Source of the DNA: Hyunsoonleella ulvae
GTDB lineage: Bacteria > Bacteroidota > Bacteroidia > Flavobacteriales > Flavobacteriaceae
DNA length: 64,000 nucleotides
Reading direction: 5' to 3'
Assembly (NCBI RefSeq): GCF_016827605.1
Contig: NZ_JAEPJQ010000001.1
Span: forward strand, 744,001 to 808,000
Each line of letters opens with the position of its first letter. Within the stretch, counting starts at the first letter, position 1. A program made the translations under genes and the position numbers. The notes below the pieces were generated by a model, which was given only the letters and a program-made list of their open reading frames with translations, did not search any database and was not told where the DNA came from. This document shows positions 1 through 64,000 of this stretch, one piece after another.

Positions 1-837
1 GTTGCCATAAGCCGTTTTGTCAAAATCCAGCACTGTCCAAGTAGCTGCCATAGGATCTGTTCCAGTCGTATAGTTTGTAGATACTATAATATCAAATAAA
101 TCGATTGGGCTACCAAATAAGTCGATTTCTTGATTGATTTGAAACCTTAAGTCTGTTTGACCAGTTAGATCGATCTCTGGAGAAATCAACCAATCCTCAT
201 TTGCAAAAGCACCACTCTGAAAACCAGAACCTTGCACGTTTGCGGAACCTACTGTCCAACCCTGAGTCCCAAGAAAATCAATATTTTCGAAATCATCATA
301 ATTGGTGGGAAATGATGCTTGATACACGTTGGCAAGACCAACAACAGGGGCTTCAAAAAACTGCTCATACCTTGCTAAAACATAATCACCATCCATAGGT
401 GAGTCAATCTCAACATCCAGAATATTAGGAATATAATCATCTGAATTAACCTCTGGCCAAAACGCTGCACCCTCATCTCCTGTGGTAGCATAATCATCAA
501 GGTCTAATTGATAAATTGTGGCATTTGTATAGGCCTCAACTTCTTGTAAATCTGTACCAAATTCTACTTCATAACTTACCAATACGGAAGACCCTTTACC
601 CCAAGTTGGATATAAGTTTGATAGGTAATCTGGAATCAATTCTTTAGCATCATCAATAGATTCAAAAAAACTATCAGCAACACCAATTTCTTCGTAGTCG
701 TCATCTGAAAGGGTAATTTCGGTATTCCCAACAACAGTATTATCTAGACCCAACTCATCATAAGTATCTTCTAGTGATCTTTCACACGATACTAGAACAA
801 GAGCTAGTATCATAATTAAGTTTATAATTTTTTTCAT
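1..837 (-). CDS. Secreted lipoprotein, choice-of-anchor J-like (3' end outside window)
   Basis: The reading frame is open from the ATG at 837 to the window edge (279 codons), so the C-terminus is missing. The N-terminus is a lipoprotein signal peptide: a Lys-rich start, a hydrophobic stretch, then LVLVSC with the lipid-modified Cys at residue 18. The mature part is acidic. Its distal half, with GWTVGSANVQGSGFQSGAF and EDWLISPEIDLTG, resembles the choice-of-anchor J (cleaved-adhesin-like) beta-sandwich found in many Bacteroidota surface lipoproteins. It lies 12 bp downstream of a TonB-dependent receptor, so it is probably co-transcribed and may act as its surface partner, in the place a SusD would occupy. 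It does not look like SusD. The domain name is from memory of the family; the ligand is unknown. Confidence 0.8.
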   Translation of the reverse strand, partial: MKKIINLIMILALVLVSCERSLEDTYDELGLDNTVVGNTEITLSDDDYEEIGVADSFFESIDDAKELIPDYLSNLYPTWGKGSSVLVSYEVEFGTDLQEVEAYTNATIYQLDLDDYATTGDEGAAFWPEVNSDDYIPNILDVEIDSPMDGDYVLARYEQFFEAPVVGLANVYQASFPTNYDDFENIDFLGTQGWTVGSANVQGSGFQSGAFANEDWLISPEIDLTGQTDLRFQINQEIDLFGSPIDLFDIIVSTNYTTGTDPMAATWTVLDFDKTAYGN

Positions 838-849
838 TTCGTAGCTTTT

Positions 850-3417
850 TTAGAAATTAATTTTCGTACTTATACTAAAGGTTCTTCCTTGTCCGAAGAA
901 TACTAAAGCAGTAGCAGCATCGTTATCTACACCATCATCTGCTCTGTTTATAAACTCCTCATTAAACAAGTTGTTAATTCTTCCTATAATCGAGGCATTA
1001 AAAGGACCAAATTCAAAATCATGTTTTAAAATTACGTCAGATAAAAAGTAACTAGGTACTTTCCATGGTTTGGTTTCTAAAGTTGCCTCCGAGTTTCTAG
1101 ATTCCAAATTGAAATCTGCATAATATCTATCGTAATAATTGTAATCCCATGTAAACGATGTTTTAGGAGATATTCTTACCTGCAAACCTAGAGCAGATGT
1201 TGTTTGCGCAGAACGTCCAACAGGAACTCCTTTTAGGAAAATATCGGTTGTTCTAACATTTCCTTCAGAATCAAGGACAGGGTTTCTATCAATATCGAAA
1301 AATGGAACATCTATTACGTTATTATTCCAAGTCCAATCTCCAAAAGACACCATACCTGTTAAAGTTACAAAATCAAAAGGACGGTATTCAAAATCTACTT
1401 CTACACCCTGGTGCAAAGCTTCCAAACCATTAATATTTGCAGTTATAAGGTTTTCTCCAGTTCCTTGATCTGAGGTCAACGTTCTATTTTTCCAAATAGT
1501 GTTGTATACATTCACATTTGCCGCTAATTTTTCCGAACGTAAACCATAACCAATTTCAAAACTTGTTATTTTTTGATTTTCTACACCTGCATTAAAATCA
1601 TCATTACTAAAGTTTAACCAAACATCATCCAAAAACGGTACTCTTTCGAAGTAGCCCGCATTGAAAAACACGTTATGCATACTATCGAAACGGTAACTTG
1701 CACCAAATTTACCTCCAACGGCAAAAAAGTTTTCAGCATCTGTTAATTGTGCAGGATCTTCATCTAATTTTTGAAAGAAATCTTCTCTTTGATACCTGCT
1801 ATTATTAAAATTGACTGCTGCGAACGCTGTAAAATTATCTTTATCATATTCTGCTTGAGCAAAACCACCAATCCATTGATGATAACCTTTATCGTGATAG
1901 TTTATTTTGTCTCCTACCAAAGTAGCTCTATTAGGGTTATTTATATCATCATTGCTTAAGAAATATTGACCTCCTAACAAATCTGTTACTTCTTGGAAGT
2001 GCTCACCAACATAATAACGATAATCTGCACCTACGTTCAAATCTATATAATCATTTAGCTCTGTATTTAAAACACTAAGAGCCCCTAACCATACATGATC
2101 GTTTCTACTAGCCCTTAGGATAGCATTAGAACCTTCCGCACCTCTAGCAATATTTTCATCTACTATTCTATCTAAATTTACGGGTCCAAAATTCCCTATC
2201 TTATAATCCACATTAGTAAACTTACCTTGTTCGTCTCCAGCAGTTCCACCACCTCCACCTGTACCAGTAGATCCATAAAAAGATGTAGATAATGTAGTGA
2301 TATCGTTTATTCTCCAATAGTGATTTAGAGATGCCAAAGGCTTATGATAAAAGTTATCTTCTATGTTTGTTATTTGTCCGTTTTTAAAACCCCAATCTGG
2401 ATTATAACGAATACCTCTCTCACTCTTTCTATAATCATTTATTAAAGAGCGGTTTTGGCGCTGGCCATGGCGTTGTTTAGCCCCAAATACATTAAATGCA
2501 AATTTGTGTTGTTCATTTAATTTGTATGATATATTCAAAAAGTAAGATACAGCATTAAAGTTAGTACCATCGGCATAAGTGGCGTCACCAACTGTTCTGT
2601 CGGCATAAGCTGTTACCGCTATACCATTTTCTTGAAGTCCGGTAGATACCTTAGCGCCATATCTGGTATAACCATCATTACCAACATCAAAACCAACAAA
2701 CCCTCCTTTTTCTGAATCTGTAGATTCAGTAATCGTGTTTATCGTACCTCCAATAGAAGGCACAGCTATTTTAGCTGCCCCTAAACCTCTTTGCGATTGT
2801 ATAGAAGATGTAACGCTTCCTAGACCTGCCCAATTACTCCAAAACACACGCCCATTTTCCATATCATTTACAGGAATACCATTTATTAGTACGGCAACAT
2901 TCTCAGAGTTAAAACCCCGCATGGTTACTTCTCCATCTCCAAAACCACCACCGTTACGTGTTACAAAAACACCTGGCGTGGATTTTAAAATTTCTGGAAA
3001 CTCTTGATTACCAAGTTTTAATTGGATACTTTCCTTTCTTACAGTAGACACTGCAACCGGTGTTTTTCTATCAACCGCAACAGATGCAATAATTTGAATT
3101 TCCTCAAGACCTACTTGATTAGACTCCATTTCTACTTTACCTAAAGTAGCATCGCCAGAAAAGGCAATTGTTTTAGAATTGTAACCAATATAGGTTATTA
3201 CAATTTCCCCTGAGGTTGACTCTGTGGTAATCGTAAAATTACCATCAAAATCTGTAGTTACCCCATTAGTAGTACCCTTCTCAATAACATTTGCACCTGG
3301 GAGCGGCAGATTTGTACCTGCCTCCACAATGGTACCTGTTATGGTACTTTGCGCCGTAGCAACAGTAATAAAAAACAAAACTGTTACCAAAAACAAAAAT
3401 TTAGTAGTTTTTTTCAT
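850..3417 (-). CDS. TonB-dependent outer-membrane receptor with carboxypeptidase-like N-domain
   Basis: This 855-residue receptor imports an unidentified substrate across the outer membrane using TonB energy. A signal peptide (about residues 1-22, ending ATAQ) is followed by a carboxypeptidase-regulatory-like beta-sandwich (about 25-105, with PLPGANVIEKGTTNGVTTD and the FDGNF turn). A plug domain follows (about 115-230, with TMRGFNSENVAVLINGIPVN), then a long beta-barrel ending in an aromatic residue (TKINF), as outer-membrane barrels do. No SusD homologue is adjacent; the next gene is a different lipoprotein 12 bp away. The barrel has no feature I can tie to iron, vitamin or glycan uptake. 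The family call is firm and the substrate is open. Confidence 0.93.
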   Translation of the reverse strand: MKKTTKFLFLVTVLFFITVATAQSTITGTIVEAGTNLPLPGANVIEKGTTNGVTTDFDGNFTITTESTSGEIVITYIGYNSKTIAFSGDATLGKVEMESNQVGLEEIQIIASVAVDRKTPVAVSTVRKESIQLKLGNQEFPEILKSTPGVFVTRNGGGFGDGEVTMRGFNSENVAVLINGIPVNDMENGRVFWSNWAGLGSVTSSIQSQRGLGAAKIAVPSIGGTINTITESTDSEKGGFVGFDVGNDGYTRYGAKVSTGLQENGIAVTAYADRTVGDATYADGTNFNAVSYFLNISYKLNEQHKFAFNVFGAKQRHGQRQNRSLINDYRKSERGIRYNPDWGFKNGQITNIEDNFYHKPLASLNHYWRINDITTLSTSFYGSTGTGGGGGTAGDEQGKFTNVDYKIGNFGPVNLDRIVDENIARGAEGSNAILRASRNDHVWLGALSVLNTELNDYIDLNVGADYRYYVGEHFQEVTDLLGGQYFLSNDDINNPNRATLVGDKINYHDKGYHQWIGGFAQAEYDKDNFTAFAAVNFNNSRYQREDFFQKLDEDPAQLTDAENFFAVGGKFGASYRFDSMHNVFFNAGYFERVPFLDDVWLNFSNDDFNAGVENQKITSFEIGYGLRSEKLAANVNVYNTIWKNRTLTSDQGTGENLITANINGLEALHQGVEVDFEYRPFDFVTLTGMVSFGDWTWNNNVIDVPFFDIDRNPVLDSEGNVRTTDIFLKGVPVGRSAQTTSALGLQVRISPKTSFTWDYNYYDRYYADFNLESRNSEATLETKPWKVPSYFLSDVILKHDFEFGPFNASIIGRINNLFNEEFINRADDGVDNDAATALVFFGQGRTFSISTKINF

Positions 3418-3525
3418 AATTTTTGAAAAATTATTTAATAATTTGAAATTAGTCAGTGCAAAAATACTGATATTTAAAAGAAGTATATTATTTAAATGTT
3501 AATAATTTTAACATTTATTATTAAC

Positions 3526-3560
3526 AAAAAAGCACCGATATTCACAATATCGGTGCTTTT
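3526..3560 (-). terminator. Rho-independent terminator after pgi
   Basis: A perfect 11-bp stem (GCACCGATATT/AATATCGGTGC) with a 3-nt loop is flanked by A-run and T-run, so it can work in both directions. It lies 20 bp beyond the pgi stop and before the upstream region of the TonB receptor gene, and so separates the two minus-strand units. Confidence 0.85.
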
Positions 3561-3580
3561 ATTAAGAATTTTATAACGTT

Positions 3581-5200
3581 TTAAGAGATTTGCTTATAAT
3601 ATGCTAAGAGATTTGAAGTAGAACTATCATGCTCATTTTGGGCTTCTCCAACAAATTCTTTCAATATTTTACTTGCCAATTGCTTTCCTAATTCCACACC
3701 AAATTGATCATAACTAAAGATGTTCCAAATAACGCCTTGTACAAAGATTTTGTGTTCGTACATAGCAATAAGTTTACCTAAACTTTCTGGTGTTAACTTA
3801 TTAATAAATATGGTGTTTGTTGGTTTATTCCCTTCGAATATCTTAAATGGAATAATTGCTTCTTTTGTATCTTCTGCAACAACTTGTGTTTTTGTTTTTC
3901 CATTAAGAAGCGCTTCTGTTTGTGCTAAGAAATTTGAAATAAGCTTATCTTGATGATCTTGGTTTCCATGCAGTGATTTTACAAAACCAATAAAATCTGC
4001 TGGAATAAGTTTTGTACCTTGATGTATTAATTGAAAAAACGCATGTTGCGAATTGGTTCCTGGTTCTCCCCAAATTAACGTTCCTGTTTGATAACTTATT
4101 GGGTTACCATTTCTATCCACACTTTTTCCATTACTTTCCATAATGCCTTGTTGCAAATAGGTGGCAAACTGATTTAAATATTGAGAATAAGGAATGATTG
4201 CTTCACTTTCGGCATTAAAAAAGTTATTGTACCAAATGCTTATTAACCCTAAAATTACTGGGATATTACTTTTAAAATCTTCGTTTTTAAAATGCTCATC
4301 CATTTTATGGGCTCCTTCTAACAAACTGGCATAATTATTATAACCAACTGCCAAACTTATGGATAGCCCCACTGCACTCCATAGGGAAAAACGGCCACCT
4401 ACCCAATCCCACATCGGGAAAATATTATCACTGTCTATTCCAAATCCTGAAACTGCATCTAAATTCGTAGATACCGCTACAAAATGCTTTGCGATATCTT
4501 GTTCTGATGCTGACTTTAAAAACCACGATTTTATGGTATTGGCATTTGAAATAGTTTCTTGCGTAGTAAACGTTTTGGATACTATAACGAATAATGTAGT
4601 TTCTGGGTCTAGTTTTTTTATAATCTCATTCACATGATCTCCATCTACATTGCTCACAAAATAGGTGGTTAGATGATTCTTGTAATACTGCAGCGCATCT
4701 ACTACCATGGCTGGCCCTAAATCGGAACCACCAATACCTATATTCACTACATGGGTAAACGGTTTACCTGTATAGCCTTCTCTTTCTCCATTTACCACTT
4801 CATTAGTAAAGGCTTCTATTTTTTGTTTTACTTTGTAAACCTCTGGTATTACATTTTCTCCATTTACAGTTACGGTTGCTGATTCTGGTGCTCTTAAGGC
4901 GGTGTGCAATACTGCTCTCCCTTCTGTTTCGTTTATGATATCGCCTGTAAATTGACTTTGTATGGCATCCTTTAGCTTTACATCTTCAGCCAATTCTAAA
5001 AGATAGTTAAGTGTTTCTTCGGTAATTCTATTTTTTGAAACATCTACATAAAAATCGTCCCATTTTATGGTAAACGTATTTGCTCTATCCTTATCCTGAG
5101 CAAATAAATCTTTCATGTGAAGATTTTTGGTGTCTTCAAAATGAGTTTTAAGCTTTTTCCAAGCATCTGTGGTTGTTGGATTTATGTTTGGTAATGCCAT
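3581..5200 (-). CDS. pgi: Glucose-6-phosphate isomerase
   Basis: Cytosolic glycolytic and gluconeogenic enzyme interconverting glucose 6-phosphate and fructose 6-phosphate. The 539 residues match the long form typical of proteobacterial and eukaryotic enzymes. Visible signatures are [14 protein letters not shown] (phosphate-binding SIS motif), [16 protein letters not shown], and the second PGI signature around [18 protein letters not shown]. The last carries the Glu/His region of the active site. The start at 5200 follows the M23 lipoprotein stop by a single base, so the two are probably translationally linked. A strong hairpin terminator follows the stop. Identification is near certain. Confidence 0.97.
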
Positions 5201-5201
5201 A

Positions 5202-6521
5202 TTATGAATTTGATTGGTAAATTACAGTTTCATCTTTTAATTCTTCTGTAATTTGAGGTTTAAAATTTATATTATCTAGCTTGTACTTTATAGGTTGAAT
5301 AAACTCTAAATACTTCACTTTTAAAGAATCTGAAATGGGTTTTGCTTCTGGTAATTTTTGCTTAAATGGATCTACTTGTTTACCATTCTTCCAGAAGCGA
5401 TAGCATACATGGGGACCTCCTGTATTTCCTGTCATTCCAACCCATCCAATTACATCGCCTTGCTTTACAAACTGCCCCACTTTGGCCTTTCGCTTACTCA
5501 TATGCAAATACTGTGTTTCGTAAGTGGCATTATGACGAATTTTTACATAGTTTCCATTACCTCCTCTTCGTTCTGATCTTGTTACGGTACCATTAGCGGT
5601 CGCCATAATAGGCGTACCTATAGGTGCCGCAAAATCTGTACCCTTGTGAGGCCTTACACGATACCCATAAACCGCTATACGTCTCTTTAAATTATACCGA
5701 GATGATATTCTGCTGAATTTTACTGGCGCTTTTAAAAATGCACGTCTTAAATTTTTGGCTTCCTCATTAAAATAATCTACAATTCCCTTGGTGGTATCCG
5801 TCATAAACTCAAAGGCATAAAAGGGCTCATGGTTGTGTTCAAAATATGCCGCTTTTACTTTATCTACTCCTGTATAAATGGTATCGTCTATATATTTATC
5901 TGTATATATTACTTTAAATCTATCGCCTTTCTGAAGCCTTCTAAAATCAATAGTCCATGCAAAAATTTCATCGGCCATTTTATATGCCAAACGCGGACTT
6001 AATCCTTGCTCTTCTAAGGTAAGTGAAATATTGTCTTCTATAACACCTGTAGCTGTTTTTTCTACATATTTAATAGGTTTTCTGCTTCTATAAGCTTGAA
6101 TGGAATCCTGAAAGTTTATTACCACATAATCCTCTAAATTAGGCTGATATATAAAACATGTGGCTGTTTCCAAAGAATCTTTTGCACATAATAATGTATA
6201 AGGTTTCCCCACTTGAAGCCCTCTTCTAATATCAAAGGTGTCTTTGGCTTTTTCTGCTATGTTAAAAATTTTAGGATACCCAACATTGTTACGTTCTAAA
6301 ATAACTCCAAAAGTATCGCCACTCCGGATAGTATCTCGTTTAACAATATAATCGTCCAATGTAAATCCAAATTCAATGTTTGGCTCTGGCGCTTCTATAA
6401 CAGCCAAGTCTTGTGTTTCAATTTCTGTTTTTGGTTCACTTTTACAACCAAAAACAGCAACTATTATAATTAGAAATACTAAATATTTGTCCCCCAATCT
6501 TCTATTTCTTTTTCTGTCCAT
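5202..6521 (-). CDS. M23-family peptidoglycan DD-metallopeptidase lipoprotein
   Basis: Predicted envelope lipoprotein of 439 residues that would cut or remodel peptidoglycan. I place the start at 6521, not at the in-frame ATG at 6575, because this puts the basic n-region ([12 protein letters not shown]) directly before the hydrophobic stretch and lipobox VFGC. A 43-bp overlap with the upstream tryptophan dioxygenase gene remains. A LysM/OapA-like middle region precedes the C-terminal lysostaphin-type domain. The zinc motif HKGTD is at 5632-5649 and YLH follows. The usual HxH is HVC (codons at 5403-5411), so the second His is replaced by Cys. Cys can still ligate zinc, so activity is plausible but unproven. 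pgi follows after 1 bp. Confidence 0.88.
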
Positions 6522-7399
6522 AAATCTGGAAAAAATATTCTTTTTTGATATTTTGGATGCATATACTTTACCCATTCGCTACCTCCTGTTGCTTCTGCTG
6601 TTTCTCCTCCTATATTTAAATAGTGGTTTGCCGTGTTATAATGTGCCATTACCCATTTTACATTTACGGTATAATCGTAATGCCTCATGGCTTTTACCAA
6701 AGCTTTATCTTTTCTATCTTTTTCTGGAAGCCTTTTGTATTTAGACCATAAGTTTTTGTCTTCGTATGTTTTAGAAAATCTTATAAACTCGTCTTTGTAA
6801 CGTTCTTCAAAAGCTGATAGAGTGTAGGTCTTTTTACCTGTTTCATAGTCTTTACCAGCAGATTGCCAGTACAATTGTTCAAAGGCATTATTACAACAAA
6901 TATCTTTGCTTACTTTATCCCTAAAACGTTTATCTATAAGATTAATTAATTCTGTAGAGCCGAATTCTACAAGTCTATACTGAGCACTTTGAAATCCACT
7001 AGCTGGCGTCAACGTGGTTCTAAATTGATTGTATTGTTCTATATTCATTCCATCTTTCATGATACTGAAAGAGGACGTAAGCACATCAAAATAACGGCTT
7101 ATACGCATTATTTTATCTGTGAAAACTTCAACTCCAAAATTATTTTCTGCTACCTGCTCAATCTCAGAAAGTATCATTTTAAATAGCAATTCGCTAATTT
7201 GATGATACATAATGAACACCTTTTCATCTGGAAAATTGGTTCTGGGTTTTTGCAGATTCAATAACACATCTGTTTGGATGTAGTCCCAATAACTAATTGG
7301 TTTACTATGAAGCAATCCTTCTAAATGAACTTCTAAATCTTGATCTATGGAATCGTACTTGGCTTTTAGTTGGTTGGTTATATGAGAGTCTGATTTCAT
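6479..7399 (-). CDS. kynA: Tryptophan 2,3-dioxygenase family protein
   Basis: Heme enzyme opening the indole ring of tryptophan to N-formylkynurenine, the first step of kynurenine breakdown. The 306 residues contain the family hallmarks: an N-terminal FIMYHQISELLFKMIL helix carrying the heme-ligating His, the FRTTLTPASGFQSAQYR substrate loop, and a C-terminal NIGGETAEATGGSEW segment. The start ATG overlaps the stop of the DUF3108 gene (TAATG), a sign of translational coupling. Its 3' end overlaps the M23 lipoprotein gene. No kynureninase or formamidase gene is in the window, so the rest of the pathway must be elsewhere. Confidence in family is high; substrate is inferred from the family. Confidence 0.93.
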   Translation of the reverse strand: MKSDSHITNQLKAKYDSIDQDLEVHLEGLLHSKPISYWDYIQTDVLLNLQKPRTNFPDEKVFIMYHQISELLFKMILSEIEQVAENNFGVEVFTDKIMRISRYFDVLTSSFSIMKDGMNIEQYNQFRTTLTPASGFQSAQYRLVEFGSTELINLIDKRFRDKVSKDICCNNAFEQLYWQSAGKDYETGKKTYTLSAFEERYKDEFIRFSKTYEDKNLWSKYKRLPEKDRKDKALVKAMRHYDYTVNVKWVMAHYNTANHYLNIGGETAEATGGSEWVKYMHPKYQKRIFFPDLWTEKEIEDWGTNI

Positions 7400-8181
7400 T
7401 AATTTTTAACAACTATTTGAAACGGGTGCTTCAACCCTTTAAAGGCTTCTAAGTCTGCTCTAAGCGACCCCACAGCCAAATCTGCTTTGATGCGCAAAGG
7501 TACTTTATTTTTGTCTTTTGACACCCATAGCGTTAAACTTTCTTCCTCCTTAAACACTCGTCCTGCCATTACATAAGGTCTAAATTTTAAAGCTTTTACA
7601 TCTCCAAAATCTGTATCAATAATTTCCTCTCCTAAATATTGCAATTTAAACCCATAGTTTTCTTCATCAAAAAACATATCTACTTTAAATTCATCACCCA
7701 CTTTAAGTTTAGTTATATCTATACTATTACGTAAATAGTAGTAGGTTGATACCATGTCTTGAATATTGGGCTTTGTATCTATTACTTTTTTTGTTTTGTG
7801 CTTTCTATTATTCACATGGGCTTTTTGGTTCTCATGGTCAAAATCAATTACTATATCTTTGGTATGCCCTCCTTCATCAATATTACGCACAAACTTATAT
7901 GGCATAATGGTGTTCTTATCAAAATAACTTTCATACCTGTCTTTTACCTTAAAAAACCATTTAATCATGCCTGTTGTCCACCCTTTTCCAACAACATGGT
8001 ACACCTCTTTATCCCCTAACTTAGAGTCCTTAACAGCAAGGGTTGCATTTCCTGCTTTTAAAAAACCGCTGTAGCTCATCTTAAATTTAAACCATTCGCC
8101 ATCTCCAAAAGCGGATTCTTGTTGCGCAGAAGACATCTGAGCAACAGAGAAAGCTATTAATATAAGTAGTAATTTTTTCAT
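7399..8181 (-). CDS. DUF3108 periplasmic protein
   Basis: A 260-residue exported protein with a signal peptide (about 1-19, cleavage near SSAQ) followed by a DUF3108-type beta-rich domain. Recognisable elements are GEWFKFKMSYSGFLKAGNAT, the central DMVSTYYYLRNSID, and a C-terminal TLWVSKDKNKVPLRIKADL. Function is unknown; members are envelope proteins often found near cell-wall genes. It opens a minus-strand unit with tryptophan dioxygenase (TAATG overlap), the M23 lipoprotein and pgi. The M23 neighbour makes an envelope role plausible, but that is inference. The 222-bp gap upstream (8182-8403) is a divergent promoter region shared with the barrel protein at 8404. Confidence 0.85.
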   Translation of the reverse strand: MKKLLLILIAFSVAQMSSAQQESAFGDGEWFKFKMSYSGFLKAGNATLAVKDSKLGDKEVYHVVGKGWTTGMIKWFFKVKDRYESYFDKNTIMPYKFVRNIDEGGHTKDIVIDFDHENQKAHVNNRKHKTKKVIDTKPNIQDMVSTYYYLRNSIDITKLKVGDEFKVDMFFDEENYGFKLQYLGEEIIDTDFGDVKALKFRPYVMAGRVFKEEESLTLWVSKDKNKVPLRIKADLAVGSLRADLEAFKGLKHPFQIVVKN

Positions 8182-8403
8182 TTTATTTGGGTAATTATAA
8201 TGTAACTTCTTCTCGCAAAATTTATTGTTTTATTTTAGAAATTACAATTACTATTCCAAAAATAGAAATTTTATCCAAAACCCTGCTGTATCAACTGTTA
8301 TAGTTATGTTAGAATATGATTTGCAAACCTCTTTTTAAAATTGGTATGCTCACATTTTTGATACAGTTCGATGTATGTGTGTAATTAATTAAAACCAAAA
8401 TTT

Positions 8404-8925
8404 ATGAAACGACACACATTAACCGTTTGTTTATTATTTCTTGTATCTGCAACCACTTTTGCTCAAGATTTTAATTTGTCGGCTACTGCGGGGTATTTAA
8501 ACATCAATTCTATCTTTAAAGTTGATGGGGAAAAACGCGATTTAGACTTTAAAAGTAGCGGATTTTATATTGGCGCCCAGAGTGAAATAGAGCTAGCTGA
8601 AAAAGTAAACTTACTTCCAGAATTACTATTGGCCATTAATAGCGAAGGTAATGTACTGTACCTTGGCCCAATTGCTGCATATGAAGTTACAGAAGCATTT
8701 AGTGCACTTTTTGGCCCAACATTTACATACCTCTTGGAAGATGTCGCCAGAAACTATCAGAAATTTGGAATCTCCTTAGCTGTAGGTGGTTCTTATAATT
8801 TTACAGAAAAGATATATGCCCAAGCCAAGTATAACATTCAAGTGAATGATTATTACACAGGCGACTCTGATATAAGCTCTAAAGCAAATTATTTGCTTAT
8901 AGGTGTAGGCTTTAGAATTTTGTAA
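8404..8925 (+). CDS. Small outer-membrane beta-barrel protein
   Basis: A 173-residue protein with a clear signal peptide (about 1-20, ending TTFAQ). Alternating polar/hydrophobic strands follow, and the last segment (ANYLLIGVGFRIL) resembles the closing strand of an 8-stranded OmpW/OmpX-like barrel. Function is unknown. It stands alone on the plus strand between minus-strand units, with a bidirectional terminator after it and about 220 bp of its own upstream sequence. Confidence 0.78.
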   Translation: MKRHTLTVCLLFLVSATTFAQDFNLSATAGYLNINSIFKVDGEKRDLDFKSSGFYIGAQSEIELAEKVNLLPELLLAINSEGNVLYLGPIAAYEVTEAFSALFGPTFTYLLEDVARNYQKFGISLAVGGSYNFTEKIYAQAKYNIQVNDYYTGDSDISSKANYLLIGVGFRIL

Positions 8926-8950
8926 TAGGTGTTTGAGTTAGTTTAGTTGA

Positions 8951-8990
8951 AAACGGCACGATAGAAATCAGTCTTAAAATCGTGCCGTTA
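8951..8990. terminator. Bidirectional terminator between convergent genes
   Basis: An 11-bp perfect stem (AACGGCACGAT/ATCGTGCCGTT) with a 16-nt loop lies exactly between the 3' ends of the plus-strand barrel gene and minus-strand hppD. The T-run is weak, but position and symmetry support shared termination. Confidence 0.7.
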
Positions 8991-8996
8991 TGTTGT

Positions 8997-10157
8997 TTAT
9001 AGGGTTCCTCTTTTAGCCTGCTCTCGTTCTATAGACTCAAAAAGTGCTTTAAAATTTCCTGCTCCAAAACCTTTTGCCCCCATACGTTGAATAATTTCGA
9101 AAAACAACGTTGGCCTATCTTCAACGGGTTTAGTGAATATCTGTAACAAATACCCTTCTTCATCTGCATCAATCATAATACCTAAACGTTTTAAGGTTTC
9201 AATATCTTCCCTGAGTTCATGATTATGTTCTTCTAAGCGCCCGGGAACTGCTCTGTAGTATTCATCTGGCGGAATCGATAAAAACTCCACACCTCGGCTT
9301 CGCAATTGAGAGACTGTTGTGATAATATCATCTGTAGCCACAGCTATGTGTTGTACGCCTGCACCTTCATAAAAATCTAAATATTCCTCTATTTGAGACC
9401 TCTTTTTACCTTCTGCAGGTTCGTTAATAGGAAACTTTATTCGTCCGTTACCATTACTCATTACCTTACTCATTAGTGCTGAGTATTCTGTATGGATTTG
9501 TGTATCATCAAAGGATAAAAAGTTTTCAAACCCCATAACGTCTTCATACCATTTTACCCATGTATTCATTTGTCCCCAACCTACATTACCTACCATGTGG
9601 TCTATATATTTTAACCCAACAGACTCAGGGTTATAATCACTTTCCCAGGTTCTAAATCCTGGTAAAAATGCACCGTTGTAGTTTTTACGTTCTACAAACA
9701 GATGTACTGTTTCCCCATAGGTATATATTCCAGATCGCACTACCTCACCAAACTCATCTGTTTCAACAGTTGGTTCCATATAAGATTTGGCACCTCTGCT
9801 TGTGGTTTCCTCGTAAGCTTTTTTAGCATCTTCAACCCAAAGTGCTATTACTTTTACGCCATCGCCATGTTTTACAATGTGTTTGTTTATGGGCGACTTG
9901 CTATTTAAAGGCGTTGTTAACACTAGCCTAATTTTATCTTGCTTTAGCACATAACTTACCTCATCTTTTGATCCTGTTTCCAAACCTTTATATGCATAAC
10001 TTTGAAAACCAAAAGCGGTTTTATAAAAATGTGCTGCTTGTTTTGCATTGCCTACGTAAAATTCTACATAGTCGGTACCTAGAAGCGGCAAGAAATCTTG
10101 TGCGCCTTCAAATATTTTTTCTAAACCGTAGTTTACTGATTTTATGTTTTTACTCAT
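8997..10157 (-). CDS. hppD: 4-hydroxyphenylpyruvate dioxygenase
   Basis: Non-heme Fe(II) enzyme converting 4-hydroxyphenylpyruvate to homogentisate in tyrosine catabolism. The 386 residues form two vicinal-oxygen-chelate halves. The three expected iron ligands are visible: His in IDHMVGNV, His in VQHIAVATDD and Glu in FFEIIQRMG. The C-terminal gate helix GFGAGNFKALFESIE is intact. It lies downstream of hmgA on the same strand across 150 bp that carries two REP-like repeats, so the two consecutive pathway steps are probably one unit, possibly with partial uncoupling at the repeats. Fumarylacetoacetase and maleylacetoacetate isomerase are not in the window. Confidence 0.96.
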   Translation of the reverse strand: MSKNIKSVNYGLEKIFEGAQDFLPLLGTDYVEFYVGNAKQAAHFYKTAFGFQSYAYKGLETGSKDEVSYVLKQDKIRLVLTTPLNSKSPINKHIVKHGDGVKVIALWVEDAKKAYEETTSRGAKSYMEPTVETDEFGEVVRSGIYTYGETVHLFVERKNYNGAFLPGFRTWESDYNPESVGLKYIDHMVGNVGWGQMNTWVKWYEDVMGFENFLSFDDTQIHTEYSALMSKVMSNGNGRIKFPINEPAEGKKRSQIEEYLDFYEGAGVQHIAVATDDIITTVSQLRSRGVEFLSIPPDEYYRAVPGRLEEHNHELREDIETLKRLGIMIDADEEGYLLQIFTKPVEDRPTLFFEIIQRMGAKGFGAGNFKALFESIEREQAKRGTL

Positions 10158-10164
10158 AATTATA

Positions 10165-10198
10165 AGCCCTCCCTAACCCTCCAAAAGGAGGGAACCCC
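10165..10198 (-). repeat. REP-like intergenic repeat, copy 1
   Basis: The sequence is G/C-rich for this genome and self-complementary (CCCTCC...GGAGGG). Read on the minus strand, it contains TCCCTCCTTTTGGAGGG and then TTAGGGAGGG, like a repeat commonly seen between genes in Flavobacteriaceae. It pairs with an inverted relative at 10275-10306. Confidence 0.6.
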
Positions 10199-10274
10199 AA
10201 AACGGACTTAACGGAGTTTATTAATTTATATTTTTTGAACTGCATTACCATTTAGCATTAAATTTTCAATGCTA

Positions 10275-10306
10275 TTTCCCCTGCTTAGAAGGGGTTAGGA
10301 GAAGCT
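10275..10306 (+). repeat. REP-like intergenic repeat, copy 2 (inverted to copy 1)
   Basis: TTTCCCCTGCTTAGAAGGGG followed by TTAGGAGAAGC matches copy 1 at about two thirds of positions but in opposite orientation, and ends 1 bp from the hmgA stop codon. The pair frames a 76-bp A+T-rich spacer between hmgA and hppD. Confidence 0.55.
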
Positions 10307-10307
10307 T

Positions 10308-11462
10308 CTACAACCATGATTTATGGTAGTTATCATCTGCTATTTTCATAGCTTCTTCTGTAACCATAAGTGGTTTAAAGGTATCTACCATAACTGCCAA
10401 CTCCTCTGTTTTGGTTTTTCCAATGCTACGCTCTGTTGCTCCTGGATGAGGGCCATGTGGTATACCTGCTGGATGTAAAGAGATATGCCCTGCTTCTACA
10501 TCGTTTCTACTCATAAAATCACCATCTACATAATACAACACCTCATCACTATCGATATTACTGTGATTATATGGTGCTGGTATGGATTGGGGATGATAAT
10601 CGTATAACCTTGGTACAAAGCTACATACCACAAAAGCATCTGTTTCAAAGGTTTGATGTACTGGCGGCGGTTGGTGTATACGCCCTGTTATAGGTTCGAA
10701 ATCGTGTATAGAAAAGGCATATGGATAATTGTAACCATCATACCCAACAACATCAAATGGGTGTGACGCGTATATCATTTCAATGATATCATCTTGCTTT
10801 TTAACCTTTATTAAAAACTCTCCAGATTCGTTATGGGTTTCTAACTCATATGGCCTTCTTATATCACGTTCGCAAAATGGTGAATGCTCCAAAAGCTGGC
10901 CAAACCAGTTTCTGTAACGTTTTGGTGTATAAATTGGTCTTTTTGACTCCACTATAAACAACCGATTATCTTCAGTATTAAAGTCTATTTTGTAAATAAT
11001 CCCTCTTGGAATCAGCAGATAATCGCCATATTTAAAATCGATATTACCAAACATCGTTCTTAATTTCCCTGTGCCTTTATGCACAAAAATCAGCTCGTCT
11101 GCATTGGTATTCTTATAAAAGTAATCTTGGATTGATTGCTTTGGAGCCGCTAATATTATAGCACAATCACTATTAACTAAAACTGTTTTTCTACTTTCTA
11201 AAAAATCGTTTTCTGGCACAACTTTAAAGCCTTTAAGCTTATAAGACTTTATATTATTGGCCTGGGCTATTTTTGGGGCCACACTGTATTGGCTTTTTAT
11301 AGCTTTTACTTGTGTTGGCCGTTGCTCATGATAACTATTTGTATACATCCCATCAAAACCAATGGTGCCAAATAGCTGCTCGTAGTACAAGCTCCCATCT
11401 GGTTTTCTAAACTGGGTATGTCGTTTTGGGGGAATACTCCCTAATTTATGATAAAATGGCAT
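10308..11462 (-). CDS. hmgA: Homogentisate 1,2-dioxygenase
   Basis: Non-heme iron ring-cleaving enzyme turning homogentisate into maleylacetoacetate. The 384 residues are somewhat shorter than the proteobacterial or human enzyme (about 430-445). The cupin core is complete, with PYNHSNIDSDEVLYYVDGDF and the HPAGIPHGPHPG metal-binding segment near the C-terminus, plus RGIIYKI and DVVGYDGYNYPYAFSI. It is the promoter-proximal gene of the hmgA-hppD pair. A -7-like box and a dyad lie just upstream (11480-11517). Confidence 0.94.
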   Translation of the reverse strand: MPFYHKLGSIPPKRHTQFRKPDGSLYYEQLFGTIGFDGMYTNSYHEQRPTQVKAIKSQYSVAPKIAQANNIKSYKLKGFKVVPENDFLESRKTVLVNSDCAIILAAPKQSIQDYFYKNTNADELIFVHKGTGKLRTMFGNIDFKYGDYLLIPRGIIYKIDFNTEDNRLFIVESKRPIYTPKRYRNWFGQLLEHSPFCERDIRRPYELETHNESGEFLIKVKKQDDIIEMIYASHPFDVVGYDGYNYPYAFSIHDFEPITGRIHQPPPVHQTFETDAFVVCSFVPRLYDYHPQSIPAPYNHSNIDSDEVLYYVDGDFMSRNDVEAGHISLHPAGIPHGPHPGATERSIGKTKTEELAVMVDTFKPLMVTEEAMKIADDNYHKSWL

Positions 11463-11479
11463 TTTTCTAATTTTTAGCG

Positions 11480-11517
11480 TAACCTTATAATAGGTTAACC
11501 GAATGATACTAAAGATA
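11480..11517 (-). promoter_or_regulatory. Candidate hmgA promoter -7 box with operator-like dyad
   Basis: On the minus strand TATCTTTA (11517-11510) fits the Bacteroidota -7 consensus TAnnTTTG/A. Between it and the hmgA ATG lies TAACCT-6 nt-AGGTTA (11480-11497), overlapping the palindrome GGTTAACC (11493-11500). A dyad at the expected transcript start would suit a repressor. The regulator is unknown. Confidence 0.45.
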
Positions 11518-11901
11518 ATAAATTAAAAAGATTATGTCTTTCTGGTAAAGACAAAAATGCCTGCTTATTCAGGATTTCTCTTGATAAGGTAATGAAGAAA
11601 TTGTAGTAAATCTTTAAATAAAAGCTCCATATCTATACAAATATCGTAAAAAAAATGGAACTACTTAAACCTTCGCTCTATTACCTACTGATAAACAAAG
11701 GCGTAGAGGTATATGCTTTTTGTTGGTAAATGAGCACCCTGCAAAGTACTGGGGCTCCTCACAGAGGGCGACTAGCGAAAGCCTACCGGCAGGCATTACC
11801 GAACATCTGCCCTGAGATTACCGAAAGGTTGTGGTAGCGACAAAAAACAACCTCTTGAAATAAAACACCCTAAAGACAGAACAATAGAAATACTTTTTTA
11901 A
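11518..11901. other. Gene-free interval with G+C-rich block
   Basis: This is the largest gap without a convincing gene. The first 130 bp are ordinary A+T-rich sequence. From about 11735 to 11850 the composition jumps well above 50% G+C and includes the palindrome GCCTACCGGCAGGC (11783-11796). Two short frames exist on the plus strand (24 codons from 11655, then immediately 35 codons from 11730), but nothing recognisable is encoded. It may be a structured RNA, an extended repeat or decayed DNA; I cannot choose. The last 50 bp before the patatin gene stop are A+T-rich again. Confidence 0.5.
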
Positions 11902-14142
11902 TTAAAACCAGAAGCCTACATTAAAATACCAAACACTATCATTTTGTTCTGGAGAGTAGCTGTATTTTATTTGGATAGGTCCAAAAAAGCTATCTATGGC
12001 ATACCCTAAAGCGTAACCTCTGTAATCTGGCAACGTAAACCATTCCCCTGTTTCGAATATATCATCTTCTATGTTTGCCCAGTTTCCTTCTAAGGTAAGA
12101 TGATGTTTACTAAAGATTTCGTAGTCCAGACTTAAACCTGCTTTTACATAGCTATTTCCAGTCAAGGCAATAAAATCGTAACCATAAAACGGAATAAAGT
12201 TATTAATAAGATTGTTACCATAACCACCAAGAGCAAAGTCTAAGGTTGTTGTAGATTTATCTCCAAATTTAAAACCGCCACCAGCTGTCCAATTAAGTGA
12301 AAGTCTTGGGGCAACAGTTACCGCATAACCTATATCTGCCTTTGCTATAGAAAAGCTATCAAAACCCTCGTTGAAGTGAGATGCAAATAAGTACATATGT
12401 AGATCACCGTTAAAATACACGCCTTTTTTTGGAAAATATTTATTATCGTAGGTATCTAGTTCTAAGTTTCCAAATACACTAAAATAATCTGTTCTCTCAA
12501 ATAAAAACGCATCTTGGTTTGTATTGGCTATGGTTTCTGATTTTATTTCTAAGCGTTTATGTTCTGCCCCTAGACTTAGTCCAAAATCTTTCCTAAACAA
12601 GGTTTTTAGGTAAAACTGATTGGTTTGGTCTTGCAACAACACATCTATTTGATTTAACCCAGTTCCTGTAATTTGGGTATCATCTAGTAGCAATTGGGCA
12701 CTTATGCCTTTTCTAAATTGATTATAACGCGAACGTAGACCTATGCTCCAGTAAAACCCTTTATCGATTAAATACTCAAAATTATAGCGTACATTATCTC
12801 CAAGTATAAAATCCAAGGAAACTATATCATTATTAAAAAACAATCGCTTTTTAGTAAGATTTATTAGGGCTGCGCTTTTATATAGATCATCGTAATGCCC
12901 TCCTAGTTTAATAAACGTAGTGGTTTTGTTTTCTCTTACATCGGCAACCAAATCAAACTCACTATGTAACGCTGAAGGTATGAGTCTATAATGAAAGGCA
13001 TCAAAATTGTTAGTTGCAACTACGTTATTTACGCCATTAGCAAAATCGCTATACGCAACTTTTTCGTGTCCTTTTAGTTTTAATTTTCCTAAGATATAAG
13101 CACGCGTATATTTTTCATTACCGTTTATGTAAATATTTTTAATAAACAAACTGTCTCTTACCTTTTTAGTAATGCTTTTATTATCTGGTTTAGGTGTAAC
13201 ATGCACTGCATTTTGTAGAGCCTCTAATTTATCTATAGCTGCTCTTTCTCCGTTTGCGATAATTTTATTGCCTTCATTGAACGACACTACATTAAAATCT
13301 TTAATATCGGGGCGAATATAAATATCGGTTTTACCCGATTTTGTCTTCATATCTTTAATTGTTCTGAAATTATTGATTTGAATAAGTACATCTGGTGCTG
13401 ATGTTAACTCTTCTCTTGAGAGTAAATCATCTTGAACATCAACTCCTATTATTATATCCATACCCTTGGCTTTAAGTTCATGTATGGGATAATTATTTAC
13501 TACACCACCATCTATTAATATTTGATTGCCAATTTTCACAGGTTGAAACAGTGATGGTAAAGCACCACTTGCCATAACTGCTTGAGTTAAGTTACCTTGC
13601 TCTAGTTGCACCTGTTGCCCAGTTTCAACGTTTGTTGCGATACAAAAAAATGGAATTGGTAGCTTTTCAAAATCATTTACAGCACTTACGTGAAGTAATA
13701 ATTTTGACAACAAATTATAGGTGTTTTGTCCTCTTGAAAGTGCTGAAGGTAGTTTTACTTTTAAATTATCAAAAGGCAAAGTTATGGCGTATCGTTCTGA
13801 ATTGTTACGTTCGTAAAATGCTTTGGAAGCCCTTGGTAAATCATCACTAATTATTTTGTCAAAATCTATATTGTTAAAAATAGAGTCCAGTTCTTTTCCG
13901 GTGTAATCACTTGCATACAATGCTCCAACAATGGCTCCCATGCTGGTGCCTGCCACATAATCTACTTTAACACCAAGACTATCTAAGACCTTTAAAGCAC
14001 CTATATGTGCCAAACCTTTTGCGCCTCCACCACTTAACACTAAACCTACTTTGGGTTGAGGTTTTTCCTCTAGATTGCTTTGCGCTTTTGCGGAAAACAT
14101 TACAAATAGAAATAGGGTCAATATGATTGGTTTTGGATTCAT
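11902..14142 (-). CDS. Patatin-like phospholipase fused to BamA/TamA-like outer-membrane barrel
   Basis: A 746-residue type Vd (PlpD-like) autotransporter candidate. After a signal peptide (ending SAKAQ) comes a patatin lipase domain (about 31-300), with the oxyanion loop SGGGAKGLAHIGAL, nucleophile Ser67 in GTSMG and catalytic Asp211 in DGGVVNNYP. A POTRA-like segment (about 330-400, IKNIYINGNEKYTRAYILGK) and a C-terminal 16-strand-type barrel ending in FNVGFWF follow. All lipase residues are present, so it should be active at the cell surface or in the outer membrane. It is followed downstream by the hmgA unit and preceded by a small membrane protein gene 3 bp away. Confidence 0.92.
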   Translation of the reverse strand: MNPKPIILTLFLFVMFSAKAQSNLEEKPQPKVGLVLSGGGAKGLAHIGALKVLDSLGVKVDYVAGTSMGAIVGALYASDYTGKELDSIFNNIDFDKIISDDLPRASKAFYERNNSERYAITLPFDNLKVKLPSALSRGQNTYNLLSKLLLHVSAVNDFEKLPIPFFCIATNVETGQQVQLEQGNLTQAVMASGALPSLFQPVKIGNQILIDGGVVNNYPIHELKAKGMDIIIGVDVQDDLLSREELTSAPDVLIQINNFRTIKDMKTKSGKTDIYIRPDIKDFNVVSFNEGNKIIANGERAAIDKLEALQNAVHVTPKPDNKSITKKVRDSLFIKNIYINGNEKYTRAYILGKLKLKGHEKVAYSDFANGVNNVVATNNFDAFHYRLIPSALHSEFDLVADVRENKTTTFIKLGGHYDDLYKSAALINLTKKRLFFNNDIVSLDFILGDNVRYNFEYLIDKGFYWSIGLRSRYNQFRKGISAQLLLDDTQITGTGLNQIDVLLQDQTNQFYLKTLFRKDFGLSLGAEHKRLEIKSETIANTNQDAFLFERTDYFSVFGNLELDTYDNKYFPKKGVYFNGDLHMYLFASHFNEGFDSFSIAKADIGYAVTVAPRLSLNWTAGGGFKFGDKSTTTLDFALGGYGNNLINNFIPFYGYDFIALTGNSYVKAGLSLDYEIFSKHHLTLEGNWANIEDDIFETGEWFTLPDYRGYALGYAIDSFFGPIQIKYSYSPEQNDSVWYFNVGFWF

Positions 14143-14145
14143 TTT

Positions 14146-14427
14146 TTACAGATTCTTATTTACATAGATTCCCTTTCCTTTTGCTTTGACGTCCCTGATG
14201 ATTAGATATTTACCATTAGAAAAAACTATTTTAGCCTTACCTCGGTAAGAAGAAATATGTCCGTTTTCTATTCTAAAATTATTTTCACTTAACCAATCTC
14301 CTATATGAGTTCCTTCTCCATACTTCCATGTTTGCTTTTCAATGAAAAAACGTGTGTTTAAGTAAGTTAGTCCTAGACAAAAGATTATACTCAAACCTAA
14401 TAATATTTTGAGAAGTTTACTTCTCAT
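14146..14427 (-). CDS. Small single-pass membrane protein, unknown function
   Basis: I take the ATG at 14427 (MRSKLLKILLGLS), which gives 93 residues and an 11-bp overlap with the 3' end of uvrC. The longer frame to 14466 would run deeper into uvrC. One hydrophobic segment (about 5-23) precedes a small, mostly polar domain with WKYGEGTHIGDWLSENNFRI and several basic residues at the C-terminus. I do not recognise the family. Its tight placement between uvrC and the patatin gene argues that it is a real, co-transcribed gene. Confidence 0.65.
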   Translation of the reverse strand: MRSKLLKILLGLSIIFCLGLTYLNTRFFIEKQTWKYGEGTHIGDWLSENNFRIENGHISSYRGKAKIVFSNGKYLIIRDVKAKGKGIYVNKNL

Positions 14428-16210
14428 GATAATAACTATAAACCTTTTCCGCCCGAGACACTCCAACTACACCTTCCAATTCATCCAACTTTGCATGCGC
14501 CACACGCTTAGCTGATTTAAAGTGTTTCAACAATTCCACAACTGTTTTCTCACCAATACCTGGAATAGTTTCCAATTCTGTATTCAACGCATTTTTACTA
14601 CGTCTATTACGATGATGCTCTATACCAAAACGATGGGCTTCGTTTCGCAATTGCTGTATTATTTTTAATGTTTCACTTTTTTTGTCAAGATATAATGGAA
14701 TAGGATCGTTTGGATAAAATAATTCTTCCAATCGTTTTGCAATACCTATAATAGCAATTTTTCCTCTTAAACCTAATACATCCAAACTCTTTAATGCTGA
14801 TGACAACTGCCCTTTTCCGCCATCTATAATAATTAATTGTGGCAAGGGCTGGCCTTCTTCAAGCAAACGTTTGTAACGCCTATGTACTACTTCTTCCATT
14901 GAAGCAAAATCGTCTGGCCCTTCTACCGTTTTTATATTAAAATGGCGGTAATCTTTTTTACTTGGCTTCCCATTTTTAAATACCACACATGCTGCCACTG
15001 GGTTAGTACCTTGAATATTGGAATTATCAAAACACTCTATATGCCTTGGCTCCTCGCTTAATCGTAGATCGGCTTTCATTTGTGCCATAATACGGTTAGC
15101 ATGTCTATCTGGATCTACAATTTTCATTTGCTTAAAACGCTCCATCCTGTGATACTTTGCGTTTCGCAAGGATAAATCCACAATATGTTTTTTATCACCT
15201 AATTTGGGCACCGTTACCTTAACATTTTCTCCTAAATCTACCTTAAAAGGCACATATATTTCTTTGGAGTTAGAATTAAATCGCTGCCTTATTTCTGTTA
15301 TGGCTAACTCTAAAAGTTCTGCATCTGTTTCCTCCAACTTCTTTTTTATCTCTAAGGTATGCGAACGAATGATAGAACCATACGACAGCTGCAAGAAATT
15401 AACGTAACCATAACTTTCGTCACTAGTAATAGAAAACACATCTACATTACTAATTTTAGGATTTACAATGGTAGATTTTGCTTGATAGTTTTCTAGAACC
15501 TCTATTTTCTCCTTTATTTTTTGTGCCTCCTCAAATTGCATATTTTCGGCATAAACCTTCATTTGGTTTTTAAACTGAGATAAAGAATCTTTAAAATTCC
15601 CTTTTATAATCTGCTTTATCGCTTTTATATTGCTGTGATAGGCTCCTTCGGATTCTAACCCTTCACAAGGGCCCTTGCAATTTCCTAAATGATATTCTAA
15701 ACACACTTTATATTTACCAGCCTCTACTTTTTCTTGACTTAAATTATAATTGCACGTGCGTAACGCATATAAGCCTTTAATTAAGTCTAGCAAGGTCTTT
15801 ACGGTTTTCATACTGGTATATGGCCCAAAATATTCGCTACCATCTTTAAACACACGTCTGGTGGAAAACACTCTTGGGAAACGTTCGTTCTTTACACAAA
15901 TCCATGGGTAAGATTTGTCGTCTTTTAACATCACATTGTAACGAGGCTGATACTTTTTTATGAGATTGTTTTCTAAAAGTAACGCATCGGTTTCGGTTTC
16001 TACCACTATATGCTTTATGCTCGCTATTTTTTTTACTAATACTCTAGTTTTTCCGTATTCGTGGTTCTTGGTAAAGTAAGAGCTTACCCGCTTCTTTAAG
16101 TTTTTGGCTTTCCCTACGTATATTAGTGTATTATCCTTATCGTAGTATTGATATACTCCAGGCTGATTTGGTAAGGTTTTTAACTGTATCTCTAAGTTGG
16201 GGGTATCCAT
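14417..16210 (-). CDS. uvrC: Excinuclease ABC subunit C
   Basis: DNA repair endonuclease making both incisions with UvrAB in nucleotide excision repair. The 597 residues show all modules in order: GIY-YIG nuclease (about 14-95, PGVYQYYDKDNTLIYVGKAK), a Cys-rich segment CLEYHLGNCKGPCEG, the UVR motif (AENMQFEEAQKIKEKIEVL), the RNase H-like second nuclease (ECFDNSNIQGTNPVAACVVF, IIIDGGKGQL), and tandem helix-hairpin-helix at the end. Length matches the family. It is transcribed divergently from rimK. Confidence 0.97.
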   Translation of the reverse strand: MDTPNLEIQLKTLPNQPGVYQYYDKDNTLIYVGKAKNLKKRVSSYFTKNHEYGKTRVLVKKIASIKHIVVETETDALLLENNLIKKYQPRYNVMLKDDKSYPWICVKNERFPRVFSTRRVFKDGSEYFGPYTSMKTVKTLLDLIKGLYALRTCNYNLSQEKVEAGKYKVCLEYHLGNCKGPCEGLESEGAYHSNIKAIKQIIKGNFKDSLSQFKNQMKVYAENMQFEEAQKIKEKIEVLENYQAKSTIVNPKISNVDVFSITSDESYGYVNFLQLSYGSIIRSHTLEIKKKLEETDAELLELAITEIRQRFNSNSKEIYVPFKVDLGENVKVTVPKLGDKKHIVDLSLRNAKYHRMERFKQMKIVDPDRHANRIMAQMKADLRLSEEPRHIECFDNSNIQGTNPVAACVVFKNGKPSKKDYRHFNIKTVEGPDDFASMEEVVHRRYKRLLEEGQPLPQLIIIDGGKGQLSSALKSLDVLGLRGKIAIIGIAKRLEELFYPNDPIPLYLDKKSETLKIIQQLRNEAHRFGIEHHRNRRSKNALNTELETIPGIGEKTVVELLKHFKSAKRVAHAKLDELEGVVGVSRAEKVYSYYHEK

Positions 16211-16215
16211 ATCTG

Positions 16216-16223
16216 TAAAGGTA
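16216..16223 (-). promoter_or_regulatory. uvrC -7 promoter box
   Basis: TACCTTTA on the minus strand fits TAnnTTTG/A and lies 5 bp upstream of the uvrC ATG. Transcription would therefore begin at or next to the start codon, giving a leaderless or near-leaderless message, which is common in this phylum. Confidence 0.5.
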
Positions 16224-16283
16224 TATTAAATCGTGAAAACCTAAAAAATTCCTTATTGTTTTTGTTATCTTGCACATAGAGAT

Positions 16284-16377
16284 AAGTGCCTAGAATTTAA
16301 AGTACGCTATAGCGCCTAAAGTTAAAAGTAATGCGTAGCAAACTTTAAATACTTGTGACTTTACTCTTTAAGCACTT
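16284..16377 (+). promoter_or_regulatory. Nested inverted repeats in the rimK leader
   Basis: The 169-bp gap before rimK contains an outer pair AAGTGC/GCACTT (16284/16372), an inner 9-bp pair ATTTAAAGT/ACTTTAAAT (16295/16342) and a palindrome CGCTATAGCG (16305-16314). They nest, so the transcript could fold into one branched structure ending next to the start codon. It could be a cis-regulator or merely a degenerate intergenic repeat. Confidence 0.4.
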
Positions 16378-16379
16378 TT

Positions 16380-17255
16380 ATGAACATAGTTATACTCTCC
16401 AGAAATGCAAATTTATATTCTACCAACAGGCTTGTTGAGGAGGGAGAACACCGTGGACACGATATGGAAGTTATCGACCCATTGAAGTGTGACATTATTA
16501 TTGAAAAAGAAAAGCCTACCATTTTTTACAAAGACCGTTATTTGGATTATGTAGATGCTATTATCCCCAGAATTGGTGCTTCTGTTACCTTTTTTGGCTG
16601 TGCAGTAGTTCGCCAATTTGAAATGATGAATGTATTTACCTCTGTAACTTCTGATGCCATTATTCGTTCTCGTGATAAACTACGTAGCTTTCAGCGTTTA
16701 TCTAAAGCGGGCATTGGCATGCCTAAAACAGTATTTACCAATTACTCTAGAGACGTTGAAAAGGTGTTATCGCATGTAGGTGGCACTCCTGTAATTATAA
16801 AACTTTTAGAGGGCACACAAGGGCTTGGCGTGGTTTTAGCTGAAACCAAAAATGCTGCTGAATCTGTTCTAGAGGCTTTTAACGGACTTCAAGCCCGTGC
16901 TTTGGTCCAGGAATATATTGGCGAGGCCAAAGGTGCCGACTTAAGAGCTCTGGTAGTTGATGGCCATGTTGTGGGTGCCATGAAACGCCAAGGAAAAGAA
17001 GGAGAGTTTCGCTCTAATTTACATCGTGGAGGATCGGCCGAGATAGTAAAGCTTACCGAAGCCGAAATAAAGGTAGCCATGAAAGCGTCTCGTGCTTTAA
17101 AGCTTCCTGTTTGTGGTGTAGACATGCTACAGTCCAACCGTGGACCTTTACTTTTAGAGGTAAATTCTACGCCAGGTCTGGAAGGCATAGAAGGTGCCAC
17201 TGGAAAAAATATAGCCAGAAGCATTATAACTTACATTGAAAGAAATAGACATTAG
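16380..17255 (+). CDS. rimK: RimK-type ATP-grasp ligase (ribosomal protein S6 glutamate ligase)
   Basis: Predicted to add glutamate residues to the C-terminus of ribosomal protein S6 using ATP. The 291 residues match RimK length. ATP-grasp features are visible: [39 protein letters not shown], the [11 protein letters not shown] loop, and the metal-binding ending [25 protein letters not shown] given here in two parts (CGVDML..., [12 protein letters not shown]). An N-terminal pre-ATP-grasp domain starts [17 protein letters not shown]. The next gene, 49 bp on, is an aspartoacylase-like zinc enzyme, a known partner in several phyla. The actual acceptor protein is inferred from the family. Confidence 0.92.
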
Positions 17256-17304
17256 CATCTAAATTCCAAACAATAAAATATCAACATCTAAAAAGCAACG
17301 CTTA

Positions 17305-18276
17305 ATGACTGTAGAAAAAACACCTTTAATTATTCTAGGCACCGAAGTACAACCTGGAGAAACCAAAGAGGTTAATTTTGATGTTGCTAATCTGCATACT
17401 GCATCTCCAGTAAATGTACCTGTGATTATTAGTCGGTCTAAAAAAGCAGGTCCTACGGTTTTATTTACTGCTGGTATTCATGGGGATGAAGTTAACGGTG
17501 TTGAAATTATTCGTCAGCTTATCGCCAAGGGCATCAACCAACCTAAAATAGGAACTATAATTTGCATGCCAGTTATTAATATTTTTGGATTCATAAATTT
17601 AAAACGTGAGTTTCCTGATGGCAGAGACCTCAATCGTGTTTTCCCAGGCAGCACCAATGGTTCTTTGGCTAGTCGTGTGGCACATAAGCTGATACACGAG
17701 GTAGTGCCTCATGCAGATTTAATTATCGATTTTCACACTGGGGGCTCAGGGCGATTTAATGCTCCTCAGCTAAGATATACCAAAGACCAAAAACATCTTA
17801 ACGCATTAGCTGAAGTGTTTGGAGCACCTTTTGTATTATACTCCAAAAACTTAACCAAATCCTTCAGAACTACATGTTCTAAACTGGGGAAAGATTTATT
17901 ACTTTTTGAAGGTGGCAAATCCTTTCATATAGACGATGTTGTAACTAATTCGGGTGTAAATGGTTCTAAACGGTTATTGAAACATTTGGGCATGTTAAAA
18001 ACAGTTTTTAAAGCTTCTAAACCAAAAAAGAAATGTGTTTTTATTGAAGAAAGCAAATGGCAACGTGCCAAGTACTCTGGAATGTTTAAAGCTTCTATCC
18101 CCGTAGGTTCTCAAGTAGAAAAGGAGGATATCATTGGAAATATTACCGACCCCTATGGGAAGTTTAATTATTTTGTTAGGGCGCAAAGCTCTGGTTTTGT
18201 AATCAATGTTAATGAACTACCAATAGTGTATCAAGGCGATGCGTTATTTCATATTTCTTCTGAAGTTAAAACTTAG
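17305..18276 (+). CDS. Succinylglutamate desuccinylase/aspartoacylase-family zinc enzyme
   Basis: A 323-residue M14-like zinc hydrolase. The zinc site is clear: GIHGDEVNG (His and Glu ligands) and DFHTGGSGR (third His), with the substrate-binding Arg in GRDLNRVFPG. The C-terminal beta-domain (residues about 230-320, YSGMFKASIPVGSQV) is typical of the AstE/AspA clan. It shares a strand and a 49-bp gap with rimK. A role in trimming or hydrolysing a RimK-made glutamyl modification is attractive but is inference. AstE itself is unlikely, since no arginine succinyltransferase genes are nearby. Confidence 0.88.
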   Translation: MTVEKTPLIILGTEVQPGETKEVNFDVANLHTASPVNVPVIISRSKKAGPTVLFTAGIHGDEVNGVEIIRQLIAKGINQPKIGTIICMPVINIFGFINLKREFPDGRDLNRVFPGSTNGSLASRVAHKLIHEVVPHADLIIDFHTGGSGRFNAPQLRYTKDQKHLNALAEVFGAPFVLYSKNLTKSFRTTCSKLGKDLLLFEGGKSFHIDDVVTNSGVNGSKRLLKHLGMLKTVFKASKPKKKCVFIEESKWQRAKYSGMFKASIPVGSQVEKEDIIGNITDPYGKFNYFVRAQSSGFVINVNELPIVYQGDALFHISSEVKT

Positions 18277-18363
18277 TATTCATGTTGGCAAAAAATAATT
18301 TGTCATCTCGAACAAGAAACAAGAAGACACCTTTCTCTCAACTACAATATTTATATCGCTTTT

Positions 18364-18930
18364 ATGACTAAAAAAGAACTCAGAAAAAAATATAAAACCC
18401 TTCGTTCTAAGCTTTCGGAAGATCAAATTCAGGATTATAGTATTGCCATTGCCAATCAATTATTGAATTTACCTATTTGGGATTACTCCTTTTACCATAT
18501 TTTTTTATCTATTGAAGAGCAAAAAGAGGTTAACACCGATTATATTTTAAACATCCTTTCTGGTAAGGATAAAAATGTTGTGATTTCCAAAAGTGATTTT
18601 AAAACGAATACATTGACCCACTATCTATTAACTGACAGTACAGTCATCAAAAAAAACAGCTATAATATTCCTGAACCTGTTGATGGTATTGAAATCTCAA
18701 ATAAAAAATTAGAAGTTGTTTTTATTCCTCTTTTAGCTTTTGATATACAGGGAAATCGTGTAGGCTATGGAAAAGGATTTTATGACATATTTTTAAGCAA
18801 ATGCAACCCTGAAACTATTAAAATTGGATTGTCGTTTTTTGAAGCTGAAAATAACATTGAAGATATTTTTGAGGGAGATATTGGGTTAGATTATTGTGTG
18901 ACTCCTTTTGAAATTATTTCGATTAAATGA
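18364..18930 (+). CDS. 5-formyltetrahydrofolate cyclo-ligase
   Basis: Converts 5-formyl-THF to 5,10-methenyl-THF with ATP, recycling the folate storage form. The 188 residues fit the family. Visible signatures are an N-terminal basic helix (KKELRKKYKTLRSKLS) and the nucleotide-binding GNRVGYGKGFYDIFL near the C-terminus. The ending DYCVTPFEIISIK matches the usual D-x-V-x-T-P close. The 87 bp upstream contain a decayed intergenic-repeat-like sequence. Identity is strong; gene names for this family vary, so I give none. Confidence 0.93.
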   Translation: MTKKELRKKYKTLRSKLSEDQIQDYSIAIANQLLNLPIWDYSFYHIFLSIEEQKEVNTDYILNILSGKDKNVVISKSDFKTNTLTHYLLTDSTVIKKNSYNIPEPVDGIEISNKKLEVVFIPLLAFDIQGNRVGYGKGFYDIFLSKCNPETIKIGLSFFEAENNIEDIFEGDIGLDYCVTPFEIISIK

Positions 18931-19027
18931 TGTATTTCATCGATTAAGTGCGAAAATATTTTTAACATATGTTAATTTTATGTTATGTTTACGGAAATTA
19001 TTGTCAAACTCTCACACTATACAGACA

Positions 19028-20476
19028 ATGTTACTAAACCAACTAACCAGTAAAACAGTAGACGAAATAGATATCGGCTACTGGGAATACAAAGACACTG
19101 AAGAATTGCTATGGTCTAAAGCATTTTTATCCAGCCTTAAGTATTCAGAACAAGAAGTAAAAATTAGCCTAAAGTTCTTCTTAAACCATATTATCCACAA
19201 GGAAGATCACGATTTATTCCGGAATAATTTTTTTAGCTTCATAAAAAATGGTACCGATTTTAGACAAAGTATGCTTCTAAAATCTGTAAACGGCAAGTAC
19301 AAGGAATTTGTATGCACAACAAATAACAATGTTTCCCTGAAATCTCATGGAAATTCTAAATTCATTTTTTTCAACAAAAGAAAATTTAAAACAAATAAGA
19401 AAGTAACTAAGAACAAATTCTATTACAAAGAAACTGCAGAAATGACCAAAACCGGGAGTTGGTATCTAGACTTTGTAAAGCAAAAAAGTTATTGGGATCA
19501 ACAAACAAGAAGAATTTTAGAATACCCTGAAGATTACATCCCTTCATTAAAAAATTCTGCAAAGTACTATCCAAAAGAATACCAAAAATTGGCACAAAAT
19601 ACATTCATTGAATGTGCCATTGAGGGAAAAAAGTTTGATGTTGAAATAAAAATGCTCACTAAGAACAATCGTTCTTTTTGGGTAAGGGCCATGGGAAAAC
19701 CTGTTTTTAATGAGTTTAAAAACATTATAGGAATGCGTGGCATCTTCCAAGACATAGATGCTTCTAAAGCTAAAGAATTAAGTTTGCAAAGAACTTCTAA
19801 CATCATAGCTTCTCAAAACAAGAGACTTTTCAACTTTGCCCATATTGTATCTCATAATCTTAGATCCCATACCAGTAATCTTACACTTATTTCTGAATTA
19901 ATTGATACTTATGAAAGCTGTGAAGAAAAGCTAACCTTAATTGAGAACGTTAAAGACATTGCTCTTAGCTTACATGAAACTATAGAACATCTTAATGAGG
20001 TTGTAACCATACAAACCAGTACTAATAAAAGTAAATCTTTAGTCTATTTTGATGATGTACTCAATCAGGTTGTAAACTCTATTGGGCAGATTATTGCTAA
20101 AGAGAACACAACTATACATACTAATTTTTCTGAGTTAGAAGCTATACAATACATTCCCGCATATTTGGAGAGTATTCTTTTAAACCTTATTACAAACGCT
20201 ATTAAATACAAGCACCCAGAACGCAATCCAGTAATCACCATACAGTCTAGTGTTAAAGACACAAAAAAAATCCTTGAAATTACTGATAATGGTTTGGGAA
20301 TAGACATGGATAAATTTGGAGATAAAGTTTTTGGTATGTACAAAACATTTCATTACAACAAAGATGCTACAGGGATAGGATTATTTATAACCAAAAATCA
20401 GGTCGAAGCCTTAAATGGCCAAATTTCTGTTTCTAGCGAAGTTAATAAAGGTAGCACTTTTAAAATTGAATTTTAG
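19028..20476 (+). CDS. PAS-domain sensor histidine kinase
   Basis: I place the start at 19028 (MLLNQLTSKTVDE), not at the longer frame start at 18908, because the extra 40 codons would overlap the preceding gene and look like non-coding sequence. This gives 482 residues without transmembrane segments, hence a soluble kinase. Two PAS-like domains (about 10-115 and 135-255, the second a PAS_3 type with GSWYLDF and VRAMGKPV) precede a HisKA-like helix with phospho-acceptor His in FAHIVSHNLRSHTSNL. The ATPase domain has N-box LLNLITNAIKYKHPE, G1 DNGLGIDMDKFG and G2 ATGIGLFITK. The receiver 3 bp downstream is its probable partner. Confidence 0.9.
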   Translation: MLLNQLTSKTVDEIDIGYWEYKDTEELLWSKAFLSSLKYSEQEVKISLKFFLNHIIHKEDHDLFRNNFFSFIKNGTDFRQSMLLKSVNGKYKEFVCTTNNNVSLKSHGNSKFIFFNKRKFKTNKKVTKNKFYYKETAEMTKTGSWYLDFVKQKSYWDQQTRRILEYPEDYIPSLKNSAKYYPKEYQKLAQNTFIECAIEGKKFDVEIKMLTKNNRSFWVRAMGKPVFNEFKNIIGMRGIFQDIDASKAKELSLQRTSNIIASQNKRLFNFAHIVSHNLRSHTSNLTLISELIDTYESCEEKLTLIENVKDIALSLHETIEHLNEVVTIQTSTNKSKSLVYFDDVLNQVVNSIGQIIAKENTTIHTNFSELEAIQYIPAYLESILLNLITNAIKYKHPERNPVITIQSSVKDTKKILEITDNGLGIDMDKFGDKVFGMYKTFHYNKDATGIGLFITKNQVEALNGQISVSSEVNKGSTFKIEF

Positions 20477-20479
20477 CTT

Positions 20480-20893
20480 ATGGCACCCTCTAATGTAAAG
20501 CTTGCTTGTATTATTGATGACGATAGTATATACATCAATCTACTCAAAAAGATTATCCAAACTAAAAAACTATGCTCCGACCTAATTGTCTTTAATAACG
20601 GACAACAAAGCATAAACTACTTTGAAGACAAGGTTAGGGATTCTGAGTACAACAACATTCCTGAAATTATTTTTTTAGATCTAAACATGCCTATTATGGA
20701 TGGTTGGGAATTTTTAAAACACTTTAAGTTAATTAAAAGTAAGCTTAAAAAGGAGGTTTCGCTATATGTGGTTAGCTCCTCCATAAACCCTGCGGATATA
20801 AGTAAAGCAAAATCTTTCCCAGAAGTATATGATTATTTATCAAAACCTGTGCATATTAAAGATCTGGAAGCTATTTTTTCAAAAGTTAATTAA
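20480..20893 (+). CDS. Stand-alone response-regulator receiver
   Basis: A 137-residue CheY-like protein with no output domain. The acidic pocket is IIDDD (residues 11-15), the phospho-acceptor is Asp67 in FLDLNMPIMDGWEF, the switch Ser/Thr is in VVSSSINPADI, and the conserved Lys is in YLSKPVH. It starts 3 bp after the histidine kinase stop, so they form a two-component pair. Output must come from binding another protein or from phosphotransfer. Confidence 0.93.
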   Translation: MAPSNVKLACIIDDDSIYINLLKKIIQTKKLCSDLIVFNNGQQSINYFEDKVRDSEYNNIPEIIFLDLNMPIMDGWEFLKHFKLIKSKLKKEVSLYVVSSSINPADISKAKSFPEVYDYLSKPVHIKDLEAIFSKVN

Positions 20894-20977
20894 AGCAGGC
20901 TAATTATCTTAAAATCAATTTTAGTTGGACTTATTTTGCTACACTAAAAAATATTATAAATAACGTTATTTCATTTA

Positions 20978-21006
20978 AGTTTCCACTGCGCTCAACCCCT
21001 GACAAC
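20978..21006 (-). repeat. Decayed copy of a Bacteroidota intergenic repeat
   Basis: Read on the minus strand this is TGTCAGGGGTTGAGCGCAGT followed by GGAAACT, resembling the TGTCA...GAGCGCAGTCGA repeat scattered between genes in many Flavobacteriaceae. It lies in the 170-bp gap between the converging response-regulator and lspA genes. Confidence 0.5.
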
Positions 21007-21063
21007 AGATATTAACTTGTGTATTTTCAATTAAATAAAAATAAAATCACATCACGTTAACAA

Positions 21064-21687
21064 TTAATCTTTTTTAGCAAAAGCGCGTTTGTTAAATACA
21101 ATTAGCATTATAAACCCAGTACTTATAGCCATATCTGCTATGTTGAACACAGGATCAAAAAACGTGAAGAATTTGCCACCATACTTTGGCACCCATTCTG
21201 GAAGATAGCCTTTATAAAAGGGGAAATATAACATGTCTACCACTTTCCCATGCAATAACGTATCATAGCCTCCTTCTTCTGGTAAAAAAACAGCTATTTG
21301 ATTAACGCTATCATTAAATAAAACACCATAAAATACTGAATCTATTATATTACCTAACGCTCCTGCAAAAATTAAGGATATGGCACAAATTAAAATTTTC
21401 GAACTTCTCTTTTTGGTAGCTGTATACAACCAGTAACCTATACCAAAAATGGCAACTATCCTAAATACCGTTAAAAAGGTTTTAGCTATTCTGTCTGATA
21501 GGTTTGGAATAATATCGCTTATACGCGTGCCCCAAGCCATACCCTCATTTTCAATAAAATAAATTTTAAACCATGAAAACACTTCCACACTTTCGTTAAG
21601 CGCAAAATGCGTTTTGATGTATATCTTACTTATTTGGTCTACAAGTAAGATTATAATTACTATTAAAATGGATCTTTTTAGGGACAT
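21064..21687 (-). CDS. lspA: Lipoprotein signal peptidase
   Basis: Inner-membrane aspartyl protease (signal peptidase II) that removes lipoprotein signal peptides. The 207 residues exceed the E. coli enzyme (about 165) because of a periplasmic insertion (about 110-150), usual for Bacteroidota. Four hydrophobic helices are visible. The catalytic Asp pair is in GNIIDSVFYG and FNIADMAISTGF, and the FIENEGMAWG loop is present. It follows ileS and the DksA-like gene on the same strand, a common grouping. Several predicted lipoproteins in this window would be its substrates. Confidence 0.95.
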   Translation of the reverse strand: MSLKRSILIVIIILLVDQISKIYIKTHFALNESVEVFSWFKIYFIENEGMAWGTRISDIIPNLSDRIAKTFLTVFRIVAIFGIGYWLYTATKKRSSKILICAISLIFAGALGNIIDSVFYGVLFNDSVNQIAVFLPEEGGYDTLLHGKVVDMLYFPFYKGYLPEWVPKYGGKFFTFFDPVFNIADMAISTGFIMLIVFNKRAFAKKD

Positions 21688-21742
21688 ATCTTAAAATAGA
21701 TTCTTGGTTATGCAGGGATGACAAACGACCTTAAATAAGAAA

Positions 21743-21769
21743 CGTCAATTTCTATTTACGAAACTGACG
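21743..21769 (-). repeat. Inverted repeat between the DksA-like gene and lspA
   Basis: CGTCAATTTC and GAAACTGACG form a 10-bp stem with one wobble and a 7-nt loop. The adjoining GCAGGGATGACAAA resembles a fragment of the same kind of intergenic repeat seen elsewhere in the window. There is no good T-run, so it is more likely a repeat than a terminator. Confidence 0.45.
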
Positions 21770-21783
21770 CCTTAGATTTTATG

Positions 21784-21807
21784 AAATTCCTTTATTAAAA
21801 GGAATTT
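21784..21807 (-). terminator. Weak hairpin after the DksA-like gene
   Basis: A 10-bp A+T-rich stem (AAATTCCTTT/AAAGGAATTT) lies 2 bp beyond the DksA-like stop. The T-tract is poor, so it may attenuate rather than end transcription into lspA. Confidence 0.45.
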
Positions 21808-21808
21808 A

Positions 21809-22189
21809 CTATTTCTGCATATTCTTAGCTTCTATACTCAAAGTGGCATGCGGTACTAACTCTAAACGTTTTTTATTAATTAGTTTACCTGTTACACGGC
21901 ACACACCATAGGTTTTATTTTCTATTCTGATTAATGCATTTTTTAAATCGCGAATAAATTTTTCTTGACGGATAGCCAATTGTGAATTAGATTCTTTACT
22001 CATAACAGCACTACCCTCATCAAACGCTTTAAATGTAGGCGATGTATCATCTGTACCGTTATTATGGTCGTTCATGTAAGCACTTTTAATTAACTCTAAG
22101 TCATGTTGCGCTTTTTCTATTTTTTCTTGTATTAGCTTTTTGAACTCTGCTAATTCATTATCTGAATATCTTACTGTATTTGAAGCCAT
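21809..22189 (-). CDS. TraR/DksA-family protein with degenerate zinc finger
   Basis: A 126-residue member of the DksA/TraR group, which binds the RNA polymerase secondary channel and tunes transcription. An N-terminal coiled-coil (about 8-45, KKLIQEKIEKAQHDLELIK) and a second helix (about 62-90) are followed by the finger region GVCRVTGKLINKKRLELVPH. Only one of the four zinc-binding Cys positions is Cys here, so zinc is probably not bound. The coiled-coil tip has GTDDTSP rather than the classic DxxDxA, so activity may differ from DksA. It lies 4 bp after ileS and before lspA. Confidence 0.87.
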   Translation of the reverse strand: MASNTVRYSDNELAEFKKLIQEKIEKAQHDLELIKSAYMNDHNNGTDDTSPTFKAFDEGSAVMSKESNSQLAIRQEKFIRDLKNALIRIENKTYGVCRVTGKLINKKRLELVPHATLSIEAKNMQK

Positions 22190-22193
22190 AGGT

Positions 22194-25100
22194 TTAATGT
22201 TTTGTAATAAATAATTTGGTACTTACATCATCAAAAGCAATATCAATACCATTATTTATTTGGTCAATAATTTCAAGTTCTTCGGTTAATGTTTCAGTTT
22301 TTATGTATTCTATATTGGAGTCTACAGCTTGCTTAAGCTGCTCATCCTGTTGTAATTTTACATCTATTCTATCGGTAACCTCAAACCCAGAATCCTTTCT
22401 TAAATTCTGAATACGATTTACTAATTCTCTCGCAATACCTTCTTGTTTTAGATCATCGGTAATTGTAACATCTAGAGCCACTGTTAAGGTCCCTTCATTT
22501 GCTACTAACCACCCCTCTATGTCTTGAGAAGTTATTTCTACATCTTCGAGTCCTAATGTAATATTTTTTCCGTTTATTTCAACATCAAAACTTCCATTTT
22601 GCTCTATTTTGTTGATATCTTCAGCATTAAAGTTCATAATTGCTCCCGCAATGGCTTTCATGTCTTTCCCAAAACGAGGTCCTAGTACTTTAAAATTTGG
22701 TTTTATTTGTTTTACCAATATATCTGAAGCATCTTCTAACAACTCAATATCCTTAATATTTACCTCATGCTTTATTAAGTTAGATACCGCCAAAATTTCT
22801 TCTTTCCGTTGTGCACTATCAATTGGAATCATAATTTTTTGAAGCGGCTGTCTTACTTTTATCTTCTCTTTAGCTCTCAACGATAATACCAGCGAAGATA
22901 TTGTTTGTGCTGCTTCCATTTTTCGCTCTAAACTTTTATCAACAAATGATGCATCGTATACTGGAAAATCTGCTAAGTGTACACTCTCAAAAGCTTCTTT
23001 TTGGGTTACTGCATTTAAATCTAAATACAATTTATCCATGAAGAATGGTGCTATTGGCGCTGCTAACTTCGCAATTGTTGTCATGCATGTGTATAGGGTT
23101 TGATACGCCGAAATTTTATCGGTTTGGTAATCGCCTTTCCAAAAACGCCTTCTACTTAAGCGCACATACCAGTTACTTAAATAATCTTGTGTAAAATCTG
23201 AAATGGCACGAGCCGCTTTTGTAGGCTCGTAATCCGCATAATACGCATCTACTTTTTGGATTAACGTATGTAATTCTGATAGAATCCAACGGTCTAATTC
23301 TGGGCGTTCTGCTAATGGAATATTAGCTTCAGCATAACTAAATTTATCCAAATTGGTATATAAACTGAAGAACGAGTATGTGTTGTAAAGTGTTCCAAAA
23401 AACTTACGTTTTACCTCTTCTACACCATCTAAATCAAACTTTAAATTATCCCATGGATTTGCATTGGAAATCATGTACCAACGCGTGGCATCTGCACCGT
23501 AAGTACCTAATGTTTCAAAAGGATCTACAGCATTTCCTAAACGCTTAGACATTTTTTGTCCGTTTTTATCTAGTACTAATCCATTAGAAACTACATTTTT
23601 ATAGGCAATGGAATCAAACACCATAGTTCCTATGGCATGCAACGTGTAAAACCATCCTCTTGTTTGGTCAACGCCCTCTGCTATAAAATTCGCTGGAAAG
23701 GTTGTGCCCTCATCAATAAATTCTTTATTCTCGAACGGATAATGCCATTGTGCATAGGGCATAGAACCAGAATCGAACCACACATCTATTAAATCGCTCT
23801 CACGTTTCATAGGTTGTCCCGAGGGAGATACTAAGGTAATTTCATCAACAATATTTTTGTGTAAATCTAACTTGGCATAATTCTCTTCTGAGTTATTACC
23901 TACTTCAAAATCTGCAAAAATATCTTTTTCTAAAACTCCTGCTTCAACGGCTTTCGCCATTTCTGCCTTTAATTCCTCAACTGAACCTATACATAATTCT
24001 TCGGTGCCATCTTCGGTTCTCCAAATAGGTAAAGGAATTCCCCAATAACGTGAACGTGATAAATTCCAATCGTTTGCATTAGCCAGCCAATTACCAAATC
24101 GTCCTTCTCCTGTACTTTTAGGTTTCCAGTTTATGGTATTGTTTAACTCATGCATTCTATCTTTTACATCGGTAACCTTAATAAACCAAGAATCTAATGG
24201 ATAGTATAAAATAGGTTTATCGGTACGCCAGCAATTTGGGTAGCTGTGCTTGTATTTTTCAACCTTAAAGGCTTTATTTTCTTCTTTTAATTTAATGGCT
24301 ATTTCTACATCAACTGAACGTTCTGGAGCGCTTCCTTCGGTATAATATTCGTTTTTTACATATTTACCCGCCAGTTCTTTTAATTCCGGACGAAACTTTC
24401 CTTGTAGATCTACTAGCGGCACCAAATTGCCGTTCTCATCCTTTACCAACATTGGTGGCACTTCTGGCGTAGCTTGTTTTGCTACCAGAGCATCATCTGC
24501 ACCAAACGTGGGTGCTGTATGTACAATTCCTGTACCGTCTTCAGTGGTAACAAAATCTCCAGAAATAACTCTAAATGCGTTTTCTGGATTATCATTTGGA
24601 AGTGTATATGGCAATAATTGCTCATAGGTTATCCCCACTAAATCTTTACCTATAAATTCTTTAACCACATAAAATGGAATCTTTTTGTCTCCAGATTTAT
24701 AGTTTAACAATTCTGGCTTGGTATCTACTTGTGTAAACTTTCCTGAAAATTGATAGTTAACCAATTTTTTAGCCAAAATTACATTTATAGGTTGAAATGT
24801 GTATTGGTTATATGTTTCAACTAAAACATAATCGATTTTTGGACCCACTGTTAGTGCTGTGTTACTTGGTAATGTCCAAGGCGTAGTGGTCCAAGCTAAA
24901 AAATGAATATCTCCTTCATTCTGTAAAAACTCAGGAAGCGATTCTGGTTTTACTTTAAATTGTGCTACAATTGTTGTATCGGTTACATCTTGATACGTTC
25001 CAGGTTGATTTAACTCGTGCGAACTTAAACCTGTACCTGCTTTTGGTGAGTATGGCTGGATAGTATATCCTTTGTACAACAACTTTTTGTCATATATCTG

Positions 25101-25598
25101 TTTTAACAACCACCATACAGATTCCATATACTTAGGCTCGTAAGTAATGTATGGATCATCCATATCTACCCAATAGCCCATTTTTTCGGTAAGGTCGTTC
25201 CAAACATCGGTATATTTCATTACCGCTTTTCTACAAGCGGCATTGTATTCTTCAACCGAGATGGTTTTTCCTATATCTTCTTTAGTAATACCCAGTTCTT
25301 TTTCAACACCAAGTTCTATTGGTAATCCATGCGTGTCCCAACCCGCCTTTCGCTTTACTTGGTAACCCTTCATGGTTTTATAACGTGGAAAAATATCTTT
25401 GATGGCACGTGCTAAAACGTGGTGTACTCCTGGAAGCCCATTTGCAGATGGCGGCCCTTCATAAAACACGTAAGGTTCGTTTCCTTCTCTTGTGGTTACA
25501 CTTTTTTCAAAAATAGAGTTTTCCTTCCAATAGTTTAGAATGTCGCTAGCTACTTTTGGTAAGTCAAGTCCTTTATATTCAGCAAATTTCGTGCTCAT
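22194..25598 (-). CDS. ileS: Isoleucyl-tRNA synthetase
   Basis: Charges tRNA-Ile with isoleucine. The 1134 residues are longer than the E. coli enzyme (938) and resemble the long, eukaryote-like class. The class I signature appears as PPSANGLPGVHHVLARAI (HIGH equivalent, with His-His) and KMSKRLGN (KMSKS). A CP1 editing domain (about 200-440) contains the editing-pocket segment WTTTPWTLPSNTAL. The C-terminus lacks an obvious four-Cys zinc cluster. It starts a minus-strand unit with the DksA-like gene and lspA. A strong terminator for the gene upstream precedes it. Confidence 0.97.
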   Translation of the reverse strand: MSTKFAEYKGLDLPKVASDILNYWKENSIFEKSVTTREGNEPYVFYEGPPSANGLPGVHHVLARAIKDIFPRYKTMKGYQVKRKAGWDTHGLPIELGVEKELGITKEDIGKTISVEEYNAACRKAVMKYTDVWNDLTEKMGYWVDMDDPYITYEPKYMESVWWLLKQIYDKKLLYKGYTIQPYSPKAGTGLSSHELNQPGTYQDVTDTTIVAQFKVKPESLPEFLQNEGDIHFLAWTTTPWTLPSNTALTVGPKIDYVLVETYNQYTFQPINVILAKKLVNYQFSGKFTQVDTKPELLNYKSGDKKIPFYVVKEFIGKDLVGITYEQLLPYTLPNDNPENAFRVISGDFVTTEDGTGIVHTAPTFGADDALVAKQATPEVPPMLVKDENGNLVPLVDLQGKFRPELKELAGKYVKNEYYTEGSAPERSVDVEIAIKLKEENKAFKVEKYKHSYPNCWRTDKPILYYPLDSWFIKVTDVKDRMHELNNTINWKPKSTGEGRFGNWLANANDWNLSRSRYWGIPLPIWRTEDGTEELCIGSVEELKAEMAKAVEAGVLEKDIFADFEVGNNSEENYAKLDLHKNIVDEITLVSPSGQPMKRESDLIDVWFDSGSMPYAQWHYPFENKEFIDEGTTFPANFIAEGVDQTRGWFYTLHAIGTMVFDSIAYKNVVSNGLVLDKNGQKMSKRLGNAVDPFETLGTYGADATRWYMISNANPWDNLKFDLDGVEEVKRKFFGTLYNTYSFFSLYTNLDKFSYAEANIPLAERPELDRWILSELHTLIQKVDAYYADYEPTKAARAISDFTQDYLSNWYVRLSRRRFWKGDYQTDKISAYQTLYTCMTTIAKLAAPIAPFFMDKLYLDLNAVTQKEAFESVHLADFPVYDASFVDKSLERKMEAAQTISSLVLSLRAKEKIKVRQPLQKIMIPIDSAQRKEEILAVSNLIKHEVNIKDIELLEDASDILVKQIKPNFKVLGPRFGKDMKAIAGAIMNFNAEDINKIEQNGSFDVEINGKNITLGLEDVEITSQDIEGWLVANEGTLTVALDVTITDDLKQEGIARELVNRIQNLRKDSGFEVTDRIDVKLQQDEQLKQAVDSNIEYIKTETLTEELEIIDQINNGIDIAFDDVSTKLFITKH

Positions 25599-25663
25599 TT
25601 ATACTCAAATCTTATAAGTTCGCGAATTTAATGAATTATCACGAAATTGATTTGTTTTTAAAT

Positions 25664-25694
25664 AAAAAAAGCCAAACATATTGTTTGGCTTTTT
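25664..25694 (-). terminator. Rho-independent terminator after the 2199-residue T9SS gene
   Basis: A 13-bp stem AAAAAGCCAAACA/TGTTTGGCTTTTT with a 3-nt loop and T-run lies 19 bp past the stop. It separates the secreted-protein cluster from ileS. Confidence 0.85.
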
Positions 25695-25712
25695 ACTTAA
25701 AGTATTTTGTTT

Positions 25713-28700
25713 TTAATTCTTGATGAATTTTTTAGTAACTACTTGGTTATTATCCATCCTTAACACCGCTATGTAGGTGCCACTGGCTGTATTAGGAAGT
25801 TCTAATCCATCATTTAAAGTTGTTCGTTCCACATCAGCCAGCTCCATTATGGATTGCCCTCTTATGTTATACAGTGTAAACCGTTTTACCTCTCCATTGA
25901 GTTTCTTAGCATATAATCTGTTATCTAAAACATCATAATACACATAGTTTTCTTGAGCTATTGCTTCTTCACTGCTTAAAGTAACCGCTTCTGACTGGAA
26001 TACGATTTCTAACCTATCATTGAAGATGCCCTGCTCTGAAGTAAAACTATAGGGCTGATTGTTCCTTAGGTTAAAATAATCTCCTGTCAGGTAGTCCCTT
26101 AAATAAATTTCCTGGTCTTCTGGCATGTTCTCCAGCTCTGATATCCTAATCTCGAACGTATGGTCCCCAGATGACCTAAAATTCAATGGCACCACCTTAT
26201 CTGGAGCTATCTCCCCATAGGCCTGGATGTTCATATTCTTGCCTTCCATAACCAAACTTAAGTCATTATTACTTGCATCATGGGTCTCGGCATCATAACC
26301 ATAATCATAACCATCGGTAGTTTGGCTACTGAAACCTAGCAATAATTCCCGTTTTGTATCTGGTCCTGTTACAGCTTTAAACTCTAAACGCATCTTCTGA
26401 AGACTGTCTGTTTTAACATCCGCCGTTTTGGTTTGTTCTGTTTTGGATTTTTTATTATTATTTTTCAGGAATACCGACCCATTATTATAACTTCCATCTG
26501 CATCGGTTTCCTTTATAAAAATACGTTGCCCATTGTTGAACTCTACGTTACCATCCGCTACAATCTCGGTAATGAATCCTTGACCTACTGGCAAGTATCG
26601 TGTTGGTACTTTTGTTCCCTCTAGGCCTCCTGTTGTGGCACCTTCTAAACCAATAAACTGTGAGGCTCTTATCGCTCCTGTTTTATTTATCTGAGCATAG
26701 CCTCCATTGTAAGCATCTAAATTATGGGACGTACCGCTCCATTGTTGCCACAATTGTAAAGTTCCATCTATCACGCCTACATTATCGTCTATAAATTCAT
26801 GAACGTCTAATGCTGATGGATAGGGGTTACCCAATAAAAACTCGGTCTTACTTGTTCCTGCTACAGAACCTGCACCACCTCTATCTTCTACGGCTACCAG
26901 GATAGTACCGTTGTTGGGCTTACCTTCAAATATATACTGTTGTTCTGGGCTTAATACTCCTGTTCCCTTTTGTGTATAACCTACTCCCGGACTTATAGCT
27001 GTGCTTGTATCTATCTTTGCCCAGTCATAGTAGGTTAATCCATTAATATAAGTGTAAAGCCAATAGGTACTTATGTTGCCGTTGGCTGTATAGCTTTGGA
27101 TAAACTGACAGTTAAACCCTGATTGGTCTTTTAACATGTTTAGGCTAAACACTGAATTATTTGCATTGTTAATCGCTCCATTGTTATCTGTAAGTGTAGT
27201 TACGCCTTGTCCTCCTACAGGAGACGCCCAATAGTTATACCAATAGGCACTTGAGGTACCCTCCTGTCGTCTTAACACCTTACCAGTAGCAGATGTTACC
27301 AAATCACTAGTTTGGGTTTGAACTAATTGGGAGTCTCCCAATAAATCTAATGCACCGTTCAATTCTAAGTACCATGTGTTACGAATAAGATGATCTCCAT
27401 TTACTGTAAGTGTATTACCATCATCAATAATCAACCCTAACTGTTCGGTATCTCGATCAACTGTTATATTATTTGATATTTTTACGATACTATAGTTAGT
27501 ATTTAATGTTAATTTTGTGAGGTCCCAAACATTGCCATGTAACCATATAGCATCTGAACTCCAATTACCATCACTACCGGTAACATAAGGCATTGGTGCT
27601 GTTTGCTCTTGTATGGTGGTAATATTCCGGAGATATAGAAATTCGTTATTTTGTGAATAATCATTAGTCCTTCCTGTTACAATATCTGTCATAGGGTAAT
27701 AAGCAATCAAATTACTCCAAAGTACGTTTACATTTGTGCTAACATCCTTAATGGTCTTTTGCACAATAGTACCCTCTGTAAAACCACCGTTTTCTTGTAT
27801 TTCTTGATACACCATCTGGCTTATTTGGTCTGCTGTAAGCGCCACATTAAAAACGCGTACTTCATCAATATCGCCTTTAAAGTAAAGGTTATCTGTAACA
27901 TTTTCTGAAGATAATCTGCCTATCTCAAAATTACCATTAGTACTTATAGAACTTTCTATAACAGCACTTGTAGCTCCTATATTAACCGAACCTGATAGTT
28001 CTCCATCAACATACAACGATAAATCTCCTGTACTACCCGAATAAATACCAGCTATATGATGCCACTCGTCTTGGTTTACACTTGTACAACCGCAACCTAT
28101 TGTTGTGGTTGTACTATTACTTGTTCTAACAGTAAACATTGGTTTTATTCCATTTTGCAGCCATAGCTTAACACCAGTATCTTCGCCTGCAATTACCATA
28201 TCTGTGGTATTACCTCCATCAGATTTTACCCATGCCATGATACTTAAGTTCTCTAACCCATTTAAAAACGATGCTCTGGTTAGGTAATCATCTATACCAT
28301 CAAAATCTATAGATGCACTAGGTGGCGGGTTAACATCAAAAACATCTCTATAGTCTAAGTCTCCACCTAAAGTAAGGTCTGAATCTGTATCTGGTAAAAT
28401 ACTTAAATCTGTAGGATCTTCAATGTCTTCATTTACGTCTAAATTAGTGTCATTAATGTTTGTAGTTTCGAAGGCATCATCTAACCCATCATTATCTGTA
28501 TCAGAGCCTGTTAATGTATTTGGCATACCGTTCTCTTCGATATCTGGGATACCATCGTTATCGCTATCTGTGTCTAAATAATCTGGTGTTCCATCACCAT
28601 CGGTATCTTCTATAGATAATAGTCCAGGTCCATAATTATCATCTACACCATCATTATTAGTATCTGTAATTGCTGAACCATTTCCACTTGGCCCTATGTA

Positions 28701-31700
28701 ACCAACTGTGGGTTGCGCTTCCACATTATCTGGTATTCCATCATCATCAGAGTCTATATCTAAATGGTCTGATTTTCCGTCTGAATCAGAATCACAAAAT
28801 CGATACACCGCTGTTAAAGTAATTTCAACAAAGTCTACGAATAAATAATCATCTGCATAATCATCTCCAATTATTATATTCCATGTTCCCACATTTGGAT
28901 CTTCGTGGTACAAAGATGTTAGACTATTTTTTGGCAAAAACGTACCAGATTGTGGTAGATTGTATGTTGGATCTGCATCACTTGCAATTACTGTACCTGT
29001 ACTATTAAATACTTGATCTGCATCAATAAAAGACACCCCAGAACCAGCTCCAGAGCCGTAATCTCCATAGTCAACAAAGTTAATAACAGCACCACTCGGT
29101 GATTTTAATCCAAAATATTTTTCGTCTGCATAAATACGACCAGGTGAACCACTACATTTATCTCCTGGTGTTCCAGCAAATACCCCATCGAACATTTCAA
29201 ATTTAATTCTTATTGATATATCAGTTACCGTATAACCTGCTGGCACAGAAAAACTTCCTACTACAATTTCTTCTTCATTAATAGATTTTGCGCATGACAT
29301 GCCATCAACAAAAACAGGACTAGCAATATCTCCACCAATTGTTTCACTATACATAATTCCTGGACATTCATCAGTATCTAAAATTCCGTCATTATCATCA
29401 TCTAAATCAACTACATCTGAAAGACCATCTGCATCTGAATCATTGTAAACTGTTACAGTAGCTATAGCCGAAGAACAGTTAGCGGCATTTGCTACTTCAC
29501 AAATTTGATAAGTTACGGAGTAAGTTCCAACTGTTGTTCCTGCTGGAACAATTACACTTCCAGATGTATCAATGGAAACGCCTGTTAATCCACCATCTGC
29601 TATAATAGACATAGTAACATCAGAATCTACTACGGGGTTTCCATTCAATATATCATTTATCGTAGCATCTCCAGCAATTCCACCAAAAATATTTGTGACT
29701 GATGTGTTGTAAAAAAAGTCATCTACTGCTAAAATATTAATTGCATTTATGGTAATATTGCTTGAAGCTTTACATTGGTTAGTTAGATAGTCTAATGCTA
29801 TTACACTAAAATTGTATGTTCCTATAGAGGTTATTGGTTCAAGTGTTAAAGTAATAGAGCCACCATCTCCAAAAATACTATCGCTCATACTCATTTCTGA
29901 AGCATTTTCAATAAAATATAAGGTATTTTCTGCAGAATTTGAGATAATTATACTTTGTGGTTGATTAGTAAAAACGGTGTAACTAGTTTTGTCTGTAATA
30001 GGCGCACTAGGCCCAAAACAAGGAATAGTATAAGTAGAAGGACAAATAATTTCAGATGTATTGGGTTCTTTAACTCCAATACTTAAAACACCTCCTTCAT
30101 AAATTTGGTTTGCTACCGTAGTGTTTACTGGAATAGACCAAGTTGTTCCAGATGTAGTCACTTCACCCAAATAATATCCATCTATATATAGTGAAACTAT
30201 CGTATTTGCAACAGCACTTGCTAAAGTTCCACTAACCGTTGTTACATTAATATTGGATATAGGGCTTATGGTTCCGCAACGCAGATTAGAAACTGGCGCA
30301 AGTGCTGTAACCAAATTAGAATTTCCACTGGTACCACAAGCTGTAGTTAACGTAGCATAGTAAACTGTTCCTGCAACAGGAGTTGGTGAGGACAACGTCC
30401 AATTTCCTCCAGCCCCTACTGTGGTAGTTCCTAATAATACATTAGTCGCATTATCATAAACATTAATTGTTCCTCCTTCAACAGAAGCACTTCCTTGTAG
30501 TGGGCTTCCCGCAACTACATTACCATTATCATTATAGATAAAAGGTAATAGCACATCACAAATCACATTTCTTTGAACAGGAATTGAACATTTATCTTGA
30601 CTACTATCAACCGTACTAGGCAGAATTGCTCTTACTTCCACCACATCTCCTACTTGCAAAAATGAATTGGTGGTGTCATACGAATAAGTTCCTGCTGCTG
30701 TCGCTGTTGTTATACCTAAATTTATTGGAACAGCTGAACCATTTTTATACACTGCTAAAACTACACTAGAATTTGCAGGTGCAGTACCAGTTACCTCTGA
30801 AGTATTTGGCGATATGGGATTAGTTTCTATTGTTGCTACTGGTGTATCTGATTCAATGTTATTATTCACATACGTACAAAAATCGTAACATCTGGATTCA
30901 CATTTCCCTGATTCTTGATAGGTTATAAAATAACTTCCAGCTGGTATATCTCCTCCTGCAGTTCCAGAACAGGCGTTACCAGTGTCATAAACGCTCCCAT
31001 CCCAACCCCATTGCGTAACTGATGTAGCAAATGTGTGCTCAAACTCAAGAACCACGCCTCCTGTGCTACTATATCTATAAACCCTTGCTGTAACACCTGC
31101 AGGAATAACAGTTCCTGTAATAGCATTGTTAGTTCCAATTCTAATTCCTCTATGTGTTGTACAAATATCGTCGATGTCAAAACAGCTAGAAGTTGCACTG
31201 CAAGCAACCTCATTAGAAACCTGTACATTATTACTATCATAACAAGTAGCTTCTCCAGTACTAACAGCAGAGGCATTAATAACATCTCCGTCTGCAAGTG
31301 CGCTAACAGATAAATTCCAGCTTCCTCCAGAGGTTGCTGTAGTGGTTCCTATAGCTGTTCCGTTATTAAATACGGTAATCGTTGCCGTACTTTGTGTAGA
31401 GTAACTTGCAGCCGTCCAGCTTCCAGAAATGGTCGTTGCCCCAACTGTTATTGGAGAATTAACCGTTGGCGCATTAGTACACAAACCTGTAGGACAAGTT
31501 CCATCTAATATTTGTTGAGGCGTACAGGGAGGTGTAACTATAAGGTTACCTGAAGGATATGTGTCTGAAGAAGGTCCACATAATGACGGTTTAGGTGCCA
31601 TTACCGTAGCAATATCATATCGTAAAGGCGTAGTGCTTGTTAAAGGGGTACTTCCGCCCGAGAAGGCGGATAATGGCACATAAAAATCAATGAAATAATC

Positions 31701-32312
31701 GCTATCACCATCATTATTAGTTAATGCCGCTGAGGTTTGAACATGCTGTGGATTTGTTAACAAGGTTCTTTCCCATAGAAGATTACAGCTATTTCCATTA
31801 TTCACGTCATAGATAGAAATAGTGAATCCAGTTTGTACAACAACTTCATATTCAAATCCTGGATTGGATGTAGTATAAGTGGGATCAGAAACCCCAAACT
31901 TACTATCTGTATCTATTAAAACACTATAACCTTTTGCTCCCGCAACAATGTTACCCAAACGAAATCTTGTAAGTAAATTAGTTCCATCAAAATATTGATA
32001 AAATGCGTTTCCATTTTCATCTTGAACAAAGTCGCTAAATCCACCACTGGGCCCCATTGAGATGTCTCCTGAAGATTCTGCAGTAATAACGGGAACAGCA
32101 TAATAGGGAATTTCACTTGCCACTCCTATATCTGTAGTTGTAAACCCAGTATTGGTTGCAGAGACATACCCATCACCATTAGGATCTAAAACAGAAGATG
32201 AACTTTGAGGGGGAATATTTCCAGCACCATCTCTTACAATTAAACCCGGTGTTTGTGAAAACACAAAAAAAGGTAAAATCAAAAATGCAATACGTAGTAA
32301 TTTCATTTTCAT
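25713..32312 (-). CDS. Giant T9SS-secreted protein: Ig-like repeats, TSP3 repeats, LamG, sorting domain
   Basis: This 2199-residue exported protein starts at 32312, supported by a leader shared with its paralogue. A signal peptide (ending FVFSQ) is followed by a beta-rich N-terminal domain (about 20-265). Several Ig-like repeats follow (about 280-900, e.g. [14 protein letters not shown] and [16 protein letters not shown]). An Asp-rich thrombospondin type 3 stretch (about 957-982, [19 protein letters not shown]) precedes a P-domain-like beta-jelly roll (about 985-1170, ending [12 protein letters not shown]). More TSP3 calcium motifs follow (about 1171-1330), then a LamG fold (about 1332-1500, [23 protein letters not shown]). 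The last 80 residues are a type A T9SS sorting domain ending TKKFIKN. It should be surface-anchored or released. Ligand is unknown. About 1.09 kb of its 3' half nearly matches the next paralogue. Confidence 0.9.
25840..26930 (-). repeat. Near-identical 1.09 kb tract, copy A
   Basis: It matches 32690-33780 at a constant offset of 6850 bp with no indel. A 318-bp run (26556-26873) is identical base for base. Part of the rest that I compared by eye differs at about 3% of positions. Both edges are abrupt, although the flanking domains are also homologous. Confidence 0.9.
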
Positions 32313-32330
32313 AATTAATAGATTTGGGTA
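32310..32330 (-). promoter_or_regulatory. Shared leader of T9SS paralogue, copy A
   Basis: On the minus strand TTACCCAAATCTATTAATT runs straight into the ATG. The same sequence with one extra C and one substitution precedes the paralogue at 36798. The conservation supports both start codons and suggests common translation or transcription control. Confidence 0.55.
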
Positions 32331-32562
32331 ACTTTAAATGCAGATATGAATTAAAAATCTACACTTGTTAGATATTTAAATAAATACAAAATTCATTATT
32401 CATTTATGTTTAAACTCTTTATTAATTGGACTCATTTAACATAAATAAGTCACTATTAAATTAGAACATGCTAATGATATTGAATAAAGCATCTAAACTT
32501 AAAAAATCTGCTAGCTACAATTTTATCGTTCAAATGCATCGTCATTATACATGTTTTCTTTT

Positions 32563-35500
32563 TTATGGTTTTACTAATTTTTTAGCAATTACCTCATTAG
32601 TATACATACTCAATACAGCGATATACGTACCACTTGCACTGTTGGGCATTTCTAGTCCATTTTCAAGGACTGTACTGCCCACATCCTGTAGCTCCATTAT
32701 GGATTGCCCTCTTATGTTATACAGCGCAAACCGTTTTACCTCTCCATTGAGTTTCTTAGCATATAATCTGTTATCTAAAACATCATAATACACATAGTTT
32801 TCCTGAGCTATTGCTTCTTCATTGCTTAAAGTAACCGCTTCTGACTGGAATACGATTTCTAACCTATCATTAAAGATTCCCTGCTCTGAAGTAAAACTAT
32901 AGGGCTGATTGTTCCTTAGGTTAAAATATTCTCCTGTCAGGTAGTCCCTTAAATAAATTTCCTGGTCTTCTGGCATGTTCTCCAGCTCTGATATTCTAAT
33001 CTCGAACGCATGGTCCCCAGATGACCTAAAATTCAATGGCACCACCTTATCTGGAGCTATCTCCCCATAGGCCTGAATGTTCATATTCTTGCCTTCCATA
33101 ACCAAACTTAAGTCATTATTACTTGCATCATGGGTCTCGGCATCATAACCATAATCATAACCATCGGTAGTTTGGCTACTAAAACCTAGCAATAATTCTC
33201 GTTTTGTATCTGGACCTGTTACAGCTTTAAACTCTAAACGCATCTTCTGAAGACTGTCTGTTTTAACTTCCGCTGTTTTGGTTTGTTCTGTTTTGGATTT
33301 TTTATTATTATTTTTCAGGAATACCGACCCATTATTGTAGCTACCATCTGCATCGGTTTCCTTTATGAAAATACGTTGCCCATTGTTGAACTCTACGTTA
33401 CCATCAGCTACAATCTCGGTAATGAATCCTTGACCTACTGGCAAGTATCGTGTTGGTACTTTTGTTCCCTCTAGGCCTCCTGTTGTGGCACCTTCTAAAC
33501 CAATAAACTGTGAGGCTCTTATCGCTCCTGTTTTATTTATCTGAGCATAGCCTCCATTGTAAGCATCTAAATTATGGGACGTACCGCTCCATTGTTGCCA
33601 CAATTGTAAAGTTCCATCTATCACGCCTACATTATCGTCTATAAATTCATGAACGTCTAATGCTGATGGATAGGGGTTACCCAATAAAAACTCGGTCTTA
33701 CTTGTTCCTGCTACAGAACCTGCGCCACCTCTATCTTCTACGGCTACTAGGATTGTACCGTTGTTAGGCTTACCTTCAAATAAATATTGCTGCTCTGGCA
33801 GGGCTGTACCGGTACCTTTTTGGGTATAACCTATACCAGCACTTATGTCAGTGCTCTGCGTAATCTGGGCCCAATCGTAGTAGGTTAATCCATTTATGTA
33901 GGTGTAAAGCCAATAGGTACTTATATTGCCGTTGGCCGTGTAATTTGTAGTAAAGTTACACGCTAAACCAGATTCGTCCCTGAGCATACGAACATTAAAG
34001 GGGGAATTATTTGTATTGTTACTTGACGTATTGTTGTCCTTATAGCTAGTGGCTCGTAATGTCCCTATGGGAGATGCCCAATAATTGTACCAGTATGGAC
34101 TCGATGTCCCCTCTTGGCGTCTTAGCACCTTACCCTCTGATGAGGTAACGAGATCGCTCGTCATGGTCTGTACCAACTGAGAATCCCCTAAAAGGTCTAG
34201 GGTACCGCTTAGGTCTAGGTACCAGGTATTCGTAATGGAATGATCACTTTCAACGGTTAAAGTTGCTCCAGAATCTACGAGTAAGCTTGAAAATGAAATA
34301 TCTTCATCAATAGTAACGTCGTTTGATATTTGCACTATTCCATGCGCATTAACGGATGATGGGTTTTCTATATCCCATACGTTACCATGCTCCCAAGTAG
34401 ACTCTGATGTCCATGACCCTGAATTTGATGCCAAATAAGGCATTGGAGCTGTCTGATCTTGAATAGTAGAGATGTAATGTATGTATAACCATTTATCATA
34501 TCCTGAATAATCTGTTGTTCTTCCCATAACAATATTGGTCATAGGGTAATAAGCAATCAAATTACTCCAAGGTATCGTGTTACTAGTACTAGTATCGTGT
34601 ATAGGCTTTATTACTGTTTCTCCTCCAACTACACCACCGCTCTGTTGTATCTCTTGATATACCATCTGACTGATTTGACTGGATGTAAGTGCTGTATCAA
34701 ACACCCTTACTTCATCTATATCTCCTTTAAAGTATAAATGGTCTGAAACATCTTCTGTTGACAGTCTCCCAATTTCAAAATTATCGTTTGAATTCTCTGT
34801 GCTACTAATATTAGCACCTGTATTTCCAACATTTCCTGAATCACTCTGAACACCATCAACATATAAAAATACATCGCCAGTGGCACTAGAGTAGGAGCCA
34901 GTAACATGATGCCATTCATCATAAGCAATTGCTGTACAACTACAACCTATAGTTACTGGGGCATTACCATCGGTTGTTATAGTAAACATAGGTCTATTAC
35001 CATTATCTAACCATAATTTACACCCCGTATCTTCTCCAGCAATTACCATGTCTGTCGTATTTCCAGAATCTGTTTTTACCCAAGCCATGATGGTAACATT
35101 ACCCAAGCCATCTATAAAACTATTTGCTGACAAATAATCGTCTACGCCATCAAAATCAATGGATGCATAAGTTGGAGGGTTGATATCAAACAAATCCCTA
35201 TAATCTAAATCTCCTCCTAAGGTTAAGTCAAAATCTGCATCTGGTAATATAGATAAATCTGTTGGGTCTTCTATATCTTCATTTACATCCCAGATGTTAT
35301 CATTAACACCAGTAGTTTCAAATGCATTATTTAATCCGTCTGAATCAACATCTACAGCCGTAAAAGTATCTGCCATCCCATTTTCTTGAATATCATCATA
35401 ATTATCATTATCGGAGTTCAAATCAATAAAATCTGGAATATTATCATTATCAGTATCTTGAGGATAAATTCCACTTCCATAGGCTAGATCTATTCCTGTT

Positions 35501-36798
35501 ACAGGATCTATTGTTCCTGTTGGTAAAATATAACCCAATGTAGACTGCCCTTCAACATTATCGGGAATTCCATCGTTATCTGCATCTATATCTAAATGAT
35601 TAAAGAAACCATCTCCATCCGTATCTTCACCCCTTACAATATTTAATGAATTTGCATTAAAATCTAAAAACTGACATTGTGTGAATGACATCCCAAACAA
35701 TCGTGTGCTCGTGAATGAAAAGGTTTTTATAGCTTGCATTCTCATGGAAAAAGAATTTCCAACAAACTGATAATAAGCTCTAAGCACTTTTAAGTCAGAG
35801 AAACCTGGTCCTTCTTGCAGTCCAGATGCACTTATTTGAATATCTCCTCCCAAATCTAATATTTCTAATGAGGATGGATTTTCTATACCGTATGCAGCAG
35901 GGTTATAATATACTACTGACTCTTTTACACCACCAAAGCCATCACAGTCCCAAGTTATCCCATTAACTCTAAAAATTTCAGTTGACGGTGTAGTAGTTCC
36001 TGCATTTACTATAGTAAAATTAAATGTGGCCCCAGGTGTTCCTGTTCCAGAAAAAGTTAGTCTTGTTTGTAAATTACTAGGTGTATCTACAGTATCATCA
36101 TCAATATTGTCAATTGTAGTATTTGTTAACTCTGTGATTTCCATCAAGATGTCATATCCTTGGATAGAATTACTAAACCTATAAACAGCACCAACTGTAT
36201 CTATTGGTCCTGTGCTTGCTGCTGCATCATAAACTCCATTTTCAAATGCTAATTCAGGTAATGAACATTCAAATCTATTTTCTCCTAAATTCTCAATGGC
36301 ATCTGGTATTCCATCATTATCATCATCATAATCTAAATTATCTATTATACTATCTCCATCTGTATCTGGCTGTGAACTACAATTGGCATCTCCTCCTGAA
36401 ACATTAAAATAAATATCGTGTCCTGTGGAATTTGCGGCACTACCATTATCATTTATTACCTCTGTTCCTGCTACTGTAACTGATACATAACTTGAAGAAT
36501 TCCATCCGTCATTGGCTATATCGTATAATTTTATGTAATAATTAGTACCATTTGCAACACAGCCTAAGTTATACTTTGAACCGTAATCATTTGTAGAACC
36601 TTGCTGAGATGAAACATAACACTGATTATCATCACAAATAGTAGCAATCAAGTCGTTTGATGTATTGTAAACTTCTAGCTTATTTTCATAAGCATCGTTA
36701 TCCCAAACAACGATTATTTGCACGTCAGAATATTGCGAAAAAGAAAAATTAAACGCAAAAAAGGTTAAGAACAGACTAAAAAGTAGTTTTAGTTTCAT
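32563..36798 (-). CDS. T9SS-secreted TSP3/LamG protein, paralogue 2
   Basis: I start at the ATG at 36798 (MKLKLLFSLFLTF), which begins the signal peptide (ending FSFSQ) and matches the conserved leader. The frame opens 8 codons earlier. The 1411 residues comprise an N-terminal beta-domain (about 20-135), a short TSP3 motif (about 143-170, DTDGDSIIDNLDYDDDNDG) and a beta-sandwich region (about 175-385). A second TSP3 array (about 390-545) and a LamG fold (about 545-700, SIDFDGVDDYL, DEWHHVTGSYSS) follow. Then comes a large C-terminal region shared with the 2199-residue protein and a T9SS type A sorting domain ending IAKKLVKP. It lacks the Ig-like repeats of its larger neighbour. Ca2+-stabilised surface protein is the likely class; function is unknown. 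Confidence 0.9.
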   Translation of the reverse strand: MKLKLLFSLFLTFFAFNFSFSQYSDVQIIVVWDNDAYENKLEVYNTSNDLIATICDDNQCYVSSQQGSTNDYGSKYNLGCVANGTNYYIKLYDIANDGWNSSSYVSVTVAGTEVINDNGSAANSTGHDIYFNVSGGDANCSSQPDTDGDSIIDNLDYDDDNDGIPDAIENLGENRFECSLPELAFENGVYDAAASTGPIDTVGAVYRFSNSIQGYDILMEITELTNTTIDNIDDDTVDTPSNLQTRLTFSGTGTPGATFNFTIVNAGTTTPSTEIFRVNGITWDCDGFGGVKESVVYYNPAAYGIENPSSLEILDLGGDIQISASGLQEGPGFSDLKVLRAYYQFVGNSFSMRMQAIKTFSFTSTRLFGMSFTQCQFLDFNANSLNIVRGEDTDGDGFFNHLDIDADNDGIPDNVEGQSTLGYILPTGTIDPVTGIDLAYGSGIYPQDTDNDNIPDFIDLNSDNDNYDDIQENGMADTFTAVDVDSDGLNNAFETTGVNDNIWDVNEDIEDPTDLSILPDADFDLTLGGDLDYRDLFDINPPTYASIDFDGVDDYLSANSFIDGLGNVTIMAWVKTDSGNTTDMVIAGEDTGCKLWLDNGNRPMFTITTDGNAPVTIGCSCTAIAYDEWHHVTGSYSSATGDVFLYVDGVQSDSGNVGNTGANISSTENSNDNFEIGRLSTEDVSDHLYFKGDIDEVRVFDTALTSSQISQMVYQEIQQSGGVVGGETVIKPIHDTSTSNTIPWSNLIAYYPMTNIVMGRTTDYSGYDKWLYIHYISTIQDQTAPMPYLASNSGSWTSESTWEHGNVWDIENPSSVNAHGIVQISNDVTIDEDISFSSLLVDSGATLTVESDHSITNTWYLDLSGTLDLLGDSQLVQTMTSDLVTSSEGKVLRRQEGTSSPYWYNYWASPIGTLRATSYKDNNTSSNNTNNSPFNVRMLRDESGLACNFTTNYTANGNISTYWLYTYINGLTYYDWAQITQSTDISAGIGYTQKGTGTALPEQQYLFEGKPNNGTILVAVEDRGGAGSVAGTSKTEFLLGNPYPSALDVHEFIDDNVGVIDGTLQLWQQWSGTSHNLDAYNGGYAQINKTGAIRASQFIGLEGATTGGLEGTKVPTRYLPVGQGFITEIVADGNVEFNNGQRIFIKETDADGSYNNGSVFLKNNNKKSKTEQTKTAEVKTDSLQKMRLEFKAVTGPDTKRELLLGFSSQTTDGYDYGYDAETHDASNNDLSLVMEGKNMNIQAYGEIAPDKVVPLNFRSSGDHAFEIRISELENMPEDQEIYLRDYLTGEYFNLRNNQPYSFTSEQGIFNDRLEIVFQSEAVTLSNEEAIAQENYVYYDVLDNRLYAKKLNGEVKRFALYNIRGQSIMELQDVGSTVLENGLEMPNSASGTYIAVLSMYTNEVIAKKLVKP
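32690..33780 (-). repeat. Near-identical 1.09 kb tract, copy B
   Basis: Partner of 25840-26930. Beyond 33780 and below 32690 the two genes still encode related protein but with many synonymous and nonsynonymous differences, so the tract was homogenised after the duplication. Confidence 0.9.
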
Positions 36799-36819
36799 AA
36801 TTAACAGATTTGGGGTAAT
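36796..36819 (-). promoter_or_regulatory. Shared leader of T9SS paralogue, copy B
   Basis: TTACCCCAAATCTGTTAATT precedes ATGAAA on the minus strand, nearly identical to the leader at 32310-32330. The third paralogue has only a looser version (ACCTAAATCGACC before 38827). Confidence 0.55.
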
Positions 36820-36931
36820 CAAAATTATATAGTGTTAAGTTGTCTCATATTTTTACTGGTTAGGCATAAATCTGAATAACAACTGATTTTATATTGATAA
36901 ATATTATATTTCTCTTTTTTATTAAAGCACT

Positions 36932-38827
36932 TTAATCGGTCACATCTTCTCTTGCTAGCACGTCATTAAATTTAGTGTCTGCCTCTATTAACAAAGAGTT
37001 TCTTTCTAAATTTAAAGTTCCTTCCAAATCAAGGTAACTCGTTATCTTTAATTGTACACTTTGTTTTGTATCTCCTATGGTAAAAACCAAGTCTTCATCG
37101 TTTTGATAATGCTTTTTATCAACTATTAATGCCATTGCCTTAAAATCATTTACAGTATTTGCGTCCTCTGATAATTTTAAGGGCTTATTCAACACTACAT
37201 TATTTCTTACATGATAAATCCCCCATTTATAATCCTCATCTGAGTTGGACATATTATCGATAGTACCATCACCTGGAATTGCCCATTCATCTCCATATAG
37301 CCAAGTGCTTTTTTCATACCAATACCCATCTTGCTTCGTTACAAAAGGCATTGGTGCTGTTTGCGGATTTAAGGCTGCCATGTTATGAATAATTGCCGTA
37401 TTGCTTTTATTGGATTTATCTTCAACTTTAGCGTCTACGATAGCCGTCATTGGGTAGTACATTTGTAAATCTTTCCAATCTACTAAGCCTATTTGATTTG
37501 GTGTGATAGTACCTTTAAGCACTCCGTTTTCATTTTTAATTTCTTGAAACACAATAGCTTTAATCTCTTTATCACTCAAGGTAGTATTGAACAAACGAAT
37601 TTCGTCCATGCTACCTGTATAATATACATTAGACGCATCATGCTCTTTAGCCATCATGAATTTTTCGCTTGTTTTTGTAACCTCACTGTAAAATCCAACT
37701 ATATCTTGTTTTCCTGGATAAGCTAAATTTTGATGATGTACCCACATACCATCTATTGAGATGTCTGCGGTATCATTTTCAAAATCAATTACAACCGCTA
37801 CATGTCTCCATATCCCCTTTTTTAAGCCATATTTCCTTGAAAATTTCACAGTATGTAGACGACCAAACGGTGTTTTAAAGTGTCCTTCAACCTCTAAAGT
37901 AGACCCCACTGATTTTAATTCTAAGGCGTTATCCTCTCCAAAAAGGAAAGACGAAACGGTGCTTTCATCTTCAGCATCATTCTTAATCCAACCCATTAAT
38001 GTAATACCTTTAGCATTTGTTTCATTGAATTTAGAAAGTATTGCCTTTCCTGAAACATAGTCGTCCATCCCATCAAAATGAATAGCGGCTTTTTCTGGCG
38101 GATTGATATCATACAAATCACGATAATCTAAATCTCCATTAAAGCTTAAATCGTTATCGCTATCTGGTAAAATATTGTTTTTTATTTCATCTTGAATGCT
38201 ATATCCATCTCTCTTTTTGTTTCCTTCAAATACATCATCTAAACCATCAAAGTCTTTATCGGAATTAGAAATGGAATTTGCCATACCATTTTCTTCAATG
38301 TCTGGAGTACCATCGCCATCACTATCACTGTCTAAATAATCGTATGTGCCATCACCATCAGTATCTATGGGTTTAAGTCCACTGTTATAGTTGTTACAAA
38401 TTCCTGTTTCAGGATTTGTTGCGGCACTAGGCGGTTTATATCCTATACTAGATTGTGCTTCGATATTATCTAAAATACCATCATTATCACTATCTAAATC
38501 TAGGTGATTGGGAACACCGTCATTATCTCTATCTAAACTTTTACAGATACCGTAATTATTCAGAGCTTCGAAATCGGGATCTTTAAAATTGACCGTACCA
38601 TCTTTATCTATGTCTTCATCAGGGTTTTTACCAAAAGATTCATCTACATCACTTATACCATCGTTATCATCGTCTAGATCTATGATGTTAGCAATACCAT
38701 CTTTATCAGAATCTTCTAATTGATGGTTTGATGCTTTAGCAGCGTTTTCCCTCGTTTTTTTTTGTGCATTGCCAAGAACAACACAAAATGTAAGCAGTAA
38801 AACACTTAAACGTAGTTTTAGCTTCAT
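36932..38827 (-). CDS. TSP3/LamG secreted protein, paralogue 3, lacking the T9SS sorting domain
   Basis: A 631-residue relative of the two preceding proteins. A signal peptide (about 1-21, ending VLGNAQ) leads directly into a long Asp-rich TSP3 array (about 36-240, [19 protein letters not shown] and several repeats). A LamG fold follows (about 245-415, AIHFDGMDDYV, GIWRHVAVVIDF, GSMDEIRLFN). The region after it aligns with the paralogues up to YLDLEGTLNLERNSLLIEA and then ends in LAREDVTD, about where the others continue to [10 protein letters not shown]. There is no sorting domain, so it should stay periplasmic or leave by another route, unless the truncation has made it non-functional. The reading frame is otherwise clean, with no internal stop. 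Confidence 0.85.
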   Translation of the reverse strand: MKLKLRLSVLLLTFCVVLGNAQKKTRENAAKASNHQLEDSDKDGIANIIDLDDDNDGISDVDESFGKNPDEDIDKDGTVNFKDPDFEALNNYGICKSLDRDNDGVPNHLDLDSDNDGILDNIEAQSSIGYKPPSAATNPETGICNNYNSGLKPIDTDGDGTYDYLDSDSDGDGTPDIEENGMANSISNSDKDFDGLDDVFEGNKKRDGYSIQDEIKNNILPDSDNDLSFNGDLDYRDLYDINPPEKAAIHFDGMDDYVSGKAILSKFNETNAKGITLMGWIKNDAEDESTVSSFLFGEDNALELKSVGSTLEVEGHFKTPFGRLHTVKFSRKYGLKKGIWRHVAVVIDFENDTADISIDGMWVHHQNLAYPGKQDIVGFYSEVTKTSEKFMMAKEHDASNVYYTGSMDEIRLFNTTLSDKEIKAIVFQEIKNENGVLKGTITPNQIGLVDWKDLQMYYPMTAIVDAKVEDKSNKSNTAIIHNMAALNPQTAPMPFVTKQDGYWYEKSTWLYGDEWAIPGDGTIDNMSNSDEDYKWGIYHVRNNVVLNKPLKLSEDANTVNDFKAMALIVDKKHYQNDEDLVFTIGDTKQSVQLKITSYLDLEGTLNLERNSLLIEADTKFNDVLAREDVTD

Positions 38828-38983
38828 ATAATGGTCGATTTAGGTTGTATCAGATAGATTAAACTAACTGAACTACATTTGAAATAAATTGAGGGAAGAC
38901 TATTTCAAACTAATATTTTACTATTTGTGGATTAAGTAATTGGAGCAAATCTAGATTAAATAATCGACAAAAACAACAAAAAA

Positions 38984-39009
38984 TCGGATAAAAAGCATAT
39001 TTTTTCCGA
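38984..39009 (-). terminator. Weak hairpin downstream of radA
   Basis: TCGGATAAAAA and TTTTTTCCGA form an imperfect stem 60 bp beyond the radA stop. It may end the panC-radA unit. The surrounding 242-bp gap otherwise holds only the upstream region of the TSP3/LamG gene. Confidence 0.35.
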
Positions 39010-39069
39010 CAAACAAGAATGAAGTGATAGTTTTCAAATTTTATGAAAGGAAAGTTTTGGACAAAAAAT

Positions 39070-40428
39070 TTAGACTATACTATCAACCAAATCCTCAATT
39101 TTTGAAATCAACTGAATCTTAATCGATGTGTTTTTTAATGCTATTTTATTGTATCTTGATATAAATATAGTTGAAAAGCCCAATTTTTCAGCCTCCAAAA
39201 TGCGTTGTTCAACACGCTGTACGGGCCGTATTTCTCCAGAAAGTCCAACCTCAGCGGCAAAACAAAAATCATTTTGTAATGGTTGGTCTTCATTTGAAGA
39301 TAAAATAGCTGCTACTACTGCCAAATCAATTGCGGGGTCATCAACGGTTATGCCTCCAGTGATATTTAGAAATACATCTTTGGCACCCAAGCGAAAACCA
39401 GCACGTTTTTCTAGAACTGCTAATAGCATATTTAAGCGTTTTGCATTAAACCCAGTAGCACTTCGTTGTGGTGTACCATAAACTGCCGTACTTACCAAAG
39501 CCTGTACTTCAATCATTAAAGGACGCATTCCTTCCAAGGTTGCCGCAATGGCATTCCCAGAAAGCTCTTCATCTTTTTTGGAGATTAAAATTTCTGAAGG
39601 GTTTGATACCTCTCTAAGCCCCGAACCTTGCATTTCGTATATACCCAGCTCATTTGTTGAACCAAAACGATTTTTATGCGCTCTTAAAATTCTAAACACA
39701 TGATTTCTATCGCCTTCAAACTGCAATACCGTATCTACCATATGTTCTAAAATTTTAGGCCCTGCGATATTGCCATCCTTTGTTATATGACCTATTAAAA
39801 TTACTGGTGTAGCCGTTTCTTTGGCAAACTTTATAAGCTCCGTAGTACATTCTTTTATTTGGGAAATACTGCCAGAGGACGACTCTATATAATCACTATG
39901 TAATGTTTGTATGGAGTCTATGATAACAATATCGGGTTCTAACGCCTCTATTTGCTTGAATATATTTTGAGTTTTGGTTTCCGTAAGGATATAGCAATTG
40001 TTATTTTCTGGGTTAATACGTTCTGCACGCATTTTTATTTGCTTCTGGCTTTCTTCTCCAGAAACATAAAGCGTTTTGTAGGGTAACCTCAATGAAATTT
40101 GAAGCAATAAGGTACTTTTCCCTATACCTGGCTCCCCTCCTAAAAGGGTTAACGACCCTGGTACGATGCCTCCACCTAAAACTCTATTAAATTCGTTGTC
40201 CAGACTACTTAATCGTGCTTCTTCCGAAAGATCTATATCCTTTATCTGTAAAGGTTGTGATGCTCTTTTTTTAGGATTAGATTGAGTTTTCCAATCGTTT
40301 TTTTCAGGTTTTTGCAATACTTCTTCTACAATAGTATTCCATTCTTTACATGCGTTGCACTGCCCTTGCCATTTGGCATATTGTGTGCCACAATTTTGAC
40401 AAAAAAATGTAGTTTTTACTTTTGCCAT
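39070..40428 (-). CDS. radA: DNA repair protein RadA
   Basis: RecA-related branch-migration helicase acting in recombinational repair. The 452 residues show an N-terminal four-Cys zinc finger (FFCQNCGTQYAKWQGQCNAC), the Walker A GGEPGIGKSTLLLQ, Walker B DIVIIDSIQT, the RadA-specific KNRFGSTNELG motif, and a C-terminal Lon-like domain (TGGITVDDPAIDLAVVAAIL). Complete and of standard length. It is last in a minus-strand series beginning with panC; the 103-bp gap before it may hold its own promoter. Confidence 0.97.
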   Translation of the reverse strand: MAKVKTTFFCQNCGTQYAKWQGQCNACKEWNTIVEEVLQKPEKNDWKTQSNPKKRASQPLQIKDIDLSEEARLSSLDNEFNRVLGGGIVPGSLTLLGGEPGIGKSTLLLQISLRLPYKTLYVSGEESQKQIKMRAERINPENNNCYILTETKTQNIFKQIEALEPDIVIIDSIQTLHSDYIESSSGSISQIKECTTELIKFAKETATPVILIGHITKDGNIAGPKILEHMVDTVLQFEGDRNHVFRILRAHKNRFGSTNELGIYEMQGSGLREVSNPSEILISKKDEELSGNAIAATLEGMRPLMIEVQALVSTAVYGTPQRSATGFNAKRLNMLLAVLEKRAGFRLGAKDVFLNITGGITVDDPAIDLAVVAAILSSNEDQPLQNDFCFAAEVGLSGEIRPVQRVEQRILEAEKLGFSTIFISRYNKIALKNTSIKIQLISKIEDLVDSIV

Positions 40429-40531
40429 GTAGTATTAAGTTGGAAGTTAGAAGTACAAAGCATAATGCTTTCGTTTAAATGTATTTTTTCTCTCCTTTGG
40501 GTTTTGGTGCTTGGAACTTTGAATTTTATAT
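40429..40531. repeat. Degenerate word-repeat intergenic sequence
   Basis: The gap between radA and the esterase-like gene contains TTGGAAGTTAGAAGT and TTTGGGTTTTGGTGCTTGGA-type words. Similar low-complexity words recur in Bacteroidota intergenic DNA. No gene is seen. Confidence 0.4.
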
Positions 40532-41683
40532 TTAGTATCCAAAATCTTCTTTTATGGCATCTGCCAACTCTAAAACTTTATCTTTTGTAATACCTGCTAT
40601 TTCATCCAAGGTATAGGCAGATTGGTAGGTTTTCATTGCTTTTTTTGGTTCTCCTGTTTCTTCGTAAAATCTTCCTATGTAGTAATTACCCAATAATGTT
40701 TTTGGGTATTGCTTTCTGGCAAGCTTTCCTAATGGTTCGTAATATTCAAATAATTCAGTTTTTTCTATGGCTGCAGCAATGGCTCTAAAATCGTTGATAA
40801 GTATTTGCTTATCTATACCAAATAAATCCTGTATGGCTTGATATTTTTCTTCTAAATACACTACTGGAGAAATCTCCAATTCTAAAATTTCTTCTTTATA
40901 CTCTTCCTTACTAATGGGTTGAAATACCTTGAACATATTTTGAAGTGCATTGGGAATGGCGTGCGCAGGTGCTGAATAATGCGTGGCGTTTTCAAAACTA
41001 TTGAAACTATATGATAAATTCTTGTTTTCTATCGCAGATATATCAGAGTGCAAAGCTTCAGACATTTGCTTTAAAGATTTACTATCTGCACTAGAATTTG
41101 CTAAATAATAAAACAGTTTTGATTCCATTTTGGATAAACTCTCTGGAATATAATCTAGCATGTTAGGGGCTAACTCTGGGCTTACAACAATGTAGCCTTG
41201 GAATAACGGATTAGACTTTAAAAGGTAATAATTAATAAAATTTGCGGTATTACCATGACCAACTGCTACCCTAAAGTTTGCTGTCCTGTAATTAGTTTCA
41301 ATATAAGGCACTAATTCCATACCTAAAAATTCAAAAAAAGCAGCTCCCGTTTCAACTGGCAAAGAGTTTTGCTCTGAATATAAACAATCATCATAACGGG
41401 TATCCACTTGGTTTATCCCAACCACAATGGCTTCTGGCATATCTTCCCAATAAGAATAATAATCTACATTACCTGCTACCGCTTCAAATAGATAATCGCC
41501 ATCCAATACCACAAAAATAGGATAGTATTTTTCCTCATTTGTATTGTAGCCTCTAGGCAATTGGATTTTAATTTGACGTTCTCCCCCTAATTTTGAAGAT
41601 TGAAAGTTCTCATACTTTACTTGGGCATTTACACAATTAAGCACAAGCAAAAACATCAAAATGAGATTAATAGCTTTTTTCAT
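40532..41683 (-). CDS. Exported esterase-fold protein without the usual nucleophile Ser
   Basis: A 383-residue secreted protein with a signal peptide (about 1-21, ending CVNAQ) and an alpha/beta-hydrolase domain of the esterase D type (about 22-260, QIKIQLPRGYNTNEEKYYPIFVV given as QIKIQLPRGYN). A helical, TPR-like tail follows (about 320-375, LLGNYYIGRFYEETGEPKKA). At the nucleophile elbow, where the family has GHSxGG, this protein has GHGNTAN (Gly codon at 41252-41254), so the catalytic Ser is absent. It may be a non-enzymatic binding protein, or use another residue. It sits in the panC-radA series, 69 bp after the membrane protein gene. Confidence 0.82.
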   Translation of the reverse strand: MKKAINLILMFLLVLNCVNAQVKYENFQSSKLGGERQIKIQLPRGYNTNEEKYYPIFVVLDGDYLFEAVAGNVDYYSYWEDMPEAIVVGINQVDTRYDDCLYSEQNSLPVETGAAFFEFLGMELVPYIETNYRTANFRVAVGHGNTANFINYYLLKSNPLFQGYIVVSPELAPNMLDYIPESLSKMESKLFYYLANSSADSKSLKQMSEALHSDISAIENKNLSYSFNSFENATHYSAPAHAIPNALQNMFKVFQPISKEEYKEEILELEISPVVYLEEKYQAIQDLFGIDKQILINDFRAIAAAIEKTELFEYYEPLGKLARKQYPKTLLGNYYIGRFYEETGEPKKAMKTYQSAYTLDEIAGITKDKVLELADAIKEDFGY

Positions 41684-41752
41684 TTCTAAAATGATTTGAG
41701 ATTTTTTTATACCGCCAAGGTAGTAAATAAAGCTAGAGATTAAAAGCCTGTC

Positions 41753-42721
41753 CTAATTATGTCCTGATGTTTTCTTTCTATTGAAAACGGGTAAATAAAT
41801 TAAAGACAGTCCTCCAAAAATTATAATGAGTAAAGTTTGTGAACCCCACATTATCCAGCCAAAAGCTCTACTTGGTTCTTCTGGAAGATTAAACAAAGAA
41901 AACGCTAGCACTATGGCTTCAGGGTAAGAACCTATACCTCCATTGGTTGCTGCAATACTAAAACTAGCGGCTATAAAACCAATTAAAATAGCTGCAAAAG
42001 GCACGTTACTGGTTTGCTCTAAAGCAAATGAAGTTACATAAAACATTAATACGTACATAGCCCAAATAAATAGGGTATGAAAAATAAATGCCCATTTCTT
42101 CTTCATTTTAAATATACTCAAAGCACCTTCCACCAAACCATTCACAAAACTCTTTATTTTTAGGGCTATTTTTGATGTGCTTTTTTTTATGTATCTGAAA
42201 AAGAAAACGAGAAGCACCGATAATCCAGCCACAGCTAGTATGATTTTTGAAGGGTCGAACTTTTCAACTAAAAAACCATAAATAAAATCGAATTGCAGAA
42301 ATAATGTTATAGCAATAATCCCTAACATTACTATCATATCTGCAATACGTTCTGCAACTATAGTTCCAAAACCTTTTTCAAACGGTACGTCTTCATAATT
42401 TGTTAAAATTGTAGCTCGTGCCACCTCTCCAGCTCTTGGAATTGTATAGTTAATTAAATAGGTTGCGAAAACAGCCATAATACTATTTCCCAGTTTAACA
42501 TTATAACCCATTGGCTCTAATTGGAATCGCCAACGATAGGCTCTTGATAAATGACTAAGCAAACCAAAAAATACACCAAGAATAATATATGTATAATTTG
42601 CTTGCTGAAAATAATCAATAAGCTTTTTAATTGAAATTTGCGATAAAGAATACCAAACTAAAAACACTCCCAATAATAAAGGGAGTGCAATGGTTAATAT
42701 TCTTTTTATTTTAAGATTCAA
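41753..42721 (-). CDS. Flippase-like membrane protein (LPG synthase transmembrane domain family)
   Basis: A 322-residue protein with about eight hydrophobic helices and the conserved GEVARATILTNYEDVPFEKG region given here as GEVARATIL and VPFEKGFGTIVAERIADM. These mark the UPF0104/lysylphosphatidylglycerol synthase TM (flippase-like) family. The soluble synthetase domain of MprF is missing, so lipid aminoacylation is not implied. Moving lipid-linked material across the inner membrane is the best guess. It begins 4 bp after panD. Confidence 0.88.
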   Translation of the reverse strand: MNLKIKRILTIALPLLLGVFLVWYSLSQISIKKLIDYFQQANYTYIILGVFFGLLSHLSRAYRWRFQLEPMGYNVKLGNSIMAVFATYLINYTIPRAGEVARATILTNYEDVPFEKGFGTIVAERIADMIVMLGIIAITLFLQFDFIYGFLVEKFDPSKIILAVAGLSVLLVFFFRYIKKSTSKIALKIKSFVNGLVEGALSIFKMKKKWAFIFHTLFIWAMYVLMFYVTSFALEQTSNVPFAAILIGFIAASFSIAATNGGIGSYPEAIVLAFSLFNLPEEPSRAFGWIMWGSQTLLIIIFGGLSLIYLPVFNRKKTSGHN

Positions 42722-42725
42722 ACTT

Positions 42726-43076
42726 CTATTTTAACAAGTTTGTGGCTTCATCTGGAAACACAAGCGATGGCTTAAACACTTTCGCATCCTCTATGTCCAT
42801 AAATGCATAGGTTATCAATATTAAAGTATCACCTACTGAAACCCTTCTAGCAGCCGCACCATTTAAAGTAATCTCTCCACTTTTACGTGGTCCTGGAATA
42901 CAATAGGTTTCCAAACGTTCTCCATTATCATTATTTACAATTTGAACTTTTTCGCCTTGTATAATGTTCGCAGCATCCATTAAGTCTTCATCAATAGTGA
43001 TACTACCTATATAATTGAGTTCTGCACCTGTGCATTTAACTCTATGAATTTTAGATTTTACTACTTGAATTTGCAT
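42726..43076 (-). CDS. panD: Aspartate 1-decarboxylase
   Basis: Makes beta-alanine for pantothenate. The 116-residue proenzyme cleaves itself between Gly24 and Ser25 (NYIGSITID) to create the pyruvoyl cofactor. Lys9 and the later [14 protein letters not shown] segment are also as in the family. It sits 13 bp after panC, so the enzyme making beta-alanine is made together with the enzyme that uses it. Confidence 0.97.
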
Positions 43077-43089
43077 GAGGCAAAGTTAA

Positions 43090-43941
43090 TTAATTTAAAG
43101 CGATATTATCAATAAGTCTAATCTCGCCAGCATAAACAGCTATAAACGCCCTATACGTTTTTTTATTTGATTTTCGTTTTACTGGTTTTAGGGTTGAAGC
43201 GTCTGCTATTAAAAAATATTCTAACTCTAATAAATCGTGAGTTGCAAACTGGTTATCAACCCATTCCGATACTTTTCCTGCACTTTTTGTGCCAAATTTT
43301 GTTTTGGCAATTTTTAAGGTTTTATAGATAAATGGTGCCGCTTCTAAATACTCTGGTTTTAACCTAGTATTTCTAGAACTCATTGCAAGCCCGTTAGTCT
43401 CACGATGAATTTTACAACCCACAATTACTACGGGTAATTGGTGTTTTTCTACAAGTTTTTTTATAATTTGAAGTTGCTGAAAATCCTTCTCGCCAAAATA
43501 GGCTTTGTTGGGCTTTATAATTTCGAAAAAGCGCTTTACAATAGTACCCACACCGTCAAAATGTCCATGACGAAATTTACCTTCCATCTCAAATTCCAAA
43601 CCATCAAAATCAAAAGACTGTGACACTGTATTTCCTTCATAAATATCATCTACTGTAGGTGCATAAACAATAATAGTATGATTACTCACCGTTTTGAGCA
43701 ACTCAACATCTTTTTCTAAAGTTCTGGGGTACTTATCTAGGTCGGTTTTATTATCAAACTGCGTTGGGTTTACAAAAATGCTTACTACTACCGTATCATT
43801 TTCTTTTAACGCTCTAATTACCAACTGTAAATGTCCTTCATGTAATGCCCCCATCGTGGGTACCATTCCAACGGATAAACCTTTTGATTTTAATGCCTCA
43901 ACCGCATTACTAATTGTATTTTTTTCAGTGTAAACCTTCAA
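43090..43941 (-). CDS. panC: Pantoate-beta-alanine ligase
   Basis: Joins pantoate and beta-alanine, using ATP, to give pantothenate. The 283 residues carry the nucleotidyltransferase HxGH-type motif in MVPTMGALHEGHLQLV, the EGKFRHGHFDGVGTIV pantoate-binding region, AYFGEKDFQQLQII and the KMSKS-like GLAMSSRNTRL. First gene of the panC-panD-flippase-like-esterase-radA series. panB is not in the window. It is transcribed divergently from the glycogen synthase homologue. Confidence 0.97.
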   Translation of the reverse strand: MKVYTEKNTISNAVEALKSKGLSVGMVPTMGALHEGHLQLVIRALKENDTVVVSIFVNPTQFDNKTDLDKYPRTLEKDVELLKTVSNHTIIVYAPTVDDIYEGNTVSQSFDFDGLEFEMEGKFRHGHFDGVGTIVKRFFEIIKPNKAYFGEKDFQQLQIIKKLVEKHQLPVVIVGCKIHRETNGLAMSSRNTRLKPEYLEAAPFIYKTLKIAKTKFGTKSAGKVSEWVDNQFATHDLLELEYFLIADASTLKPVKRKSNKKTYRAFIAVYAGEIRLIDNIALN

Positions 43942-44003
43942 CTTTTCATAAAAATTAACGCGTGCAAACTTAAGATTTTACGGGGACTTTGCATAAATTT
44001 TTG

Positions 44004-44011
44004 TACTTTTG
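44004..44011 (+). promoter_or_regulatory. -7 promoter box for the glycogen synthase homologue
   Basis: TACTTTTG matches TAnnTTTG exactly and lies 38 bp before the ATG at 44050, in the 108-bp divergent region shared with panC. A matching -33 element is not obvious. Confidence 0.5.
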
Positions 44012-44049
44012 CGTGTTTTTATTTTTGAATCTTCAAAAGCAAACCATAT

Positions 44050-44859
44050 ATGAAAGATAAGAGGATATTGTATGTATCATCTGAAGTAGTGCCTTATTTA
44101 CCTGAAACTGAAATTTCTTCAATGTCGTTCGAGGCGCCTAGAATGGTTAATCAACAAGGTGGTCAAATTAGAATTTTTATGCCAAGATATGGCAATATTA
44201 ACGAAAGAAGACACCAATTACATGAAGTGATAAGATTATCCGGTATCAACTTGGTAATTAATGATTTGGATATGCCACTCATCATTAAAGTAGCTTCTAT
44301 ACCTAAAGAACGTATTCAAGTCTATTTTATAGATAACGACGAATATTTTAAAAGAAAAGCAACGTTAACCGATGAAAACGGCGCATTGTTTTCTGATAAT
44401 GACGAACGTGCCATTTTCTTTGCCAAGGGTGTTATAGAAACAGTAAAAAAGTTGAACTGGTCTCCAGATGTAATACACGTCCACGGTTGGCTAGCTTCAT
44501 TACTTCCACTTTACTTAAGAGAATATTATAAAGACGAGCCTCTATTTAATGAGAGTAAAATAGTAACTTCAGTATACAATCAAAGTTTTAACAATACGTT
44601 AAATAAAGATATGGTCAATAAGATTAAATTTGACAACATAAACGAAGAAGCTATAAAATCTTTAGAGGAGCCTTCATATAACAACTTAATGCAAGTTGCA
44701 GTGGATTACTCTGATGCTTTAATTATGGGTTCTGAAGTTTTACCAGAACATTTAGAAAAGTATATTAAAGATTCTAACAAGCCTGTGTTAGAATATAAAA
44801 GTAAAGATGAATTTGGAGAAGCATACACTGAGTTTTTTAACACTGAAGTTTTAGGTTAA
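44050..44859 (+). CDS. Glycogen/starch synthase homologue, N-terminal domain only
   Basis: A 269-residue protein with the GT5 N-terminal fold: YVSSEVVPYLPETEISSMSF, a degenerate form of the ADP-glucose-binding KxGG loop region, GGQIRIFMPRYGNINERRH and DVIHVHGWLASLLPLYLRE. The whole C-terminal GT-B half found in GlgA (about 480 residues) is missing, so it is unlikely to elongate glycogen by itself. The same short form is common across Flavobacteriaceae next to DUF4270 and panC, so it is a conserved protein and not a fresh truncation. Role unknown. Confidence 0.85.
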   Translation: MKDKRILYVSSEVVPYLPETEISSMSFEAPRMVNQQGGQIRIFMPRYGNINERRHQLHEVIRLSGINLVINDLDMPLIIKVASIPKERIQVYFIDNDEYFKRKATLTDENGALFSDNDERAIFFAKGVIETVKKLNWSPDVIHVHGWLASLLPLYLREYYKDEPLFNESKIVTSVYNQSFNNTLNKDMVNKIKFDNINEEAIKSLEEPSYNNLMQVAVDYSDALIMGSEVLPEHLEKYIKDSNKPVLEYKSKDEFGEAYTEFFNTEVLG

Positions 44860-44885
44860 TACTCCAAATTATCCTTTAGATATTT

Positions 44886-46631
44886 ATGAATAAGATATTG
44901 AAAGCCCCTCGCTATGCTGTTGCCTTATTGGGTATTTTTTTAATAGCATTAAGTTGTGATACAGAGTACAGTTCTATAGAAAGTAGTGTTCTAGGAGAAA
45001 ATAATTTTAACTTCAATGCTAGTGCTTACGAAATTCCTATTAAAACATACAACAAGAACTTATCAGCACAACAGATAAATGGGTTAACGGCCAACTTGCT
45101 TGGTTTTTTCAACGATCCAATTTATGGGCAAACCACTGCTAGCATAGTTACACAAGTTGTTCCATCTAGTTTTGCTACAAATAGCGCTACTATGTTTGGA
45201 GTAAATCCTGTAATAGAATCCGTAACGCTTACCATCCCTTATTTTAGTACGCAAACAAGTATAGATACAGATGGGAAACCTGAATATAAAATAGACTCAT
45301 TATTTGTTGAAGACAACAATCCAGAAAATATCAAAGAAATAAGTTTAAAGGTATATGAGAATACATATTTTTTGAGAACTTTCAATCCAAACGATTTAGA
45401 AAACAACTCTCAAAACTATTTTTCTAAAGCTGATGGAACAATAAACAATATTGATAATTTTTCTGAAATTGAAAGCGGCACAATTAATTTTGACGAACAT
45501 AAAGGCTTGATGTTTTGTGACAGCCTATACACCATATCTCCTGATGCAAGAGAGATAGAGACAGAGATTGAGAACACTCCGTCGACGTTTTTACCTCCAG
45601 CTCTTGTTCTTGAATTAGCAACAACCCAAACGAGTAAAAACCGTTGGCAATCCTTAATATTGGATCAAGCTGGTTTACCTACTCTTAGCAACTCTAACAA
45701 TTTTCTTAATCATTTTAGAGGGTTGTACATAAAAGCCCAAGCAGTAAATAATCAAGGTAGTATGGTATTGCTAAATTTAGCAGACAGCGGAGCAACCCTT
45801 ACAATAAATTACTCCAGCGATGATGGCACCGATGCAGATACTGATAGAGACACGGGAAGTTATACACTTAACTTTACTGGTAACAGATTAAATACATTTA
45901 TAAATAACTACAACTCTATTTTACCTACAACACCCAATACTACCGAGGGCGATGAAAAATTATATTTAAAAGGCACTGAAGGTGCTATGGCTGTTATTGA
46001 ACTATTTAGTGGCATTGGAGATTGTGGAGAGGATGCTCTGGAATGTTTTAAAACGTTTTTTAGGGAAACTGATGAAAATGGTAATGTATTGGACCCAATT
46101 AACGAACAATACAGACTTAAGCGCTTAATAAATGAAGCGCATCTAGTTGTTTATGAAGATAATGCTTTTATAACACCTGAAGACCCAAAAGACCTCAATG
46201 GTGAAGATTATCACAGGTATGACAGGCTATATCTTTACGATTTAGAAAACAACGCTCCCATTTTAGATTACAATACAGATATTACTACAGATGCTAGCAA
46301 TCCTCTAATATCAAGAACATTTAGCTTAGGTAGAAGGATAACTGATGAAAATGGCGTGTCTAAATACAAACTTAAAGTCACAGATCTACTAAACAACATT
46401 TTAGTTAGAGATGCCGATGTTAACAAATTAGGGTTAGTGCTTACCAACAATGTTAATATTAATTTAAACACCTCGTTATTAAACAGTGTAGATAACGTTA
46501 CAGGCACACCTGCAACCGCTATTATTACACCCAGAGGTACTGTATTACACGGCAGCAACACAACGGCTACAACTAGTGATGGAACAAGTAAAAAATTCCG
46601 ATTGGAAGTGTTTTTTACTGAATTAAAATAG
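44886..46631 (+). CDS. DUF4270 outer-surface lipoprotein
   Basis: A 581-residue lipoprotein. The signal peptide ends LIALSC, with the acylated Cys at residue 24. DUF4270 features are the early TYNKNLSAQQINGLTANLLG and FFNDPIYGQTTASIVTQ and a beta-rich body ending LHGSNTTATTSDGTSKKFRL. Function is not established. It begins 26 bp after the glycogen synthase homologue and is followed by glmS after 161 bp, an arrangement I recall as conserved in Bacteroidota. A link to envelope sugar metabolism is only inference. Confidence 0.88.
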   Translation: MNKILKAPRYAVALLGIFLIALSCDTEYSSIESSVLGENNFNFNASAYEIPIKTYNKNLSAQQINGLTANLLGFFNDPIYGQTTASIVTQVVPSSFATNSATMFGVNPVIESVTLTIPYFSTQTSIDTDGKPEYKIDSLFVEDNNPENIKEISLKVYENTYFLRTFNPNDLENNSQNYFSKADGTINNIDNFSEIESGTINFDEHKGLMFCDSLYTISPDAREIETEIENTPSTFLPPALVLELATTQTSKNRWQSLILDQAGLPTLSNSNNFLNHFRGLYIKAQAVNNQGSMVLLNLADSGATLTINYSSDDGTDADTDRDTGSYTLNFTGNRLNTFINNYNSILPTTPNTTEGDEKLYLKGTEGAMAVIELFSGIGDCGEDALECFKTFFRETDENGNVLDPINEQYRLKRLINEAHLVVYEDNAFITPEDPKDLNGEDYHRYDRLYLYDLENNAPILDYNTDITTDASNPLISRTFSLGRRITDENGVSKYKLKVTDLLNNILVRDADVNKLGLVLTNNVNINLNTSLLNSVDNVTGTPATAIITPRGTVLHGSNTTATTSDGTSKKFRLEVFFTELK

Positions 46632-46792
46632 ATTAGGATATTTGTTGCATGTTCTCTATTGAGAATTAATTCAAAAAGTGAAGTGGCTTTTATCGTATAA
46701 AACAATACGTTCACATAAATATTTATGAGTTATAAATATTTATTTTTCATATTTGCCATTAATTATATAACCCCAAAATCAAATTAAAAACT

Positions 46793-48640
46793 ATGTGTGG
46801 AATTGTTGGATATATAGGTCATAGGGATGCTTACCCAATTGTTATAGAAGGTCTTAAACGTTTGGAATATCGCGGATACGATAGTGCAGGTATCGCTTTA
46901 TATGATGGTACAGATTTAAAGGTATCAAAAACTAAAGGAAAAGTTTCTGATTTAGAAGCATCTGTTGCAACTAATATTACTAAATCAGGTAATCTAGGAA
47001 TTGGGCATACCCGATGGGCTACCCATGGCGTACCTAATGATGTGAATTCCCATCCACATGTTTCAAATTCGGGAGATCTAGTGATTATCCATAACGGAAT
47101 CATTGAAAATTACGAGTCATTAAAACAGGAGCTTATAAAAAGAGGTTATACCTTTAAATCTGATACTGATACAGAAGTCCTTATTAACCTTATAGAAGAA
47201 GTTAAAACCAAAGAGGGCGTCAAATTAGGTAAAGCAGTACAGATTGCCTTAAACCAAGTTGTTGGCGCATACGCCATAGCGGTATTCGATAAAAACAAAC
47301 CAGAAGAAGTAGTTGTAGCGCGTCTAGGAAGCCCGCTTGCAGTAGGGATAGGTGAAGATGAATTTTTTATCGCTAGTGATGCTTCCCCTTTCATAGAATA
47401 TACTAAAAATGCTATTTATCTGGAAGATGAAGAAATGGCTATCATTAGATTTCATAAAGGCATAAAAGTTAGAAAAATAAAAGACGACTCTTTAGTAGAC
47501 CCATATATACAAGAACTTCAATTGAACTTAGAGCAGATTGAAAAAGGAGGCTACGAACACTTTATGCTTAAAGAAATTCACGAGCAGCCAAAAGCAATCA
47601 ATGACACCTATAGAGGTCGTTTACTAAGAGATGAAGCTATCATAAAAATGGCTGGTATTGAAGATAATATGAAAAAGTTCTTAAATGCTAATCGTATTAT
47701 TATTGTAGCTTGTGGTACCTCATGGCATGCTGGTTTGGTTGCAGAGTATATCTTTGAAGATTTAGCACGTATTCCTGTTGAAGTTGAATATGCATCAGAA
47801 TTTAGATATAGAAACCCGGTTATAACTGAAAACGATGTACTTATAGCTATTTCACAATCAGGAGAAACAGCTGATACTTTAGCAGCTATTAAAATGGCTA
47901 AAGCCAAAGGTGCATTTGTTTTTGGTGTATGTAATGTAGTTGGTTCTTCTATTGCAAGAGAAACAGATGCAGGGGCCTATACACATGCTGGACCTGAAAT
48001 TGGAGTTGCGTCAACCAAAGCATTTACTACTCAAATTACAGTTTTAACCTTAATTGCTTTACGTTTGGCTAGAGCCAAAGGCACTGTTTCAAGTTCAGAC
48101 TTCCGTCGCTACTTATTAGAAATGGAAATGATTCCTGAGAAAGTAGAGAAAGCTTTAGAATCAGATGCTCATATAAAAGAGGTATCCAAAATATACAAAG
48201 ATGCTTCTAACTTTTTATATTTAGGTAGAGGCTATAATTTCCCTGTAGCTCTAGAGGGTGCTTTAAAACTAAAGGAGATATCCTATATTCATGCTGAAGG
48301 CTATCCAGCTGCAGAGATGAAGCACGGCCCTATAGCATTGATTGATGAAAATATGCCAATCGTTGTTATTGCTACAAAAGCTGAACACTATGATAAAGTA
48401 GTGAGCAATATTCAAGAAATAAAATCTAGAAAAGGTAAAATTATTGGAGTTATTACAGAAGGAGATACTATAGTTAGAGAACTAGCTGATCATGTTATCG
48501 AAGTTCCCGAAACCATAGAAGCTTTATCTCCATTATTAACAACTATACCTCTTCAATTATTATCTTACCATATAGCAGTAATGTTAGATAAAAATGTAGA
48601 CCAACCCAGAAATCTTGCAAAATCTGTTACTGTGGAATAA
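46793..48640 (+). CDS. glmS: Glutamine-fructose-6-phosphate aminotransferase
   Basis: Makes glucosamine 6-phosphate from fructose 6-phosphate and glutamine, the entry to peptidoglycan and LPS amino sugars. The 615 residues start with the N-terminal nucleophile Cys2 (MCGIVGYIGHRDA). The glutaminase domain (GHTRWATHGVPND, HNGIIENYE) is followed by two SIS sugar-isomerase domains (CGTSWHAGLVAEY, SQSGETADTLAAI, GRGYNFPVALEGALKLKE). The protein ends in the conserved NLAKSVTVE. No glmS ribozyme is apparent upstream. A strong terminator follows. Confidence 0.98.
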   Translation: MCGIVGYIGHRDAYPIVIEGLKRLEYRGYDSAGIALYDGTDLKVSKTKGKVSDLEASVATNITKSGNLGIGHTRWATHGVPNDVNSHPHVSNSGDLVIIHNGIIENYESLKQELIKRGYTFKSDTDTEVLINLIEEVKTKEGVKLGKAVQIALNQVVGAYAIAVFDKNKPEEVVVARLGSPLAVGIGEDEFFIASDASPFIEYTKNAIYLEDEEMAIIRFHKGIKVRKIKDDSLVDPYIQELQLNLEQIEKGGYEHFMLKEIHEQPKAINDTYRGRLLRDEAIIKMAGIEDNMKKFLNANRIIIVACGTSWHAGLVAEYIFEDLARIPVEVEYASEFRYRNPVITENDVLIAISQSGETADTLAAIKMAKAKGAFVFGVCNVVGSSIARETDAGAYTHAGPEIGVASTKAFTTQITVLTLIALRLARAKGTVSSSDFRRYLLEMEMIPEKVEKALESDAHIKEVSKIYKDASNFLYLGRGYNFPVALEGALKLKEISYIHAEGYPAAEMKHGPIALIDENMPIVVIATKAEHYDKVVSNIQEIKSRKGKIIGVITEGDTIVRELADHVIEVPETIEALSPLLTTIPLQLLSYHIAVMLDKNVDQPRNLAKSVTVE

Positions 48641-48645
48641 TTTTT

Positions 48646-48686
48646 AAATAGGGATTTTAAAACTAGAATCCCTATTTATTTTTTTA
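48646..48686 (+). terminator. Rho-independent terminator after glmS
   Basis: An 11-bp stem AAATAGGGATT/AATCCCTATTT followed by a T-rich run begins 6 bp past the stop. Confidence 0.85.
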
Positions 48687-48834
48687 TATTATTCATTTTT
48701 ACTCCTGTTTTTTGTTAAAAATATAAATTTTACTGCTTTTTTTTAACAAAATATACTATGCGTGCATAATTTTTTTATATTTTTAGTGCCAACCAAATAA
48801 TAAACTCCTTTATTAAGTAAACTAATTAATATAA

Positions 48835-51660
48835 ATGAAAACAATACTCAAATTTATTTTGTTGTTGTTTTGTGCAAGTAGTTTTGCCCAAACAACTATT
48901 ACAGGGACCGTTAAGGACGATAGTGGTCAACCTATACCAGGAGCCAATATTATAGTACTAGGTACAACCACTGGTACGGTTACTGATTTTGATGGTAATT
49001 TTACTTTGACAGCTAATCAAAATCCTCCATTCACAATCCAAGCTAGTAGTGTAGGTTTTGAAACGGTAAACCAAGAGATAACCTCAAATAACCAAAACGT
49101 TGATATTATTTTAAAAGAAGGTAATGAACTTGATGAAGTTGTAATTTCAGCATCACGTACACCCGAGCGTATTTTTGAATCTCCTGTAACCGTGGAAAGA
49201 TTTGGTATTAAGGCTATAAAAAACACTGCTTCAGCTGATTTTTATGGCGGACTAGAAAATTTAAAGGGTGTGGATATAAACACCAACAGTCTTACATTCA
49301 AATCAATTAATACAAGGGGATTTGCAACCTTTGCCAATACGCGCTTTATGCAATTAGTAGATGGTATGGACAATTCTGCTCCTGCACTTAACTTTCCATT
49401 AGGTAACCTTTTAGGAATGGTAGAAACCGACGTACAAAGTGTAGAGCTTTTACCAGGTGCATCATCTGCACTTTATGGCGCCAACGCTTTTAACGGGATA
49501 TTATTTATGACTAGTAAAAACCCTTTTGACCATGAAGGTGTGAGAGGTTATATTAAACGAGGTATTACATCTCAAGAAGCAGCAGGAAATAACGATTATA
49601 CAGATGTAGGCATAAGTGTTTCACATAAATTTAGTGATCATTTTGCAGCCAAGGTAAACTTTGGATATCTAAAAGGCACCGATTGGTTTGCGACTAACTA
49701 TGACGATAAAGATACTCCCGGTGGCACGAGAGAATCTAACATTAATTATGATGGAGTTAACGTATATGGCGATAATGTAACTACAAATATTAGAGATGCG
49801 GCACCAGCAAGTATAAAAGGTATAATACCAGATGTAAATGTTAGTAGAACTGGTTATAGAGAAATAGATCTAACGGATTATGATGCTGAAAGTGTTAAAG
49901 CTGATTGGGGGTTATATTTCCGCCCTTGGGGTAACGATTTTGAAATCCAATATGTTGGAAAAGTAGGAACAGGATCTACCATTTACCAGGGAGCACAACG
50001 TTATAGAATAGATGGATTTTCATTACAGCAACATAAATTAGAAGTTAGAAATGATGACTTTTTCATAAGAGGCTATGTAACATCTGATAAAGCTGGCGAC
50101 ACTTATGTAATGGATGTTGCAGGTCCAAATTTATTACAAGCATGGAAATCTCATCAAGATTGGTTTGGAGATTATATTGGTACTTATGCTGCTTCTGTTT
50201 TAGGAGGTGCTACTGATGCACAAGCCCATAATGCTGCAAGAATAGCTGCAGAAGAAGGAAGACCTGATTTAGAATCAGATGAATTTCAACGTCTTTTCAA
50301 TCAAGTTACATCAGACACTGATTTCTTGACAGGCTCTGCATTTAAAGATAATTCCAAAATTTATCATGGAGATTTAAACTACAATTTCAAGGATAAAGTA
50401 GATTTTGCTGAAGTACAAGTAGGAGGTTCATATAGAACATATCGTTTAAATTCTTTTGGTACTATTTATGCTGATGCTAATGGTCCCATTACATATTCAG
50501 AATTAGGAATTTACACCCAACTACAACGTTCTGTTGACTTAAATGAAAGTTTGGAACTCAAATTAACAGGATCTATCAGATATGATAAATCAGAATTGTT
50601 TGACGGCTTCTTCTCTCCTAGAATCTCAGCTGGATTAACAGTTAACGAAAATCATAATTTCAGAGCTTCATTCCAAACTGGATTTAGAAACCCAGATACA
50701 CAATCGTTATACATTGGATTAAGAACTGCCTTAGGAACTTTAATTGGTGGTGCAACCGATATTGGAGAACGCTATTCTAGAGATTATGACGTAAGCCAGT
50801 TTGCACAAAACAACCTTGGTCAACCATCAAGTATTACCCAAACAGGAGCAGCAGCTTATACTAATTCGCTTTTTGCTTCAATTGCCAATGGTTTAGGAAC
50901 CCATGATCCATCATCTAATGGCAGTAATTTTATTGGTAACTCAAGTTTTGCAGAACCTGAGCAGGTTAGTTCTTTTGAGCTTGGATATAGAGGAAAAGTA
51001 AGTGGTTTTATAATAGACGCATCTGCCTACTATAGTACCTACAACGACTTTCTAGCCAATGAATCTGTAATTGCACCACTTTATGGTAATGTATCTAACT
51101 TTGACCTAACAGGCTATGATCCAAATAACCCAGCTTCAGTAGCAGGTCTTAATGCAGATACCCAACAAATATTAGCAGCTTTGAGTAACGGAGATGTAGT
51201 AGGTTATCAAACATATACAAATACTGAAGAAACAGTTAACTCCTATGGTGCCGCTATTGGAGTATCAACAAAAGTATTTGATGATTTTGACTTAAGCGCC
51301 AACTACACATGGGCTCGATTAGACTTTGATGTTGCTGGTAATCCAGATTTTAGGACCAATTTCAATACACCAGAACATAAAGTAAAATTAGGCTTTGGAA
51401 AAACAGAGCTGTTCAAAAACTTTGGATTTAACCTTGCTTGGAGATGGAGCGATAATTACTTCTGGGAAGCTTCCTTTGGTGATGGAGAAATACCTGCATT
51501 CAATGTATTAGATGCACAAGTTAACTATAGGATACCAAACCTAAAAACAACTATTAAGGCTGGAGCCACTAATCTATTAGCGGATGAATATTTTACTGCC
51601 TTTGGAACAGGTTTCATAGGATCTCAGTATTATGTAGCGTTAACCATCAACAATCTTTAA
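48835..51660 (+). CDS. TonB-dependent outer-membrane receptor
   Basis: A 941-residue receptor. The signal peptide (about 1-19, ending SSFAQ) precedes a carboxypeptidase-like domain (about 20-100, GQPIPGANIIVLGTTTGTVTD). The plug (about 110-230) has NTRGFATFANTRFMQLVDGM and LLPGASSALYGANAFNGILF, the latter resembling vitamin or siderophore receptor plugs. The beta-barrel follows, ending YYVALTINNL. It differs strongly in barrel sequence from the receptor at 850-3417. A GDSL-like lipoprotein starts 11 bp later, so the two are one operon and probably one uptake or processing unit, perhaps for an ester-containing or lipidic substrate. That last point is inference. Confidence 0.93.
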   Translation: MKTILKFILLLFCASSFAQTTITGTVKDDSGQPIPGANIIVLGTTTGTVTDFDGNFTLTANQNPPFTIQASSVGFETVNQEITSNNQNVDIILKEGNELDEVVISASRTPERIFESPVTVERFGIKAIKNTASADFYGGLENLKGVDINTNSLTFKSINTRGFATFANTRFMQLVDGMDNSAPALNFPLGNLLGMVETDVQSVELLPGASSALYGANAFNGILFMTSKNPFDHEGVRGYIKRGITSQEAAGNNDYTDVGISVSHKFSDHFAAKVNFGYLKGTDWFATNYDDKDTPGGTRESNINYDGVNVYGDNVTTNIRDAAPASIKGIIPDVNVSRTGYREIDLTDYDAESVKADWGLYFRPWGNDFEIQYVGKVGTGSTIYQGAQRYRIDGFSLQQHKLEVRNDDFFIRGYVTSDKAGDTYVMDVAGPNLLQAWKSHQDWFGDYIGTYAASVLGGATDAQAHNAARIAAEEGRPDLESDEFQRLFNQVTSDTDFLTGSAFKDNSKIYHGDLNYNFKDKVDFAEVQVGGSYRTYRLNSFGTIYADANGPITYSELGIYTQLQRSVDLNESLELKLTGSIRYDKSELFDGFFSPRISAGLTVNENHNFRASFQTGFRNPDTQSLYIGLRTALGTLIGGATDIGERYSRDYDVSQFAQNNLGQPSSITQTGAAAYTNSLFASIANGLGTHDPSSNGSNFIGNSSFAEPEQVSSFELGYRGKVSGFIIDASAYYSTYNDFLANESVIAPLYGNVSNFDLTGYDPNNPASVAGLNADTQQILAALSNGDVVGYQTYTNTEETVNSYGAAIGVSTKVFDDFDLSANYTWARLDFDVAGNPDFRTNFNTPEHKVKLGFGKTELFKNFGFNLAWRWSDNYFWEASFGDGEIPAFNVLDAQVNYRIPNLKTTIKAGATNLLADEYFTAFGTGFIGSQYYVALTINNL

Positions 51661-51671
51661 AAATTTAAGCA

Positions 51672-53225
51672 ATGAAAAATATAAAATACATCATTTTATC
51701 AATATTAGCACTGAGTTTTTTAGCTTGTGAGAACGAAGAGTTAGAAGAACTAAGAAATAAAAATAGTACTGAAGAAATAATACTTCCTGAATTAACTTCT
51801 GGATCTGCAGATTTTTCTAACTATGTGGCGGTAGGCGCATCATTTACAGCTGGTTTTACTGATGGCGCATTGTTTATAGCTGGTCAAGAAAATTCTTTTC
51901 CAAACATTCTGTCGCAACAATTTATGAAAGTTGGTGGTAATGAACTTACGCAACCTTTAATGGATGATAATATTGGAGGTTTACTTATAGGAGGAATGCC
52001 AAACCCTGAATTCTTACCAAGATTATTTTTTAATGGTACAGGACCTCAAAGATTACCTGCAACACCAACAACTGAAGGTACAGCAAATTTAGGTGGTACT
52101 TTTACTAATATGGGGGTGCCAGGAGCCAAAAGTTTTCATTTATTATTTGACGGTTATGGTAATCCTGCAAATTTATCCCTAGAATTAGCAAATCCTTACT
52201 ATGTAAGAATGGCGTCTAGTCCAACAGCAACGATTTTAGGTGATGCTTTGGCTCAAAACCCAACTTTCTTCACGCTTTCAGAAATTGGAGGAAATGATGT
52301 TTTAGGTTTTGCTACTTCAGGTGGAGATGGTTCAAATCCTATTACAGATACCGCAACTTTTGACGCTTCCTTTAACGCTTTAGTAGGTGCTTTAACCTCA
52401 AACGGGGCCAAAGGTGTTGTTTCCAATGTGCCCTATGTTACTGATTTGCCTTTTTTTACAACTGTACCAAATAACGCCTTAGTTCTGGATGCTGCTACAG
52501 CTGCACAATTAACTGGTGTATTTCAAGCTGTAAGTGGTATTTTTCTACAAGGAGCTGTTTTGCAGGGGGTCCCTATTGAACAAGCGCAAGCACTGGCTGC
52601 ACAATATGCCATTACATTTAATGAAGGCCCTAATAGATGGATCATTGATGTACCCGTTACGCAAACAAATCCGTTGGGCTTTAGACAAATGACAGAAGAT
52701 GAGTTACTAGTTTTAACCATAGACCAAGCTGCATTAGCACAAGGTTATGGCACTGTAGCTTTAACCCCTGAAGTTCTTCAAGTTTTAGGGCTATTACAAC
52801 AAGGAGGCACTCCAACACCAGAACAAGCAGGATTAGTTTTAGCTGCTGTAAACGGTATTGATGATAAAGATGCGTTAGATAGTGATGAACTATCTGAAAT
52901 TATAACTGCAACAGATGCTTATAATGCTACCATAGAAAGTGTGGCTAATTCTAATGAAAACATTGCTTTAGTTAATTTAAATGCCATACTTAGCGAACTA
53001 GCCAGTACTGGAATTAGTTTTGATGACTTTACCTTAACAGCAGGTTTGGTTACAGGGGGTGCGATTGGCTTAGATGGTATACATCTTAATGCTAGAGGAT
53101 ACGCTCTTATGGCTAACAAATTCTTAGAAGCCATAGACGAAGCTTTTGGTTCTAACTTTGTGGCATCTGGTAATCTTGCAAAAGCAAGTAATTATCCCGT
53201 AAATTATCCCTTTGCATTACCCTAA
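51672..53225 (+). CDS. SGNH/GDSL-like lipoprotein
   Basis: A 517-residue predicted lipoprotein (signal ending ALSFLAC). The SGNH blocks are recognisable although block I is GASFTAG rather than GDSxxxG: the Ser is kept and the Asp is Ala. Block III is IGGNDVLG and block V is DGIHLNARGYALMA with the Asp-x-x-His pair. An insertion of about 200 residues (about 230-430), rich in Ala/Leu/Gln, separates blocks III and V. The Ser-Asp-His triad is present, so hydrolase activity is plausible. It lies 11 bp behind the TonB-dependent receptor. Substrate unknown. Confidence 0.88.
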   Translation: MKNIKYIILSILALSFLACENEELEELRNKNSTEEIILPELTSGSADFSNYVAVGASFTAGFTDGALFIAGQENSFPNILSQQFMKVGGNELTQPLMDDNIGGLLIGGMPNPEFLPRLFFNGTGPQRLPATPTTEGTANLGGTFTNMGVPGAKSFHLLFDGYGNPANLSLELANPYYVRMASSPTATILGDALAQNPTFFTLSEIGGNDVLGFATSGGDGSNPITDTATFDASFNALVGALTSNGAKGVVSNVPYVTDLPFFTTVPNNALVLDAATAAQLTGVFQAVSGIFLQGAVLQGVPIEQAQALAAQYAITFNEGPNRWIIDVPVTQTNPLGFRQMTEDELLVLTIDQAALAQGYGTVALTPEVLQVLGLLQQGGTPTPEQAGLVLAAVNGIDDKDALDSDELSEIITATDAYNATIESVANSNENIALVNLNAILSELASTGISFDDFTLTAGLVTGGAIGLDGIHLNARGYALMANKFLEAIDEAFGSNFVASGNLAKASNYPVNYPFALP

Positions 53226-53252
53226 CAAATAAAAACACATTGTAACTAACCC

Positions 53253-53286
53253 AAAAAAACACCTTTTAAATTAAAGGTGTTTTTTT
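53253..53286 (+). terminator. Rho-independent terminator after the GDSL-like gene
   Basis: A 14-bp stem AAAAAAACACCTTT/AAAGGTGTTTTTTT with a 6-nt loop ends the receptor/hydrolase operon. Confidence 0.87.
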
Positions 53287-53416
53287 GTTCCTTAAATTTT
53301 CAAACCATTTATATGAAAATCTCTAAAATTTTAACGGTTATTTTAGTGGATTTGTTAAAACACCTCTAAGCTTTTACAAATACTTTGAAACACCTATCTT
53401 TTTTTCCTAAAAGTTG

Positions 53417-53424
53417 TATTTTTG
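53417..53424 (+). promoter_or_regulatory. sucA -7 promoter box
   Basis: TATTTTTG fits TAnnTTTG, 38 bp before the sucA ATG and downstream of the preceding terminator. A -33 element is not clear. Confidence 0.45.
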
Positions 53425-53462
53425 AAGAATGTTTTTTCAACAAGCGATAGGATACTATAACC

Positions 53463-56204
53463 ATGGATAAATATTCCTTCTTAAATGCTGCACACACAGC
53501 ATATTTTGCAGATTTATACGACCAATATTTGCAAAACCCTGATAGTGTTGAACCTAGCTGGAGAGCCTTTTTTCAGGGCTATGACTTTGGTTCGGAAAAT
53601 TACGGATTAGATGGCGAGATTATTGAAGGTGTTTCAACTCAAATTCCAGAACACATTCAAAAAGAGTTTCAGGTAGCCAGACTTATTGATGGTTATAGAA
53701 GTAGAGGGCATCTATTTACCAAGACAAATCCTGTTAGGGACAGGAGAACTTATACGCCAACATTGGCTTTAGAAAACTTTGGATTGTCTGAAAGTGACTT
53801 GGATACGGTATTTAATGCTGCTGAAGTTTTAGGTCATGGAGCGCAACCTCTAAGAGAAATTTTAAAACGCTTAAATAGTATTTATGCTGATTCTATTGGG
53901 GTTGAATATATGTATTTGCGTAATCCTGAAGTAATTAAATGGTGGCAAGATAAACTAAATACAAATGACAATCATCCGTCATACTCACCAGAAACTAAAA
54001 AGTACATCCTTTCTAAGTTAAATCAAGCGGTTACTTTCGAAAACTTTCTGCAAACCAAGTATGTTGGTCAAAAACGTTTTTCACTGGAAGGAGGAGAATC
54101 TTTAATTCCTGCCATAAGCAACGCACTTTACATGTCAGTTGAAAAATATGGTGTAAAGGAATGTGTTTTAGGGATGGCGCATCGTGGACGTTTAAGCACA
54201 CTTGTAAATATCTTTAGAAAACCACTTCGAGAACTTTTTAGTGAATTTGATGGAAAAGATTTTGAAGATGAAAATATTGATGGGGATGTAAAATACCACT
54301 TGGGTTTAACTTTAGATAAAACCTATCAAAACGGTAAGTCTATTAAGATGAACTTAGTGCCAAACCCCTCGCATCTAGAGACTGTAGGCCCTGTTGCCGA
54401 AGGTATTACACGTGCCAAAATAGACAGTGATTATGATGGGGACGATTCAAAAATATTACCAATTTTAGTTCATGGAGATGCAGCAATCGCTGGGCAAGGT
54501 ATCGCCTACGAAGTTGGACAAATGAGTCAATTAAATGGCTATAAAACTGGAGGTACAGTTCACATCGTTGTAAATAACCAAATAGGTTTTACTACAAATT
54601 ATTTAGACGGGAGATCGAGTACATACTGTACTGATGTAGCAAAAGTAACCCTATCTCCTGTAATGCATGTAAATGCTGATGATGCTGAAGCTGTGGTTCA
54701 TGCTGTAGAAATGGCATTAGATTATCGTATGCGTTATAAAAAAGATGTATACATTGATTTATTAGGATATCGTAAATATGGCCATAACGAAGGGGATGAA
54801 CCTCGTTTTACACAGCCTAATTTATATAAGAACATTTCAAAGCACCCTAATCCATTTAAAATATATTCTGATAAATTAATCGCTGAAAACACCATAGATA
54901 AAGGCTATTCAGATGCGATAGTTAAAGAATTTAAAGACACTTTAGAAAAGGAATACGAAAAATCAAAAGAAGCAGAATCATCTAAAGTTCGTGAATTTAT
55001 GCAGGAACGCTGGGATGGTTTTGAGCGTAAAGGCATTGATGCAATGCTTCTAAGTGAAGATACAACATACCCAGAAGAAAGTCTTAAGCATATCTCTAAA
55101 GTAGTATCTACAGTACCTGAAGGACAAAAGTTTTTACGTAAAGCTGAACGTATTCTTGAAGGAAGAGCCAAAATGGTTTTTGAAACCGACAACTTGGATT
55201 GGGGAATGGCCGAAACGTTAGCTTACGGAAGTTTAATGGAAGAAGGCTACAATGTTAGAATTTCTGGACAAGACGTAGAACGTGGTACATTTAGTCATAG
55301 ACATGCTATTCTGCGTGATGTCATATCTGAAGAGCGTGTAAATTTATTAAACACCAACCCCAACAATAAGGGGAATATGGATATTTATAACTCATTCCTA
55401 TCTGAATATGGTGTTCTTGGTTTCGATTATGGTTACGCCATGGCTAACCCAAATACGCTAACCATCTGGGAAGCTCAATTTGGCGATTTTAGTAACGGTG
55501 CACAAATTATATTCGATCAGTATTTATCTGCAGCCGAAGATAAGTGGAAGGCACAAAACGGAATTGTTGTTCTATTACCTCATGGATATGAAGGCCAAGG
55601 TTCAGAGCATTCATCGGCGCGAATTGAACGTTACCTGCAGTTGTGTGGTAACGATAATATGATTGTCGCAGACTGTACAACACCTGCAAACTTTTTCCAT
55701 CTACTAAGGCGTCAAATGAAACGTGATTACAGAAAACCACTTATTGTTTTCACGCCTAAAAGTTTATTACGCCATCCAAAAGCAATATCCTCCATTAAAG
55801 CATTAGCTACTGGTGGTTTTGAAGAAGTTATCGATGATACTATAAACCCAGATAACGTTGAAAAACTCGTTTTCTGTACTGGTAAATTTTATTACGACCT
55901 TTTGGCAAAAAGAGAGGAATTGAATTCCACCAATATCGCATTAGTTAGAATTGAACAATTATTCCCGTTGCATTTGGATAAAATTCAAAAGGTTATAGAC
56001 CGCTATAAAAATGTAAAAACCTATGTTTGGGCACAAGAAGAACCAGAAAACATGGGTGCTTGGAGTTACATGTTACAACGTATGCGATTGGTACCTCTTG
56101 AAGTAAATTCCAGATCTTTTGCTTCAGTACCGGCACCAGGTTCGAGCACAAGAGATAAAGCAAGACAACAACGTGTTATCAATACTGTTTTCGATATAGA
56201 ATAA
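53463..56204 (+). CDS. sucA: 2-oxoglutarate dehydrogenase E1 component
   Basis: Thiamine-diphosphate enzyme that decarboxylates 2-oxoglutarate in the TCA cycle and hands succinyl to E2. The 913 residues match OdhA/SucA length. Features include the N-terminal E2-binding segment (FLNAAHTAYFADLYDQYL), GMAHRGRLSTLVNI, the ThDP site HGDAAIAGQGIAYE and RKYGHNEGDEPRFTQP. The transketolase-type C-terminal half has ISGQDVERGTFSHRHA and LPHGYEGQGSEHSSARIER. sucB follows after 34 bp. E3 (lipoamide dehydrogenase) is not in the window and must be supplied elsewhere. Confidence 0.98.
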   Translation: MDKYSFLNAAHTAYFADLYDQYLQNPDSVEPSWRAFFQGYDFGSENYGLDGEIIEGVSTQIPEHIQKEFQVARLIDGYRSRGHLFTKTNPVRDRRTYTPTLALENFGLSESDLDTVFNAAEVLGHGAQPLREILKRLNSIYADSIGVEYMYLRNPEVIKWWQDKLNTNDNHPSYSPETKKYILSKLNQAVTFENFLQTKYVGQKRFSLEGGESLIPAISNALYMSVEKYGVKECVLGMAHRGRLSTLVNIFRKPLRELFSEFDGKDFEDENIDGDVKYHLGLTLDKTYQNGKSIKMNLVPNPSHLETVGPVAEGITRAKIDSDYDGDDSKILPILVHGDAAIAGQGIAYEVGQMSQLNGYKTGGTVHIVVNNQIGFTTNYLDGRSSTYCTDVAKVTLSPVMHVNADDAEAVVHAVEMALDYRMRYKKDVYIDLLGYRKYGHNEGDEPRFTQPNLYKNISKHPNPFKIYSDKLIAENTIDKGYSDAIVKEFKDTLEKEYEKSKEAESSKVREFMQERWDGFERKGIDAMLLSEDTTYPEESLKHISKVVSTVPEGQKFLRKAERILEGRAKMVFETDNLDWGMAETLAYGSLMEEGYNVRISGQDVERGTFSHRHAILRDVISEERVNLLNTNPNNKGNMDIYNSFLSEYGVLGFDYGYAMANPNTLTIWEAQFGDFSNGAQIIFDQYLSAAEDKWKAQNGIVVLLPHGYEGQGSEHSSARIERYLQLCGNDNMIVADCTTPANFFHLLRRQMKRDYRKPLIVFTPKSLLRHPKAISSIKALATGGFEEVIDDTINPDNVEKLVFCTGKFYYDLLAKREELNSTNIALVRIEQLFPLHLDKIQKVIDRYKNVKTYVWAQEEPENMGAWSYMLQRMRLVPLEVNSRSFASVPAPGSSTRDKARQQRVINTVFDIE

Positions 56205-56238
56205 AAATAAATTAAAAAATAATTAAAATTATTTACAC

Positions 56239-57450
56239 ATGATTTTAGAAATGAAAGTACCGTCTCCAGGAGAATCTATTACTGAAGTAGAGATTGCTGA
56301 ATGGTTAGTAGAAGATGGGGATTATGTTGAAAAAGATCAAGCTATTGCTGAAGTAGATAGTGACAAAGCCACATTAGAACTTCCAGCTGAAGCTAGTGGT
56401 ACTATTACATTAAAAGCTGAAGAAGGTGATGCTGTTGCCGTAGGAGCAGTAGTTTGTCATATTGATACAAGTGCAGCAAAACCAGAAGGAGGAGACGCTC
56501 CAAAAGAAGAGAAAAAAGAAGAAGCACCAAAAACTGAAACAAAAGCAGCACCAGCCCCTGAAGCAAAAACGTATGCAACAGGTAGCGCTAGTCCAGCAGC
56601 TAAAAAGATTCTTGCAGAAAAAGGTATGGATGCCGCCGCAATAAAGGGCACTGGCAAAGACGGAAGGGTTACAAAAGAAGATGCTGTAAAGGCTGTACCT
56701 TCTATGGGAACACCTTCTGGTGGCAGTCGTGGTTCTTCACGTAGTAAAATGTCCATGTTGCGCCGTAAAGTAGCAGAGCGCTTGGTTGAGGCCAAAAACA
56801 CAACGGCAATGTTAACTACGTTTAATGAGGTTGACATGTCTCCTATTTTTGAACTCAGAAAAGAATATAAAGAAACCTTTAAAACTAAACATGGAGTTAG
56901 CTTAGGGTTTATGAGTTTCTTTACTTTGGCAGTAGTTAGGGCACTTAAAATGTACCCTGCTGTAAATTCCATGATTGATGGTAAGGAAATGATTTCTTAT
57001 GATTTCTGTGATATTAGCATTGCGGTTTCTGGACCTAAAGGCTTAATGGTTCCTGTTATAAGAAATGCCGAAAATTTAAGCTTTAGAGGTGTAGAATCTG
57101 AAGTGAAACGTTTAGCTATTCGTGCTAGAGAAGGAGAAATTACTGTTGATGAAATGACTGGAGGTACATTTACCATTACAAATGGTGGGGTATTTGGAAG
57201 TATGTTATCTACACCAATTATTAATCCTCCACAAAGTGGAATTTTAGGAATGCACAATATTGTTGAGCGCCCTGTGGCAATTGATGGCAAGGTAGAAATT
57301 AGACCAATAATGTATGTGGCTCTATCCTATGACCATAGGATTATAGATGGAAAAGAAAGTGTAGGCTTCTTAGTTGCTGTTAAAGAAGCTCTTGAAAATC
57401 CAACAGAACTATTAATGGATAACGATATCAAAAAAGCCTTAGAGCTATAA
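56239..57450 (+). CDS. sucB: Dihydrolipoyl succinyltransferase (E2 of 2-oxoglutarate dehydrogenase)
   Basis: Core of the 2-oxoglutarate dehydrogenase complex. The 403 residues show a lipoyl domain (about 1-77, lipoyl Lys43 in [11 protein letters not shown]) and an Ala/Pro/Glu/Lys-rich flexible linker (about 80-115). A peripheral-subunit-binding domain (about 117-152, [20 protein letters not shown]) precedes the catalytic acyltransferase domain, with the active-site His/Asp in [15 protein letters not shown]. Transcribed with sucA. The terminator after it is shared with the convergent gene. Confidence 0.97.
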
Positions 57451-57470
57451 GAATCCATATAGTTTTACAA

Positions 57471-57503
57471 AAAAGGCGAAACAAGATAAATGTTTCGCCT
57501 TTT
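57471..57503. terminator. Bidirectional terminator between sucB and the UmuD-like gene
   Basis: A 13-bp perfect stem AAAAGGCGAAACA/TGTTTCGCCTTTT with a 7-nt loop lies between two convergent genes and serves both. Confidence 0.85.
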
Positions 57504-57514
57504 ATATTTTAACA

Positions 57515-57955
57515 TTATACTTTTTTTATCACATTAGTTACTATTCCCCAAATAACAAAATGATTCTCTTCCGTTACTTTTATGGGGGAATAATCTGGAT
57601 TCTCAGGTTGTAACCAAATACCACTCTTTTCTACCTTTAATCGTTTTACGGTAAATTCCCCATCTAAAAAACATACAGCAATTTTACCATGTTTAGGTTC
57701 CAAACTTCTATCTATAACTAACAAATCGTTGTCATCTAGTCCTGCTCCTATCATAGATTGCCCACTTACTCGGGCAAAAAAAGTAGCTTCCTTATTTTTA
57801 ATAAGTTCTCTATCTAAAGATAATCGTTGTTCTTTAAAGTCATCTGCAGGAGAAGGAAATCCAGCAGAGATACCCATATCAAAAAAAGTAGTACCAGAAT
57901 TATTTAAAATTTGAGGGTTAAAAAAGGTAAGGCTTTTAGACTTGTGTAATAACAT
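57515..57955 (-). CDS. umuD: UmuD-like S24 self-cleaving protein, no UmuC next to it
   Basis: A 146-residue LexA/UmuD-family serine peptidase with no DNA-binding domain. The cleavage site is Ala31-Gly32 (GISAGFPSPADD), nucleophile Ser67 in SGQSMIGAGLDDND, general base Lys104 in FTVKRLK. After RecA-stimulated self-cleavage UmuD normally joins UmuC to form a translesion polymerase. Downstream is the convergent sucB gene and upstream is an ExbD terminator, so umuC is not adjacent here. No clear LexA box was found in the 138 bp upstream. Confidence 0.88.
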   Translation of the reverse strand: MLLHKSKSLTFFNPQILNNSGTTFFDMGISAGFPSPADDFKEQRLSLDRELIKNKEATFFARVSGQSMIGAGLDDNDLLVIDRSLEPKHGKIAVCFLDGEFTVKRLKVEKSGIWLQPENPDYSPIKVTEENHFVIWGIVTNVIKKV

Positions 57956-58042
57956 GTTATATTAAATTCTAACTAAAATTATTCTATAAAGTTAGTAAAT
58001 ATTATGCCTAATAACTAGCAGTCGATTTATAATGGGATAAAA

Positions 58043-58071
58043 AAAAGTCAAGATATTAAATCTTGACTTTT
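58043..58071 (-). terminator. Rho-independent terminator after the ExbD operon
   Basis: A 12-bp stem AAAAGTCAAGAT/ATCTTGACTTTT with A-run and T-run lies 22 bp beyond the distal ExbD stop. Confidence 0.85.
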
Positions 58072-58093
58072 ATAAAATTATAAGATTATTTTT

Positions 58094-58573
58094 TTATTCC
58101 ATGTTGGTTAATGCATCTCCTGTACCAGTAGTATAGTTTATTTTTAAAGCATTTACTCTTCTAAGCTCTTGCTTTACATCACCAACAATTCCCATGTTTG
58201 CATCTTTATCAACTTTAAGAGAAACCGTTAAAAAAGGAATAAGTTCTTCTCTTAACGCAGCTCGTTCTGCAGCAATAAAAGCTGCAACATCACTTACTGA
58301 TGCAAAATCATCATTAAGCTGAATTCTAGCTTCAGTACCATACTTCTTATAGTTTTCACTAGGTTTCCCCATGTAAATGTAGCTCACTGGGTTCTTCTTA
58401 TCCAACTTTTCAACTTGATCTGCTAAAGGTAGCGTATTTTTTACTTTAAGCGTATCTTCTCTCATCACAGTAGCCACCATAAAGAAGAATAATAACATGA
58501 AAACAATATCTGGTAAAGATGCAGTATTAATTGGCGCAAGCCCTCCATCTTTTTTCTTTTTAAACTTAGACAT
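58094..58573 (-). CDS. ExbD/TolR-family biopolymer transport protein (second copy)
   Basis: A 159-residue inner-membrane protein with one N-terminal helix (about 22-42) carrying the proton-path Asp22 in ASLPDIVFMLLFFFMVAT, and a periplasmic domain with VSLKVDKDANMGIVGDVKQELRR. It partners with ExbB to turn proton flow into work for TonB. Last gene of a four-gene minus-strand unit, 15 bp after the other ExbD, from which it differs in most of the periplasmic domain. Confidence 0.93.
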   Translation of the reverse strand: MSKFKKKKDGGLAPINTASLPDIVFMLLFFFMVATVMREDTLKVKNTLPLADQVEKLDKKNPVSYIYMGKPSENYKKYGTEARIQLNDDFASVSDVAAFIAAERAALREELIPFLTVSLKVDKDANMGIVGDVKQELRRVNALKINYTTGTGDALTNME

Positions 58574-58588
58574 ATCTTTAAGTTTTAT

Positions 58589-59197
58589 TTATTCAACTAC
58601 TTCCGAAAGCTTTTGAGGAATCTCAACTTTTATCTTATCGATAAGCTTCTTCAACTTTGTTTTATTTCCGCTCCATCTTACATCGTCATGCAATTGGTTC
58701 ATCTCAATATAGTTCATATTAGGAAATCCTTGAGAGGCTCCAAGTTCTAATGCTCTTCTATTTCTTAGTTCATTATAAGCAGCTACCAACTCGTTTTGTA
58801 CTGCTATGTACGCTGCATAAGACGTCTCTCGATCGTTCTTTAAAGAAATAATAGCTTTATCAGGATTATCAGACGATTTTGGATCTTTAGCTCCTTTACA
58901 AAAACCACATGATCCATCTCCATTATTATCTAAAAATTCCCTTGCGGCTTTTCTTAAATCTTTAATCTCCATTGGCTCATCTTCAACAAGTAATTGATCT
59001 TGTTTGTTTACCAATACCGTAAAAATATTTTTCTGTTTAATTATTGGAGGCTCAGTATTATCTTCCATTGGAGGTAGTTTTCGGTTAATTCCCGAATCCT
59101 TCTCAATGGTTGTTGTTACCAAGAAAAATATTAATAATAAGAAGGCAATGTCGGCCATTGAGCCTGCATTAACTTCAGGTGCTGCTCGTTTTGCCAT
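58589..59197 (-). CDS. ExbD/TolR-family biopolymer transport protein with CxxC insert
   Basis: A 202-residue ExbD with the proton-path Asp16 in SMADIAFLLLIFFLVTTT and a periplasmic domain longer than usual. The extra segment contains Cys97 and Cys100 in DGSCGFCKGAKD, a CxxC that could form a disulfide or bind metal in the oxidising periplasm. Later SYAAYIAVQNELVAAYNELR is typical of ExbD. It lies between the small membrane protein gene (2 bp away) and the second ExbD. Confidence 0.92.
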   Translation of the reverse strand: MAKRAAPEVNAGSMADIAFLLLIFFLVTTTIEKDSGINRKLPPMEDNTEPPIIKQKNIFTVLVNKQDQLLVEDEPMEIKDLRKAAREFLDNNGDGSCGFCKGAKDPKSSDNPDKAIISLKNDRETSYAAYIAVQNELVAAYNELRNRRALELGASQGFPNMNYIEMNQLHDDVRWSGNKTKLKKLIDKIKVEIPQKLSEVVE

Positions 59198-59199
59198 AA

Positions 59200-59634
59200 T
59201 TATTTAATCATTTTTTTAACTCCATAAAACAACATTGATGCTCCAGCAATTAAGATTAAGAAATAAAACAGATATAACCCTGCTCCTAATAATTTTGATC
59301 CACTCGCTGATAATGTTCCTCCATCTTTAAGAGGTGTTTCTACTCCTTTTGCAAGACCGAAGTAACAAATGATTGCCAACAACGCAAATATACCTAAGCT
59401 TCTTAACGTGCTTTTAAGGGTATCAGGATTTGTTAAAATATTCTTTAAACTAAATATTACAACAAACGCAACAATCAATCCTAGTATGATGTAGGCTACA
59501 AACATGATAGAATCAACCGATCCACTAGCTTCTCCTGCTTTTACGGCTTCATCACCTGCTGATATTATCATTGCCAGAAATGCTATAGAAAGAATTCCAA
59601 CAACTGCTAATACTATGGTTAATATTTTTTTCAT
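59200..59634 (-). CDS. Small multi-pass membrane protein between ExbB and ExbD
   Basis: A 144-residue protein with four hydrophobic segments (about 4-24, 43-66, 80-98, 115-138) and a Lys-rich tail. I recall it as a conserved but uncharacterised member of Flavobacteriaceae ExbB-ExbD operons. The placement, 21 bp after ExbB and 2 bp before ExbD, suggests an accessory subunit of the motor. This is inference. Confidence 0.8.
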   Translation of the reverse strand: MKKILTIVLAVVGILSIAFLAMIISAGDEAVKAGEASGSVDSIMFVAYIILGLIVAFVVIFSLKNILTNPDTLKSTLRSLGIFALLAIICYFGLAKGVETPLKDGGTLSASGSKLLGAGLYLFYFLILIAGASMLFYGVKKMIK

Positions 59635-59655
59635 AATAGTTACAATTTTAAATTA

Positions 59656-60429
59656 TTACTTTTTGTGTTTGATAAGCATATCCATTAAAGAAATAGAAGA
59701 ATCTTCCATATCATTAACGATGCTATCTATTTTAGCAATAATGTAATTGTAAAATATTTGAAGAATAATTGCTACTATAAGACCGAATACAGTTGTTAAA
59801 AGTGCTACTTTAATACCTCCTGCTACAAGTGAAGGGTTCATGTCTCCAGCGGCTTCAATTTTATCAAATGCTTGAATCATACCTATTACCGTACCCATGA
59901 AACCAAGCATTGGTGCTAATGCAATAAATAAAGATATCCAAGACACATTTTTCTCTAATTGTCCCATTTGAACACCACCATAAGCAACCACAGCTTTTTC
60001 TGCAGCTTCAATACCCTCATCAGTTCTGTCTAAACCTTGATAAAAGATAGAAGCGATTGGCCCTTTAGTATTTCTACATACCTCCTTAGCAGCTTCAACA
60101 CCTCCAGAGGCTAATGCATCTTCTACATTTTGAGTTAATTTTTTTGTGTTGGTTGTTGAAAGGTTTAAAAAGATAATTCTCTCAATAGCAATTGCTAATC
60201 CAAGAATTAAACACAACAATACAATGCCCATAAATCCTGGACCTCCTTCAATAAAACGCTTTTTTAATCCTTGATGAAAACCAAGTTCCTCAGCAGGCGC
60301 TGCATCATCGGTCTCTTGAGTAGTTACAACTGTTGTAGCTGCAGTATTTACCGTTGCGCTAGTAGTTGCATTTGCTGTTCCAAACACCATCATTCCTGTA
60401 ATGGCAAGGATAGAAAATAATCTTTTCAT
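59656..60429 (-). CDS. exbB: MotA/TolQ/ExbB proton channel family protein
   Basis: A 257-residue channel component of the TonB-energising motor. A possible signal sequence and a 25-residue Ala/Thr-rich periplasmic stretch precede TM1 (about 68-88, FMGIVLLCLILGLAIAIERI). The large cytoplasmic loop follows, then TM2/TM3 with the conserved APMLGFMGTVIGMIQAFD and LLTTVFGLIVAIILQIFYN. It heads ExbB-membrane protein-ExbD-ExbD. The two TonB-dependent receptors in the window would need such a motor, but a tonB gene is not here. Confidence 0.93.
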   Translation of the reverse strand: MKRLFSILAITGMMVFGTANATTSATVNTAATTVVTTQETDDAAPAEELGFHQGLKKRFIEGGPGFMGIVLLCLILGLAIAIERIIFLNLSTTNTKKLTQNVEDALASGGVEAAKEVCRNTKGPIASIFYQGLDRTDEGIEAAEKAVVAYGGVQMGQLEKNVSWISLFIALAPMLGFMGTVIGMIQAFDKIEAAGDMNPSLVAGGIKVALLTTVFGLIVAIILQIFYNYIIAKIDSIVNDMEDSSISLMDMLIKHKK

Positions 60430-60504
60430 GTTCTAAAATCTTAATTTTATTAGTTAAAGTGTTAAAGATATAAAAAATACAATTAAATATTAAATATAAT
60501 TGAG

Positions 60505-60592
60505 CAGAGAGGAAGGGATTCGAACCCTCGATACCCTTTTGAGGTATACACACTTTCCAGGCGTGCGCCTTCGACCACTCGGCCACCTCTCT
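60505..60592 (-). tRNA. tRNA-Ser (anticodon GGA)
   Basis: Read on the minus strand: 7-bp acceptor stem AGAGAGG/CCTCTCT, D-arm TGGCCGAGTGG, anticodon loop CTGGAAA with GGA, a long variable arm typical of tRNA-Ser, T-loop GGTTCGAATCC, discriminator G. CCA is not encoded. 88 nt. It stands between asparaginase and the ExbB operon. Confidence 0.96.
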
Positions 60593-60667
60593 GTGGCTTA
60601 ATCGTAATTTTTAAGGGTGAGCAAATAACAAAAAAAAAACCAAACAATGAAACCTTTCTAATTAATT

Positions 60668-61699
60668 TTAGGCTATTTCTCCTCTAAGCGGTATTTCAAA
60701 CTTATTTTTAAACAATTCTGGAGATTCTAACTTGCCCAACAAGTACATTGTTTTAGCTATTGCAGATTCAGTAGTCATATCTTTTCCAGATATTACTCCT
60801 ATATGTTTTAAATGATTACTAGTTTCATATTGTCCCATATTTACGCCTCCTCCAACACATTGCGTAACGTTGATAATATGTATATTATTAGATATTGCTT
60901 CTTTTAATGCTTCAAGAAACCATGTATCAGTTGTACAATTTCCAGATCCGTAGGTTTCTAAAATTAAAGCCTTCAAATTTGGAGTATTAAGCACATTGTT
61001 TAAATAAGATGGTGTAATGCCCGGAAAAAGCTTAAGCAATGCAATATTGTTATCGAGTTTTCTGTGTACTTTAAAGGTGCTGTTAAGCGTAGGTCTTAAT
61101 AAGTACTCATGCTTTACTTTTAAGTGCACCCCTGATTCGGCTAAATATGGGTAATTTAAAGAATTAAATGCTTGAAAATGCTCAGCATTTATTTTTGTGG
61201 TACGATTACCTCTGTAAAGCTTGTATTCAAAATACAAACACACTTCTTTAATTATTGGTACATTATTCTCTTGTAATGAAGCAATTTGAATTGAGGTAAT
61301 TAAATTTTCTTTAGCATCTGTTCTTAAGTCCCCGATAGGTAATTGGGCTCCTGTAAAAACAACTGGTTTTGATAAATTTTCCAACATAAAACTAATTGCC
61401 GATGCTGTATAGCTCATCGTATCACTGCCATGAAGCACCACAAAACCATCAAACGCATCGTAATAACGCTCTATAGTATCTACAATTTGCACCCAATATT
61501 CTGGATTCATATTACTCGAATCTATAGGATTCTTAAAAGATGTGGTCTCTATCTTGCAATCCAATAATTTGAGTTCTGGTATTTGCTTTAATAAATTATT
61601 AAAATTAAATGCATGCAAAGCTCCTGTTTCAGCATCTTTTACCATGCCTATTGTGCCTCCCGTATATACTAGTAAAATATTAGGCTTTTTATCACTCAT
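60668..61699 (-). CDS. ansA: Type I (cytoplasmic) asparaginase
   Basis: Hydrolyses asparagine to aspartate and ammonia. The 343 residues have no signal peptide. Catalytic Thr13 lies in VYTGGTIGM and the second Thr/Asp/Lys centre in VVLHGSDTMSYTASAI. CVGGGVNMGQYETS is near the C-terminus. Type I enzymes are usually allosteric and cytosolic. Its ATG overlaps the tatD stop by 4 bp (ATGA), so translation is coupled. Confidence 0.95.
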   Translation of the reverse strand: MSDKKPNILLVYTGGTIGMVKDAETGALHAFNFNNLLKQIPELKLLDCKIETTSFKNPIDSSNMNPEYWVQIVDTIERYYDAFDGFVVLHGSDTMSYTASAISFMLENLSKPVVFTGAQLPIGDLRTDAKENLITSIQIASLQENNVPIIKEVCLYFEYKLYRGNRTTKINAEHFQAFNSLNYPYLAESGVHLKVKHEYLLRPTLNSTFKVHRKLDNNIALLKLFPGITPSYLNNVLNTPNLKALILETYGSGNCTTDTWFLEALKEAISNNIHIINVTQCVGGGVNMGQYETSNHLKHIGVISGKDMTTESAIAKTMYLLGKLESPELFKNKFEIPLRGEIA

Positions 61700-62463
61700 A
61701 TTTTAAAAACATCTTTTGAATTTTGAGTTGTGATTTTCGCAATGTCCCTTTTAGGTACATTATATATGTCTGATAATTTTTCAAGAACATGTGTTATGTA
61801 GGCACTTTCATTTCGTTTTCCTCTGTACGGCACTGGAGACAAATAAGGTGCATCTGTTTCTAAAACAATATGCCTTAAATCAATTTGATTTAAAAACTGG
61901 TCTATTTTACCATTCTTAAAAGTTACAACACCGCCAATTCCCAATTTCATATTATATGATATTGCTCTATGGGCTTCTTCTATTGTGCCTGTAAAGCAAT
62001 GAAAAACACCAAACAAATTATCATCAGCTTCAGTCTCTAAAACTTCAAAAATTTCATCAAAAGCATCCCTACAATGAATTACAATAGGTAATTGATATTT
62101 TTTCGCAAGCCGTATTTGGTATTTAAATGCTTCTTTTTGGATATCCAATGTAGAGGTATCCCAATACAAATCTATACCTATCTCTCCAATCGCATAAAAT
62201 TGTCGCTTCGACAATAGTTCCTCAACATGTTTTAGCTCATCCTTATAATTATCCTTTACATGCGTTGGGTGTAGCCCCATCATTAAAAAAACATGTTCGG
62301 GAAAATCTTTTTCTAGCTGAAACATAGCTTTTGTATATGTAGAATCAATAGCTGGAATAAAAAACCGAGATACTCCAAGGCCTATCGCTCGTTGTATCAT
62401 GCTATGCCTATCTTCATCAAATGCTTCACTATATAAGTGGGTATGGGTGTCCGTAATAATCAT
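61696..62463 (-). CDS. TatD-family metal-dependent DNase
   Basis: A 255-residue TIM-barrel hydrolase. Metal ligands are visible in DTHTHLYSEAFDEDR, GEIGIDLYWD, VIHCRDAFDEIFEVL, FHCFTGTIEEA and ETDAPYLSPVPYRGKRNE. Family members remove nucleotides from DNA 3' ends and may act in repair or proofreading of tRNA. It overlaps the asparaginase gene by 4 bp. A 128-bp gap with a possible decayed repeat (GTCACCCTGAG at 62572-62582) separates it from the sigma-factor partner upstream. Confidence 0.93.
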   Translation of the reverse strand: MIITDTHTHLYSEAFDEDRHSMIQRAIGLGVSRFFIPAIDSTYTKAMFQLEKDFPEHVFLMMGLHPTHVKDNYKDELKHVEELLSKRQFYAIGEIGIDLYWDTSTLDIQKEAFKYQIRLAKKYQLPIVIHCRDAFDEIFEVLETEADDNLFGVFHCFTGTIEEAHRAISYNMKLGIGGVVTFKNGKIDQFLNQIDLRHIVLETDAPYLSPVPYRGKRNESAYITHVLEKLSDIYNVPKRDIAKITTQNSKDVFKI

Positions 62464-62591
62464 GTCGTAAAAATAGTTTTTTTGACACGAATTCTTTGAA
62501 TCTACATAAATTAAAACATCTTCAACTTTTAAGCATAAATCACTATTTATATTAGTTTACATGCTTAATTAGTCACCCTGAGATAAATAAA

Positions 62592-63338
62592 CTAATCTAT
62601 TTTTTTAATTAACTTTTGAGCTTGGTTGTAATCCTCAGCATGCTCTGGAATACTTTTTAAAACCTCTAAAGCGTTGTTGTAATCTTCCTGTTTTAATTTA
62701 CTCATGGCCAAGTACCATAGTGCTTTGTTTTTATAAACAGAATATCCTTCTTTTAAGTTGTTTAAAATAGCATCAGCTAGTTCAAAATTATTTAATTCAA
62801 TATTTGTGATAGCTCTGTATAACTTTAATTCTGTATTATTTTCATCAGCGGCAATTAATTGCTTAAACGCTTTTTCTGCAGCAGGAAAATCTTTCGTATT
62901 AAAAGCATTTTCCGCAGTTTTAAGCAACGTGTTATTTTCTCCCCTAACCGTAAAACTCACATTATCATAGGTTGCGTAATCCTCATAGGTTGGCATGGAA
63001 AACTGGTTGAATGTAAAGACGCCAAACAACACAGCTACTGATGCAGCCACCAAATATTTCATTAAAGGATACACTTTTGTTGTTTTTTTTGGATTGGACG
63101 TTTTTTCCGTTGATGCGAAATGTGCTTCAGAAATTTTCTTCAAATTCTTTTGAAACGCATTTGATTTTTCTTCATTACCAATCTTGTGCTCCAAAAATGA
63201 AGACAACTCCTTATAAGTATTGAATGTTTGTTTAAATTCTGGATCTGTACTTAATCTTTCTTCAAAATCTAATGTTTCGTCTTTGGATAATTCCTGAGAC
63301 AAATAAGCTTCAAACAATATGTAATTTTTCTCATCCAT
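62592..63338 (-). CDS. Anti-sigma-like membrane protein with periplasmic TPR domain
   Basis: A 248-residue protein starting 5 bp after the ECF sigma gene. The N-terminal ~85 residues are cytosolic and acidic/helical (FEAYLSQELSKDETLDFEER), like zinc-free anti-sigma domains of Bacteroidota. One TM helix (about 93-111) follows. The periplasmic part carries TPR-like repeats (about 140-240, AENAFNTKDFPAAEKAFKQL; LWYLAMSKLKQEDYNNALEV). A role as regulator of the sigma factor is inferred from position and layout. Confidence 0.8.
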   Translation of the reverse strand: MDEKNYILFEAYLSQELSKDETLDFEERLSTDPEFKQTFNTYKELSSFLEHKIGNEEKSNAFQKNLKKISEAHFASTEKTSNPKKTTKVYPLMKYLVAASVAVLFGVFTFNQFSMPTYEDYATYDNVSFTVRGENNTLLKTAENAFNTKDFPAAEKAFKQLIAADENNTELKLYRAITNIELNNFELADAILNNLKEGYSVYKNKALWYLAMSKLKQEDYNNALEVLKSIPEHAEDYNQAQKLIKKID

Positions 63339-63343
63339 AACAG

Positions 63344-63925
63344 TTACGATTTAAGGTGGTTAAATTTAGGCGAGCCTTGAACCAATGCTGTTAATTTACC
63401 TATGCATAAAGATTTCTTTTTTCTGGCGTAAGCATAGCTTACACCTAAACTTTTTGCAACTTCTTCCATAGATTTTATTTTAAATGTTGCATTCAACAAA
63501 TCTTTACAGGCAGTTCCTAGTTTGTTAAACATCTCTTTAAAAAGCTCCTGTTTATCTCCAAACATAGACGTTTCAAAAGCTAGTTCTTGGGCCTCGTCTC
63601 CTTTAGATAACACCTCTTCGTTAATTGTTACCTCCTTATTAGAAGTTTTTTTTATAACATTAAGCCACTTACGCTTACAGAGCAAAAAGAAATAAGCATC
63701 AAACGGACAGGTTAACCGCAATCCTTTCTCGCTGGCTTGATTATAAATAGTAATTAAAGTATCCTGAACTATATCTTGGGCTTCATCCGCACTGCCACTA
63801 TTCTGTTTAATATAATTTACCACTTTGGGCACAAACCTATCATAAATAGATTGTATCACAAATGAGTTGTTTTGAAGCAATCCGTTGATGTACTTCTGGT
63901 CTTCGTGAGTTTTTTTTTCGGTCAT
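63344..63925 (-). CDS. ECF RNA polymerase sigma factor
   Basis: A 193-residue sigma-70-family factor. Region 2 (about 20-90, QDIVQDTLITIYNQASEKG and DAYFFLLCKRKWLNVIKK) recognises -10-type DNA. Region 4 (about 135-185, SMEEVAKSLGVSYAYARKKK) is a helix-turn-helix. No region 1 or 3. With the TPR membrane protein it forms a likely signal-response pair. The target promoters are unknown. Its own promoter shows TACTTTAG 20 bp upstream. Confidence 0.92.
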   Translation of the reverse strand: MTEKKTHEDQKYINGLLQNNSFVIQSIYDRFVPKVVNYIKQNSGSADEAQDIVQDTLITIYNQASEKGLRLTCPFDAYFFLLCKRKWLNVIKKTSNKEVTINEEVLSKGDEAQELAFETSMFGDKQELFKEMFNKLGTACKDLLNATFKIKSMEEVAKSLGVSYAYARKKKSLCIGKLTALVQGSPKFNHLKS

Positions 63926-63944
63926 AAACCCCTTGTATTTGCTA

Positions 63945-63952
63945 CTAAAGTA
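63945..63952 (-). promoter_or_regulatory. -7 promoter box of the ECF sigma gene
   Basis: TACTTTAG on the minus strand fits TAnnTTTG/A and sits 19 bp upstream of the ATG. Next to it, CTACTAAAGTA forms a short dyad. Confidence 0.45.
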
Positions 63953-64000
63953 AAAAACTTTTGAAATAACAGGGTAACAAATTTTAAGTGGTGTTGATAT

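Follow-up and report, generated by a model that had tools for sequence, protein, structure and literature searches.

Which proteins are encoded by the genes lying between ileS and radA in Hyunsoonleella ulvae, and why do two of them have different N-terminal heads on C-terminal halves that are in part nearly identical? In the stretch of 64,000 nucleotides analysed here (the window), three genes of the minus strand occupy this site: P1 (25713..32312, 2199 aa), P2 (32563..36798, 1411 aa counted from its ATG, the listed open reading frame beginning eight codons earlier at a TTG) and P3 (36932..38827, 631 aa). These minus-strand open reading frames bear out the three adjacent same-strand genes of the original prediction. 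P1 adjoins ileS (22194..25598, minus strand; TIGR00392, E 4.6e-301), whose synteny is conserved, and P3 adjoins radA (39070..40428, minus strand; TIGR00416, E 3.2e-178); both flanking genes are outside the array. The locus is best explained, with a probability of roughly 65%, as a fixed-site array of RemA-type adhesins in which exchangeable heads are carried on locally homogenised tails.

All features given below are on the minus strand. As read from the sequence, P1 consists of a signal-like N-terminus, a large head (28794..32255, residues 20-1173), TSP3-like repeats (block preceding LamG at 28476..28793), a LamG domain (27819..28298; PF13385, E 8.4e-25), a RemA/RemZ-like C-half (25716..27017, residues about 1766-2199, placed by alignment to P2) and a probable type A sorting tail. 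P2 has a head (35629..36741, residues 20-390), repeats (block preceding LamG at 35326..35625), LamG (34669..35151; PF13385, E 6.8e-25), a RemA/RemZ-like C-half located by profile match (32566..33867, residues about 978-1411) and a tail. P3 carries repeats (38234..38713) and LamG (37559..38038; PF13385, E 5.1e-10) and is devoid of a sorting tail. An ATG and a signal-peptide-like stretch, judged by eye, are found at the N-terminus of each protein. In P1 and P2, one repeat block directly precedes LamG and another lies further upstream. The Asp-rich repeats of DxDxDGxxD type, which we take to be TSP3-like, gave seven, five and eight regex matches in P1, P2 and P3, respectively; since the TSP3 models of Pfam match none of the three proteins even at E 10, the label TSP3 rests on the Asp motif. 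Asp-rich TSP3 repeats followed by LamG, as claimed for all three genes, are thus retained as far as LamG and the motif are concerned, but not at the level of the Pfam TSP3 profile. Ig-like repeats and a P-domain had also been proposed in P1; sequence searches support neither (up to E 10, Pfam detects neither, and a PDB sequence search with the P-domain segment gave nothing below E 0.2). A tandem-repeat scan detected nothing in the array.

P1 and P2 have about 700 residues in common beyond LamG; P3 stops within the region following LamG and does not include the RemA/RemZ-like part. According to a profile built from 27 C-halves, the last ~430 residues of P1 and P2, tail included, are homologous to RemZ (E 4.7e-45) and RemA (E 6.7e-33), two T9SS substrates of Flavobacterium johnsoniae, RemA being a gliding adhesin; a second, weak RemA/RemZ-like stretch (0.0007) is located upstream. 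The profile was needed, as neither RemA nor RemZ was listed up to E 1 with P1 alone as query. The tail of P1 exceeds the NCBIfam cut-off for T9SS type A (TIGR04183, 26.1 bits for a cut-off of 23) and falls below that of Pfam (PF18962, 23.2 or 16.1 bits vs. 27). The tail of P2 scores only 17.3 bits against the 40 required by the type C model; no type A hit was listed for it, and it aligns with the tails of P1, RemA and RemZ. Of the two T9SS sorting domains originally described, that of P1 therefore passes one of two curated thresholds, and that of P2 is recognized by alignment to the tails of P1, RemA and RemZ. The genome also encodes GldL (1.2e-65), the sole component of the T9SS/gliding machinery searched for, and a PF18962 search for sorting tails gives 57 matches in it at E up to 0.001. 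By their homologous C-half and tail, P1 and P2 are RemA/RemZ-type proteins at the sequence level; they are therefore not an undescribed kind of protein, and the view of the cluster as an undescribed surface system has to be abandoned. They differ from RemA and RemZ in that neither LamG nor the heads have a counterpart in the RemA/RemZ chains by profile comparison, and their own involvement in gliding is conjectural. In the available passages on these systems, RemA is described on the cell surface as mobile and immobile foci and as partly released (PMC12618676), and tails of the RemA/RemZ family were observed in the T9SS pore (PMC10994853).

The proteins might instead be structural and S-layer-like, or serve to harvest carbohydrates: the best PDB sequence match of LamG is an S-layer domain protein (4qvs), and this fold is also found in carbohydrate-binding proteins and glycosidases. 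This is improbable, as Pfam and NCBIfam domain searches found no catalytic domain in P1-P3 and the protein end shares homology with the RemA/RemZ adhesins. A fold search with the moderate model of the C-half (pLDDT 69.2) ranked pentraxins first (E 4.4e-10). The head model of P2 resembles the variable domains of streptococcal antigen I/II (E 5.8e-4, TM about 0.3), a likeness that can only be taken as a lead because this model is weak (pLDDT 63.6).

Is the array specific to this genome? Among 52 loci read, 48 include radA or ileS and 40 include both. Between the two genes, 38 of these 40 loci harbor one to five array members, short tail-only ORFs included, a proportion that cannot be read as family-wide because loci outside the genus were picked by strongest C-half match. 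Such short ORFs adjoin ileS in three arrays. Only 45 of the 397 sampled genomes of the family encode a closely related C-half (E at most 1e-95), and two of the 12 genomes of the genus do not have any member at radA-ileS. The 52 loci do not comprise L161 and L162, which are second sites, the arrays used as controls (L071 and L112-L133, L132 and L133 having fewer than two members), further matches in G019, G180, G181, G275 and G363, and two other sets of loci. The cluster thus co-occurs in relatives, as expected from the original prediction. Its purely local expansion is contradicted by the array being present in other genera and by additional paralogues in the same genome, among them a tandem trio on contig C20.

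The long C-terminal region said to be common to P1 and P2 is real but unequal, near-identity being limited to about 365 codons (25839..26933, codons 1794-2158 of P1; 32689..33783, codons 1006-1370 of P2). This tract shows 97.8% identity over 1,093 nt, with 24 differences, inside flanks of ~64%, and its score was reached by none of 2000 shuffles. Four-fold sites are identical at 128 of 139 positions inside the tract vs. 21 of 61 and 4 of 10 outside. A P1+P2 clade is rejected on the LamG tree (p 1.0e-4), as is the pairing of the two genes of the relative G007 (p 7e-10), and a clade joining P2 to its orthologue from the relative G006 is rejected on the tract (p 0.004), all these p-values being weakened by the naming of the groups after the first trees. 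Between the window genome and G006, the C-half of P2 is 73.6-84.6% identical in nucleotides, below the head (96.6%). The apparent constancy of the C-half between P1 and P2 mainly results from recent gene conversion; modular N-termini and a shared half were correctly predicted, whereas a constant half was not.

Large tracts (score over 500; 1,093-3,348 nt, 95.2-100% identity) were detected in 8 of the 15 arrays that adjoin radA or ileS and contain two or more C-halves, counted by position and including the identical tails of G208 and G371. None was found in the remaining seven, nor in G355 (five members) and G181, two arrays that have at least two C-halves and no flank in the stretch read; with these two included, the count is 8 of 17. 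Could these tracts be collapsed or mis-duplicated repeats created by assembly? The contigs of G002, G010, G196 and G206 end in or beside the array and the tract of G007 is 100% identical, but the 24 differences of the window's tract and the tracts of the only two single-contig genomes among the eight, G208 and G371 (97.8% and 99.9% identity), led us to reject assembly as a general cause. The extent of the tracts also varies between species, and an artefact is highly improbable.

A second alternative is passive concerted evolution: random RecA-mediated recombination would homogenise tandem direct repeats as long as they remain sufficiently alike, and the heads would have drifted past this point, with no selected exchange. 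The genes are indeed tandem and on the same strand, and the seven tract-free arrays fit this scheme. Furthermore, when P2 is compared with its orthologues from G007 and G009, conservation within the C-half peaks inside the tract, so that prior likeness may have seeded the tracts. However, large tracts are absent from the family's 21 other arrays (best 284 nt, score 176), although their identity over the rest of the gene (46.5-74.5%) extends over the same range as that of the eight tract-bearing arrays (44.5-73.1%).

The heads have a different history. That of P1 (codons 20-1200) is 90.9% identical in nucleotides to a gene of another genus, vs. 78.6% for ileS, and this identity collapses beside the TSP3/LamG junction, just downstream of the repeats. 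The P2 head (codons 1-400) reaches its 96.6% in G006 vs. 88.4% for ileS. For this comparison, 77 array members were gathered; the heads of two of them (from G008 and G010) were not long enough to be included. Of the 157 head pairs, only three are more alike than ileS, by 16.0, 12.3 and 8.0 points, with four-fold identities of 81%, 79% and 92% vs. 46%, 45% and 62% for ileS. As the median head pair lies 17 points below ileS, most heads appear simply to diverge. The sequence comparisons indicate that these three heads were transferred between species; in both cross-genus cases, the breakpoints lie close to the TSP3/LamG junction. Homogenisation alone does not explain cross-genus transfer, and passive concerted evolution is accordingly a doubtful account of the whole locus.

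P3 was considered as a decaying pseudogene. Its short form is also present in two relatives (83% and 75% aa identity), and dN/dS among the three orthologues (0.107-0.119) indicates purifying selection, so this proposal was rejected.

A family-specific CCCAA leader motif was observed at array gene starts, with CCCAAATCTATTAATTATG at the start of P1 (32310..32328, minus strand) and CCCAAATCTGTTAATTATG at that of P2 (36796..36814, minus strand). The leader hairpin was rejected as a general T9SS mark: in a survey of the 57 PF18962 matches of the genome, P1 left aside, 56 gene starts were fetched and 54 were readable (start codons being guessed), CCCAA being upstream of five and a stem of at least 4 present in two, both from the C20 array. 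Among 113 other genes of this genome, three are also preceded by CCCAA, none of them with a stem of at least 4. The pattern WTAGYCCCAAACTAW has no match in the own genome; GATTTN{0,1}CCCAAATC has 17 matches in 12 genomes, four of them placed at array gene starts, vs. six for the reversed-pattern control. Promoter (54 vs. 57.3) and terminator (9 vs. 6.7) scans were at or near chance level, and an Rfam search retrieved one tRNA and nothing else.

Taken together with the fixed site, the adhesin array with exchangeable heads would function as follows. The RemA/RemZ-like half and the sorting tail would carry a full-length member through the T9SS pore onto the cell surface, where its head and LamG would bind a ligand, possibly in attachment or gliding. 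Two recombination processes change the array: gene conversion, through which members overwrite one another's C-halves, and the replacement of some heads, together with their repeats, from other species, perhaps adaptively. Tail conversion combined with head replacement would therefore place new binding heads on a tail matched within the genome. A stronger version, in which radA-ileS is a dedicated diversity-generating adhesin site, seems unlikely. It supposes that head and TSP3-like repeats are exchanged as a unit with the repeats as recombination hinge, that the CCCAA leader marks and co-regulates the members, and that ongoing tail conversion keeps each incoming head compatible with local export and anchoring; if so, adhesion targets would vary among the cells of a single species.

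In pilin and surface-antigen variation with silent cassettes, recombination between paralogues alters the exposed part of a surface protein. The array is similar in that paralogue recombination changes a predicted surface protein, but each of the genes P1-P3 starts with an ATG and encodes a signal-like N-terminus, and no cassette layout was seen in the window; in relatives, the way members were called required an ATG and discarded 5'-truncated ones, so startless donor copies would be missed there. No dedicated recombinase was found among the 10 neighbouring genes scanned. The adhesin domains of Kgp, RgpA and HagA of Porphyromonas gingivalis also belong to T9SS surface adhesins diversified by recombination, described in the passages available as domain rearrangement, allelic exchange and gene conversion, with exchange between strains of one species within adhesin domains (PMC5266723). 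By contrast, at radA-ileS tails are homogenised, heads cross genera and the site is fixed, and the proteins have no shown relation to those of P. gingivalis. The available literature passages on RemA and RemZ mention neither conversion nor head transfer. A search of open-licence papers (titles and beginnings of abstracts) found no recognised account of the array or of tail conversion, its RemA part being weak because this term also matches ordinary words. Shrivastava et al. 2012, on RemA, may reportedly describe RemA-like proteins encoded beside remA, a point that would be relevant to novelty. In the part of PMC5808330 available, gene conversion appears only in a reference.

What is unusual here is the evolution of the locus rather than the kind of protein. 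Previously unnamed LamG proteins are linked to the RemA/RemZ family, and the interval from radA to ileS provides a fixed locus, amenable to PCR, to follow adhesin turnover in natural populations. With heads crossing genera and tails homogenised at home, marine Flavobacteriaceae may alter surface binding without altering export. These data suggest that head swapping and tail copying together allow the adhesive properties of the cell surface to be changed.

Sequence comparison establishes that the array between radA and ileS encodes proteins with a RemA/RemZ-type C-half (the shared part downstream of LamG) and occupies a fixed site, and that it has undergone tail conversion and three head transfers. 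In the window, the interval between ileS (22194–25598; TIGR00392, E 4.6e-301) and radA (39070–40428), the other flank of the array, is occupied by three minus-strand ORFs of 2199, 1411 and 631 aa (P1, P2 and P3, numbered from the ileS side). As originally predicted, Asp-rich TSP3-like repeats (7, 5 and 8 matches to D-x-D-x-D-G/N-x-x-D/N, respectively) precede a LamG domain in all three (3/3); this domain resembles pentraxins by fold search and an S-layer domain by sequence. The T9SS sorting domain predicted in two of the genes has a candidate in P1, whose type A tail match exceeds the NCBIfam cut-off and lies under that of Pfam; the tail of P2 has no type A match, and P3 is devoid of sorting tail. 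Ig-like repeats and a P-domain, also proposed for P1, received no support from sequence searches. The window genome has 57 PF18962 matches and a GldL. In the vicinity of the array is a gene of the BamH family, which belongs to the Bacteroidota machinery for outer-membrane assembly (44886–46631, plus strand; NF053686, 465.7 bits versus 420).

A profile built from 27 LamG-to-end regions (window and named loci) matches two solved T9SS substrates of Flavobacterium johnsoniae: RemZ over profile positions 439–869 (whole-sequence E 4.7e-45) and the gliding adhesin RemA over positions 468–869 (E 6.7e-33), each with a second, weaker matching stretch upstream (E about 0.0007). Used as a lone query, P1 retrieves neither RemA nor RemZ up to E 1. 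According to PMC10994853, RemZ is a type A substrate, found trapped in the T9SS pore of F. johnsoniae, and PMC12618676 places RemA on the cell surface in mobile and immobile foci, part of it being released. Judged by the homology of their ends, P1 and P2 join the RemA/RemZ-type T9SS adhesins as new members.

The survey covered 52 loci (12 genomes of the genus and 40 loci outside it), among which radA or ileS was seen in 48 and both in 40. The latter hold one member (21 loci), two (12), three (4), five (1) or none (2), short tail-only ORFs being counted as members. The cluster, which was expected to recur in relatives, is thus represented by 1–5 members in 38 of these 40 loci, those outside the genus having been picked by the strongest C-half match. 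Within the genus, one site is empty (G011, about 1.2 kb between flanks) and, in G003, unrelated ORFs of 706 and 296 aa on opposite strands replace the array (L110, 2373–5630). Of the 397 genomes sampled in the family, 45 contain close C-halves (E at most 1e-95).

Some loci deserve separate mention. The ileS-side slot of G006 (L077, 3728–9169) contains an open frame that reads almost wholly N in the copy analysed, so that its 1813 aa are no more than an apparent length. Tail-only ORFs of 125–303 aa that adjoin ileS in three arrays (L134, 15707–16615; L140, 5789–7305; L099, 6380–6919) are possibly remnants of lost members. The contigs of four draft genomes stop in or beside the array (L081/L082, L086, L135, L151), as would be anticipated if assembly breaks down on near-identical copies.

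The C-halves of P1 and P2 share a tract of 1,093 nt with 97.8% identity (24 differences) between flanks of about 64%, the score of which was reached by none of 2000 codon shuffles. Four-fold sites are identical at 128 of 139 positions inside the tract versus 21 of 61 before and 4 of 10 after it, a pattern that would not be expected from protein-level selection. Large tracts (score over 500), differing in extent, were found in 8 of the 15 flanked arrays that have two or more C-halves (window genome, G007, G008, G104, G078, G208, G380 and G371). They are absent from the seven others, and from five-member G355 and two-member G181, both read as stretches without flank. The partners are non-adjacent in G380, as are those of the larger tract in G371; G208 and G371 are single-contig genomes. 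Among 21 further arrays of the family, taken as a control, the top score was 176 (284 nt). The LamG tree rejects a P1+P2 clade (p 1.0e-4) and a clade of the two G007 genes (p 7e-10), and the tract tree rejects the grouping of P2 with its G006 orthologue (p 0.004) and of the member genes G007_c and G001_c (p 0.003), all these values being optimistic because the choice of groups followed the first trees. This conflict between the trees agrees with expectation. For this tail part of array evolution, passive concerted evolution is a serious rival.

Heads, obtained from 75 of 77 members from 48 genomes, fall into 21 clusters. Among 157 between-genome pairs within clusters, the median head identity lies 17 points below that of ileS, and only three pairs exceed it: G007_c/G298 (95.4% versus 79.4%; four-fold sites, 81% versus 46%), P1/G078 (90.9% versus 78.6%; 79% versus 45%) and P2/G006 (96.5% versus 88.4%; 92% versus 62%). 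G298 and G078 belong to one common genus, different from that of the window genome; G006 is of the window genome's own genus. In G007_c, identity is down to about 46–63% from codon 441 onwards; in P1, it goes from 80% at codon 1241 down to 47% by codon 1361. Both drops lie beside the TSP3/LamG junction; in P2, identity fades more gradually across codons 400–700. The match reaches about 180 nt upstream of the start codon in P1 and begins 16 nt before it in G007_c.

Many of the leaders carry a CCCAA motif, found in the window at 32310–32328 and 36796–36814 (minus strand) and also in relatives, mostly 15–30 nt ahead of the start codon and often with a covarying A/T-rich stem. It occurs in 84 of 162 family leaders versus 21 of 473 other ORFs, and is rare ahead of the other T9SS genes of the window genome; on these counts, the CCCAA leader is family-specific. 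In a pairing test anchored on CCCAA without requiring pairing, and inflated by related sequences, the best of ten registers gave 236 of 504 Watson-Crick pairs versus a mean of 185 (sd 10) for shuffled partners, 0 of 2000 reaching 236. A CCC loop closed by a stem of at least 5 is present in 56/162 family leaders, 14/462 others and 4/624 shuffled sequences. Since P1, P2 and P3 all fail this strict test (0/3, the P2 leader permitting 4 pairs), the window clearly displays the motif only, not the hairpin.

The short form exemplified by P3, whose best named match is from Hyunsoonleella pacifica (83%), recurs in G006 (83% aa) and G004 (75%) with a dN/dS of 0.11, which argues that P3 is a kept protein lacking a sorting tail. 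The LamG tree groups P3-type short forms with full-length genes of G007 and G001 and short ones of G002 and G010. A search of the window genome with P1 gave 11 matches: besides P1, P2 and P3, these include a tandem trio on contig C20, one gene each on C1, C19 and C18, and two partial matches, one limited to the head on C2 and one limited to the repeats on C22. The family therefore extends beyond the radA–ileS locus, and its expansion is not purely local as first proposed.

The following model can be drawn. The tail would direct export through the T9SS and the exported proteins would be displayed on the surface, where head and LamG would bind a ligand. Calcium, which generally stiffens TSP3 repeats, would do so in these TSP3-like repeats, which may also act as a recombination hinge. 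The way in which family members were called made each of them begin at an ATG, which limits the test for silent cassettes. Head exchange would have an adaptive value. The evolution of the array is a new form of known surface-protein diversification, for which the nearest published comparison found is that of the P. gingivalis adhesins (PMC5266723).
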